Part shown: piece after piece, positions 1-64,000 of the stretch
Layout of the letters: every line of letters starts with the position of its first letter
Position numbering within the stretch: the first letter of the stretch is position 1
Assembly (NCBI RefSeq): GCF_964355755.1
Contig: NC_092675.1
Span: forward strand, 1,865,001-1,929,000
From: Antedon mediterranea
Lineage: Eukaryota > Echinodermata > Crinoidea > Comatulida > Antedonidae
Direction: 5' to 3'
Length of the DNA: 64,000 bases
Program-made: the position numbers and the translations under genes
Notes under the pieces: model-generated
The model's database searches: none
What the model was told of the DNA's origin: nothing
What the model saw: the letters and a program-made list of their open reading frames with translations, nothing else

Positions 1-441
1 CGACTTATTTTTTCATTATAATATTAAAATATCAAATTTTGATGGTATTTAAATTAAAACTACCAGTTAAATTTTATGAGTTTTTAGTTGATTTGCAATT
101 CTATTATAATGATAATAAGTCAGTTATTGTACTGAATACCAATTTGTTTATAAACAATATTGTTTATTTTTAGTACAATTTTATTATGATGGGAGGATAA
201 ATGTTTATACATGGTGTACTTGACTAAAAATATAATTTAAATTGCTTAATCAAGGAAAATTTGTTTCCATTCATAAAATAACAATTTTGTTTATAAAACA
301 CAAGCCCCATCCACCTATAACACACATTTAATACTACCTTGATACACTTTTGCTGTGGATTACCCTTTAATATGATAATTATTTTTTGAAATACCACCTA
401 CTGTAAATAAACTATTATGGATATAATATTTGTTTCTGTAG

Positions 442-3400
442 AAATATGCTTTGATGCAACTTAAAAAACGTGGAATTTGTGAGGATGACTACACAAAAAG
501 TAGATTATGGTGGATTGGTATCATTCTTATGATAATAGGTGAAATTGGCAACTTTTTGGCCTATGGCTTTGCACCAGCAACCACTGTAGCCCCACTTGGC
601 ACAACCACTGTTATAGGTACGTACATTAAGGTCTATTTATACTATGAACATTGATAAATTGATCGATAATGTCTCAATATGTCTTAATATTTTCAGTCCA
701 ATCAAATAACGTCATTATGATATACATACTTAATTTACATACGTTACATCACTGTATATATACTTTTTATCTTAAAGCAAATGCGTACATAGCCTCCTTA
801 TATCTTGGTGAAAAGGTCAGGTGGCAAGATATCTTAGGTGAGTCTTTAAATTATAATTATTGATAATTTTATTCATTTTTCATAATGAATTGTTGAATCT
901 TATTTCCTTTTTTGTCATTCTATATAATAAACCAAATTTGTGAAAAGTGAATCTTCACTGAGATTTCTGCTACCCACAGCATTTTTTAGAAATTTATATA
1001 AATATATAATAATATAATCTTTTATTGTTTTTTTCATTTTATAGGAACACTTGTAATTATTGTTGGGGTATTCCTGATTCTGACTTTCAGTACAACGGTA
1101 AATTATAAGTTCTCTTATTTAAATTTTTTCATTAATACTCATTTAGTATAGCACCTATCTACTGTGGTTTAAGCCTAGCCTCAAATTATAATATATATTT
1201 TTGAGAATTTGTCTTTGAAGTTAAATCAAGTTACGTAAAGCTCTGTCTACACTATCAAACTAGTTTGACAAAAAAAGTGTGATGTACCAAAATATGGTAG
1301 ATATTCCCAAATATGGTAGTGATATGACATCATATGGCATTTACTGTATGGACACATCAAATTTTGTTGTCACATAAAGTTTGATAGTGTAGACAGAGCT
1401 TTACAGTATTAAAACCTGAACATTTCTTCTATAATAGTTGTCTTTTAAATTATTTTATTTTTAGCGAGATGATCGTTTGGATGCAGCTCAACTCAAACAA
1501 CATTTAACGCAGTGGTCTTTTATATTTTATTTAGTAAGATCTATATTGGTCATTAGTTAAAATATATATAGCATATTTTGGTATACCATGGTTATATTAA
1601 TATGGATGCAATTAACGATATGATGTATAGTGTGTATTATGGTTGGTACTGAAAGATGGTATATACAATCATGTTGGGGAGAACTTGAAATTACTAACTA
1701 ATTATTAACACTACTTTGTTGTGGCTAACTGTTTTATGTCATCCTATAGAGTTCTGCGGTGTGACGTCACAACGATAGATGGCGCTGCGTGGTTGCTAGC
1801 CAACCAAAAAATGCGCCACCTACCGTTGTGAAGTCAGCACTGCAGAATTCTATATAGTTTTCCTCTTTTCTGTTTCTTATCTCTTTTGTCTCTTAATTTG
1901 TATTCACATTCTGTTAATTTTTCAAACCTTTTCGTTCTTTTTCTTCCTTCTCACTCTCTTTACCCGCTATCTCTCTTTACCCGCTATCTCTCTCTACCAG
2001 CTATCTCTCTCTACCCCCTCTCCACTGATAATAGTTACTTATTTTTCTGGTCACATATTTTATCTTCACTACTAATATGATTTGCTGTGTGTTATAAACG
2101 GTGTTGGGAATTAATAATCACTTTGATTAACATTTACAGGTACATAGTGAAACCTCCTTCACAGTGTAGCAAGCACTTTCATCTGTAATTAATTCACCAT
2201 TCTATTGCTGGAGTATAGTATTATATTAATTGGTGCAGCTGTGTCATGCAGGGGATGATGTTGGTGGAGTAGGTGCATTTAAGGTGATGGTGGGTTTTAA
2301 AAAGTGACATTTGATTACAGTAGAGCCCCTATTCAAGTGACACTGTTAGGAACCATTGAAGTGTCCCTTTTATAGAAGTGTTCCCTGAATAGTGGTTACC
2401 TCATGTGTTTGGTAAAGTGTGCTAAGAGATTGGTTCTACTTAATTATTACAGTTATAGAATAGACATTTAATAAGTTTATTATGTATATTATATATAATA
2501 CCAAATTTGGAGCTTAAAGAAAACAAATAACATAACATTTTCTTGTGTAAATGAAGTTAACTAGTACAATATTCTAACAAATCTCTTTGGTAAACTAATT
2601 TATTACTTATACATTGAATGCTGTTTTATACACTTTGGTTCTGGTTTTTAAATTTCTATTCATAGTTTTTACATTAGAATTAATAATCACTGTTTGCACA
2701 GAATGAATTTTGAATAAAATGAAAATAATTTGGTATCAGGGAGTATGTGGCCATATTCACCAATCACACTTAAGTGGGATATACCCTTTAAATAAATAAA
2801 TATTTCACTTAAATCAATATTTAGGGATTTTCCTTATTTGGTTGATATTCCGTAAAGCTCTGTCTACACTATCAAACTTTATGTGACAAAAAAATGTGAT
2901 TTGCTCATATATGGACATGATGATGTTATATCACTACTATATTTGGAAATATCACTACCATATTTGTGCACATCACACTTTGTTTAGTCAAATTAGTTTG
3001 ATAGTGTAGACAGAGCTTTAGGAATTCCCAAATTAGGAATTTGGGAATTGTAAAATTTTATAAAGGTAAGTGTTTTCCTTATAAATATTTAATACGTGTA
3101 CTTTTAGGAGATATATATATTTTATTTGTTTTGCATTTCATTTTAAATATAAAATTGTTAATACATTTTATATTTTAATTACAGGCTGTAGAAGCAGTTG
3201 TTTTTATTGTTTGTTTGTATCTAATAAAAGTACATTTATTTAAACATGCCACACTTTATCTTATACCTGCCGCAATACTTGGTGAGTTTACACGTAATTT
3301 TCACAATTTTTTAATTTATGAGCCAAAAATGATGCATATAAACTAAATGGTATATAAATAAAACTGTGCTATTTTTGTCTGTAAATGATATTTTAATAAA

Positions 3401-5943
3401 TCAACAGTGGTGGAACTGTGGCTTAGTTGACATGCTTGCTTACCAATCCCAGGTCCTTTGTTCAAATCCTGTCTTAGTTAAATGATTTTTCGGACAGCCT
3501 ATACAGCTACCTAAAGCCTAACATACTGCTGGCTGGTGTAAAAGAAACATAGTGCGTAAAACATGATTATTATTCTCGATTACAAATCTTTTGTGTCGTT
3601 TAAAATTCAGAATGATTACTTTCCTATAGCCTGAATGCAGTATCTTAAACCAACATAGAAAGGTCAAAAGACTCTACTCATTGTACATGCCAAAATGATC
3701 TCGTATTTTTTCGAAAAATGTTTTCATCTGGTTTTATATTAATTATCTATATACAATTAATTATGATAAACCAGTCATTAAATACGTACTGCTGCTCTAC
3801 GACGTGCAAAGCTACTCATAGCAATGATTAAAATCCAGTCATTATCAGGTGAAGAATTGTTTACAGGAATTTGAAAAAACACCGCTCACATGCTTATTTA
3901 ATTACTGGTTTATCGTAAAGAATTCATAGAGCATTGCCATTTTTATTTTTAGCTTCTTTAACTATTATTGGAGCGAAAGCAGTGGCTTCTATGTTGGAAC
4001 TGTCTTGGTCGGGCAATATGCAACTACTATACCCTATATTTTATTTTATGGTGCTGTTAATGATAGTAACAGCAGTTTTACAAGTTAGGTAAGAATACAT
4101 TTTTAGTTTGAATTTGAAATTCAATATCAGTATCTCTGTAACATTTTAGTAGGCAGAAACAAGCTGAGGGTTATACTGTTAATACAATAGACCTTTTTTT
4201 CCTAATTGTAATCAATCTTTCAGGTATGTAACAAAAGCCATGCAGGAATTTGAGTCCACAGTGGTGGTACCAACAAATTTTGTATTCTTCACAATTAGTG
4301 CTATATTAGCAGGTAAGTCTTTCTTTAAAAATGTGCAGCTCATTGAGAGCTTTAGAATGAACTTTTATTATTATTTAGTTAGGTAGTTCCATATTCACCA
4401 TTGATCATGTCACCAATAACTGATAATGATCTAGCCAAAGCCGAGTTTTCATGCAAGAAAAATCTCATTAGCATAAATAAATCTGATTTATTTGAAGTTC
4501 TATCTTCACTATCAAACTAGTGTGATGTGCCAAAATATGGTAGTGATATGACCAAATATAGTAGTGATATGACATCATCATGTCCAAATATAGGCACATC
4601 ACCTTTTTTGTCACATAAAGTGTGATAGTATAGACAGAGCTTTACATCTGTTCCTTTTCCTTCTAGAGATTTTTCTCAGTAGTTTTGTTTTATATTATTA
4701 CATATCGTTTACTTTCTTTGAACTTTAAGGTATATTTTTCTATCAAGAATTCATGGGCCTCACATATATACAAATAGTAATGTTTTTATATGGGTGAGTT
4801 AATTTAGATATTTCCTTTATTATAATATTATTGTTGATTTGACAACACAGTCACTCGAACTATGTAATGTGAACAGCCAAAGGGTGCAGGATTTTGAAAG
4901 GTATTGTAGTTCTACTGTGTGAAGTGAACATGACGAGAAGCAGGAACAAATTGGTTGAAGTTGGTCATTAAAATTAAAGATTTCATTTTGCTGCTAACCT
5001 GCATTCACACCAGAGGCGAAACAAATTTAGGAGAGTTATTTATTATTATATTATGGCTCAAAAGTTACAGCCATGCTTGAAAAAGCATCGCATGATAAAG
5101 TGTACACTAATTGTTTAGCATGTTTGAAATAAAAAGTAATATACCATTTCTTTCTATCAGATGTGGATTCTGTTTCGTTGGCGTTGCGTTTATAACTGAA
5201 GGCAGGGAAACTCCTTCAGATGTATCTACAGAAAAGACAAAGTTACATAGATCATGGAAAAGTAAACAAAAGACCAAAGGTATTGTACAGTATTATATTT
5301 TGATGACAATGTAATAGATTTCATTTTTTACTTGCTAGACTCAAAAGACTAAAAGCATGCAATCAATTTAAAATATTTTCCCCCTGAAAAAATTATTTTT
5401 TTCAAAGTTGAATATGCTATTTTGATGTTCCATAATAGTAATTCACTTTGACCAAAAACTGGATCGAAAATCATTTACCTGAAAAAATGTTATTTAAACA
5501 ACAAATAATCAAATTGGCCAATGAGTTTTGGTTGAATTTAACCGTGTTTTGTCTTTTTATAAATGAAAACATCTTTTTAAAAAAGATTTTCCGAAAAAAG
5601 AGATATACCAAGAAGTTTAAACTAATAATGAATCTTTTTTCTTTGTTTTTTCCCTGATATTTTCATTTTCTCAATACAAGTCACTCATCATTGTATTTTA
5701 TACTTTATTTTAATTTGATGAAATAGATGTTTTTATTTAATTTATACACAATTTGCTTTTGTTCTTACAGATTTAGTTTCAGATTTGGACTTCTCACGTC
5801 ATAAGGTTCAACCTGCAAAAATCCTTACGGAGTCGTCCTCGTTAGATCTAAGTTCAAATGACGAAGAAACTCCGCCTTCTCCTACTATTACGGTTCACTT
5901 TAAAATAAATCAGGTTGGTTTAAATTTCACTTCATTACATTAA
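442..5943 (+). CDS. NIPA-like magnesium transporter (NIPAL2/NIPAL3 type), 3' ten exons, 5' end outside window
   Basis: Ten exons read as 442-616, 778-837, 1045-1097, 1465-1533, 3185-3281, 3953-4088, 4224-4312, 4730-4793, 5161-5279 and 5771-5943 (TAA). Phases agree throughout, giving 344 residues. The first visible exon carries WWIGIILMIIGEIGNF followed by YGFAPATTVAPLGTT, the hallmark of the NIPA/DMT-like magnesium transporter family. Later exons give repeated hydrophobic helices (for example TIIGAKAVASMLELSW and EFESTVVVPTNFVFFTISA) and a hydrophilic Ser-rich C-terminal tail. The family is polytopic and moves Mg2+ across plasma or endosomal membranes. The N-terminal helix or helices must lie upstream of base 1. 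The last exon could instead splice at GTTGGT after 5913, but reading on gives an in-frame stop within 30 bases. NIPAL2 and NIPAL3 cannot be told apart by eye. Confidence 0.86.
1235..1404. mobile_element. MITE family A, complete copy (NIPA-like intron)
   Basis: It begins AAAGCTCTGTCTACACTATC and ends with the reverse complement of that sequence. The TIRs are about 25 bp, the element about 170 bp, and both ends are flanked by TA. The interior holds the family's AAATATGGTAGTGATATG motif. There is no coding capacity. This is one of the cleanest copies in the window. Confidence 0.9.
1745..1855. mobile_element. Single ~110-bp palindromic MITE-like element
   Basis: An imperfect palindrome. The left arm TATAGAGTTCTGC...GACGTCACAACGATAGATGGCGC pairs with a right arm GCGCCACCTACCGTTGTGA...CTGCAGAATTCTATA around a short loop containing TTGCTAGCCAA. 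It is more GC-rich than its intron. No second copy was noticed in the window. Confidence 0.7.
2319..2405. repeat. Dispersed repeat fragment (family E)
   Basis: The text ACAGTAGAGCCCCTATTCAA with GTGACACT recurs in similar form near 16158-16195 (GTAGAACCCCTCCTTTGAGA) and 23133-23165. It is a degraded interspersed repeat of unknown class inside an intron. Confidence 0.5.
2852..3021. mobile_element. MITE family A, complete copy
   Basis: Both TIRs are intact (GTAAAGCTCTGTCTACACTA at the left, its complement at the right) with TA at the flanks. It lies in the long intron of the NIPA-like gene, just upstream of the 3185 exon. Confidence 0.88.
3408..3570 (+). mobile_element. tRNA-derived SINE-like fragment
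   Basis: A tRNA-like head has an A-box-like GTGGCTTAGTTGACATG and a good B box (TTGTTCAAATCC), followed by an unrelated body ending near GTAAAACATGATTATTATT. It is not a functional tRNA: there is no foldable acceptor stem. Confidence 0.5.
4498..4645. mobile_element. MITE family A, slightly degraded copy
   Basis: The left TIR is eroded (CTATCTTCACTATCAAACTA) and the right TIR nearly intact (TGATAGTATAGACAGAGCTT). The interior has two AAATATGGTAGTGATATG-type blocks. It is intronic in the NIPA-like gene. Confidence 0.85.
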
Positions 5944-5949
5944 TGGTTA

Positions 5950-6440
5950 ATTTGTTTTATTATTATTTATTATTTGTAGAGCGCCTTTCCAGAATTTCAA
6001 AGAAAATTAACAGAAACAAATTACAAAAAAAATAAATATTCTACTTAGGGAACAAATAAGTTTTGAGTTGTTTCTTAAAAAGATGAGAATTAGTCGGATA
6101 TCCAAAGGGATGCTGTTCCAAAGTTTCGGACAATGGATCAACACACTGTCGCCAAAAAACATTTTTGTGGCAGGGAAAGAAAGGTGTAAAATGTCCATGG
6201 ATGATCTAAAGCCAGAACGACGAGGCTCATGCAAATTAATGATATCGTGCATATATTTCGGGGCAACTTTTTAAACACTGCTGTACACATGCAGTGCAAT
6301 CTTAAAATCAATTCTCTGCTGGATCGGTAGCCAACGTAGTTTGCGTAGTAATGGAGAAGTTTTAGAGCGTGTATCAGAAAATCATTTGCGCAGCATGAAA
6401 CAGGATGAAATACATGAATGAAAAGAACTAGATATGCTTG
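5950..6440. repeat. Degenerate interspersed element downstream of the NIPA-like gene
   Basis: It begins with an AT-rich TTATTATTATTTATTATTTG run and GAGCGCCTTTCC. The text CTGCTGGATCGGTAGCCAAC and a minus-strand stretch translating as CPKLWNSIPLDIR (like LINE C-termini) suggest a transposon-derived fragment. AATAAA at 6031-6036 is the first candidate poly(A) signal after the NIPA-like stop at 5943, so part of this may be transcribed as 3' UTR. The element class is not resolved. Confidence 0.4.
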
Positions 6441-7790
6441 TGTGAATGGGTGGGTCCAGGCTTACCTGGGTAAGTTGATTACCTACCTACCCAAGTTAGC
6501 GATCCATGAAGCTAACTTGGGGGTAACTTTAATATGTAACGTACAACAATATAATTTTATTAAATGATGTAGAGTGTAAGCTGCAGTTCAATTCAAAACT
6601 ACCATTTTACTTTTTGAAACATTTATTAATTTTAATACAACTATAAATCGTGAACTTATAAATATTTTACATAGATATAACATAACTGGTTTGCATTGCA
6701 TTGGGGTCTATACAAAAAGAACATTTATTTTTGTTATGTGAAATTTAAAAAATAACACTCAACATGATGAAAAACATATCATAATGAAACAAAGAAATTG
6801 GTTTATCTGAAGCCTTTGAGCATAAAGGTGTTTCTGTTTTTTTTAGGATCAAAATAAAGAAAGTGAAATCCTGTTTAATCATTACACTGTCATCAATAGA
6901 AAAACCACAAATGATACAAAAAGAGGAATTCATAATGTTTACTGATAACAGTGAGAAGAAGGGTGTTTAGTGAAGCAACTGGCACAACCAGATAGTTACA
7001 GAAAGATCTAGAAGATCTCTACTAAGTATAAAGATGGTATTGGCAGAGGCAGCGAATGATTGTCCAGCAGCAACCAAAGTGTCTTCAGAGAAAGAAGTGT
7101 GTCTCTTTAGCAACAAAGCACCTACTGAAGCAGTCATTCCCAAGAGCAACTAGAGTGTCTTCTAAAACATCCAGAGTGCAGGGAATAATTTCGTCAGTTT
7201 AGCATTACAAAAAGCTAAACAAAACAACCTTATTGCTACACATTTTGAAAATTGTATAGCAAAATAATACAATAAAAAAACGACTTGACTCAACAATCAG
7301 ATGATTAGCAATATTGCTAAACAAAATTTTAAAATGAAATTTTTCCCTGGAGTGCCTCTTGAAGTAACAAGAGGGTCTTCAGAGAGGCAGCCAATGAGTT
7401 TCTAGGAGCAAACTAAAGGGTATTCTTAGAAACAAATATGTGTCTTGAAGCAACAAAAAAAGCAGTCAGAGAATCCCCAAGGGCAACCAGAGTTTTTTCT
7501 GAAACATCCAGAGTGTCTCATGAGGAAACAAGAGGGTTCTCAGAGGTACCCACCCACAAGGTGTAATGACAAGAATCTTGAATGCACTAAGCATGTCAAA
7601 TATTATTGAGTAAGGTATTTTAACTTTTTATTACATATTAGTACAGTGCTTGTTTGTTTGATATTTAATTCATGTTTTAAGATTGTAATGGTTGTATCTT
7701 TTGATTTGTTGTCTGTTCTTGTGTTAATCAAAAGGTTAATTAAATGAAATTTAAAAAATATATTTATGACTACAACTGTAATGTAGGAGA
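6441..7790. other. Intergenic stretch with degenerate short repeats
   Basis: No convincing gene. Between about 7040 and 7560 the phrase GCAACCAGAGTGTCTTC with a nearby AAACATCCAGAGTG recurs in altered form some eight times, like an old, eroded tandem array. The open frames of 60-70 codons here resemble nothing known. Confidence 0.4.
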
Positions 7791-8077
7791 TAAAGATATA
7801 ATAATTGTCCCCTGAAAACATACAAAAAAATGTTTTATTTTAATGTTACATAATAGTTATTACCTTTGTGGATCGAGACAACAAAAAATTACCTGACCAA
7901 TTTGTAATTTAAACAAAAATGTGTCAAATTGTCTGGCAGACAATAGGTGTTTGATTAAATGTAACCATTTACTTTGTCTTTTTATCAATGACATTTTTAA
8001 AAGTTGATGACCTATTCAAAATCTGATTTTATTAATCTTCATTTTTTAATGTTTTTGTGGGAACAATACATCTTTAA
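7791..8077. mobile_element. MITE family B copy
   Basis: It starts near TAAAGATATAATAATTGTCC with CCTGAAAACAT and ends TGGGAACAATACATCTTTAA, so the ends are inverted (AAAGATGTATTGTCCC type). It contains the family's AATCTGATTTTATTAATCTT block. It is non-coding and lies between the NIPA-like and receptor genes. Confidence 0.6.
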
Positions 8078-8484
8078 CTAACTACTAATAGTATTTTGAT
8101 ATTTCTTGTAAAGTACATTATTTTACACTGAAAATGTACATAAAACAGTATTTTAACTTATCGTATACTTTTTTTTAAGCATGTATTTTATTGTTTAAGG
8201 TGAAGCGAGTCTAACATATTATATATATATAACTGTATTTCTATTTTATTTTATGATGTTTATAATAAACAAACAAACAAATGTATCTATCTAAAGTCTT
8301 TTCTAAGATAGCATGTTCTATTTTTAAACTTTACAATTGATTCTTTACCGTATATATACGGTAGTATACCAACAGTGCATATTTTTCGAGCTTAACGCAT
8401 GCGCGAAATGGGTACCTTTGTCATCGTAGCGATAAAGAAAATCGAGGAGAAACAATGTAAAATACTACCAGACGGATTAATCGG

Positions 8485-8549
8485 CAGTTCGGATGATCCA
8501 TCGCTTGTCATTGGTCAAATCACTTGTTGCGCTTTATACTGGGAACTAG
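8485..8549. mobile_element. MITE family C, degraded half copy
   Basis: TCGCTTGTCATTGGTCAAAT, CACTTGTTGCGC and GGGAACTA match the right half of the intact element at 57800-57970. The left arm is not recognisable. Confidence 0.5.
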
Positions 8550-8857
8550 GCTTGATTAAAGTACACAATAATCTGTAAATTCCAATCCGGCTATTGTTTT
8601 GCCGATGTGAGTTAGCCTATTGGTTGAGTTATAAGGTTTTGTAAGGTTATTTATTAACAAACAATCGAATTTGCGAGTTTCATATTTGATAAAATATCGT
8701 GTTTATATTGTGTCAAAATATCGACAATTTCTGTCAAGGGGTCATCGACTATCTTCTGGAGTTTCTTGACCAGTAGATGAAGAAGATGGTTAATCTGCGC
8801 ATGCGTATTAGACTGGACTTTATTTGGCCGATGCAACGTTTTTCCTATTCCTTCGTT

Positions 8858-11269
8858 CTATTGAAATTGCACAAGTAATACAAAATATGTAAAGATGAAT
8901 CCAACACCCTGCAATCAAAATGATAAATACAAATTACTTAAGCTCTGTCTACACACACTATCAAACTTTATGTGATGTGCCCATGGACATGATGATGTCT
9001 ACCATCTATCACTACCATGTTTGGGCAGATCACTACCATATTTTAGGCACATCACACTTTTTGTCGAACCAGGAAAGAGTGAAAATGTCACTCTTCCCTG
9101 GTCGAACTAATTTGATAATGTAGAGCTTTACGTGTAGGTACGGTAGTACACGACGACACTACAGAATAAAAGAGTTTAAATCCAGATTACGGTATTGCAT
9201 CCGCAACATCAAGTAGGCATACAATAATATTCAATGCTAGAATACTTTTACCGGTATATACATTGTTATATTTATGGTATGTTTCTAAAGATAATGATAA
9301 ACCTTCGTCACCAAACATGATCGTTGCTTACCGTTAAAAGTACCTCTTTAGTTATAGTGACAAATCCAAATACTGAATACCCAATAGGAGGACCGTTCAG
9401 ACGAGATAGAAACAGCATATGGGTCTGTAAAAACGAATCAAATTTAGAGTATCCTCTTATATAGAATATGTAATGTAACAAATATTGTTTGTTACCGTAA
9501 TTAACAGTCGACCACACTATAATAAAATACCACTTTTGATTGATTTTGACCTAAACTGAAACGCAATTGATCTTTAATGTGAAAGTTCGAGCCAAAGACC
9601 CTGACATTGGTATGGTATAGTCCAGCACATCAACTACCACGAAGCTATAACATTTTTAAAGATGTAATGTCACCCCAAAAATATGAAAAATAAAGATTAA
9701 TAAAATGAGACGTTTCATATGCCATTATTCCGTACTGAACAAGAACTTTCACAAAAAGTCCAAAAAAAAAAACCAGTTAAAAATATAACCCAAAAAACTC
9801 CCATTTTCTGACAATTTTGTTAAAATAAATCTATTTTCGGTCTATGTTTTAGTCAAGGTGAATAACTATTAGGCATAAATTATATTTACCGAAATAAGGT
9901 TGTCGTTACAAGTTTTCGATGCTAACGCAGAGAGCCGGTGTATTTTGTCACTGAAATCATGAATCTAAAAAAAAAAATAAATAAAGAATAATTAATAGTA
10001 AAAGTTACAATTCGTTTTATTAAATCTAGTAAAGTCTGTTTTGAAGAAAATTAACCATTTTAACATTAAAAAAAATATTTAATTCAATTGCAATATAAAT
10101 TTAATTCTTTTTAAATCAAATTTATTCTATTTAATAGAAGCAATAGATTAGTCTGTCATTTGATTTCAAATCTATGAAGTAGTTTTGGTGAAAGTTAGAC
10201 TTAAAGTTTGAAAAGAAAAATATGTTACCTCCGTGTTTAGTAGAGCAGCATGGATTGTAACCACTCCCATGCAGATTGAGTTACTTGTCAGCCAACTTAA
10301 ATAAGTCATCTTGGTCCTAACACCCTCTGGTGAAAATAACGCTTGATACGCTAAAAATATGATGATTGGAATCTGAATTAAGCACATTACTAAAAGATAA
10401 ACAGAAAAACAGGCATCGGCGTGGCTCACAGAATCACAAAGATGGTTGTGCTGTTTTCGTATCGACTCATACAATTGCTCGTCAATAACAGCCTCACCGG
10501 ATTGTTGTGCCGGACACTCCGTTTCTATCATTTTGGAAAATCTTTCCCCCAGTAACTTAAACTGTTTTTGCAGGTATCTTGAGATGAGACTGACGAACAC
10601 GGCGTAATGCAAAAATAAAAACACATGATGATTTACGATAATCACAAACAACGCCACACTGATTGAAGAAGTCCATGGTGCTGATGATATGTGGTATTCT
10701 GAAGTTTCAAATACATAAGCGTTGATATACTGGGTAGCCGTGCATATGGAAAAGTGAAACATAGAAAACAGTAAAGCAAGATATACTTCACGTTTAATGT
10801 GTGCATTTCCAGGAACACAGTTCAGTTTACGACTAGCGACACTGTTACAGTACTTCTGGTTATGTTCAAAAAACGATAGTAAGCCATGTTTCTTTCGAGA
10901 GCATCCAGAGTATGCAAGCACAATGCCTACCATACAGTAAAGATTAAATGCACACATTATTATTTCAGAATACGTAAGTCCAGGATGCACATTATCTTTC
11001 CATAACTCAGGAACGAACCTTACAAAGTTAAAAATACTAATTAGTGAAATGAAGATATGATAGAACTTGCCAAAAGTTGCTTCAAAGTTGCTTCTATCTT
11101 CAAACGGTGGTTCGTGATAAACACCGATAACCTTCAAAGGTAATATAAACAACTTCATCTTGGAATATAATGGATGACTTAATCTAGTCGATTGTAAGTC
11201 ATTTTTGACGCTTACTTCCTCCGGTAGCCTAGCTTCTGTGGAACAACCAAATTCCTCGCTAAAATGCAT
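8858..11269 (-). CDS. Gustatory receptor-like seven-transmembrane protein, complete, four exons
   Basis: Exons on the minus strand are 11269-10229, 9964-9890, 9424-9332 and 8908-8858. All introns are phase 0, and the product is 419 residues. Hydrophobic helices fall near residues 70-88, 102-122, 163-186, 203-229, 287-312, 324-344 and 403-419. The last two exons read FLSRLNGPPIGYSVFG...TITKEVLLT, then GVGFIFTYFVLLVQFQ-stop, which is the TY-x(5)-QF C-terminal signature of the insect Gr/Or chemoreceptor superfamily. Phase-0 introns in the C-terminal region are also usual for that family. Gr-like proteins occur in non-insect invertebrates including echinoderms, with the N-terminus intracellular. 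Exon 1 alone looks like a complete 365-codon open frame, but the family signature is missing unless the three short exons are added. The ligand is unknown. Confidence 0.85.
8937..9131. mobile_element. MITE family A copy
   Basis: Left end TTAAGCTCTGTCTACACACA and right end TTTGATAATGTAGAGCTTTA. It contains an extra inverted insert around 9065-9110 (AGGAAAGAGTGAAAATGTCA, followed by its complement). It lies in intron 3 of the receptor gene, less than 30 bases from the exon-4 acceptor. Confidence 0.85.
9658..9880. mobile_element. MITE family B, partial copy in receptor intron 2
   Basis: It starts AAAGATGTAATGTCACCCC with AAAAATATGAAAAATAAAGA and runs to GTCAAGGTGAATAACTATTA. The same blocks occur at 16303-16638 and 40221-40335. 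The right terminus is lost or merges with the exon-2 donor region. Confidence 0.55.
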
Positions 11270-11954
11270 AATTACTGCATAAAAATAAGGAATTAAATAG
11301 GCTATATTCTTTACCAGTTTCTAATGTACTAGTTTGAAATACGGAGATGGCTGACTCAGCATTTGACTCTCAATTCTAACTATCCGTGGTTATATAATAT
11401 AAGTGACTATATAATGCGTTGTCATACGTCCAATCACATCTCAATCAGTTTTTATGAATTCGATATCTTCTCATTTCATGCGCGATCGATAAAGTATTCG
11501 GTAATTTACCGTAAGAGTAATATTCAGTAGTAGCCACCAAACAATAGATTGTTTGTACAGTATTTCCGACGATGTGAATCAGGTAAATTCGCCGTTGAAT
11601 CAATTTTAATTCGATGACAATCACAATTAACCTGGATATGAAAATGTACGATTCTTCTAATTAAATTGTAATCTTTCGTGTTATTGTTGTCGGTTAAAAC
11701 GAAATCAATCGATTGAACCCCAAAGCTTTATTTATGTGAAAATTATCCCGAAGAACAGAAACAAAAGAAATCATCGAATTATAAAAATTGTATTTCAATT
11801 CCTATTACGCCAATTTCGCTCTTAAAATTTGATGCAATTAGTTTCACAGGTAAACAGAAATGAAAGCAATCGACCGACTAGAAATAATGATCAAGTGAAT
11901 ACTGATTTTAAAGCTATTAGGCCTACAATTGTCGTATTCGATTTAGACTTTCAC
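11270..11954. other. Upstream region of the receptor gene, no gene seen
   Basis: AT-rich and without a convincing open frame. It should contain the promoter of the minus-strand receptor gene. No clear TATA or other element could be assigned. Confidence 0.3.
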
Positions 11955-12765
11955 CGTTGAGTACAGTTTTTCCATAAGCGTTGAGAATGTGTACACTGAT
12001 CCGTTAACTATTGTTGAACTGACTAAGTCAAAAGAAGGCTGTGAAATTAACAGTCTTAAACTGAATTGCCTAAGCTTTGCCGATGACTTGGTCCTTTGGC
12101 TCCGTCAGTGACTGGCTTACAAAGCCTAATTGGACTCTGTGAAGGTTTTGCTAGTGACCATGATATTACTTTTAATGAAACCAAATCCAAATGCTTGCTA
12201 TTTTGCCCGAAAGTCCGCAACCTCAAAGGTGTTCCACATATTACCTAAATGGGGCACCTCTAATCGTTGATAATTCAATAACCTATCTTGGTCATGGATG
12301 GGATCAGTAATAACCTGAGTGATGAAAGTGACATCAAACCTCAATATCGATCTATTTGCATTAGGGCCAACTCTCTAAATAGAAAGTTTGGAAAATGTTC
12401 TACTAAGACTAAATGTTATCTATTTAAGAGTTACTGTGTCAGCATGTACTGTTCAACCTTATGGTGTAGATATAATAAGAGCACTCTGAGATCACTGAAA
12501 GTATGTTATAACAATGCCTTACGTTTGCTGCTGAAGCAGCCTAGACATTGTAGTGCAAGCATGATGTTTGTCTTAAATGACGTCCCATCCTTTGATGAGT
12601 TCATTAGAAAATCTGTTTTTAGTTTTAAAAATCGTGTGAACGCAAGTAGTAATTCCTTGATCATGGCCATTAATCGCCACGTTCAATTCTTAATGTGTCA
12701 AGAATCTATTTATATATGGTCGAAGAAGTACGGGTCGTGCCAGTATATCTCGTAAACTTGAATTT
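11955..12765 (+). pseudogene. Dead LINE reverse-transcriptase fragment
   Basis: Frameshifted reading gives EINSLKLNCLSFADDLVLWL (the RT catalytic FADD block), then SVTGLQSLIGLCEGFASDHD and FNETKSKCLLFCPK in a second frame. A third frame (from 12288) reads SLNRKFGKCSTKTKCYLFKS and YNNALRLLLKQPRHCSASMM, the usual non-LTR C-terminal region. There is a stop after LWLRQ and a shift near 12245. Endonuclease and most RT motifs are absent, so it is a 5'-truncated, inactive insertion unlike the LINE at 46 kb. Confidence 0.75.
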
Positions 12766-13149
12766 AAGAAGCCTGGCTAGGCCCCTGAATACCATGTGCT
12801 TTTTGTTTCAGAAATGCCTGCAAGGTCGTGGAAAAACCTCTTTAACCTCTGAAAACCAAGCAAATGTTTTAAGAATAGGTAAGCTATTATACTTCTTCAG
12901 CAGAAAAAACAAAATACAAATATGGCGAAGTGTAATGAATATCGGATGACACCCCATCACCAAACACATACAATAAATGTATTGATTATTAAATATTATT
13001 AATATTAGTTTATTTTTTTCAGCCGGACATTATCAGGATTCTTTATAAAATATGTCCTGTGCTGATTACATAATGTCAATCTAAATACGAAAAATGATTA
13101 CAAACTTCATTTCAAGCCTGGTGAATTTCCACCTGCCGTATTAAGTTGC
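12766..13149. other. No gene seen
   Basis: AT-rich spacer between the LINE fragment and the kinase-like fragment. Only chance open frames were seen. Confidence 0.3.
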
Positions 13150-13646
13150 AATTATTCAAATAATAAATGGAATTGCTATAATTACACTACCTCAAACATC
13201 GGCCATCGCATATGACAATCAAGAATTGCCATTTTACATTAGCGACATAATATGTGGACTTTCAAGAGATCGTCTTTATTCTGGACGATGGAAGCGTCTT
13301 TGGACGAAGAAACAGCAAGCCTGACTCAATGCTACCTCTTGACTGGATAAGAAAATGGTGCTTCCTGGACGTTATTAATAATGTACCGGCAATTGGATAC
13401 ACACCAGTCGACCTAATGCAAGATCACCCGGAACATGCACCGGAGCTGTATAACATCAACACACCACCGACCTTTGCCTCAGACATCTACAGTTTTGGTG
13501 TCATAATTGAAGGCATTGCCGCTAACAAAGAATTAATTCCGCTAATGGATATCATTATCAGCGGACCCTGCCTTCATTCCAGACCAGACCAAAAACCAGC
13601 CATCGGGAAGACTTATGATCACATTGAATTAGAATTAATTGATTAA
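13150..13646 (+). pseudogene. Protein kinase-like C-lobe fragment, frameshifted, intronless
   Basis: An upstream frame reads NQELPFYISDIICGLS, like the helix before a kinase catalytic loop. After a frame change the main frame (13254-13646) reads VFILDDGSVFGRR, then PVDLMQDHPEHAPEL (APE-like), ASDIYSFGVIIEGIA (the conserved D-x-Y/W-S-F-G helix F of kinases) and a later RPDQKPAIGKTYDHIE. No glycine loop, VAIK lysine, intact HRD or DFG is visible. The absence of introns, the frame change and the neighbouring LINE suggest a retrocopy or decayed remnant. It could alternatively be one exon of a divergent kinase whose other exons I did not find. Confidence 0.45.
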
Positions 13647-14479
13647 TTTCACAAAGAACCATCATTATAGTGCTGAAATCAGCGATGTCCAGTCATCATT
13701 CTGAAGATTCTGAAGAACCAAAACTATAATATACTACTCTCTCAAGTGTATAATACTTTTTACAATAATGATAATATTACGATGTGCAATTTCTATATCA
13801 TTACACAACATTTATGTGATAGTTTTATAAATTATTGTGAGTTACTTTTTTGGACGATCACTGGGTATCATTAACCAGTGAATATTAACATAGCTTATCA
13901 ATATTCCGTTGGCAAAGTTAAGATACCCTACAATACTATTATATGGTCGATGATGACTATGATTGACATTGTCTGATCTCTTAATTCACAAAAATATGTT
14001 AAAGAAGCTCTTTTTTCTTGTCATGCCAAAACTCAGCACCAATAAATGTATTGACGATTAAAAAGTCTAAAGACAGTATGAACACAATTGTTATATTTGT
14101 ATAATAAAAACAAAAATGATTGATGTTTTTTGTGGATTATTTTTACAACTTATTGCCAAAAACACCATTTTCGTTGTGCTTTTTGTTGCCAATGCGATTC
14201 CCATGTTTCTTAATCGTCATCGTCTTTCCTTACTCGTCGTGAGAGGCGCCCTATCTCGAGCAGTTTCTCTTTCTTTAGTGTGGTGAGTGACATCTTCACG
14301 CGACACACGTACGGAATTGAAAAACCAGTTCGCAACCAACTATTGCATGTTGTAAACAATATCTCGCATCCTTCGATTGTTTTTTGATACAATTTTTCAA
14401 TATATATGCAAAGGAAATAATTCCCCAGATGTAAGTTTCGTATAGTTGTTTGTTTTGCGAATATGACTGTATGAAATAC

Positions 14480-14650
14480 AGTAGGCCAGCTAGGCTCTTT
14501 ACTACTACTAGGCCTAGCCTACTAGGCCTACTTGTACTACTAGCCTAGCCCTAGCCTAGGGTTTTAGGGCCAGGCCTAGAGAGGCCCTACTAGACTAGAC
14601 TCCAGCCAGGCTAGGGTAGGGCTACCTAGGCCTAGCTAGGCCTATAATCT
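14480..14650. repeat. TAGGCC-rich simple repeat
   Basis: Dense CTAGGCCTAG and CCTAGC variants make a locally GC-rich, self-complementary patch upstream of the GCKR homologue. Similar text recurs at 30155-30265 and 30880-30930. Confidence 0.7.
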
Positions 14651-15130
14651 ATAGAGAGTAGCATTTTGGATGGGTACTGTTTGGTAAAACTTCTAGGCTA
14701 GTACTACTAGGTAGGGCATATATGCTATTAATTATGCCTAAAGTAGTATGTTATGGTGAGTTATGTGGCGTGGCTGGTTTCAATTGAAAATTCACAAGAA
14801 TTGCATAAAAAATGAATACCTTAATACACAATTTCAAATTGCCCATAATAACAATGTTTGACTTTGAACTACTGCACTGTGTACTGTAATGGTTGTTTTG
14901 CATTCACTAATAATGATCTAATCTATAATAATATATATAATTTATTTACAGAATATTCAATTAGAATATTATTATATTAAAAAATGAATAGAAGATAACT
15001 TTTTAATGCGAGAACTGATGCATGATGTCATAATTTTTCTATGACCAAAATTTGTATCCTTAACTTTTTGTAAATGTTTATTTTAAATATTCATTTAGCA
15101 TGGACAAGATGAAACTTTAGAAAAAGTAGA

Positions 15131-18100
15131 ATGATGTCAAAAAATGGTGGTGGGTTTGCAATGCCAGTCACCGAAATGAGCAATGATGTAACGGAGTGTA
15201 TTGATGTTGCATCTCCTCAAGGTATCTTGTCATGAATATCAAATATTGTATACAGTATGTTTGTACTGTATGTATTTGTGTTTTATTGATGAATTCCTTC
15301 ACTGGAACAGGATCCATCATGGTATTAAAGTAAATTAAATTACTGTATGTGCTGTTGTGACTATTTATTACTGGTTGTGACTACTGTAGATAACTGTATA
15401 GGAAAACAAAAACATTTAATATTATTATTTAACTAAATAAAGCTAGTTTTTTTGGGGTAGAAAATAAAAAGAATGTTAAAACAGAATGTCTCAAAAAAAA
15501 TTTTTTTTTGTCCATGGTCTGACTATCCAAGAAAATAATCAAGCATATAGTTATTATACCTAATTGTTATTATATTTCTTTGTTTAGACATAGTAGAAAT
15601 GTTAAGTATCTGCGACAATGAAATGTTAAATGGCTGGAAGGATTTTAAGGTAAAAATAAGATTTTTAAAATTTATGCAAAAATGTTCTCTTCTTTTACTA
15701 GCCAAACAGCAACTAATTCAATAATCTTTGTATTGTATTGAAAAAGACTGACTATGGGTATGTCCAGATTCATGGAGTTATTCTTTCATATCGCAAGCAA
15801 GCAAAGCATAACTCCATAGTCTGAACAGGCCTTATCAAAAGGAGGTACTGTAAATCCCATTGAAAATAGTAATTTTGACCTATACACAAAATAAGAAGAA
15901 ATGAAATATTTTGTAATATTAGAGACCATCTTTAGTTGTTAAGATTGCAGTTTTTAGTTTCATGATCAAGTTTACCAAATATTTATACCAAATATATATA
16001 TAAATTATTAATAGAAAAAAACTTAATGGAATATTTATTTATTATTATTTATTTATGTTATATTTATTTTAGAGTCTTGCTTCACCAGACCTACATGACA
16101 ACATTTTAAAAGTATCTGATGCTGTTAGTAATGTTCTGAAGGTAATTGTGTATAATGTAGAACCCCTCCTTTGAGACATCCCTATTCAAGTGACACCACT
16201 ATTAATTTTTAACAAAAGATTTGTATCTCAGTTGTACATCTACAGTAACAAATCTATACAGATTACTTCTCTCAGCACATTTTTATGATAGCTACTATTA
16301 AATATGTATTGTTCCCCCAAAAACATGAAAAATGAAGATTAATTAAATCAGACTTTGTTATTTTGTAGTTTTAATAAAGTTAATCACTTCCATAGAAAAA
16401 AAAAATAGTGTTTTCACTTATAAAATGACAAAATAAATGGTTAAATTTAACCAAAAATCCACTGGCTGGCAGCCAATTTGACCATTTTTTACTTTACATT
16501 ACATTTTTTTCAGGTAAATACATTTTTTTCGATCAAATTTTTGGTCAAAGTGGATAACTATTATGTTACATTAAAATGGAATATTAAAAAAAAAAAGTTT
16601 GTAAGAATTATTTTTTCAGGGGGACAATACATCTTTAACATGCTTCTTTCAGAATATTAGTGGTCTTAGAATTTAATATACACATTGCATTTGATTGGTT
16701 AATTTTGTATCCCATGACATGCATTATTTGTCCCATTTCAACAATTGAATTAACAATAATGCTCAGCTTTTTGTAAATATTTTGAGAATTTTTTTGAAGC
16801 GTTTGAGGCTTGTTATAATAGTGATCAAAGAAAAGGTTATAGATTATTTGACCAGCATTATATTCACATTTTATTACTTTTATTTACAGCATAAAAAGGG
16901 AACTGTTATACTGAGTGGTTGTGGAACATCTGGAAGAATTGCGTTTTTGTTGTCAGTGAGTAGATAGGAATTTTAAAACATCATTTTTTCTCACTACTTA
17001 ATAAACACAGTATTACCTTGGTTTATTTTTTAAAAATTTTATTTTATATTTTATTCAAACTCATTCCACAGCGGGAAACCCGCCCCTTACAGAATGGAAT
17101 AAACTATACCATATAAAAATATATATAAATCTTAAAATCTAACAATACAAAATTATACAATTTTACTAATTTTATTACAAAAACAATTATAACGGTCAAA
17201 AAAGAGATCAATAGAATTATCTTTAAGAACACAATTATTAAAAAGAAGACAAATACATCTATATATATTTAAACCATGGCATTAAATAGATAATATGATG
17301 ACTTGTTATCCTTTTTCTACAGAGGAAATTTAATGAGCTTTTGGTGGAACTGGGATTGGAACCGTGTTTTGATTATCTGATAGCGGGAGGTGATAAAGCC
17401 CTGTTCACATCACAGGAAGCACCTGAAGATGATCCAGTATCGGGTAAAAAAGCACTACAAAAGGTGAGATTACTGTCAAATGTTTATGTGGTTCTTAACA
17501 GTTTTCTGTGCGGGACAAGCTTACTATTACCACTCGTCTGTGTAAATTGGCCTTTAAAGAGTCATAGCATAAAAGAGTCCTAAAGTACTGTAGCATGGAT
17601 GCTGAATATACTGATGTGTTTGTGTAACAGGATATAGAATTAAAAATATGAACAGTTTCCATAACAAGGCATGTGGAAGTACAATGTATTCAATTTGACT
17701 TTTATTTACAAAGATTGCTTTAATGGTTTCTACTATGTTTAAATGCAGGTCCATCTTTTAGAATAGAAAACTAGTCAACTATTAAAATAAATATATTAAA
17801 ATATTCTTCCATGTCTCAAAAACTATTTTCCCCATGTCAAATAAAAAAAGGTGTTTATAGTTTTCTGTTACTGTGTACACTTTCACGTTCTTTCTGTTTA
17901 TTTAACAACAGGATACAAGTGTACTCTAACTGTAGATACAATAATAACCTATCAATATAACATTTGTTTATGACTTTTGCAAACGAAATATTATCTCCTT
18001 CCTGTTTCCATAATATTTCAAAAAATGCGACTATTTTGAAAAACAGCTCCAGGTTTCAAATTGTTATGCACGATTCTCAACATGAATTTTCAAGCCTTGT

Positions 18101-21100
18101 CCACACACTTCTTGACAAAAAAATGTGATGTGCCCATGGACATGATGTCATATCACTACCATATTTAAGCATATCACTACCATATTTGGGCACATCTAAA
18201 AATAAGCTGTTGTGTAATTCAAACATGAAATAACAAGCAATGTACATTAGATCATTTTATTCTATGTTATACCTCCATGCTCTAATAAATAAATAACCCC
18301 TCCACATGACAGAATAAAGTTTTTAGTGAATTACTGCACTGTAAATATTTGGTGTCGGCTATTATACTATTTAAAGCTAATTTTCCACCTTCAAATCCCT
18401 CTCTGCGACGAATTCTATTTCCCTAAATATAGTTTGAATTATTTATACTTTTTGCAAAGCGAAAAATTATGAGCACTTATGTAAATCGAAAAGCTCAACA
18501 GACAAGTGAACATGAAAATGCAGCTATTCGCTATTTGTTGGGGAAACGGTATTGCGATTTTTTCTCCTTAGAACGTTTGATTCGCATGAACAAATTTGCC
18601 TAGTGGAAAATCTGCTAAATAGGTCTATGGTCTGATCATTTGATCTCAGTTGCCTCTGTGAATACCTGTAATGTAAAAGAAAACAAAAATTGTGGTATTT
18701 GTTTTTGAATCGGTAACTTCAATGTTATATTCCTATGTACCAAAGTTGTTCTCTTTATATTTTATAGGCATTAGATGGTAAAGATTGTGCAATTTTAATA
18801 GGCATTACTTGCGGGTTATCGGTAAGTGGTATATTCAAAATTTATTTTGTCCTTGTAAACAAACAATTTATGTAGAAAATTATCTGTCTGAAATTAAAGA
18901 TTTTCAACATAGACAATTTTTAACTAAATTAAATTCTTGATATTGAGGTTGAAAGGGGTAGATGGTATGAGGTTTTAAGAGAAAACGTGTGAATTATTTT
19001 ATAGGAATGAGATAGAAAATGAATATCACTTTCTGTTAATGTGTACGTTCTATAATGATTTACTTGAGGAGTTATTGCCAGTTTCGTTTTATAATTTCCC
19101 TTCTGAAAATAAGTTCATTAATTTAATGGTTTCCAGAAAATATGTCTAATTTTTTTGTGCATTTAAAAAAAGAAATAATTTATTTTGCATCTAATTGTTG
19201 TATTCAATATTCATGTACTTTGGGCCACTGGCCTTTGTATTGTGTAAATAAATGCCTTAGACCAGGATTCTAGGGAAGAAGAAGAAGTATCAAAATGCTG
19301 AATCATAGTCGCGTATCAATACTTAAAGTATAATGTATTGGCTGTACTGTAAAGTTTGTTTCTTTTGTAAACAGAATCATGAAATGACTTGTTTACACTC
19401 TTTATGTTTACATTCCGGCAATATGTCTCAGTTTTTATTGATACTTTCTCCTTTGTACTCTTGACTTTTGTTAATTCATTTTTTCTTTAAACACCAGTTA
19501 CAAAGTTCAATGTATTTTTAGATTGTGAAATACCAATTGAATCTAGTCTGCGGTAAACAATGTAATATCTTACAAAGTCCACTGCAACTAAAACTACATG
19601 TATGAAAGTTTAATATGATTATATGGGAAGGATAGGTGTATACCCCAAACGATGATCAATATTTTAACAATAATATGGTCAAATTGTATGTTTACCTACT
19701 CTGATGTAATTGTACTTTATGCCAAGTACACTTGGAAATACGTGTGCTCGAACTCACAACCTCCAGATCACTAGCTTGGCATGCATACCTTTAGACCACC
19801 AAGCTTGTGCTAATGGTGAGAGTTATACTTGAGACCAAGATAGCTACGAGTATTGCTTGCACCAATAATTAATCAAAATTCATTCCTTTTTTCATTCATA
19901 TACTCTGAGAACCATTATGATAGAATTCAGGTGTTAAAACAGTATATGACTTGTACCACCAATATGATTGGTCAATACTTTAGAGTTATTTTGGTTAATA
20001 CCATGTTTGTAGTTATTATGTAATACCTTTTGTTTGTCAATGTTGTTGTCAATTTGTTATTTTCTTGTTCATTGTTATGCCCATAAAGTCCATTATAGAC
20101 TAGAGTTTTTCTATGTACCCTTTCTCTATATGTATTCATCTTTTACCAATATGCTATCAGTACCTGATGATGACCTATATGGTCGAAAGTACTAGTACAA
20201 TAAATATTTTATTTTGAGGCAGAAACAAGAACATTGTCTGTTTTATTTTTATATCTGAAATGACATATTTTCCTATTTTGATCAATTGTATTGAAACCTA
20301 TCATAATGGTGTGTCCTGGTAATGCATGGTGTGGAGTATAGTTTAGTTGTCAATTTGCTTTGGTAGGAGGAAGTTAGTAATTTTTTTTCAAGTGTGTCTA
20401 ATCAAAATAATGTGATGTGCCCATGGACATTATGATGTCATGTCACTACCATACTTAGGCATATCACTACCATATTTAGGCACATCACACTTTTTTCTCA
20501 CTTTTTTTTCTAGCTAATTTGATAGAGTAAACAGAGCTTAACTCTTTTATTTATTTGATTACACAGGCTGCATTTATTGCTGGCCAGTTAGATTACTGTA
20601 TGGAAAACCTTGATGTTTTGACGCCAGTACTATTAGGCTTCAATCCAATTCTTAATTCAAAAGATGTGGAAATTGAAAATTGGGACAAGACATTTCTACA
20701 AGGTTTGATACATTTATTAATATTGATCTCTCTTGAAACCACTGGTTATACTCATCATTCAAATTTAGGTAAATACCCTTAAAATGTAAACATTTGTATA
20801 CCTGAAATACAGTACAAATAATGTACACTAGTAAAGAGTAAATGAGCTATGCTCAACGCGATTTTGAGATGTTCCGAGTATGAGCACTGTTTCTATAATT
20901 TGACAGTATGATTTATATATAATTTACACAGTGCTACGCAACACAAATTTACATATACACAATATTATTTTAAAAACCATTGCGTATTAAAGTTGGAATT
21001 TATTCTGACTTGTTAAGCCTCCATTGATTGTGAGGGCGTTTGTTGTATGAGAGAATGTATCTGGTGGGTGAAAAGCTAAATCAAATAAACAAAACAAATC

Positions 21101-24100
21101 GATAAAGTGAAACAGCCAGAAATTATAAAATATATATAGACAATAAGAAACACAGGAACAATAGACAATGAAAGATATACCTCTTCAATTCAAGGTTTAT
21201 TGTTTTTCAATTGCCATATTAAGCTTATCAATATAATAATCAATCAATCCAAATATGGATTTATTCCTTAGTCATACTATCAATAAGCAAATTTTGTCTA
21301 AATTTAAACCAATAAATGAAATGTAATTTCCTTTCTTCTTCCCATATTTGAAATGCAAATTTATTTTCAAAAGGAACTTTTCTCCAAATGTATAGGATCA
21401 GACATTGTTTCTCAATTGACTGATCATTTAAATAGATTACATTAATTATCATTATCAAGTATTGTAATTACTTTTAATTATCTACTTCTATGATTTTTTT
21501 TAAAGATACTGAAAGAAACATAGTTGAATTATCAGTCAATTCAATCATATTTTAGTTAAAACATTATGTATAGTTATACTGTAAACACTTTAAAGAATAT
21601 TATATATTCATTTAAAAGTCATCATTTATATTTGCATTGGCTATTTTATTATTTTTTTATTTGAAACCTCTTCTAATAAACAGTATGAAATATGTTTTAA
21701 TTGTTTTTACAGTTGCAGAAAAACTTCAAAAGTTTGAGAAAAAAGGAAAAAGTTTTATCATCAATCCAATTTTAGGGGTTAGTATATTTTAAAAAAGCAC
21801 AGGTTATAATGAACTGTCATCTTTGATGTGCTTAATCATAACCTGCCAACTAATAAGACGATATAGTCATTCAATGATATGTAACACATTTATAAATATA
21901 TATAAAAATATATGGATTAGAAGTAAGGACATAATATAATAATCTTTATGTATTAATTTATACCGTATCCTCTGGTATAATCCCACTCCCTTAGAACAGG
22001 AAACTGGAAAAAAAATGATTGGTAAGAATTTCTTGTAAAAACTGGTTAGAGAGAGGCCTACAGTATATCCAGATCAAAAGTCAATACTAGGATTATACCC
22101 GGGATATGCCTGTTTGTGAAATTAGATAAAACGTAGGGAGTGGGATTAGACTTGAAGTGGGATATACTCAAGGATTTATGGTATATAATATGTTTAAATG
22201 ACAGTTTCACATTAATATTTTGTATGGAAATATACTCTCACAATGTTCCAGCCAGTAATCAGTGCAGTTGCTTTCACCTACTAATATGGCGTTTCATATT
22301 GGACAGATCACAGAACTCATAAATACTTTTTTCCTTTTAGCCAGAAGCCATTACAGGATCGTCCAGAATGAAAGGTGGTAGCGCCACCAAGTTCATTCTC
22401 GAATTAGTATTTACCAAAGCCATTCAGAACGTAGTAAGCACCCCGTCTTCTCATCGTCAGCTAAATATTGCATGCCTTCATGAGATGCAGACTACTATAT
22501 CGAAAGCAACTTACGCAATCAAACGTGACATTGCTTCGTTAGTACAAACAGCAGGAAACAGGTAGAGCATAGTTTATGTTATGTGTAAATAATTTACAAT
22601 CAGACCTACTTTAGGTGCCATAATCTTGATTTAGTATCTAAAAAGGACATTTTCCTACAGTATTGAAATTTTATACTGCAGTAATATCTGAAATACATTA
22701 TACATTATTATACAACGCCTAAATAAATTCCTTTCATTTGATTAGACGATTGTGGGTCACATGGCGTGCAATAGTACACACTATTGATTAAATAAAAAAA
22801 ATAGTCTATTTTTATTTATTGATGAATTTAAGAAAAACAAGAATATTTTAATAAACTGCTAAATTATACGGAAGTTTTTATTATTATTGAAATTCAAAAC
22901 AGTATAAAAAAAATCTTTTATAACCATTGCATACACTAAGCTTTTTTTGATTGCCTTTTTAAAATTTGTTTTTCTTTTTTGGTAACACCAGTATGAATTC
23001 TGATGGCCATGTGTACTATATTGGTGCTGGTCTCTCAGGAATCCTAGGCCTAATTGATGCCTCTGAATGCCCTCCAACATATAGTTCTGGTGAGTCATTT
23101 GTCATTAGATAGGTAAACCTTAAATTTGCTTTACAGTAGAACCACTCCTTTGGGACACTCCTATTCTGGGAATACCCACATTCTGGGAATACCCAAATTC
23201 TGGGAATACCCACATTCTGGGAGTACCCAAATTCTGGAAATACCCAAATTCTGGGAATACCCTATTACGGGTACACTTTCATATGAAACAAACGAGGGAA
23301 ATATATGTTTTAAAACTACAGCCAACCTTACTCTTTTAAGGCGACATTTTTATTGGTCTCTAAATCTAAGGTTTCCTCCTAATAAAGGGTTCTACATTAT
23401 GAGAGCTGTGTTCATCCGATATAACTCTGATAGGTTTCATAGGTGCATCTAACATAACTTTACAATTTAAATCTGGCAGAAAAAAGAGTAAACATAGAAA
23501 ATATTTTTATGGAGGTTTTTTACCATCATTGAATATACCAGAGTAAGTGAGTGGCCAAGCAGTTAAGACAGTGCAATCGTAATCCATACCAATAACATCG
23601 GCAAGTGTTCGAGGCTCACTAGCTCCATGGTTCTGGTGGTAGAACCAGTTTTCTCATCAGATAAGGGCTATAAACCATCTGGCTCATGTGCACTTTAAAG
23701 AACCTAGTACTTCTTTTGAGACGAGTAGAGTAGGGGGAGGGGGGGGGGGTTACCCTGGTGTACTATTACACTCACAGCTGATAATAACTGGGCCCTCTGG
23801 GAGGCCAGTATTTGACTGAAGAGGTCACCCATTATAAATAAATAATAACAAATAAATAACAAACAAACCTCTCCTGATTGATATATCTACATTGACTTTC
23901 AGAATTTGATGACATTAGAGGATTTTTAGTGGATGGTTACGAGTCATTTAAGAACAAAGAAGGAAGCATGTCCAATAAGGTTAATTAATATTTATTTTTG
24001 ATCAAGAAAATTATAAATTACGTTATGTTAGAACTATTGATTTTAAATCAGTTTATTCCTATGTTTCATTATTCAAAGAAAACACAAATCTATTAACCAT

Positions 24101-25915
24101 CTTATGGATTTTTGTCTTGGAGTTGTAATTTGATGATTTAATTGCATGACTACTAATTCTACGGTTCATCTTATGTAACTCACTATGTGAGAGTGTACAG
24201 TACATGCGAATACGTTTTATGATCAACTTGTAGATTTTATTTCTGAAATGCATGTAAAGTACTTGATATCTAAGTTCAGTTTTTGATTATATTATATTGA
24301 TTATTAATTAATTCATTTTTTTTTAAAAGGGAGAGGAATATTCCATAAGCTTAGATCATTTTATTTGTAAAATTCAACCAAGTCTATCAACTAATGATAC
24401 AGTTATTTTCATTCTACATTGTAAGTATATACATTATATTTATGTAAAGCACTTTTTTTGCATAAACAAACTAAAAGAACATGTACATTTATTTAAATGT
24501 TTTAAATATTTACATTCTTTTCCAGCCAATTATCTCAAAGAATTCCATAGAATTTATGAGCAATTGAAGGGTGTGTGTTCAGCAGCTGCTATTTTTGTGG
24601 AAGGACCTTTTGAAGATACACAAAGTAAAGTAAGATACTTGAAGAAAATTGCATTTCTATAAATTTATTGTGGCATAATTAAAATAAAAATAAATATATT
24701 ATTTATGTTAACCCAATCGGCTAATTAGCTGAACATTTTATTAACACATTTTTCTAGAATTTTTAGTAAACCTTTTTATTTATTTGTTTTCACCACCATG
24801 CACTATACTGCACAAATGTTGAGCTTAATGGTCATTCTGCACACGCTCATAAGAGCTTGTGCAGAATGACTATTAGACTCAATGGCTCAGTCACATGATG
24901 CATCATAAAAACTAAATGTTGCTTGATTATTATCAATGATATTTTTTCGTTATATTATATTGAATATGGGAAACAAGGCTGCTTTTTCGCCAGCTTTACA
25001 TTTTACAGCTGAGAACTTCCTCCATCCGAATTTGACCGGGGGATTGGAACTGTTTCTATGTTACAACATCAATACAATCTTTGTTATCACTAATATAACT
25101 TGCTTTGTAACAGAAATATGTAACGCAGTTCTTTCCATGTGCATTGATTGTAAACGTACCATGGCACCAAATACTAAGCTTGTTTGACAGTGACAAGAAA
25201 CAACAAAAAGAAGACAAAATACTAAATGCTGCCCTCTATGGTGGAGTTGAACTGGCTATTAAATTCATTTTAAACACTGTCAGTACTGGGGCTCATGTGC
25301 TCAAAGGAAAAGTATATAAGCACTATATGGTTGACATGAAACTCAAGTAAATACAAATGTTTAACTTATTTTTATTACTCATGTTCGACTTTGGCTAATG
25401 ATGGGCATACTTTCAAACACTAACATCATTTTCATGATTGATTTTCATTTAACAGCAACAGTAAGCTTTTTAACAGAGGTATAAATATTGTACAAAGGCT
25501 TGGGGGTTGTAGCAAGAAAGTAGCCACTGATGCCATCCTGAAGTCCATCTATCAAACTGACCATCTGCCAGAGGGTATACACGAAGAAAAGATTTCGCAA
25601 CACATCCTGCAAGCCAATGGTGGCACTAAGGTACGATTTTAAGATAATGTTGATGATAATATTTAAGGATTTCTTTAAGTGAAAAGTTGGACAAAAACAT
25701 AAATTGGCACCCACTCAATTTCAATTTCTGCTTGCCACCCCCGCTATTTTCTTCCTCTGATTTTTTTCTACTGTGAATACATGATTTTATTTCAGCTAGT
25801 ACCACTAGCATTGGTTTTAGCAATCAAGAATTGCACCGTTCAAGAAGCGAAGGCTGCCCTCAACTCATCAAAACAAATTCGTACAGCTATTAATCAAACT
25901 TATGATGCTGACTGA
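15131..25915 (+). CDS. GCKR: Glucokinase regulatory protein homologue (GKRP/MurQ SIS family), complete, 16 exons
   Basis: Exons: 15131-15221, 15588-15649, 16073-16141, 16890-16955, 17323-17463, 18768-18821, 20567-20702, 21713-21777, 22341-22561, 22992-23089, 23903-23979, 24330-24420, 24526-24629, 25114-25346, 25456-25630 and 25796-25915. The total is 1803 nt, 600 aa (vertebrate GKRP is about 625). Key matches are PVTEMSND near the N-terminus, the phosphosugar-binding loop [18 protein letters not shown] (about residue 79), [44 protein letters not shown] (about 232), a second SIS domain starting [19 protein letters not shown], and the all-helical C-terminal lid with [15 protein letters not shown] and NNSKLFNR. 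In vertebrates GKRP binds glucokinase in the nucleus under fructose-phosphate control, while bacterial MurQ is an etherase. The lid domain places this protein with GKRP. The exon-7 donor is a weak GTTTGA. The start codon is the first of two adjacent ATGs, and a 5' UTR exon upstream is possible. Confidence 0.93.
16303..16638. mobile_element. MITE family B, best complete copy (GCKR intron 3)
   Basis: The left end TATGTATTGTTCCCCCAAAA leads into ACATGAAAAATGAAGATTAA; the right end is GGGGGACAATACATCTTTAA. Inverted ends and inner blocks (AAGTGGATAACTATTA) are shared with the copies at 7791, 9658, 40221 and 44497. Confidence 0.65.
18095..18196. mobile_element. MITE family A, truncated copy (GCKR intron 5)
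   Basis: It keeps GCCTTGTCCACACACTTC, AATGTGATGTGCCCATGGAC and two CACTACCATATTT blocks, and ends at GGGCACATC. The right TIR is missing. Confidence 0.75.
18373..18617. mobile_element. Possible MITE with TTTTCCAC-type ends
   Basis: GCTAATTTTCCACCTTCAAA at the left and TTTGCCTAGTGGAAAATCTG at the right are inverted relatives about 240 bp apart. The interior has ATTCGCTATTTGTTGGGG and GATTCGCATGAAC. This is a single copy here, so the call is tentative. Confidence 0.4.
18822..20387. other. GCKR intron 6, first part
   Basis: A long AT-rich intron. The only structured feature noticed is the tRNA-like fragment at 19725-19815. There is no open frame of interest. Confidence 0.4.
19725..19815 (-). 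mobile_element. tRNA-derived SINE head (minus strand)
   Basis: Read on the minus strand it gives TTGGTGGTCTAAAGGTATGC (A-box-like) and GGTTGTGAGTTCGAGCACA (B-box GTTCGA). The spacing is right for a pol III internal promoter. It lacks an intact acceptor stem, so a SINE fragment is likelier than a tRNA gene. Confidence 0.5.
20388..20540. mobile_element. MITE family A copy abutting GCKR exon 7
   Basis: Interior AATGTGATGTGCCCATGGAC and right end TTTGATAGAGTAAACAGAGC are clear; the left TIR is degraded. Its right end lies about 26 bases upstream of the exon-7 acceptor at 20566. Confidence 0.8.
23131..23264. repeat. 17-bp tandem repeat, six copies, inside a family E element
   Basis: After the family E text CAGTAGAACCACTCCTTTGG come six units of ATTCTGGGAATACCCA plus C or A, starting at 23163, with single-base variants. 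It is intronic (GCKR intron 10). Open frames through it are repeat artefacts. Confidence 0.85.
23535..23850 (+). mobile_element. tRNA-derived SINE (GCKR intron 10)
   Basis: The head has GAGTGGCCAAGCAGTTAAG (A box) and AGTGTTCGAGGCTCAC (B box). The body GGTTCTGGTGGTAGAACCAG, GGGCTATAAACC and GAGACGAGTAGAGTAGG, then a G-run, is shared with 39945-40145. The 3' part ends in an AATAAATAA-rich tail near 23835-23870. Confidence 0.7.
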
Positions 25916-25948
25916 GACAGAATTGAATGGAAGTAACCACTTTATGTA

Positions 25949-26090
25949 TTAAGCTCTGTCTACACCATCAAACTAGTGTGATGTGCCCAAATATGATTGT
26001 GATATGCCTAAATATGGTAGTGATATGACATAATCGTGTCCATATCACTTTTTTTTTCAAGTAAAATTTGATAGTGTAGACAGAGCTTAA
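25949..26090. mobile_element. MITE family A copy just 3' of GCKR
   Basis: TTAAGCTCTGTCTACACCAT at the left and its complement TGATAGTGTAGACAGAGCTT at the right. It starts 34 bases after the GCKR stop, so it is probably part of that gene's 3' UTR. Confidence 0.9.
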
Positions 26091-26767
26091 TTTCTTTATT
26101 ACCAGCAAAATAATACAGTATGATTATTACAAATAAGCATTGTTTAAAATTTACCTCAAAATAATTAATTATTGTTTAAATTACGTCCAAAGTTTAACTA
26201 TTTGTATAAATATGTATCTTATTTTATAATGAAATTTATAATAATGGAAATTTGCTATGAAATTTGATTGATATGATTTTGTGTGTGCCAAGTTTCAGTA
26301 CTTTGAAACAATTATTATTTTATACTTTTGATCATTTTAGAAACATACCGTAGATACTGCATAAATTATATTATACAAAGAAAACAATGATAAATGTATA
26401 TAAAGTAATTATGTGTAGTTATAAAAAATTTATAATCAGGTTTATGAAATTATTAAATAATATAAATATTAAAAAAATAATAATACAGGTATTTTACACC
26501 AATATTCTCAGGTGCCTTTAATAAATGCATTAATTCAAAATTAATTCAAAATATGTTAGTGTGTAAAAGAATGATATATTGATTTCGATATTGTAAAGTA
26601 CCACCAATATTATATATATATATATATTTTAATGATCATTAATTTTACAATCACTAGTGCAATAAATGTGATGATTGTTTGATGAATGTTGTCTATCATT
26701 AAATAATTTATTAATTCTTCATTATTTTCGCTGGTCAATGAATTAAATCAATTATTTTCCTCATTTC

Positions 26768-26885
26768 AGTTCCCACTTTTCCCCCCCCCCCCTCCCTCCT
26801 CACTCACTCTCCACCCCTCTCCTCCCCTCCTCACTCACTCTTTCCCCCCCCCCACTCACTCTCCCTCACCCCTCACGTAATCACT
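26768..26885. repeat. C/T-rich low-complexity tract
   Basis: Two long C runs are separated by CTCACTCACTC, CTCCCTC and CTCCCCTCC-type text. The strand asymmetry is strong (almost no G over about 110 bases). Confidence 0.85.
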
Positions 26886-28472
26886 CACTTATTTACACAC
26901 GCACTTGTCAAAACTGTCACATCGTGTCCAAGGTATTTCAAGCTTGTATGTACTAGATGGCACGCTCGCTTCGCTCGCGTACCATCTAGGTCGTGCCCAC
27001 AGATGGTTCTCGAATACACAGTATTTTCCAGCGAGAAAAAAATGGAGATTTCAAATGTACGTACTGCAGGACTATAATACATTGTCGTTTACAGAAACGA
27101 ATAAATATACACGATGATTTATGTAGTCAGCTAAAATTAGCACCCTGGGAATTACTTCCGAGAGAGAAACAAAATGAGTCAAATTTTTTTATTTGGACTC
27201 ATTTAAACAAACCCAATTTGTGTTTTGTATGTAACATTAAGGGTTGAGGGATGGGGGAAGAAGATAGGTACAAAGAGGAAACATTTTAAAATATATTCTT
27301 ATCCACTCAGTAACGAAATATTGTTTTTAATGTTTTATAGGCCTATAAATAATATACCACTAAATACAGTAAAACATTTACGATTTAATACTTTGTTAAA
27401 ACTCTCACTGTCATAGTCGATTGAAATAGTAAAGTACATGTAACGATACACCACTACGTACGTACGTTTATATATTTTTAAATTATTAATTAATACAAAC
27501 GTTGAGAAGCAACTGTCAGTAATAACGTTTATTTATTTGTATATTATATGTTTATAATCTAACAGTAGGGCCTACCCACACTCACAGTAATAAAGTTTAT
27601 TTGTATATTTGTTTATATTATTATCTAACAGTACCAACACTCACAGTAAGATATTTGCGATTCAAATTGCGATCAAAAGTGCATTGCAATACTATTTATG
27701 TTTATTCTCCAAGGGGGCCCATAAATCTAAATCTATACCTCTATGGTTAAACCAAATAATTTGGAATGTTCCATTCATCACAAATCAATACATGTGTAAA
27801 AACGTATATTACATGTATCAAAATACCATTTTTTAAAGAAAATCGGCCTGTCTTCAACATTATGATGCTGTACTCGAACTGTTCAACCGGTTTTCAGCTA
27901 TTAAAAACAATTATCGTAGGAGGAGATAGGAAAATGCGAAGTGTCCTCGTATTATTGTGTGCGGGTATTTTTCAAATTGACATCCATTAGACAGTGTATA
28001 CCACGATCGGAAAACACCCCTATTTGGGGCAAATCGTTGAACCTAAATTCGTTCCAATCGTCAATAACTAATTATCGAACTCAATTTAATTAGTAGACAG
28101 GGTTACATCAGGTGGTTAAAATCAGTACCGAAAGTACGAACCAACTTTACATACCATCGAGTAAACATTCTAGAAATAACGCGCGATTTACCGATTTTTG
28201 CCCTTACGTAAATTTATATATAGATTCATACGTTTTCGTGAATTTTCGGAAATGAAATACTGCGTACACTCGCAATCGTTCGTACATCATCGGTACGAAT
28301 CGGGATTGAAGTTACAATGGGACACAAGAAGTCAGAGGATTAATAAAATTACATTTGAAACATGTGCATTCACCAAGTGTAAACGAATACAACCAGTCGC
28401 TGGGACTATTACTCTCTAATATTTTTGTAAGACAACTAGACGTGACGAACAGTTTGTAAAAAGATAAAATTA

Positions 28473-28478
28473 TTTATT
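28473..28478 (-). terminator. Candidate poly(A) signal for the 176-aa Ig gene
   Basis: AATAAA on the minus strand, in an AATAAATAAATAA run about 65 bases past the stop codon. Confidence 0.4.
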
Positions 28479-28540
28479 TATTTTTTTTGTAAAATGATAT
28501 TAATATATTCTAGAAACTCGAATGATATTTATGCATTGAG

Positions 28541-30387
28541 TTAATCGTCATCCGGGTCTTCATCGTCACCACCCGCCGATCTGTGTAAATTAAAAAATGC
28601 CAGATTTATATTTTGTGTACGATGGTTCACGTTACAAATAATACTTTAATTTTCAATATTATTGGATTAATATAATAAATACTACTGCAATACTATTTCT
28701 TTAATTGAATTACATATTTTTTGAGTTGCGAACGTTAATCGGAAGGTAGCCTTGTACAAATCAAAATTTAAAAAAAAACGTTAATTTTACCTTGATTTAT
28801 ATCGCATGCACCCAAGAGAAACTGTCCAACCAACTAGCATAGTGATGCATAGCATTAGGGAAACTACTAAGATATTATCCAATCCAAGAACTTCATTTTG
28901 CTGATTTAACCACGAATCTTCAAATAAAAAGTTGTATTTATGTTGAATGGTATGCAATATATCATATCATGTGATATATATCGTACAAAACTTTCCAAAA
29001 GCTAAAGGGCCGTGTCAAGATTATATTACTCCGTGTAACGCAGTTAACACAATGTTTACCGCGGTTAACGCATGTTACCGCAGTTAACACAATGTTTACC
29101 GCGGTTAATGCAATGTTACCGCGGTTAACGCAATAACGATCTTTACAAGTACGAGTATTAATTTAAGATGCAACTAGTGCCATTTATCACTGAAGCGAAT
29201 CATACATTTTAACACGATTTGAGATGATGAGAAGTTTGATAAATTCCGATAAATGAAAATGGTGACAATGTTTGATAACAGATATATCGGCATGGCTGTG
29301 TTTGTCAATCTGTCACCATTTCTAATGTTTTATTTTGGGCAAGCTGTTTCGTCAGTAGCATTGCAATAATTCTAAAAGTTAGATAGATAGTATTACCAGA
29401 TTCACCCATCGCGTGTCCAGTTGATCCAAAATGAAGATATACCGTGTTTGCGACCGCTTTCTCATCTTCACCGTGATTTATCTCGCAGTCGTATGTCCCT
29501 CTATCATCGTGTTGTAAGTCTAGAATCTCAACATTGTTATTATCGTCGATAGAGATTCTATCAGTTTGGTTCAGTTTCCAGCCATCTTTCTTCCATTGGA
29601 TCTTGGCATTTTGTTGGTACATCAACACGGGTTCGGACTTGCACGCTAGGTTGACCGTGCGGCCTTGTTCAACCCACTCCTCGATTAAGAAATCTAAAAA
29701 TATTACCACGACATATATTTGTAATCGATTTGCGACTATGCATAAGCCGACCACAAGGTAAATTGCTGCAATTTCACTAATATGTAACATAGTTGATACT
29801 AATACAAAGATAATTATATAAAATAAACAGAATGTTTCTACTCTAATTTGCTGGATTAATGTGGGAAAGGAAATACAATAACAATAGCCCTAAAGCTCCG
29901 TATACACTATCAAACTTAATGTGATGTGCCCATATATGGACATGATGATGTCATATCACTACCATATTTAAGCATACTATCACGACCATATTTAAGCATA
30001 TCACATTTTGTCAAACTAGTTTAATAGTGTAGACAGAGCTTAACCCTACTTCAATTGAGATCATCTGAATACAGTTAAAACATTAGCACAAGTGTATACG
30101 TACATAATAACCTATTGACTAAGAAAAGGATAGGCCTGAGCAAAGGATTGTTTACCTAGGCCTAGGCTAGGCAACCTATAAGCTATAACAATATTACAAA
30201 AATTGGCTTGGCTTGATTACTAATACTAGGCTTAGTAGGCCAACTACATGCTTACTTATCTAGGCCTAGGTTAGCTTCTACGCCTACAATTTTTAATATC
30301 AAATTAAATACTGTACTTACTATTTGCCGTAACCTGTTTCGATACGAATATTATAAGACTAATTAGGCCTAAAAACTTTAAATGCAT
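28541..30387 (-). CDS. Single-Ig type I membrane protein, complete, four exons
   Basis: Minus-strand exons are 30387-30321, 29693-29397, 28917-28791 and 28580-28541, giving 531 nt and 176 aa. Exon 1 encodes a signal peptide (MHLKFLGLISLIIFVS...). Exon 2 is an Ig domain with NLACKSEP (first Cys), IQWKKDGWKL (core Trp) and DDRGTYDCEINH (the D-x-G-x-Y-x-C motif). Exon 3 carries a transmembrane helix (NILVVSLMLCITMLVGW) followed by CMRYKS. Exon 4 gives a short acidic tail, SAGGDDEDPDDD. Introns are phase 1, 1 and 2, and the Ig exon is symmetric 1-1 as usual for Ig domains. No specific orthologue is recognised. It probably acts at the cell surface in adhesion or recognition. It is divergently arranged with the FAM187-like gene. 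Confidence 0.78.
29035..29130. repeat. Short tandem repeat (ACCGCGGTTAACGCAATGTT type)
   Basis: About five imperfect copies of a roughly 20-bp unit containing CCGCGGTTAA, inside intron 2 of the 176-aa Ig gene. Confidence 0.75.
29891..30043. mobile_element. MITE family A copy (Ig-gene intron 1)
   Basis: TAAAGCTCCGTATACACTAT at the left, TTTAATAGTGTAGACAGAGC at the right, and CCCATATATGGACATGATGA inside. Confidence 0.87.
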
Positions 30388-30783
30388 TTCATTAGTACAA
30401 ACACAAATAAGGGTATTATTTGCTTTCTAAAATATATAAATTATATACAATCCTACATCCTGCTTCTTTAACCATGCCGCAGAGATAAGAGAGGAGTATT
30501 ACTTCTTTAGGCGGTTGTTTGCGTTACCATAACGCTGGTATACGTCACTGTTGATTATAATTTACGCACACACGCCCGCGTTACTGGGTTACACGTGCGT
30601 ACATAATGATATGCACGCGTGCGCATAGAATAGCGATAGAATGATAGATCGTAAATTTATCCCTCGAATGCGACTTTTGAGATGATGTGCGATAATTAGA
30701 AACTCCAATAAATGAAATTCTATGAAATTGTAACACAAATACCGTGCTGATGATTTCTTCTTGAGGATGAGAAAGAGTTTGAT
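30388..30783. promoter_or_regulatory. Shared upstream region of two divergent Ig genes
   Basis: Only 396 bases separate the start codons of the minus-strand single-Ig gene and the plus-strand FAM187-like gene, so both promoters must lie here or overlap. The region contains a locally GC-rich, CpG-containing block (CACACACGCCCGCG and CACGTGCGTACATAATGATA near 30565-30620). No TATA box could be assigned with confidence. Confidence 0.5.
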
Positions 30784-33700
30784 ATGAAAATCAAAGTAGC
30801 GTCTTTTATCTTGAGTGTCTTGCTGACTTTTGGACCTATTGTTCAGTGTAAACAACGTGAGTTATACTTCTATATTATAATTTCATAGGGCTAGCTAGGA
30901 TAGGCCTAGCCTAGGCCTAGGCCTAGGTCTACACAATTTACCCTTTTGATGCACTGCCGATCAATTACTATGTTCGTAAGTTTGAACCTAGGAAGCCCCA
31001 AGCATACGACTAACAGGGGTGGTGGTGGTGATACAAATTCCTTAGATCCCGTGCACGTGTGATTCGTATATTATTTGTGAATTCTAATTAACTTTTTAAT
31101 TCCAGTTGGTAAGAAATACCCACCATGGGTGAAAGAGCTTCGGAAAGATGCAATGGAGCAAATGAAAGAGTACATATATAACTTCATAGACAATGACATC
31201 GGTGACATTATCGACGATGTAAAGAGCGGAAAGGTACCACCAGAGGATATTCCCGGAAAGCTCAGTCAATATGGTATTTTCCTGGACGCCCCGGGCGAAG
31301 AAATTGCGTCAACTATACGTGAAAAATTCAATGATAATTCAAACAATTTGGAAAAAAATGCCGAGCATAAAGGGATAAATGAGAATAACGAGGTTAAACA
31401 AAGTAGAAAAGATAAAAACGAACGTGTTCAAGAATTAGAAGAAATTGAGAATATAGTGAAAAAAATGGTGAGCGGTGGTGATTCCCCTAAAAAAGATGAT
31501 TTATTGTCCGCAGTAAAAGAGGCGGCATATAAAGGAGATGTGGATGATCCAGAAAAACGAAAAGAAATGTTTGATGTTGTTTACAACTTGATGGATAATG
31601 TCAAAGAGAAACAAACTGATAAAGATGCTATCGGGCGCCTTGTTGACGACAACGACATCGACATGAACAAAAAAGAAAAGCAAGCTTTTGTAAAGAACGG
31701 TGACCTCAGAGAAATGGAAAAGGTATCAAAGGTTGGCATGAGTGATCGTAATGATATAAAGGATTCTTCCTATTATAACTCTAGAAACAGTGACAATGTC
31801 AATAAAGAAGAGACAGATAAGTTAGAAGAAATCGTTAAAGATTCAGTGAAATCTGACGGTGACAATCAAGAACATTTAAAGGAAAAAGAAGATAATCATG
31901 ATGGTTATGATAATGAACGGTTAGAAAAGAAAAGAGATAAAGATGACAAGAAAGATAAAGATATGGAGAAAGAAATCGATGATGATGAGGTAGAAGAGTT
32001 GGAGAACGTCGATTTGGATGAGGAAGAGGAAGATGATGTTGATGAAAAAGATCAAAATGAGCAGCACCAGGGTGACAAGTTGGAAGCATTAGAGAAGAAA
32101 TTGCACGAGGAGCAACAGGAGGAGGATGAACAGGAAGAAGATAATGGAGAAGAACAGAGCGAGAAGCAAGATAAAGAGTTTAAAGATGTAAACGAAAAGA
32201 ATTTGGAAAAGGAAGAAGATGAAGAGAACGAAGAAAAAAGTACAGAGTTAAAAGAAGATGAGGATGATCGTAAAGATAAATCGGAAGAAGGTGATACAAA
32301 AGAGAAGGAAATTAAGCATGGGGAAAACGGGAATGATAAAGAGGAAAAGGAAAAAGAAAAGAAGGGAAAGAAAAAGAAAGACAAAGAAAAGAAAAATAAA
32401 GAAAGAAAAAAGAAGAAAAAACGTAAGAAGAAAGATGATAAAAAAGAGAAACGCAAATCTTCTTCAGATGACAATAACAAGGAAGAAAAGATGAAAATTA
32501 TCGATAAAATAAAGAAAGCTTTTCATCGCAGACGTCAAAGAAGAAACATCGGGGACTCGTTTGATTGTGAAGGTGAAGAAGAGACAAGAAGTCGCACTAT
32601 TCCCGCCGTTACTTACCGTGGAGAAGATCTTCTTCTTCCGTGTGATCAGTGGTAAGAAGCATATTCAACGAATTTTAACTATTAAAAAGTGTTGTAAACT
32701 GTATTGAATAACAAAATAAAGTTAAGCAGTTATCTACATCGTTTGTTGGTTTTTATAACTTGTGATTATTTTGATTATCAATATCACCAAATGATATTTG
32801 ATTTTACACTCGAATACTTTTCTTGAATACCATTTATAAATTATTAAAATGTATTAGCATGAACATTTCAATAAAATGTATGCCTTCATACATGGTTTAA
32901 AAGAAAATTACAATAGAGATACTAGACTATTCCCGTTCGATGTTTTCTAAATTCTAAAAAAAGAAAAAAACAATCCATTATGCCCGTATTAATGTTACTG
33001 TCTCAATTTTGACCATTCTCACTGCGCTCTTGTAATACAAATCCAGTCATACTTCACTTTTTGATTATTCTTCCAATATTCTACTCTGTCTACACTATCA
33101 AACAGACAATCAGACAAAAAAATGTGATGTGCACATGACATGATGATTTCATATCACTACCGTATTTGGGCATATTACTACGATATTTAAGAACATCACA
33201 ATTCTTTGGCCAAACTAGTTTGCTTTATGCTTCCTTAAAATACACAAGCAGCTTTGTCATTGGCTACATGTGGTTTTTGAGTGGTACACAATTTGCATAC
33301 ACAACATAGAGGTGCATAGTGCATAGCACGCACATTCTTATATGCATTTTATTTCTATTGAAGTATCACGGGACCGCAGAAAGCCGGAGTTAAATGGGAG
33401 AGAAAGATAAAGGGCAAAGTGAAGACTATTACATTTGACGACAATGAAGATGAAAGCAAAAACCGTTACATTTTAACACCGTATAATGAACTAATGATAA
33501 AACAAATTAGACTTTCAGAAAAAGGCGTATATTATTGCTGGACTAACAGGTAAATAAATAAATAAGTATCACTTCTAAATGTTACCCGATTCTTTAATAC
33601 TACAATATTTGCCTACTATCATAGGAATATTTGGTAATACTGTCATCTCGTACTTGTATCACATGCAGCGGTGCCTGTACCATGTAATGCTAGTTTAAAG

Positions 33701-36700
33701 ATTAGGTTATGGTATGTGACAGTAGGAGATACATGTGAAATATGTATTACCGATATTCTTATGAGAAATCTAGATACAGTACCGGGAACCGGGTACAAAC
33801 ACGTACTGTTGGTTGTTGTTGTGTATAAATATATTAAGCTCTGTTCACATTATAAAATTAGTTTGACAATAAAAGTGTGATGTGCCCAAATGTGGTAGTG
33901 ATATGACGTCATCGTGTCCATATATGGGCACATCACATAAGTTTGATAGAGCTTTAAACACTCAAATGATTATCATCACCACGACACAAATCCGCCGTCA
34001 CAGGAATAATACCAATCTCCTGATCGGTTTCTTTCTTCTGTTTTTTTTGTACGATGTTGCTTTTCTCTTGCTGTTACTGACAGTATTTCTGTATTACTTT
34101 AAATATAGTTTTAAAAACAGCACATACATTCTTAATGTAAAAAAGCCAGGAAAGCTTCACACTGTAGATTTAGATGCCAAAGAAAAGCCATATGCTATAA
34201 AAATGCGTAAAGATGACGAAGGTTTGGAAGAAGAGTACGTATACACGATTTGGGGCGAGTGGAACCGATGTAGTGCGTGTAACGTTGCTGGTGAACGGAG
34301 ACGTTTTGGTAAGAACAATGAACACTCTGTTATTACAATAGAAATTAAAACATCAAAAACAGAATATACAGAGAGAAACATCATCTAACCTAATTTAGTC
34401 TATGTTTACACAAAACCCGGATCCGGTCGGGTGACAGGACAAATTTTGAGCTGCTTTGTATGGAATCCATGTAAACGCGCTTCTATTATTTGTTATTTGC
34501 ATTCTCCAGCGCCACCGGATCCGGGCAGTGGTGTGTGAACGTAATTTTAAGTAGGGAAGCTCTTTTGAAAATGTATCTTTTTGGTATTAGGGTTCTGCTT
34601 TATAAAATTAAACCACGAAGAGTATTTTGGATCCGTGCCATGTGGTAGTGCAGAAGCCAAACGTTACGACAACAAGAATTCCAAGCGTTTGGATGAAGTT
34701 CTCGTTGAAAGGTGTGACATCACCTGCAGCGATGGTTCGTTAGTTCGCTTCTTTCCAATTCAAATACTAATAATAGGCCTAATGCATGGAATGATGTAAT
34801 ACACCAATGTACTACACTGGTCGTATATCGGGCCTGACAAGAACGTTCCGAATTATATTTGTCAGACGGATTCGTAATCTGACATGACCTAGATGTTAAG
34901 TTTCTATTATTTGTTTAGCTGACTGGCTTCTTTTCAAGTATTTTGACATTTGAGTCATTGTCTATTTTAATTACTAATGATTTTGTTTACATATTTCTTT
35001 TAGCTCAAAAAGCTTATGGTATTCTAGAGAAGATGAACCTTTTAAAGGAATTAAATCTAGGTAAGTATCTCGCAATTAAAAGGAACTGGAATGACCGTAC
35101 ACTTTAGCCGAGACAAATATGATTATTTTAGATTTTATAATAATAAATAGTCCTGTGTGAAAAAACATTAATTTGTTTATACCTATATCAAACATAATTT
35201 TGAAATAGGAATCCTTTAAGCAAAACTAAAGCTAAATCTCTTTTCTATTGAGCGAAATTATTCGCGTGAAACGAAAGCGTTGGTTTATGCACATGCGTAT
35301 TCATACTTCTGTCGATGCGGATAACAAAAATGAGCAACCAATTAGATCTTTGGAATATTTGATTCATGCGAATGGATTCGCCCAGTTGAACGAATTATAT
35401 CAATACCTTGAACATTTACACGCGAAGATTTATTTTATTAAAATTAGTAGCAATTTATGTTAAATTCTTTAAGCTTAAACTACATTGTGATTAAAGACTC
35501 TGAACATTCTTGATTATTAAACATGTTTTATTTCAAATTAAAACGAATAATCCAATACACTTCAAGGGCATAATGAAATAGAACATGAAATATTATTGTT
35601 TATCAGGATAAAAATTTTCAATTTAATTGCGATTTTTTAATTGTATCCTGTCAACCGGCGCCTTAAAATAAATGTTAAAGAAATAGGATAAATAGCGTGA
35701 GAACTCTCTTAATAAAATTAATAGCAATATGGCCATGAAGGCTCTTTTTGGAGATGAGATAACCCGATTTCATCTGCGACTTGTCGAAAATGCAAAGAAA
35801 AACAAATATTTAGGTCTAATCATGGACGAATAAGACAGTGTTCATGGTCTAATAATTATATTTTTGTTTTACAGTAAAACAACGCCTGAAAGTTCATTCC
35901 GGTGACAATATAAGATTAAAATGTTTAGGGTAAGTTAAAATATAAACTCAATTCAGTGAGATTGTAACTGCGTAACTCTAGATTCTCTTGAATTGAATTG
36001 AATTGAATTGAGATTTGGTTTAACTATAGTAAGGTTATACTGTCAACTGAAACATTTTATATAGTTAAATGAATGGTTAATATTGCAAGGCAAGACGGAC
36101 ATATCTACACCATCAAACTAGTTTGAGAGTTTTTTTGAAAAAAAAGTATGGTAGTAAAATGACATGATCGTGCCCATACATGGGCACATCACATTTCTTT
36201 GATTTGATAGTGTAGACAGATTCTTTAGGTTGATTCATGGATGTCGGTCGAGTTAACACACAGCAAAGGTTTTTATTTTAGATAGTTAACCTCCTTGGCG
36301 TGCCATAGTTGGAAGAGATTAGAATTGACGCATAAAACGTGATTTTACGTAATAGCTCATGCTACTTTTTTTCTACATAGAACATCGGTCGACGACCCTG
36401 TTGGATGGAGAAACGGTTCAACTGAGCTTAATCTTCAAGAAGTTCGTAAAGGCAAGGGCCATCTCAAAATAACAATGGCCCACGCGTTGATTATCATCAA
36501 TATTAACAAAACGGACAGTGGCGAATATGATTGTCACGTTGGCGGCGAACTGAGAGCCACATACGTATTGACAGGTATAGTAGGCCTTACTAGAAAAAAT
36601 ACCCCTCCCCTCTCCCACACTCACTACATGGTAGTTTTCAATAACAAAACACTTCTCCCTCCATCAATGGATTCTCGGTCCTCCCCTGCCTACTTAGATT

Positions 36701-38142
36701 TCATCAGCACGTTTGCCAGTACAAATCGTTGCTGAATCATAACCCTCTTTTGTAATAATTTATCTCTGTACGGTCCCTGTACAAAGAAATGGTGGATTTC
36801 GGCATTAACTTGGTATAATAGATTTACTATTGACGAAAGATTATACTATATATCTATTGCTTAGTTTACACTTTTCCTTGTTTTTGTTTTATATTTTACA
36901 GTAACTGATCCACTGATAGATCGTAAAGGTAAGTTTATTGTTATAATTCGTGTGTGTCTATGAGCATAGAACGTCATAGAACCATTGCCATACCAAGCCT
37001 AGTATATTGCATAGTATATTGCATAGTATATTGCATAGTATATTGCATAGTATATTGCATAGTATATTGCATAGTATATTGCATAGTATATTGCATAGTA
37101 TATTGCATAGTATATTGCATAGTATATTGCATAGTATATTGCATAGTATATTGCATAGTATATTGCATAGTATATTGCATAGTATATTGCATAGTATATT
37201 GCATAGTATATTGCATAGTATATTGCATAGTATATTGCATAGTATATTGCATAGTATATTGCATAGTATCGAGATCTCGTCATAATCAACAATGACTACA
37301 TTGTTACAATTGTTCTATTATCATCATCCTAATTAACATCATTATCATAGTCATTTAAAAACTAACATACCATCCTTATTAATTTACTTATCATCAAATC
37401 AAATACGACCAGAGTGGCTCCTCCAAGGAATAAATCGATTAGCAGGTCCCAACAAAGCTCCATTCCAAATGTGGTGCTTTTTTCCAAAATGTAAGGTTTC
37501 CTCAACATTTGTTTTCATCATCAGCACTAATATCTTCACTTCCCTTATCGTTATTCAATTATGAACAATGTTTGTCAAATTATTAATATATCTCTGCTAA
37601 TTTTTGTTGTAATATAGCCTAATAGTGGGTTTTAATATTTACCAGATAAAACCATAATTTAAAGAACAAATAGTCAAATTCTTGTCTCTATAAAATATTA
37701 ATTATAAAATTACATTTGACTGTTTGGTGGGTCTTTTATAAGCAAAATAATGATAAAAATGTCGATTAGTTTGGAAAAAGTGAATAACCTTATTACAAGT
37801 AAAAAATAGTAAAATTTTAATTTTGATTTTTATATTTGAAGAAAATACATCTTTAATGTTTAGAAATCACTGTAACTTCATTGTCATCATCTGATTAATA
37901 CTATTTATTGCACAGGTCTAACGGCATCTTTCTACTACATGTCAAGTTTGTTCGTGGTTTATTTTGTAATGTTTGTTGCACTCATGGTAATGAAGCACCT
38001 TCATCGTCTCACAGTTCGAAAATTAAAAGACGACAGTAAAAAGAGAAAAGAGAGAAAAAAGAAAGCAAGGTTGAAAAAGAAAGCGAAGTTGAAATCCAAA
38101 TCAACACCAGCTAAACCTAAGATTGCCTTACCCAATGTATAA
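30784..38142 (+). CDS. FAM187-like Ig-domain membrane protein with a ~500-residue charged insertion, complete, ten exons
   Basis: Exons: 30784-30856, 31106-32651, 33364-33549, 34109-34308, 34591-34734, 35004-35060, 35875-35929, 36381-36574, 36902-36928 and 37916-38142. The total is 2709 nt, 902 aa. A signal peptide (MKIKVASFILSVLLTFG) is followed by exon 2, a very hydrophilic region that becomes almost purely Asp/Glu/Lys. It ends in the first strand of an Ig domain (GEDLLLPC) completed by AGVKWERK and LSEKGVYYCW. Next comes WGEWNRCSACNVAGERRRFG with FCFIKL, VPCGSA and VLVERCDITC, matching the W-x-W-x(2)-C-x(2)-C region I recall from FAM187A/B. A second Ig half-pair follows (NIRLKCLG, VGWRNG, DSGEYDCHV), then a transmembrane helix (SSLFVVYFVMFVALMVM) and a Lys-rich cytoplasmic tail. 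Vertebrate FAM187A is only about 413 aa, so the exon-2 extension is the unusual part. Function is unknown. Confidence 0.83.
31835..32480 (+). repeat. Purine-rich coding low-complexity tract (Asp/Glu/Lys-rich)
   Basis: Within exon 2 of the FAM187-like gene the plus strand is almost all A and G, made of GAA/GAG/GAT/AAA/AAG codons. The protein passes from an acidic block (EEEEDDVDEKDQNE) to a Lys-rich block (KKKKRKKKDDKKEKRK). Long minus-strand Ser/Phe-rich open frames here are mirror artefacts. Confidence 0.85.
33083..33222. mobile_element. MITE family A, right end missing
   Basis: ACTCTGTCTACACTATCAAA is intact at the left, with AATGTGATGTGCACATGACA inside. It ends at CCAAACTAGTTTG without the outer right TIR. 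Intron 2 of the FAM187-like gene. Confidence 0.8.
33835..33956. mobile_element. MITE family A, shortened copy
   Basis: TTAAGCTCTGTTCACATTAT at the left, CATATATGGGCACATCACAT inside, GTTTGATAGAGCTTTAA at the right (the outer TIR lacks the GTAGACA block). Intron 3 of the FAM187-like gene. Confidence 0.8.
34406..34545. mobile_element. Palindromic element with CCGGATCCGG arms
   Basis: GTTTACACAAAACCCGGATC at the left is inverted as ACCGGATCCGGGCAGTGGTG with TGTGAAC at the right, around an 80-base centre. It is MITE-like and lies in intron 4 of the FAM187-like gene. Confidence 0.6.
36102..36229. mobile_element. MITE family A, eroded copy
   Basis: TATCTACACCATCAAACTAG at the left and TTTGATAGTGTAGACAGATT at the right; the interior is shortened. 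Intron 7 of the FAM187-like gene. Confidence 0.8.
37001..37269. repeat. 12-bp minisatellite, about 22 perfect copies
   Basis: The unit AGTATATTGCAT is repeated without visible variation. It lies in intron 9 of the FAM187-like gene, just downstream of exon 9. Because the unit length is a multiple of three and lacks stops in several frames, it creates four spurious long open frames. Confidence 0.97.
37660..37857. mobile_element. Possible family B MITE remnant
   Basis: It ends GAAGAAAATACATCTTTAA, like the family B right terminus, preceded by TTGGAAAAAGTGAATAACCT. The left end is not recognisable. Confidence 0.35.
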
Positions 38143-38339
38143 TTCTGACTTATTCTGAAGGAGGCCTGCCGCCATGTAGCCTTACTGGACGCTGACTTGG
38201 ATGGCTAACATTGTCGCCTCCAGGCCTGGCGTATATATAGTCATATTTAAACATCTAGTGTATACCTAGATAGTTCAATGTATGTATGTATGAATGTATG
38301 TATGAACGACGATAACATGAATAAGCGACAAAAAATAAT

Positions 38340-38398
38340 ACCCCTTTCACACCAAAACTCCGGAGTGATCTCCGGAGTTTTGCTTTTGGTGAGAAAGG
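38340..38398. repeat. 59-bp near-perfect hairpin palindrome
   Basis: CCCCTTTCACACCAAAACTC with CGGAG is followed after a 3-base centre by its complement and ...TTTTGGTGAGAAAGGG. The centre contains ACTCCGGAGTGATCTCCGGA. It may be a minimal MITE with CCCTTTCACACC ends, and it sits downstream of the FAM187-like stop. Confidence 0.75.
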
Positions 38399-38787
38399 GC
38401 TATTCATGGACGTTCTCATGCTTCAACATCTTCAGCATCCCCTCCGGGAGGTTAGAGAAATATATCAACCAGGCTACAATGAATCATTACTATTATAGTT
38501 AATCATGTTCAGTCACAAAAAAGGTTCCAAAAATTAATAATTTAGTTTGGGCCAGTTAAGTTGACCGGAAGTATGTGGGATGGTTACCGTGTCTTTACCG
38601 CATGGATCCTATCGTGTCCTTACCGCACTGATCCTCTCGTGTCCAAACACACTGCGAATCATCCTATACAGAGTAATGACGTATACACAGGTCAAATAGA
38701 AATACAACTAAATAAAATATATAATACAATAAATAATAATGAGATTGATGATTATATAGCCAGTAGATGTGTTATGTCTAATGTTCT

Positions 38788-38912
38788 GGCTGCACTATCA
38801 AACTTCATGTGATGTGCCCATATATGGACAGGATTACGTCATATCACTACCATATTAGGGCACGTCACAACTTTTTGGTTAAAATAGTTTGATAGTTTAG
38901 AAAGAGCTTTTA
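38788..38912. mobile_element. MITE family A copy
   Basis: Left end TGCACTATCAAACTTCATGT (outer TIR lost), right end TTTGATAGTTTAGAAAGAGC, interior CCCATATATGGACAGGATTA. Intergenic. Confidence 0.8.
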
Positions 38913-39944
38913 AAGACAATAAACTACAGGACTGCTTTGTGTCAAGTGAACATACATGTATCTGCAATTATGATTGGATATAGAAACAGTAACCCATGTG
39001 TTGTTTATTGACATAATAGTTCCACCAGAATTATCTGGTGTGACAACATAATAGGCAAATACGTGTGTTTTGAGCCCTAGTATTTCGTCAAATGTTTGCA
39101 ACGAAGAATTTTCTGATTTAAAATTATTACCATAACAAATGAACGCCATTACGAAGCAAAATACACATAATTGTGTCTATTCGTGAAGTGGAAACATGTT
39201 ATTTGTATCTAGGCCTAGGTTGATGTTTTAAATCTTCTACGTAATCGGTGGGGTTTATTGACACGACTTGGACCCCGACCAGCTAGTGGTATGCGACAGA
39301 TTAATGTTATTAGAGGACATTGCAGTATTGACGCTTATGTAAAACAGCTCAGGATGAATCATCTTCCCCTTGTATTGTTTCATAGATAAAATACTTTGTT
39401 ATTAGGGTACTCGCTCTAATGATTCTATCCGAACAAATTAACGTATTAAAACATAATCAAATTATATCAGTGACGTATCCATCCTTATCCGGCCTCTCCT
39501 TAGTAAAAGAAAAATAAAGTATATATCACAGTAACTCAAATATTTATTTGTTTGTTATATACTTTATTTGTTATATTTTTGCATCCATGCGCGCACATAG
39601 AGGGTATCAAAATGACCGAAATTGCCCCAAGGTTTTAAACGGCATTTGAAAACCATTCGCCTGTTGGGTCAATGGCGGCAAAATGGAGTCTGAAATCCCA
39701 ATTTTTCACGACATGTTTATTATGCATGTTTAAAATTATTATTTTTCAGGGGGTATCATGACGACCGGAATTGCACTGGAAAGGTTTTAAGCTGCATTCG
39801 CTCTGGCCGTATAACAAATGTGAATTAAACAAAAAAGAATAAATTTAATTGTCATGATATGTTTAAAGATGAAAATCATTCGTTTCAATTTGAAAAGGTA
39901 AACAAAATGAAATGAAGCAAAGATGCCACATTTGCCTAATAATA

Positions 39945-40145
39945 ATCACGGTGGATGGCCGAGCAATATAGGCATAGGTTCGAGGCCGACTCGCTCCTGG
40001 TTCTGGTGGTGGAACAAGTCTTCTCGGATAAGGACTATAAACCGTAGGTCCAGAGTGCACATTTTGGTGAAAAAGAATCCAGTTTACTATTCGAAACGAG
40101 TAGGAGATCACCCCGGTGAACTGGTTCACAAAATAGCCCATGTTT
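39945..40145 (+). mobile_element. tRNA-derived SINE, second copy
   Basis: GGTGGATGGCCGAGCAATAT (A box) and AGGTTCGAGGCCGAC (B box). The body GGTTCTGGTGGTGGAACAAG, AGGACTATAAACCG and ATTCGAAACGAGTAGGAG is shared with the SINE at 23535. Confidence 0.65.
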
Positions 40146-40220
40146 GGAAGGATTACCACCTATTTAATAAGACAGTGATGATCAATTCCATATTTGGTAA
40201 TCCTTGGCCACATTTGTCTT

Positions 40221-40335
40221 AAAGATGTATTTTTCCCCAAAAACATAAAAAATAAAGATTAATTAAAATCAGACTTTGAATAGGCCATTTTGTAGACTTA
40301 ACAAAGTTAATCACTTCCGTAGAAAAAAACGCCAA
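40221..40335. mobile_element. MITE family B, left-end fragment
   Basis: AAAGATGTATTTTTCCCCAA, AAACATAAAAAATAAAGATT, then AAATCAGACTTTGAATAGGC. The right half is absent. Confidence 0.55.
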
Positions 40336-40846
40336 GAAAATGTTTTTGATGTGGTATATAAATGTGGATAGACTTCAGAGTACTATTAGTGTTAGGATGA
40401 ATGGTATATTGTTTCTACAGGGTAATTATTTGTGTTGTGTGAAAAGTTTGATTTAAAAATAAAGATTATGTGCCTGGCTCATAATGTAAAGTGACGTCAG
40501 ACACGTCGTTTCCGTTTGCGCACAGTCGCAGCCTTGGCAATAATCAGCAAGAAAAAAAAATCACCCCAAAAATTATTTTTGTCAGATTACTGTATTGACC
40601 TTTAAGTCAATGCTAAATCTATAAACGTCAATTCCATAATTTCCTCGAAATTATTTAAATATTCATACGTCAATATTTTATAATTCTCTTATATATAAGT
40701 GAGATTTAATAGAGGAACATTTTATAAACAACGCCAATATAAACTTCGTACTATATCTTATGCAGAGTCTGAACATTTTGTTGAACGATAGTAGTTGAAT
40801 TGAATATAACCTACTTAATACAAAGGCTGCCTTTGGAAGACTAATA

Positions 40847-43800
40847 ATGAGAGCTCTTTTTTATATTACATTATTAGCGTTACCGCTAATTTTTGCTACT
40901 CCTACTAGAAATCGTAGAGATGATAACGATGATAGTGAAGAAAACGGTGCAATAAGAAGGGCTGGAGGTAAGACATAATAATTTTAATTGTGTTATCAAA
41001 TTAATAATTGTTTGCTATCTGGTGGTTGTCATAATACCACCGCACACCTGTAAAACAAGTTGAATACAGTAGTAGTTTTATTCAAATGTTGTCGATATAT
41101 GTTGTCAAGTTAACCAATTGTGATTTAAAAATACATTTTTTATGGATCGTAACAATTAAATTAATAATAATTAATTATCATCAATGCTATAAACATATTT
41201 TTTTGTTATACTACTATTAAAAATCAGTCTGTTATACTTCTTAACATACTGTAGAATTACAATGATGGTCATCACCACTCACATCTATGCCATCAATATT
41301 CATCAGATGGTTATTAAAGGTTGCTCCTATGAAATTCATATTTATTATCTTTATCATGAACCTAATTAGGGTCATAGTTGGAGGCCTTAACTGACACGAA
41401 AGGCATTAGTAAAGCAATTTGATATTTAATAATAAATATAATTCTGTTTCCGTTTTATAAATAAAAATTCATGATTCAACGCAATTGGTCAAATAACGAT
41501 ATAAACAATAATGCACCTGTTCATTGTTTATTCCAAAAAGTGAAACAAAACAACTGTAATTTTACGTCTCTGCAATTATTGTTTTGTTTTGTTTTCGATT
41601 TCAATCAATTTCTTTTATTTCAGAAATATTTCACTATCAAAAGACTAATAATTTACGAAAAGAAAAAACAAATTCGCATCATTTAGGATAGAATTGTTGA
41701 TATTTGTTTTTCCGTTATGTTTTATCTTTGTATGAGACAAGCACTATTATTTCCACTTGTTTTGTGGACGAAATAAAGTTATCTTATAGAATACTTATCT
41801 ATAATGTCTATACGCCATCTACAATGTATTTTTGAGTTATGGAGCATATATTTGCTGTTCTTGTAAATTAGCAGAGAAGATCATATTCGATTAGCTGGTT
41901 AGATACACTTAAACGTTCACATGCACATGTATTGGAACCCACCACTATGTCGATCCGTAACCGACGTGACGCCCATAACAACCCCGTCCCCACTTCACGC
42001 AATTCACAGGATTTGAACCCACCACTGTGTCGATCCGTAACCAAGGTGACGCCCATAACAACCCCGTCCCCACGTCACGCAATTCACAAGATTCGAACCC
42101 ACCACTGTGTTGATCCGGAACCGAGGTGACGCCCATAACAACCCCGTCCCCACGTCACGCAATTCACAAGATTCAAACCCACCACTGTGTCGATCCGTAA
42201 CCGACGTGACGCCCATATCCACGTCCCCACGCCACGCAATTCACAGGATTTGAACCCGTCACTGTGTCGATCCTTAACCGACGTGACTCACATAACAACC
42301 CCGTCCCCACGTCACGCAATTCACAGGATTCGAACCCGTCACTGTGTCGATCCGTAACCGACGTGACGCCCATATCCCCGTCCCCACGCCACGCAATTCA
42401 CAGGATTCGAACCCGCCACTGTGTCGATCCTTAACCGACGTGACGCCCATAACAACCCCACGTCACGCACACAAACGGTGGATGTCTCCTACGTGAGTCC
42501 TATGTCCTAATTTATATTTTATTTGTAAAATCGAAAGCGTCCGACCATATGATGACTCAATTAAAGGATTACAGTTTTCACGCAAAAGGCTGTAATGAAA
42601 GGTTGTAAATTACAAAAACAAAATTACAAAGTTATTTGTGTATGGTTATTTTTTAAGACAGGAATTTTTATTTCAGGCGTGTAATTATAATAGTACATTT
42701 AAATCTTAATTGGAATTTTTTTTATTTTATTTTACGCCTTTGTAGAATAATCTAAGGCTAGAAACATTGTCTACAATTTGTAAAATGCACAGTTTTCCCC
42801 GTATACATTAGACAGTGTAATCTTATAAAAATAGTACGTGATATAGAAACTTTTCTTAAAATATGTATTTGTTGCTTTTACAGGTCAAAGGAATAATCCA
42901 TCATCTTATAGAAAAAGACCAAATTTGAATTCACCGACTAGATATCGTGGCTCAAATGAGAGACAAACGAATCAAAACTCTCAGAATTTTCAGCAACAAC
43001 AAAAACAACGACGACGACAACAACAACGACAACAACAACAACGACAACAACAACAGGTGAATAGAGGAGGAGGGGGGGACGACGACAGCAGTGAAGAAGA
43101 AATAGAGCAGTTTTCCAGTCAATTTAGCATGGGCGTGATTGTAACTAATGAAAGAATAATAAATGAGGTTGCAGCTGGTGGTGACAGTAGTGCAGAAGAA
43201 ACGCAGCAGACTGCGGCAAATGTAGGTGGTGCACAACCAGTTGTTGCTGCTGACGTTGCAGCTGGTGGTGACAGTAGTGCAGAAGGCACGCAGACGACTG
43301 CGGCAAATGTAGGTGGTGCACAACCAGTTGTTGCTGCGGACGTTGCAGCTGGTGGTGACAGTAGTGCAGAAGAAACGCAGCAGACTGCGGCAAATGTAGG
43401 TGGTGCACAACCAGTTGTTGCTGCTGACGTTGCAGCTGGTGGTGACAGTAGTGCAGAAGAAACGCAGCAGACTGCGGCAAATGTAGGTGGTGCACAGCCA
43501 GTTGTTGCTGCTGACGTTGCAGCTGGTGGTGACAGTAGTGCAGAAGACACGCAGAAGACTGCGGAAAATGTAGGTGGTGCACAACCAGTTGTTGCTGCTG
43601 ACGTTGCAGCTGGTGGTGACAGTAGTGCAGAAGACACCGAGCAGACTGCAGCAAATGTAGGTGGTGCACAACCAGTTGTTGCTGCTGACGTTGCAGCTGG
43701 TGGTGACAGTAGTGCAGAAGACACCCAACAGACTGCAGCAAATGTAGGTGGTGCACAACCAGTTGTTGCTGCTGACGTTGCAGCTGGTGGTGACAGTAGT

Positions 43801-46800
43801 GCAGAAGAAACGCAGCAGACTGCGGCAAATGTAGGTGGTGCACAACCAGTTGTTGCTGCTGACGTTGCAGCTGGGGGTGACAGTAGTGCAGAAGAAACGC
43901 AGCAGACTGCGGCAAATGTAGGTGGTGCACAACCAGTTGTTGCTGCTGACGTTGCAGCTGGTGGTGACAGTAGTGCAGAAGAAACGCAACAGACTGCGGA
44001 AAATGTAGGTGGTGCACAACCAGTTGTTGCAGCTGAAGTTGCAGCTGGGGGTGACAGTAGTGCAGAAGAAACGCAACAGACTGCGGAAAATGTAGGTGGT
44101 GCACAACCAGTTGTTGCTGCTGACGTTGCAGCTGGTGGTGACAGTAGTGCAGAAGAAACGCAACAGACTGCGGAAAATGTAGGTGGTGCACAACCAGTTG
44201 TTGAAGGTTCTGATATGGATGATGGTGACAACAGTGCAGAGCAAACAGATGTTGTAAATCCAACACCGTTAGCAGAAATTAAAACGAATAGTCCAGCAAT
44301 TGTTCTCGAACCAACAACACAATCGGTAGAAACAATCGAAAGTACACCTGAAATTATATCTACGTTACCTGTAAAGACCACTCAAAATGAAGAACCAACC
44401 ATAGTCGAAATAGGTACGGTACAATAGCAAATAATAACATTCTCTTCGTTTAAATTGTAACTCCGTAATTGTATTCTGTATAATCATTTTAACTTTAAAG
44501 CTGTATTGTGCCATGAAACACAAAAAACGAAGGTCAAAATATTCTAAATTTAAATTGGCCATATCAAAGTAATATTAAAGTTATTCACTTTAAGTTGAAA
44601 TTTCCAGCCAAAAACAACAAGTTTACGTAATTAACAGGTAAATAAATTTGATTATATTTCGTCTGGAAAATTGTCGCAAGCAAAAGTAAACAAAGATTTG
44701 AAACCACGAGTACACATTATGCATGATGCTAATTAGGATTGTTTACAACTCGTCACGGTTGAAAAGGTGTTTTCACACAGATCGCGAGGAATTTTTATGA
44801 TTATGCATACAGAGTAGGCAAACAAGCGCGTTGCATTATGAGATATGTTTTGATCGAAAAACTTTGTCTGGAAGTCAAAAATTATTTTTTTGAACAAAAA
44901 AACGTCTGTATTTCAGTTAAATAATTTTTTTTCGAATAATTTTTGGTAAAAGTTAATAACTATTATAATACTTCAAAATGACCCACTTTTTTTCGAAATC
45001 TTTTATTGGAATTAGTCAAAGGGACAATACATCTTTACAATATTTGTAAAAAATGTATACGGTTACGTACGCATACTGTATTGAAGTGTCTTTAATTGGA
45101 GAGGCTTTTATTAGAAGGTTTGTGATTTGGAAGATCCTATGATTTTTTTAAAAACCTAAATCATTTTAAAAATACTATTGTATACTTACACATATGTAAT
45201 GTTTTCTTTGTTAAGCTGTGAATAGTAAACCTTCTCGAAGTCCGCAAGGTGAGCCATATATTACATTTTATGTACTTAACTTTTAAAGAATGATTTTATA
45301 AAACAATGGTTATAAGATTAGCCAAGTCATTAATAATAATAATAATAATAATAATGAATCAGTTGATTACTGTAATCCAGCTTTTATATACTATTTAACA
45401 ATGTTCTACAACATGTTTCTATGTCACAATGCTAACGTTTTTAATTACATATCAGAACAATTGAAAAATATTGAATTTTTATTTTTGTTTTAGTGATGCA
45501 GCAAACCGTTACTACATGCGAATGTTATGGTAACATTGACCGACTCACACTGATTTGTGAATACTTTAGTAATGAAACTGAAGCAAACACGTATGCATAA
45601 CTTCTTTATTTAAACATGATATATAGGAAATAGTAATTACATAAACACAGTTATAAACGCCGATGCAAATTAGGGATGATAACAATCTTACATGTTGATT
45701 TTATCAAGTTTCCGGAATTCAATACAAAACCTAAGTGACATTTACACCCACATATTATTTATAATTGAATTATATATTTTCAGTTCATTGGCTTATTGCA
45801 TTGGTGTGAATCCGCTTTAAAAATGTATTATGGATCCTGCCAAAGAATCGAATTTAAACAAAATGTGCCATTGCGAATATTTTAAATTGAGAATATTGTA
45901 ATTAATTGTATTTCGTATTCATGGAATAGTTTCATTGGATACTCAGTTATTTGTTATACGACTTAAGCTCTGTCTACACTATCAAACTTTAGGTCTATGT
46001 AATATATGATATGCCCATATATGGACATGATGATCATGATCATAGCACTACCATATTTAAACATATCGCTACCATATTTGGGCACATCACAAACTAGCCC
46101 TGATTTATCATTTATCATTACTAATGGTTCGGAATCTTTTTTCATTGAAATCGATGCACAACCCAAAAACATAATCCTTGGAGTAGTATATCGTTTGCCT
46201 GAATTATCCATTAACACATTTAATAAAGATATCTCTAATTTAATTGACACCATTAATAATGAGAAAAAAACAGCATATATTTCAGGAGACTTTAATATTA
46301 ACTTGTTAAATTCCAAAACACATAAAGGTACTTCTGATTTTGTTAATACTTTATTTCAATCAAATTATTATCCTCTTATTACTAGGCCAACTAGAATTAC
46401 GCGTAATTCTGCAACTTTAATCGACAATATTTTTTGTAATAATCTATATGATAACATTTCTTCCGGAATTCTATATTCGGACATCTCGGATCACTTTCCT
46501 GTTTTCTTGTTAGTACATAAATCAGAACCTCTCCAACACCTGAAACCTAAATCAAAATATATATACATAAAAAAAGTCAATGATATTTCAATTTCTGCCT
46601 TAAGTAATGATTTGTCAAATGTTGACTGGACTAGTATGTATAACTCCAATGAACCCAATGAGGCATACGCTTTATTCAACGACATATTTAGTACATTATA
46701 TAATAACAACATTAAAACCACTCGTTCCAGACGCAATATTCGGAAAGAAAAAAAACCTTGGATAACTAAATGCTTAATTAAATCTATCGACAAAAAACAC

Positions 46801-49800
46801 AAATTATATAAAACATTTCTTATATCTAAAAAGCAAAAGGACAAAGATAAATATGTTAAATATCGAAATGTACTTACCAAAATCCTTCGTACTGCCCAAA
46901 AGAATTACTTCAGTGACAAATTTGAATTCCATAAAAATAACATCCAAAAAACCTGGCAAACAATAAATGGAGTCCTTGGCAAGAAATCTCGTAAACCGTT
47001 TCCTTCTCACTTTATTAACAATGACATTGAATTAAATAATCCTCAACAAATTGCAACTGAATTCAATAATTATTTTACTAGTATAGGGCCAAATTTAGTT
47101 AACAAAATACATGTGTCGGATAATGATAATTATACTTCTACCCTACCTCGTCCATGTGTGCACTCTCTCTTTCTTAGTCCTGTAACCGAACATGAAGTTG
47201 TCAGTATAATACTTTCCCTCAAAGATAATAAATCTCCTGGGTTTGATGGGTTTTCCAATAAAATTATTAAACGTGTTTCTAATTTTATATGCAAACCCTT
47301 AACTCACATTTTTAATACTTCTTTTCAAACCGGTATTTTTCCTGATTCTTTTAAAATAGCTAAAGTCATCCCTATCTACAAGAAAGAAGATCCTCATCAT
47401 TTCAATAACTACAGACCAATCTCCCTACTTCCTTGTTTCTCAAAATTAATTGAAAAAATAATGCATAATCGAATTTCTTCCTTTTTAACTAAACATAACA
47501 TTTTATTTAAAGGCCAATATGGTTTCAGGAAAAAGTATTCAACAGATCTTGCTTTATTAGATATTTTTGACAAAATTACAATTGCCCTGAGTAAAAATGA
47601 GTTTTCTGTTGGCATTTTCCTTGATTTATCTAAGGCCTTCGATACTATTAACCACGATATTTTAATTCATAAACTTTCAAATTACGGTATCAGAGGCCTT
47701 CCTTTAAAACTAATTAAAAGCTACCTTTCCAATCGTGTTCAGTTTACTTCCTTAAATAATTTTAACTCTTCCTATTCCCGTTTAACCTGTGGTGTTCCCC
47801 AAGGATCGATTCTTGGACCACTCTTATTCCTGATTTTTGTTAACGATATACCAAACAGCTCTAAATTACTAAATTTTATCTTATTTGCTGACGACACAAA
47901 TATTTTTTTCTCTCATCCTAAATTAAATACCTTGTTTAAAATTGTCAATGATGAGCTACTTAAAGTTTCAAATTGGCTCAAACACAATAAATTAACTCTT
48001 AATACATTCAAAACGAACTATATAATATTTTCTAAACGTAAAATTTCAAATTCTTTAAATGAACAAATATACATTGATAATAAAATGATCAAACGAGTTA
48101 ATGAAACCCAATTTTTAGGAGTAACCATAGATGCCTCTCTGACTTGGAAACTACATATAAATAAAATCAGTAATCTAGTTTCTAGAAATGTTGGAATATT
48201 GAACAAATTAAAACATATCTTCCCTCAAAAAACCTTATTAACCCTTTATAATACTTTAGTTTTGCCTTACCTTTCTTATGCCAATTTATGTTGGGCAATT
48301 ACTCTAGATAAATTTAATACGTTATGCCCCTGGACAAGTCTAGAGAAAACTCAAATTGACCGCCTTTTTAAACTACAAAAACGTGCACTTCGGATTTGCG
48401 CGGGAGAATCATTTAGAGCCCATACAAAATTACTTTTTAAAAGATTTAACGTTTTAAACATTTATGATTTAAATAAATTACAAGTTGCCTCATTTATGTA
48501 CCGTTTATCTAACAATTTACTGCCTTCACATTTTAATGCTTTATTTACAAGAATTGACGAACGCCATTCCTATAAAACCCGATCCTCTGTTAACAATTAT
48601 ATCCTTGATAATTTAAATGTTAAGGCTCGACGATTTTCTATGTATTATTTTGGTCCCAAACTTTGGACTTCACTCTCAAATGAACTTAAACAGAAATCTT
48701 CCTTTTCTAGTTTTAAATCTAATTTCAAACACAAAATGGTGTCAGAATATGCTACATAAATTTTCGCCGATCTTTTATCCTTATTTATTTGGTGGTGATA
48801 CATGGCATTAAATCCTTCACCCTGGTATTCAATAATCTCCGCTACATTGTATCGTTATACTTGTTATTATACCATATTTAATTATATTTCATATTGTACT
48901 CTAATTGTTATCATTATCCCTTTTATCATATATTATATAATTGCCTGGTTTATCTTAACTTCTATAATTTAAATTTTTTTTTATTTCTTTATTTTATGTA
49001 CTTTCACTATTATATATTTATATTTTAGTCTACTCTGTAGCAATGTTAGTATACTTAGGCATACGGGAGTCACGACTTAAAGTTCAGTGAACTTACTGTG
49101 ACTTCCATCCACCCACATTTAATATATGTTATGTTATGTAAATGTAAATGATATATATATATATATATATATATATAAGTGAGTGGAAAAAATAAATAAA
49201 CGAAACGAAACGAATAGTGTAGACAGACATAAAGGCCTGTTTTCAACTATGAGAATTTGTTTATAAATATAGAAAGCATCAGTTTATACGCATGCGTATT
49301 CATACTTTCATCCTCAACGAATTCTAGTTTCTTGAGGCTTTCGCTTCATGCTCCAATTCAATTACAAGCGCAACGCAACTGATTTGACCAATCGCAAGCG
49401 ACAGTTCAGGTGATCCTTCGCTTGCGATTGGTCAACTCATTTGCGTTACAATTACGTCCTTTGCGTTGCATCCAAGTAGGAACCAAACTTTAACATGAAC
49501 ATGTTGTGCAGTAAATATTTAATTCTCATTTTAGTGTTTTCAAAGCTGAGTCATCAAATCCTGATCTTGCGTTTTGCTGCGAAGAAGAATCATTTCCTGC
49601 AATTGCCCGCTTAAGATGTCTTCAAGATAGAAACGATCCTATTCCAGGTAGGATTGGATTAACCTACAACTTGTAAACAAGTGGGACGTGTGCAACTATG
49701 TTTTTTACATGATGCACTCAATACAATAACATAAATGTGTTTCATTAATCATCGAATAGAGAAAATACATATGCGTTTTAAAGTTTGCTTTCAAAATCAA

Positions 49801-52800
49801 TGGTTATTTTTCCTGGATTTTTGGTAGGAAATAGAGGATTATAGTTATGTTACCCATCGGATATTATTAAACTATAAATACAGTAATTTAAACAGAAGCT
49901 AACTGTCTTGCGGTAATACAATGCATAAAACATATTTCCTCGTGATATCCTGCATTATGAGAAGTAGGCTTATAACACTTTTCCTGATATTGTTAGCCTA
50001 TGTGGGAATTTCCTGATGTTCATGATAGAACATAGTCTGTTAATTGTTTTCGGGAATTTCATGGTTTCTTGATTTTACTGTTTCGTTTTTGTTCTCTGTG
50101 TATGTAGGTCATTTATTTGACTGTCTTAATAGAAAATGAATTTAATTTCAACCTAAAATATGTAATATGTATTTACAGTTTCTACTCCGACTCCAGCAAT
50201 TATTCAAAACGACACTCCATTTACATGTACTTGTTCAGGACAGATTAAGGGCGGCATCGTGTAAGTTTCTAATACATACATTGAAATGATAAAAACAATG
50301 AGGGAAACAATCATAATGATATTTTTTTTAAATGAAATCTTCTAACGCTTAACTTGGAACCAACAAATTGATTTTATTTTGCTCTAAGTTTAACGTTTGA
50401 AGATTTTATTTTTCATTCGAAAAAAATATGTAGACCTATTTTTACGGTTAGGTGGTAAATTATACAAGTAGCCGTACATAATATATTTATACTGATGGTC
50501 ACTGATGGCCAGTTGATTCGCTCGCCACATGGCCGGTGTTCACTAAAACAAAATACGGTCAGTCGAAAATAACAACGCTTTGACATTTTTACTTTGCGTG
50601 TGATTGACAATGTATTGCCTTTTCATGTCCTCAAATTTACCCCAATCATTGTGGTGGCCTTTTCGATCGATTTGCACCTAATAAAAAGAATGACTGGCTT
50701 GAATATCTTAATATTTCCAATGTCTGATGGCACGTACACTTGTGGAATATGCAATTCATCGGAATTTGTTTATAATATAATAGTGTTAATTCATTAATTT
50801 CTCTTTATTTCGGACTTCATAACCATAGCATAAACATGCCGACATAATACACAAAAGCTACTCAACAATCTCGACAACAAACCGTTTACATTTAGATAAT
50901 TCCATTTTAAAGTTTCAAATCAACTAATTATACAAACCAGCAATAATTTTAATATCAACAATTATATACTTTTTTTGAGGTACAAATATTAATTGTGTCT
51001 ATCTCTGATATAAAGGCAAATAAAAAAAAAACTTGTTTTGACATTTTTAAAAATAGGGCTTTACCATTATTTGTTATAGATCTTTTAAATGCGATTTCAA
51101 GTCTCTTGGAACAGATTCCACGTAAGTACAAATTGTAGGGTAAATTATTTCAGTTATTTAATATTTTATTAAGAATTTATAACTTTTTAATTTATTGTAT
51201 TTACTTTACCTCTATAATGTGGTATTGTATTGTAAGCCATATATCCCATAATTATAATTTGCATATCTAAACATTATAGTCAAGTATACGCACCTTCATG
51301 TCGGAGTGTTAGCTAAGAGTTAGCTGTTTTCCTCTTTTGTTTTTTCCTCTTTTGTGGCGTAAACACCAATTTTATTTCATTTTCAAATATTTTAAAGGGA
51401 GTACTCGGTAACTTCTGAAAACACAGTCATCATTGACTGCTGTAACCCAAGCGAAGGAAAATACAACTATGCAGAAACATTGCAGTGCCTAAAGAATGAA
51501 GACCCACAAGCAGGTTTGATGTTATTAAGCTTAAGCTCTGTTTACACTACTTTTACAAAAAGTAGGATGTGCCCAAATATGGAGTAATATGATACCATCA
51601 TGTCCATATATATCACATTTTGTTGTCACATACAGTTTGATAGTGTAGACAAGACATTAATCTTACATTTCAATCGCCAAGCCTTTCTTCCAAACCAAAG
51701 TACGTTGTCCATAGTGACTTACTAGGCCTACTTACCTCACCCAGCCTAAATATATTCGTAACACAAGTACAATCCATTTCCAATGCCATTTTCTGACTTT
51801 TTCACTTATCACATTAATTTCTTTAATATATCAATATAAAGTGGCTCAAAGACACTGATCCCGTGATATATTGTAAGCTCCCTGATTTCCTTTTGATTGT
51901 CATACGATGACGTTGGTAATGCGTATACTTTTTAATTTTGTGTGTAGGTGAAATACAAGAACTACCTACAAATTCACCGTATGCATGTGGTTGTTCCTAC
52001 GACTACCGACAAGGCCAAAGGTAAGTTTTAAATGACTTTTTTAATTTGTTACAATATATATGTTTCATCCTAATGATAGATTATTGTCAACGTAATAGCA
52101 AATAATGGTAAAGGATAGAATGTTAATATTCTATTCATCATGTTTAAACAAATTATAGTATTAAATACAGTTAGAATAGGAACATTAATAATAGTTTATA
52201 TTTATAATATCTATATTTTGATTATTAAAACCTTGTTCTTTGCAGATTTTACAAATGTAGTTTTAAAGGCGAATTCAAGCATGACGGGAAAAATCTTTTG
52301 TAAGTTTATTTATAAATGCAGCTAAATATAGAATCTTACATCCAATCATAATTGGCAACATAATATTTGTGTTTGTTTTCTTTAGAGAATTCGATGTTAC
52401 AACACGAGATTCAGCCGTGCAAGTTTGCTGTAGCCATGAGAAGAACTTCAAAGAATCTGTAGAATGTCTGAGAAAGGTGCAAAACGAGACAGGTAAAAAA
52501 ATCGCTTATGTTTTGGTAATCAATGTTAGTAGGAACAACTTCGTATCTACCCTCTTCGGTTCTCGTGGTCCATAAGGCTGCAGTGGCAATTTTCCAGTTG
52601 GTTCTATCATAGGAACAAGTATAATTAGACTAAATACAGTATTATGTTATTTTTATGTCAGAGAAGAAATGTGTATGTTCAATATACCTGTTTACTAACT
52701 TTGTTGCAGTTAGGTTTCTGTAATACCTTTGCTGTATTTGTTGTTGTTTCAGATTATGAAGACTCATTGGTTTCAACTGGCGATCGTGGTAAGTGACATC

Positions 52801-55800
52801 GTTAGTAATGTCAAAAGTTCCTTTGACAACGAATTGCTCATTTACTATACACATTAAGTGATTAAAATGCACCGCAAGACTAACCATTATCTGAAAACCT
52901 AAATAAGAATATTTGTATAAATATTTACATGACCAACACATTATTCCATAGGTGATATTCCACAGTCTCCAAACAATTTTATCGATCAATACGTTTGTGA
53001 CTGCACGCCAAAGCAGCTTCTTAACGGGTAAAAATCAACGTTTTCATAATTATTAGTACAGTTTGTTTAAGGTTTAGTTCTACTCACAATTCATACAATA
53101 ACAGTATAAAGTTATAACGAATTACTGAATTGGTAACAGAATATTTATTCAAATTCAGCATCAAGTCATTTGGTAAATAAGCTTCCAAAGAATAATACGC
53201 AATTATTGTCAACTTTAAGTGATCTAGATTTTCTTCTATTTCGGATCAATATTTCTGTAATATCGGTCAGTTCCAAACTATGGTCTTTCATTATGTTGTT
53301 CTGGGTTTTCCATTCAAGATGAAACGTCTCATATTATGTTTGCGAATAAAGAATAGATAGGCCTAAATATAAACTATATACTCTTCTTGTTTATTTCTAG
53401 GGAGACTTACTACGAATGTGTTTTTCAGAGTGATTTTGGAACGTCTAAATAGTAAGTTTGATTAATATAACCTTTGTGTACAACAACGGTGATACTGATT
53501 CCTACATCTGCTATCCAAATAAGTTGTTAAAATTCATAATGATTTAATTCATAATATGTATTTAGATTATAAGTCAAAAAAAGAATTCCGGTTTAATTCT
53601 CGCTTAGGAATGTGAACAAAAACATCATGATATGTCGCATTGTGTTGAATTATCCGTCGCAATCAAAAGCAAGAAAATGGAAACGTTAATGTTAGCACAA
53701 ACGTATATCATGGCGTTGATACACTAATTAAACACGTAATTAGAATGGTATGTATTATATTTCAATTTTATATCTACTTGATTTCACTTTTAACTTTTTT
53801 TAAACATTAGTAATTTTACCAAAACATCAGCATCGAGTGATATCGTGTTGTGTTGCAGTACTATAGTTTATACGGAACAAGAGGTTATTGATCGAGTCAA
53901 ATGCTTGACGGAAAAGGAAGATTTTACTCCTTCAGGTATTAATTAATGGTATTTTGATTATTGCAACGAAATAATTATGTAACAATATTATATTACTGTA
54001 TAATTAATGACATTATTGCCAAAATCAACAGTAATATGATTGTTAAGGTTTTGATAGGTATTTTGTTGATATGGTTACCAAAAGTACAGTAGAACGTCTT
54101 CGGAATCCAAAATGGTGTCTCCTTCATAAATTCCTCGATTCTTCACGTGAATTGGGTTCATCTTTACTGTTTAACATTGTCCTCGTTCCTTTCACAGGAA
54201 TGTTTCTCCTTAAAAGTGGTGTCCCAAAGTATGGGTTATATTGTATATTATAATATACCAAAAGAAACACTACAAATGTTATTATAAGTAATGATATTCA
54301 GGTAACGACATAAACATAATGATCGATTTGTTTGACAACTTTAACCTTTTCATAGGATCACCAAACACATTCGATTTTGTCGATGTAGATCCGAATGAGA
54401 TTGACACTGCTGGAACTGGCCATTCTGTATCACCAAGTAGTAGTTCGCTGGGACCCAGTGGATCCAGTAATTCGTCACAAACTGGATCTATGTCAGAAAC
54501 AGTAGGTGGATCGCCTATCATTTCTCCACCAGGAACAAGTGGCGTATCTGGATCAGGTAATTCATCTGGATCAGGTGCATCTGGAAGTGGTTCTTCATCG
54601 GAATCAGGTGTATCTGGAAGTGGTTCTTCATCTGGACCAGGAAGCGGAACGTCGTCAGGAACTTCTGGTAGTTCAATGGGAACGGGAATGTCAGGGGCGG
54701 GTTTTGTTACTGGAGGAACTTCATCTGGAAATGTGTCTGCTTCAGGGAGTTCCATGGGATCAGGAGGAAATGCAGCAGGTGGTAGTGGAGTTTCAGGATC
54801 CAGTGGTGCATCAGGAACATTCGGTGTCAGTGCATCAGGAACTAACATAGTATCCGGGAATAGTGGATTTGAAAATGGATTTAGATGCCAATGTTCGTAC
54901 AATAATGTGTAAGCTGTTCATATAATAAAAAAAAAAACATAATTAACAAATACTATTTTATTATTTTATTCATTTCGGCAATAAACATAAATAATAATTA
55001 CAAAAAACATAAAAATATATATATATATATATATGAAAAACAAGACACGAGGCCGAGGAAAGACAAAAGCATTAAACAAACGCTGTCACCGGTAAGGTGT
55101 GTCTCTCCAACACATAAATAACAAAACACAAAATCTTTAGATAAGGTCAAAGTTCAGTTTACCTTCACCAGTACAGAAACGGTTTAAAACGTAATACCTG
55201 CACAACATATAACACACTTCTTATCTTTTAATTTTAGATACTACAAATGTGAATTAGAGGAGGAAGGAAGTGATCGGTATGTGAACTATTTAATTAGCTA
55301 TTTTCTACTAAATACCTCCTTCTAAACATGAACATATCATTGCTTTAAATGATTTAATACCTCACTTAAATTCTAAAAAAAAACCTCATTATTTTTAATT
55401 ATTTAAATTTCCAATTTACAGATACTTTACAAGGAATACCTCGTCTCCAGGAATACAGCAATGTTGTGGTGCACAATACATCCTATCAAGTTTACAGGAC
55501 AGAATCAACTGCTTTTCATCATTTAAGAGTTGTACGTATATCTTAACGTTTAACTTTGCTATAAAGAGTAGTATGTCATTATAGTAGACTACATTTTTAA
55601 CAACTTTTATCTCGTCAGGGTCAGGTAGTGATGCAGGGACTGATGGAACAGGAATCAGTTTAGGCAATACCACTGTCATTTCTACAATTGAAGGTAGAGG
55701 ATCAGGGGGTACTGGCCTAGGTACAGGTACGGGGAGTACTGGAAGTAGTTCAGGCAGCACTGGCACTGGTATTTCTATTGATGGAGGTAGAGGAGCAGGG

Positions 55801-58800
55801 AGTACTGGAAGTAGTTCAGGTGGTGGCACGGGTGGAGCAGGATTTATATTTAGAAATGGAACAGGCTTTAATTTTCTCGATACAAACAGCTCTTCTACAG
55901 GAGGATCTTTTCAGTCCAGCCAATGTTCATGCAAAATTGGTTTAGTCGGCTCAAGCAGGTAATTGATTATAGATTAACATTTTGTTTTCAAAATAAAAAA
56001 AGTTGAGAATTCTTGACCGGTCTTCAGAAGTAATTTGATTTATTAGTAAGATTTAACATCTTTATCAGTGGCGCAACGTAGGTTTAGCACATGTGTGCGC
56101 CAACGCTGGGTATACACGTTGCAAAGCGCTAAACAATTTTTGAAACTAGAATTGCGCCATGAGCAATGACTGTTGGAATGGCGCTATATGAATCAAACGA
56201 TTGATTGATTCTTGAAGCAAACTATATATTAAAAAATAGTTGTTAAATCATTTCAAAAAAGTAAAGCATAAAGTTAGGTATTCAATTGCAAAATAAAATG
56301 GGCTAATAACATAATGTGTTGGCATCTGGGGATAACATAATTATATATTTTTTTATTATTCTATTTTCAGTGTCTTTTCTTGTTTATATTCCATTGGAAC
56401 CGGAGAGGAAGAGACGTAAGCATTGTTTGTTAATATTCAGTTTTAAATAGTCATTTATAGAAAACCAGGGCTTTCTTTTGTAAAACAATTTTCTTTAATT
56501 TGATAAACAATCCGCAATTACATTAATTCGTTAACAGCTTAAGTAAAATCTGATATTGTTACGACAATTATAAAAACCCAACGAATGAACATTATTGTTC
56601 AAAAGAAAAGGAAAATAGAATATTGACTCTAATTTAATATGTATCTGTTAATCAATTCAGTAGGTCTAATGAAAAGCGGAAAATAATTTCGTAAATTCAC
56701 GCTTTTTCAGTGAATTTCAAATGAAGTCAACGGACCAGCGTATCATTCAGTGCTGTACTCAAATCGGTGGTGACATGCTTTCCTGCTTTCAGAGCTACAA
56801 TTCCACTGCTATTGAAGCCGGAGTATCAGGTACAGGTTTCTCTAGCCTTGGTGCTTCTGGTTCTAGCACTTCTGGTTCTCGGACCTTTAGTACAGGTAGT
56901 ACTGGTACTGGTATGACTGGTTCCCGGACCTTTAGTACAGGTAGTAGTGGTACTGGCATGACTGATATGACTGGTTTCGGAGTTTCGCCAAGTTCAACTG
57001 GAAATGGATTTAACTTTCTAAGAAATGGAAACTTCTCAGCTGAAAATTTTGAAGGAAATGAATGTAGCTGCCAGAGCAGTCAAATCAACGGCCAGAAGTA
57101 AGATTTTTAAAATATAACATATATAACATTATATGGCATTTTACAACATTATATTGTAATTAGAATTAAGAAATAACACTAGACGTTTTAAAAATTCCTA
57201 TTATCTATTATATTTGATTGTTTATATCTTTCCTTCTCAGAATTTACAAATGCAACATCACTTTTACGGTAGATAACAAACCTACGTAAGTTATCATTAT
57301 AAACATTCTATTTCACTACAAAGTTCACTACAAATTTCACTACAAATTGTATTATAAACGATCACTAATCATTGCAATGAAATGTAACATCGTGCGCTAC
57401 TGCTTTTAGTGATTTAACGCACATTTGTGGTATATTTTACATTTAGAAAATTTGGAGCACAATCGTCTTCAAAAGAAATATTTGAATGCTGTTCTACAAC
57501 GCTACCGATCGACTCACGTGTTGATTGTCTTCTAGCGATAGAGAGCAACCTCGCCAATTCACCTGATGGTATAGTACTATTTGCTACTAAAATGAAGCTT
57601 TCTCTGAATAGTTTCACAGTTTATATAATTAGAAAGATATATAATGACATTTATACTTTCTATACAGAAACGTGGGTTTTCCAAAATTATATATATAGGC
57701 TAAATTGTTATCAAAATTGAGCTAACTCATGTAATGAACGTTCGTCATTATAGAAACAATATCCGATAAGTAATAATATCGATTTAATTAACTTAAGATT
57801 GGTTCCCACTAGAACGTAACGCAAGGACGTAAACGCAACGCAAGCGTTTTAACCAATGACAAGCGAAGTTATAGACAGTTAGCAATCACAAGCGAATAAG
57901 CCATCGCTTGTGATTGGTAAATTCACTTGCGTTGCGTTACGTCCTTGCGTTGCGTCGCTAGTGGGAACCACGCTTAAGTGTATCTTTTTGGAAACGAATA
58001 AAAAAATTGTCATTCATGTCACTTAGCATAGCTAACTATATTGCTTCTAACTTGTGTAGGCAACGTGAATCGTGAGTCTGGGTATTTAAGCGATCGAGTT
58101 GGTTTAAGCAAGTCCGTCAAAGAACCAATCAAGACTTCAGATAGTACAACTCTGGTTCCATCGGCAAAAGCGATCCAGGTAAATATTAATATTTTTTAAA
58201 TTGTTTTTTAAACAATAAAACAATAATGTGTAATACACAATATCATATAAAATTACTATAATGATGTTTGTTGTTTTTAGGAATGGCAAGAGCATTCGCC
58301 AGGTAGTAAAATCGACGAAATGTCATCAGAAATTGTGATTAAAGGTGGACTTTATACGGCGGAAGATTTTATGAAACATACAGACGATTCAACGCAACCT
58401 GAGGTAATTTTTATACAACAAAATCGATTACCTAACATATTTCCAGTGGCGTAACGCAGAGGCATGAGTCTCCTGGTTTAGAAACTCTAATTGGCCCTCC
58501 AACGCTAGAGGCCTTGGATGTTTTTAGCCCTTTTCGACATATTTCAATGCCTGTTTTTTCCCCTGGATACTGCTCAGGTCCCCATAAGCTCCGGGTCCCC
58601 TGGGTCTAGCCAGAGAGCGCTCATAGCCGTTACGCCACTACCTATTCCATTATTTTTTTTATTCAAGAGCCGTGTTACTATGTCTAGTCATAGTAAAAAT
58701 GTAAGCCAGAAAGATTATTGTTTTGACCAAAACGCCAGTAATAATATCGTTATTATTCTTTTGATTGTTGTCGGTATATCTCATTTTAGCTTTCAAACAC

Positions 58801-59855
58801 AGTACAGTTGATGAAACAGACATGCGCAAGAATTGTTGATACAACTAATAATACAGATGGCAGTATATTACACACGATAGATAAAGTAAGTATAATTCAT
58901 GTTCGAAGACATTTTCTAAAGCTCTGTCTACACTATCAAAATAGTTTGACAAAAAAGTGTGATGGGATAAATATGGTAGTGATATGCCCAAATATGGTAG
59001 TGATATGATATCATCATGTCCATATATGGGCACATCACATTTTTTTGTAACATAAAGTTTGATAGTGTAGACAGAGCTTCAGAATGTAAGCCTAGCTACC
59101 TTATTATGCGAAATGTATGACGTGTTTTGTACGCATGCTCTCATTCTTCAATCAATTCATGTGACAGTACAATGGTTTAATAACACAATTTCTTAAATTC
59201 AGGTACTGCAAGCGCCACAATTGGAAGTCTACGATACTATCTCCCGAGATGACCGGTTTTCAACTTTAATCAGCCTAATAAACAATTTTGATGACGTAAA
59301 AGAAATATTGAATCGTGACGATGTTACGTTTTTGGCGCCAACCAACGATGCCTTCGCGAAGTTTAAAAATGTAGAAGATATGACGAGAGATGAGCAAAGA
59401 AGGGTACTTCTCTACCATATTGTAAACAGTAAGTTAAATAAAGTTATTGCTATTATTTAAATTATTATCAAAAAATGTGATGTTTCCAAATATGGTAGTG
59501 ATATGCCCAAATATGGTAGTGATATGACATCATCATGTCCATATATGGGCACATCACATTTTTTGTCACATGAGGTTTGATAGTGTAGACAGAGCTCTAG
59601 GCTAATAATTACCGGAAATGCTACAGTATTAAAATATGAATATTAATATCAAATTGTTTATCATTTTTAGGGAGACAATGTTGCGACGAATTTGTTCCAC
59701 CAATATTCCCAGGTAGAAAGATGACTGCGGTTGGTGAAACTGTCTTAGTTCAACGTGTACGCAGCGGTTACGGAGCCGTAAACCGATCAAGAATTACGGA
59801 ATGTGATATTACAGCGACGAACGGTGTTATTCATATAATAAATGCAGTTCTTTAA
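40847..59855 (+). CDS. Secreted mosaic matrix-like protein: acidic repeats, seven six-Cys modules, two FAS1 domains; 28 exons
   Basis: Exons: 40847-40967, 42884-44413, 45216-45248, 45494-45590, 49535-49647, 50179-50260, 51080-51121, 51398-51513, 51948-52020, 52246-52299, 52386-52492, 52753-52788, 52952-53027, 53401-53451, 53811-53935, 54356-54908, 55238-55276, 55422-55531, 55619-55958, 56371-56415, 56711-57097, 57241-57285, 57447-57568, 58060-58178, 58281-58403, 58790-58885, 59203-59428 and 59671-59855. The total is 5046 nt, 1681 aa, with phase consistent at every junction. Order: signal peptide (MRALFYITLLALPLIFA), acidic then Gln/Arg-rich stretch, twelve 29-aa repeats, seven six-Cys modules (about residues 560-1430) with Ser/Gly/Thr-rich linkers before modules 5, 6 and 7, then two FAS1 domains (about 1433-1681). 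The second FAS1 is clear (TFLAPTNDAFAKF, LLYHIVN, TNGVIHIINAVL-stop). There is no transmembrane helix. FAS1 proteins are extracellular adhesion or matrix proteins; a matrix or adhesive role here is inferred. No orthologue is recognised. Confidence 0.85.
41935..42475. repeat. 80-bp tandem array, seven copies, with a tRNA-like B box
   Basis: CGATCC landmarks fall at 41951, 42031, 42111, 42191, 42268, 42348 and 42425, so the unit is 80 bp with two 77-bp variants. Each unit contains TCACAGGATTCGAACCCACC, whose complement GGGTTCGAATCC fits the pol III B-box / T-arm consensus. It lies in intron 1 of the mosaic-protein gene. Short minus-strand open frames here are repeat artefacts. Confidence 0.9.
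43168..44211 (+). repeat. Coding minisatellite: twelve 87-bp units (29-aa acidic repeats)
   Basis: Each unit encodes VAAGGDSSAEETQQTAANVG followed by GAQPVVAAD, with changes confined to a few sites (EETQQ/EDTQK/EGTQT, AAN/AEN). Codons are kept almost identical between units, pointing to recent expansion or homogenisation. The repeats are acidic and lack Cys and aromatic residues. Long open frames on the minus strand across this tract are artefacts of its 3n periodicity. Confidence 0.97.
44497..45037. mobile_element. MITE family B, long copy (mosaic-gene intron 2)
   Basis: Left TAAAGCTGTATTGTGCCATG, right AAAGGGACAATACATCTTTA, with AAAGTTAATAACTATTATAA inside. At about 540 bp it is longer than the 16303 copy and carries unrelated central sequence. 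Confidence 0.55.
45963..46097. mobile_element. MITE family A, left part, split by a LINE
   Basis: TTAAGCTCTGTCTACACTAT through GGGCACATCACAAACTAG matches the family up to its 3' quarter. The missing right end appears 3.1 kb downstream at 49214-49232, on the far side of the LINE. Confidence 0.88.
46098..49213 (+). mobile_element. Non-LTR retrotransposon (CR1/Jockey-type LINE), 5'-truncated, ORF intact
   Basis: About 3.1 kb. One uninterrupted frame ends at TAA 48757-48759. It starts inside the apurinic-type endonuclease (LGVVYRLPE, SGDFNINLL, SDISDHFPVF) and continues through the reverse transcriptase: KVIPIYKKEDPHHFNNYRPI, YGFRKKYSTDLALLD, LSKAFDTINHDIL, GVPQGSILGPLLF and the catalytic FADDT. 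The C-terminal region includes LKHIFPQKTLLTLYNT and YYFGPKLWTSL. The 3' end is AT-rich, with a (TA)n run and AATAAATAAACGAAACGAAA. The first half of the endonuclease and any ORF1 are missing. The lack of stops implies recent insertion. It lies in intron 4 of the mosaic-protein gene, in the same orientation. The apparent start at 46006 is inside the disrupted MITE and is not the element's own. Confidence 0.9.
49214..49232. mobile_element. MITE family A, right part, displaced by the LINE
   Basis: ATAGTGTAGACAGACATAA resumes the family's right TIR directly after the LINE's A-rich tail, completing the copy begun at 45963. Confidence 0.8.
49355..49485. mobile_element. MITE family C, diverged copy
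   Basis: CAAGCGCAACGCAACTGATT and GACCAATCGCAAGCGACAGT are inverted as TTCGCTTGCGATTGGTCAAC and TTGCGTTACAATTACGTCCT, ending AGTAGGAACCA. It lies about 50 bases upstream of exon 5 of the mosaic-protein gene. Confidence 0.65.
51531..51660. mobile_element. MITE family A, eroded copy (mosaic-gene intron 8)
   Basis: TTAAGCTCTGTTTACACTAC at the left and AGTTTGATAGTGTAGACAAG at the right. It starts 18 bases after the exon-8 donor. Confidence 0.82.
57800..57970. mobile_element. MITE family C, intact copy
   Basis: TGGTTCCCACTAGAACGTAA at the left is inverted as CGTCGCTAGTGGGAACCA at the right. Longer internal arms (CGTAACGCAAGGACGTAAAC / TTGCGTTACGTCCTTGCGTT; ACCAATGACAAGCGA / TCGCTTGTGATTGGT) make almost the whole 171 bp one hairpin. 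Mosaic-gene intron 23. Confidence 0.85.
58917..59079. mobile_element. MITE family A, complete copy upstream of mosaic-gene exon 27
   Basis: TAAAGCTCTGTCTACACTAT and AAGTTTGATAGTGTAGACAG are both intact, with two CAAATATGGTAGTGATATG-type blocks. It ends about 120 bases before exon 27. Confidence 0.92.
59468..59597. mobile_element. MITE family A, left-truncated copy downstream of exon 27
   Basis: It starts inside the element (ATCAAAAAATGTGATGTTTC) and keeps CCATATATGGGCACATCACA and the right TIR GTTTGATAGTGTAGACAGAG. It begins about 40 bases after the exon-27 donor. Confidence 0.87.
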
Positions 59856-61637
59856 CCTTGAAATTATATTGGGATATTTAATGATGATTCATTCTGATTT
59901 ATCAACAGAAAGCAACTTTTTGGACAATTTTTTTAAAAATAGTTTCTTCTTTATAAATATATTGGTCTCTTTTTCTTCAATTTGCCATTTAGAATCTGAG
60001 TTTTGTAAATAGGACTGTAATGTCTTTCTTCAAGAAAACGTTTAAATGATGCAGAAAATAACAAGAATATTAAGAGAGATCTTTAACTGCAACATTTTGT
60101 ACTACAACTATTTATATATTGCATAAAAAGCAATGAGAGTGAAAACACATTAAATAATGGGCAAAACGCTTGAAAATATAATAAATTGGATGGTTCTTAA
60201 TATCATAGTTAATCATAGTAGTTATGTGTGTTATGTGATAGTAGAACTAGTAGAAAGTAACTGAATTACTGTAAATACTGAATGACTTCAATTTGATAGG
60301 TAGACAATAGTATTGAAAAGAATAAACATTGCAATAACAATTGTATTACATTGTTACATTTTAATATAAGTGCTTATTCGTCGCGTGCGAGCAACGCGAC
60401 TCTACAGCTCACGATGTCGGTCGGTTGGTCGGTAACACTAACTTGAGCACGCGACTTTTTATGTGATTGCATGTATTCTCAACGTTGCTTCCTAGTAATG
60501 TCATTTGCTTTTGATTTTTAACTTCTTACATTAAATATAGTGGTCTATATAGAATGTTTTCATTATTAAAACGAAAATTCTGAGTTTCATTTCTTTTGTT
60601 TGGGAGACTATGTATCAATTTTATTTTTTAGAAAGAAATAATAATAATGTGCTCTACCAGTTTTTCCATTTAAAAAAAATACATTATCAATCTATCTATT
60701 TCATTCTGTATATTATAGGCTACCGGTATTCTGTTTTCGAAATATACACTTTATTAATACATTCTTGACAAATTATTTAGAAGGTATATTTGGGCACAAG
60801 ATAATTATAGTTTATTATGGCCTATGTTAAAGCTAAATTCAGAATCATAACTACTGTAAAACCCAAAAGTACCTTAAATCAATATAAAGCAGGTAACGTA
60901 ACTAGGACTACAGTAAAACAATTTTCGTGACTTGAAATCTGCCATAATCCTGAGATTATATCATCAACTACCGGATTTGTTCAGGGATATTCATTTGGCT
61001 TACTTTTATCTTATGATAAAGCATAACGATAATTCACTATTTGTTTGTATACGCCTTTCCCACGATTTGGCAAACACATTCATTGTCATAATATCGTTAA
61101 ACTACAAGGTTGGCGAACCACATTGTAGCAAACACCAACTATATATCTAATAACGTCATGCGTATTTCTATGATAATTTTCCCTCCGCATATTTCATTAG
61201 ATCATACCTTGGATTGTCAATGTTAATATTTCCTTGTAGGCCTACTATAAAATCGTTCTTTACCGAATTAGTTATGCGGATAGGTTTGATATTCGATTCG
61301 CAAATAGGACACACATCTTTGATTTGGGTTAAATCACATCATATGGCTACGATTTTTTGGCTCAATATTAAGGAACCTATTAGCAATATTATGGATGAAT
61401 GGATAATACCAGTCGAAATTCCATAAAGTAGTTGATTCTATAGCATTCCTAACGCAGGCTGGATGAGGTGGTATTGCAACGTTGACAACTGTATACAAAC
61501 TCATACTTCACTGATAGTCCGAAAACCTATTTGCAATTGTATCCAACATTTAGATCACAGAGATACAGACCAGACGACACCCAACTAACCCTTCAGTGGC
61601 TAAGCATCATTTCTCCAGAGTTTACTTACTTAGGATT
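59856..61637. other. Intergenic: 3' UTR of the mosaic gene and upstream of the next gene
   Basis: No gene seen. AATAAA at 60321-60326 is a possible poly(A) signal for the mosaic gene. A GC-richer patch (CGTCGCGTGCGAGCAACGCG, about 60380-60460) looks like a repeat fragment but no second copy was noticed. Confidence 0.35.
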
Positions 61638-63823
61638 ATGAATTTGCAGACAGTGTTTATTTTGGTCAGTTGTCTGTGGGCTACAGTAGGACCTGCTGTA
61701 AAGTTAGTTGTAGCAGGCGACCAGGAAATTGGATCAAGTAGTACGGAAACTGGGGTAAGTGTGTGAGCTAGCCTTAAATCGCACTCGGAACACTATCGAA
61801 TTTAACATTAAGCTACATTTATTTAGCTACATGGTATTTATCTAACATATTTAATCGTTATTTTCTCTATTAATTTATATTATGTTAATGTTTTAGTTAA
61901 TGTAGGCATATTCATAATTGAAAAGTACTAAAACAGATTTTCATTTATATCCTTAAATACCGGTAAACTTATTTAAAAAAGGATGAGAAAGAAATATAAT
62001 ATTGTAACGCAGTTTGTTTCGGGTTGTGGGTGGTATGGGTGGTGCCTGGATTATTGTGTTGTGTTTTTTGGTGTGTTTATCATGTGTGATTTTCATTGCA
62101 ATTTTGGTTTGATTAACTTGAAGCTTTCTTAAATCATGGAGGAAATATATCTGTATGTATTTTCTCCATGCTTAAATTTTCCTTTAATTTTGTAATGGTT
62201 GGTTTTTTCAATGTTGTCAAATGCCACTTCACTGATATCAGTGTTCTATGTCCAAATGAAAATAATTACATGCTATTATTCAGAAACAATTACCAACTAT
62301 GATGCTTTTATTGTTCCACATTCTGAACATCAATGTTATTAACACTATTTTAGTAATGCCAATATATTACAATTTATGTAAAACACGAACAGTGATTACA
62401 CGAAAACAACTAATCATTAATATCTAGCTGCTAAGTAAGATTGAATGTTAATAATGATTTAAATAGAATTTTAGTGCACTTGTCATATTGACGGAAATGA
62501 CCAAAACTAAAAAAAACCCTGATAAAATCGTGTAATAATAGTTATTGACCTTGAGAATACCATCATGTCATATTTCTTTTCTATCTATCCGACCAAAAAT
62601 AATAATCAAATTTGCTTATAAAAGATCCTAATAATATAAATAAATATAGAAATAAAATGATACTTATAATGACAAAATAAATAAATAAATAAATAAATGA
62701 AACTATAATCATAACCTGCTAAACCACTGGGAATTAAGAAACTAAATTTTAAATGCATTTTACCATGACCGGTGAAGGGCAAACCCGTCTGATAGTATCT
62801 TTAAAAAAAAATGGCGAATTCCATTGAGTTGGATTTTATCATCTAGGCCTATAGTTTCGCTCTCGATCCCAACACCAGTCGTAGGCCTATACGCACAAGT
62901 GTTGAGCATAAGCTTAAGATAGGGCTTAATTCGAATTGGTTAGGTCTACTGGAACAGTGCAACACAGCAAGTTAAATAATATTCACGACTCACTGCCCAT
63001 ATAACATTTTTCATAATATAATTAATTAATCAATAAAATATGACGTCACAATAAATAAATCTAGTATAATAATGTGGACGAACGAACTTTGTAAAGCAAA
63101 TGATTGTTTTTTTTAACGTGACTCGAAATGTCACGCAATATGTATCCTTTTTGGATGAAGTCCAACGGATTCAACCAGCATCTGCCAATTCAGTTAGTCA
63201 ACCCATGATCTGTTTCTTTTCATCTGTAACATTATACGCTGGTGACAATCTATCAGTTTTATTTTCTTTCATATTTACTTTATTGTTCCTATTTGTTTGT
63301 TCCATTTCTGCTGACCTCATACAACTTTGTGAAACATGCGAAGAGAGTAGAGTGTGAACTAGAGGACTGGAAATGACATGTCACGAGTTAACTTAATAGT
63401 CATAGAAATATTATATAAACTCTCTGATGCAATCAATTTATACAATTTCACAAATACAGGTATGATAAAAGTCAATGATTTACATAATACTATAACACTT
63501 TTTTTCCCAGAAAATATTCTGGAGACAAAAGAATTTTAACCGTAGACAATCGAATAATCTGAGATATGGATTACGGATTGATAGTCGTAGCAGTAGCAGT
63601 AGTTCAAAAGAAGTATTAAATGTTCAAAGGAATTTCATCAAAATCCGAAATCGGCCGGTAAACAGTATTTCAAGACACGGTACACCAGAGAAAGGTGTTC
63701 ACCCTTCTCTGGGACAACGAACTCACATAAAGAGAACAACACAAAAACCGAATACGTTATACGAATACGTTCACACTACAACCAATTCACTCTCTCCTGC
63801 TACAAACCATGCCGCCCGAAAAG
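61638..63823 (+). CDS. Secreted basic protein, first two exons; continues beyond the window
   Basis: Exon 1 (61638-61754, 39 codons, phase 0 donor GTAAGT) encodes a signal peptide (MNLQTVFILVSCLWATVGPA) followed by VKLVVAGDQEIGSSSTETG. Exon 2 (63511-63823, after a TTTTTTTCCCAG acceptor, phase 1 donor GTATGA) adds 104 open codons rich in Arg, Lys, Asn, Ser and Thr, including SRSSSSSSKE and GVHPSLGQRTHIKRTTQKPN. No domain is recognised. The layout (signal-peptide exon, long first intron, low-complexity exon ending in phase 1) resembles the start of the mosaic gene at 40847, its upstream neighbour on the same strand, so a tandem relative is possible. The rest lies past base 64000. Confidence 0.6.
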
Positions 63824-64000
63824 GTATGATTTTCCATTTTAAGCGATTTTAGCAATAACATCTTCCTTTCTGTATTTTTTTGGCTTATAATTGGTCACCA
63901 ACAACTGAAGCGCATTGTAAATTTTACATAGTTAAGTCAAGGTTTTGCGTGGGATATTGATGTCATTACAAAATCACGCGTATGGCTGATGAGATTGGTA

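Follow-up and report, generated by a model that had tools for sequence, protein, structure and literature searches.

A series of 28 exons on the forward strand (positions 40847-59855) of the window analysed here, a 64,000 nt stretch of DNA from the crinoid Antedon mediterranea, raises the questions of whether these exons form one gene, what kind of protein such a mosaic would be, and how it came to be assembled. When the splice sites are placed independently the exons join into a reading frame of 1681 aa with no internal stops and with every junction in phase, and this reproduces exactly the phase-consistent 28-exon model proposed in an earlier, sequence-only reading of the same DNA. Coding scores were calculated with a table of 1056 codons taken from other genes (tektins, the FAS1 exons of a neighbouring gene, another FAS1 gene and a collagen/C1q-like ORF), and p values were obtained for the 24 exons with fewer than 240 nt by comparison with introns of the same gene. 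These are 0.04 or lower in 19 of the 24, and lie between 0.04 and 0.17 for exons 3, 7, 9, 10 and 22; exons 7 and 9 are marginal (p=0.06 and p=0.04, respectively) and exons 3, 10 and 22 score most weakly (p 0.15-0.17, with exon 3 at 0.15). The four longest exons, which carry no p value, have strong coding scores in the true frame. Exons 7, 9, 10 and 22 all contain the conserved motif of the cysteine module described below, so that real doubt is left for the 33 nt exon 3 only. For a number of the short exons, as well as for the Ser/Gly-rich exon 16, an alternative frame slightly outscores the true one; in exon 16 the conserved module residues in the last part of the exon settle the true frame.

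The weakness of exon 3 bears on the possibility that two or more genes have been joined wrongly, with exons 1 and 2 encoding a short acidic repeat protein and the cysteine modules and FAS1 domains belonging to a separate gene. Polyadenylation-like words (ATTAAA/AATAAA) are present at 44574 and 44641, and exon 2, if left unspliced, would meet a stop codon no more than 14 nt past its donor and yield a protein ending in VEIGTVQ. However, AATAAA-like words are frequent in the surrounding AT-rich DNA, the exon 2 donor is among the top 1.7% of GT sites, the phases agree throughout, and nothing seen upstream of exon 4 looks like a start codon followed by a signal peptide; the same facts would also fit with a short alternative isoform of a single gene. 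The donor of exon 1 (GAG/gtaaga) is among the top 0.5% of GT sites. We consider a false join to be quite improbable, and the single-gene model is well supported and, as far as such predictions reach, real. The features of this gene are listed in Table 1.

Table 1. Features of the 28-exon gene and of its downstream neighbour (positions are those of the window)
Feature	Position	Strand	Evidence or remark
Exon 1: start codon, putative signal peptide MRALFYITLLALPLIFA, start of mature protein	40847..40967	+	Coding p=0.001; donor
Exon 2: Gln/Arg-rich stretch, acidic DDDSSEEE stretch, twelve 29-aa repeats VAAGGDSSAEETQQTAANVGGAQPVVAAD	42884..44413	+	
Exon 3: linker exon, 33 nt, phase 1-1, least certain	45216..45248	+	Coding p=0.15
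M1 (exons 4-5)	45494-45590, 49535-49647	+	LINE in intervening intron
M2 (exons 6-8)	50179..51513	+	Exon phases 1-2, 2-2, 2-1
M3 (exons 9-11)	51948..52492	+	Module profile
Exon 12: 36 nt, phase 1-1, contributes to RGD	52753..52788	+	Coding p=0.002
M4 (exons 13-15)	52952..53935	+	Module profile
Ser/Gly-rich linker 1 (most of exon 16)	54356..54867	+	Of 171 residues, 56 are Ser and 45 Gly
M5 (end of exon 16, exons 17-18)	54868..55531	+	Module profile
Ser/Gly/Thr-rich linker 2 (most of exon 19)	55619..55908	+	
M6 (end of exon 19, exon 20, start of exon 21)	55909..56804	+	Module profile
Ser/Gly/Thr-rich linker 3 (middle of exon 21)	56805..57050	+	
M7 (end of exon 21, exons 22-23)	57051..57568	+	Module profile
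FAS1-1, divergent (exons 24-26)	58060..58885	+	Pfam Fasciclin 23.3 bits, E 8.1e-5
FAS1-2 and stop codon (exons 27-28)	59203..59855	+	Pfam Fasciclin 76.4 bits, E 2.8e-21; PF02469 genome scan
Neighbouring EGF and FAS1-pair gene, probable start	61638..64000 (L007:1639-8793)	+	Signal-peptide-like exon; EGF/FAS1 exons beyond window

Several repetitive elements lie within the introns. Intron 1 contains a tandem array (41931-42459) of 6.7 copies of an 80 bp unit with 89% match, and the unit includes GATTCGAACCC, which resembles a reverse-complement tRNA B-box; the array may be derived from a tRNA-related SINE. Intron 4 harbours a non-LTR retrotransposon (LINE) on the same strand as the gene, with an open frame of 917 aa (46006-48759) that has endonuclease and reverse transcriptase motifs. 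A short recurring element (CATCATGTCCATATATGGGCACATCAC...TTTGATAGTGTAGACAGAGC), apparently a MITE, is found at 46000-46070, 51550-51640, 58950-59080 and 59490-59600, in several introns of the 28-exon gene, and also near the exons of its neighbour. Elsewhere in the window there is a single-exon ORF of 365 aa (10172-11269, reverse strand) with a match of 36.7 bits to 7tm_7, a family of chemosensory (gustatory-like) receptors, an ORF on the reverse strand with an immunoglobulin-like (I-set) domain (29305-29790), and, upstream of the 28-exon gene, a 508-aa ORF with extreme Asp/Glu/Lys content (31129-32655). Tektin from this genome scores 295 bits against the chain of PDB entry 8snb, from sea urchin sperm doublet microtubules, and 158 bits against mammalian tektin-4, a difference that makes an echinoderm origin likely.

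The predicted protein begins with a putative signal peptide, judged from its sequence, and continues into a strongly acidic region (pI 4.05 for residues 18-560, and 4.3 for the whole protein). The acidic 29-aa repeats noted earlier are indeed present, as twelve in-frame copies in exon 2 that form an array of 87 bp units at about 43168-44211 with 96% matching. Departures from the repeat consensus comprise 11 synonymous and 13 non-synonymous changes, a rate ratio of about 0.4, and this pattern is consistent with translation and with recent amplification. There are 18 S-x-E motifs in residues 1-560, as compared with a mean of 3.5 after shuffling, and 12 of the 18 represent one motif that was amplified along with the repeat; the excess is thus largely a single motif copied 12 times. 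Acidic composition and S-x-E sites are both present, as they are in SIBLING-like phosphoproteins. An RGD sequence is located at residues 801-803, in the linker between modules M3 and M4, and is encoded by the last 4 nt of exon 12 and the first 5 nt of exon 13; since 0.39 occurrences are expected by chance in a protein of the same composition, we regard it as suggestive only. A transcript without exon 12 would stay in frame but lose the RGD.

The central part of the protein is dominated by seven six-cysteine modules, which account for 42 of its 46 cysteines and conform to the consensus C-x-C-x(8-13)-C-x(22-27)-CC-x(9-15)-C. With leave-one-out profiles each module scores 23-42 bits, which is reached by none of 1000 full shuffles and by none of 1000 shuffles in which the cysteines were held fixed, and by this measure the seven are homologous, beyond the cysteines alone. 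All seven are split by introns. M2, M3 and M4 each correspond to an exon triplet with the phases 1-2, 2-2 and 2-1, M1 lacks the first inner intron, and M5-M7 keep both inner introns but have their ends fused to linkers. The phases of these exons indicate that the basic unit is a phase-1-to-phase-1 cassette, which is the usual class among shuffled extracellular modules.

The inability of the sequence-only reading to assign this module to a family is borne out by searches of Pfam, of PDB sequences and of the genome. No Pfam family matched the modules, and the module profile found no matches among PDB sequences at E<=10, even though periostin and TGFBI chains are included in that set. A search of the 354 Mb genome with the concatenated modules revealed no convincing second locus by an exon-by-exon approach that can miss weak matches, and the weak matches away from the gene (E 0.5-4.5) lack the module pattern when their sequences are inspected. 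It could be argued that the module is a divergent form of a known domain, notably of EMI/CROPT, the domain located N-terminal to the FAS1 domains of periostin and TGFBI. EMI/CROPT domains likewise contain six cysteines, including an adjacent CC pair and a last cysteine after it, and EMI carries a CC-Pro-Gly signature. That signature is absent from the module, the first two cysteines of which are separated by one residue, and the EMI family in Pfam gives no module match at E<=1; the PDB search, with its periostin and TGFBI chains, points in the same direction. The position of CROPT ahead of the FAS1 domains is similar (PMC6032426), but taken together these observations make a divergent EMI/CROPT domain rather unlikely. 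The one EMI match in the genome is on a different chromosome from the 28-exon gene. We favour the reading that the module belongs to no Pfam family.

The remainder of the protein likewise agrees with what had been described. Three Ser/Gly-rich linkers separate or flank the later modules, and the C-terminus is a FAS1 pair in which both domains exceed the Pfam Fasciclin (PF02469) cut-off of 22 bits. The best PDB matches of the pair are the C-terminal FAS1 domains of periostin and TGFBI. Few FAS1 exons were found elsewhere in the genome, these being in the neighbouring gene, in a multi-FAS1 gene on C7 and in one on C9; no other genome match was found for the FAS1 tail or for the N-terminal part, and the six-cysteine module is not seen around the other FAS1 genes in the stretches inspected.

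The neighbouring gene, which is new here, probably explains the origin of the mosaic. Its probable start (61638) is about 1.8 kb past the stop codon of the 28-exon gene, and besides a signal-peptide-like exon it has EGF repeats and a FAS1 pair, with its FAS1 exons about 6.8 kb past that stop codon (L007). The five FAS1 exons of the two genes are in the same order with all phases equal, their paired lengths are 119/119, 123/180, 96/96, 226/238 and 185/215 nt, and the FAS1 pairs share 28% identity over 173 columns. The matching order and phases, the two exact lengths and the sequence identity together indicate that the FAS1 pair is a shared, tandemly duplicated cassette. This cassette starts at a phase-1 intron and is preceded by EGF exons in the neighbour and by six-cysteine modules in the 28-exon gene. 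Exon shuffling at this intron, in either direction, would probably account for the mosaic: a FAS1-pair gene would have been duplicated, and different modules joined upstream of the two copies.

Comparison with known FAS1 proteins places this gene close to several of them. Adhesion proteins carry tandem FAS1 domains; periostin and TGFBI have a cysteine-rich domain (CROPT) ahead of theirs, TGFBI contains an RGD sequence, and stabilins combine EGF and FAS1 domains, with seven FAS1 domains and an X-link domain (PMC6032426). Like periostin and TGFBI, the protein is probably secreted and has a cysteine-rich part before its tandem FAS1 domains, with the RGD shared with TGFBI; unlike them, with their single CROPT/EMI and four FAS1 domains, it has two FAS1 domains and no EMI/CROPT match. 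We know of no acidic repeats, cysteine-module arrays or Ser/Gly strings in periostin or TGFBI. It resembles stabilins and other EGF-FAS1 proteins, including its neighbour, in having an array of small cysteine-rich modules before a tandem FAS1 pair, but with the six-cysteine module where those proteins have EGF modules. The cysteine region gives no Pfam match to EGF, no X-link match was found in the stretches scanned outside the Ser/Gly linkers, and no transmembrane segment of the stabilin kind is present, the gene stopping right after FAS1-2. In its acidic low-complexity region, its repeated S-x-E motifs and its RGD the protein recalls the SIBLING type, although SIBLINGs have, to our knowledge, neither FAS1 domains nor cysteine modules. 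The protein is, on the comparisons made, a new arrangement around a known domain (FAS1), with a cysteine module matching no Pfam family; the earlier impression that it is undescribed holds as far as Pfam, PDB sequences, the animal's own genome and searchable papers reach, with animal protein collections lying outside the comparison.

The reading that best accommodates these features, to which we give a probability of roughly 0.6, is that the gene encodes a secreted, acidic and adhesive extracellular-matrix glycoprotein that is probably lineage-specific, tethers or organises the matrix, and has a FAS1 part related to those of periostin, TGFBI and stabilins. The adhesive or matrix role put forward previously follows from the FAS1 domains and is modestly strengthened by the RGD and the acidic S-x-E repeats; mineral association, which was raised with it, is something that we only infer. 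In such a molecule the disulphide-bonded modules would act as stiff beads along flexible Ser/Gly strings, and the FAS1 pair, perhaps helped by the RGD, could attach to integrins or to further proteins of the matrix, much as periostin, TGFBI and stabilins do. The repeated S-x-E sites might be phosphorylated by a Fam20C-type secretory kinase and the acidic N-terminus might bind calcium or mineral surfaces; the molecule would tether cells to a matrix, or organise that matrix, which may be skeletal.

Long repeats, Ser/Gly strings, numerous cysteines and FAS1 domains are also compatible with secreted adhesives, and the protein could instead form part of a secreted adhesive or mucus (of the tube foot, the arm or larval attachment) and have no place in a structural or skeletal matrix. 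In its main text, however, the catalogue of sea star footprint proteins makes no mention of fasciclin, FAS1, periostin or ig-h3, and we consider this alternative unlikely. More broadly, FAS1 proteins are not named in the main texts of three papers on echinoderm skeletons and footprints (PMC7351957, PMC5460417 and PMC9382459); the skeletal proteome of the sea star does include a stabilin-2-like protein (PMC5460417), which is closer in architecture to the neighbour than to the 28-exon gene. For the matrix glycoprotein that we prefer, a skeletal role is plausible. We advance only tentatively the stronger and rather doubtful proposal that the six-cysteine module represents a novel family of extracellular domains confined to one echinoderm lineage and that the protein is a skeletal-matrix component, combining a module array in place of EGF repeats, a duplicated FAS1 pair and a phosphorylatable acidic repeat.

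In summary, this locus offers what would be a clear case of a matrix protein built by phase-1 exon shuffling and lying next to a paralogue of its own, and its seven homologous repeats define a six-cysteine module that is absent from Pfam. Should the protein prove to be skeletal, it could be counted among candidates for the rapidly changing, lineage-specific fraction of echinoderm skeletal matrices.
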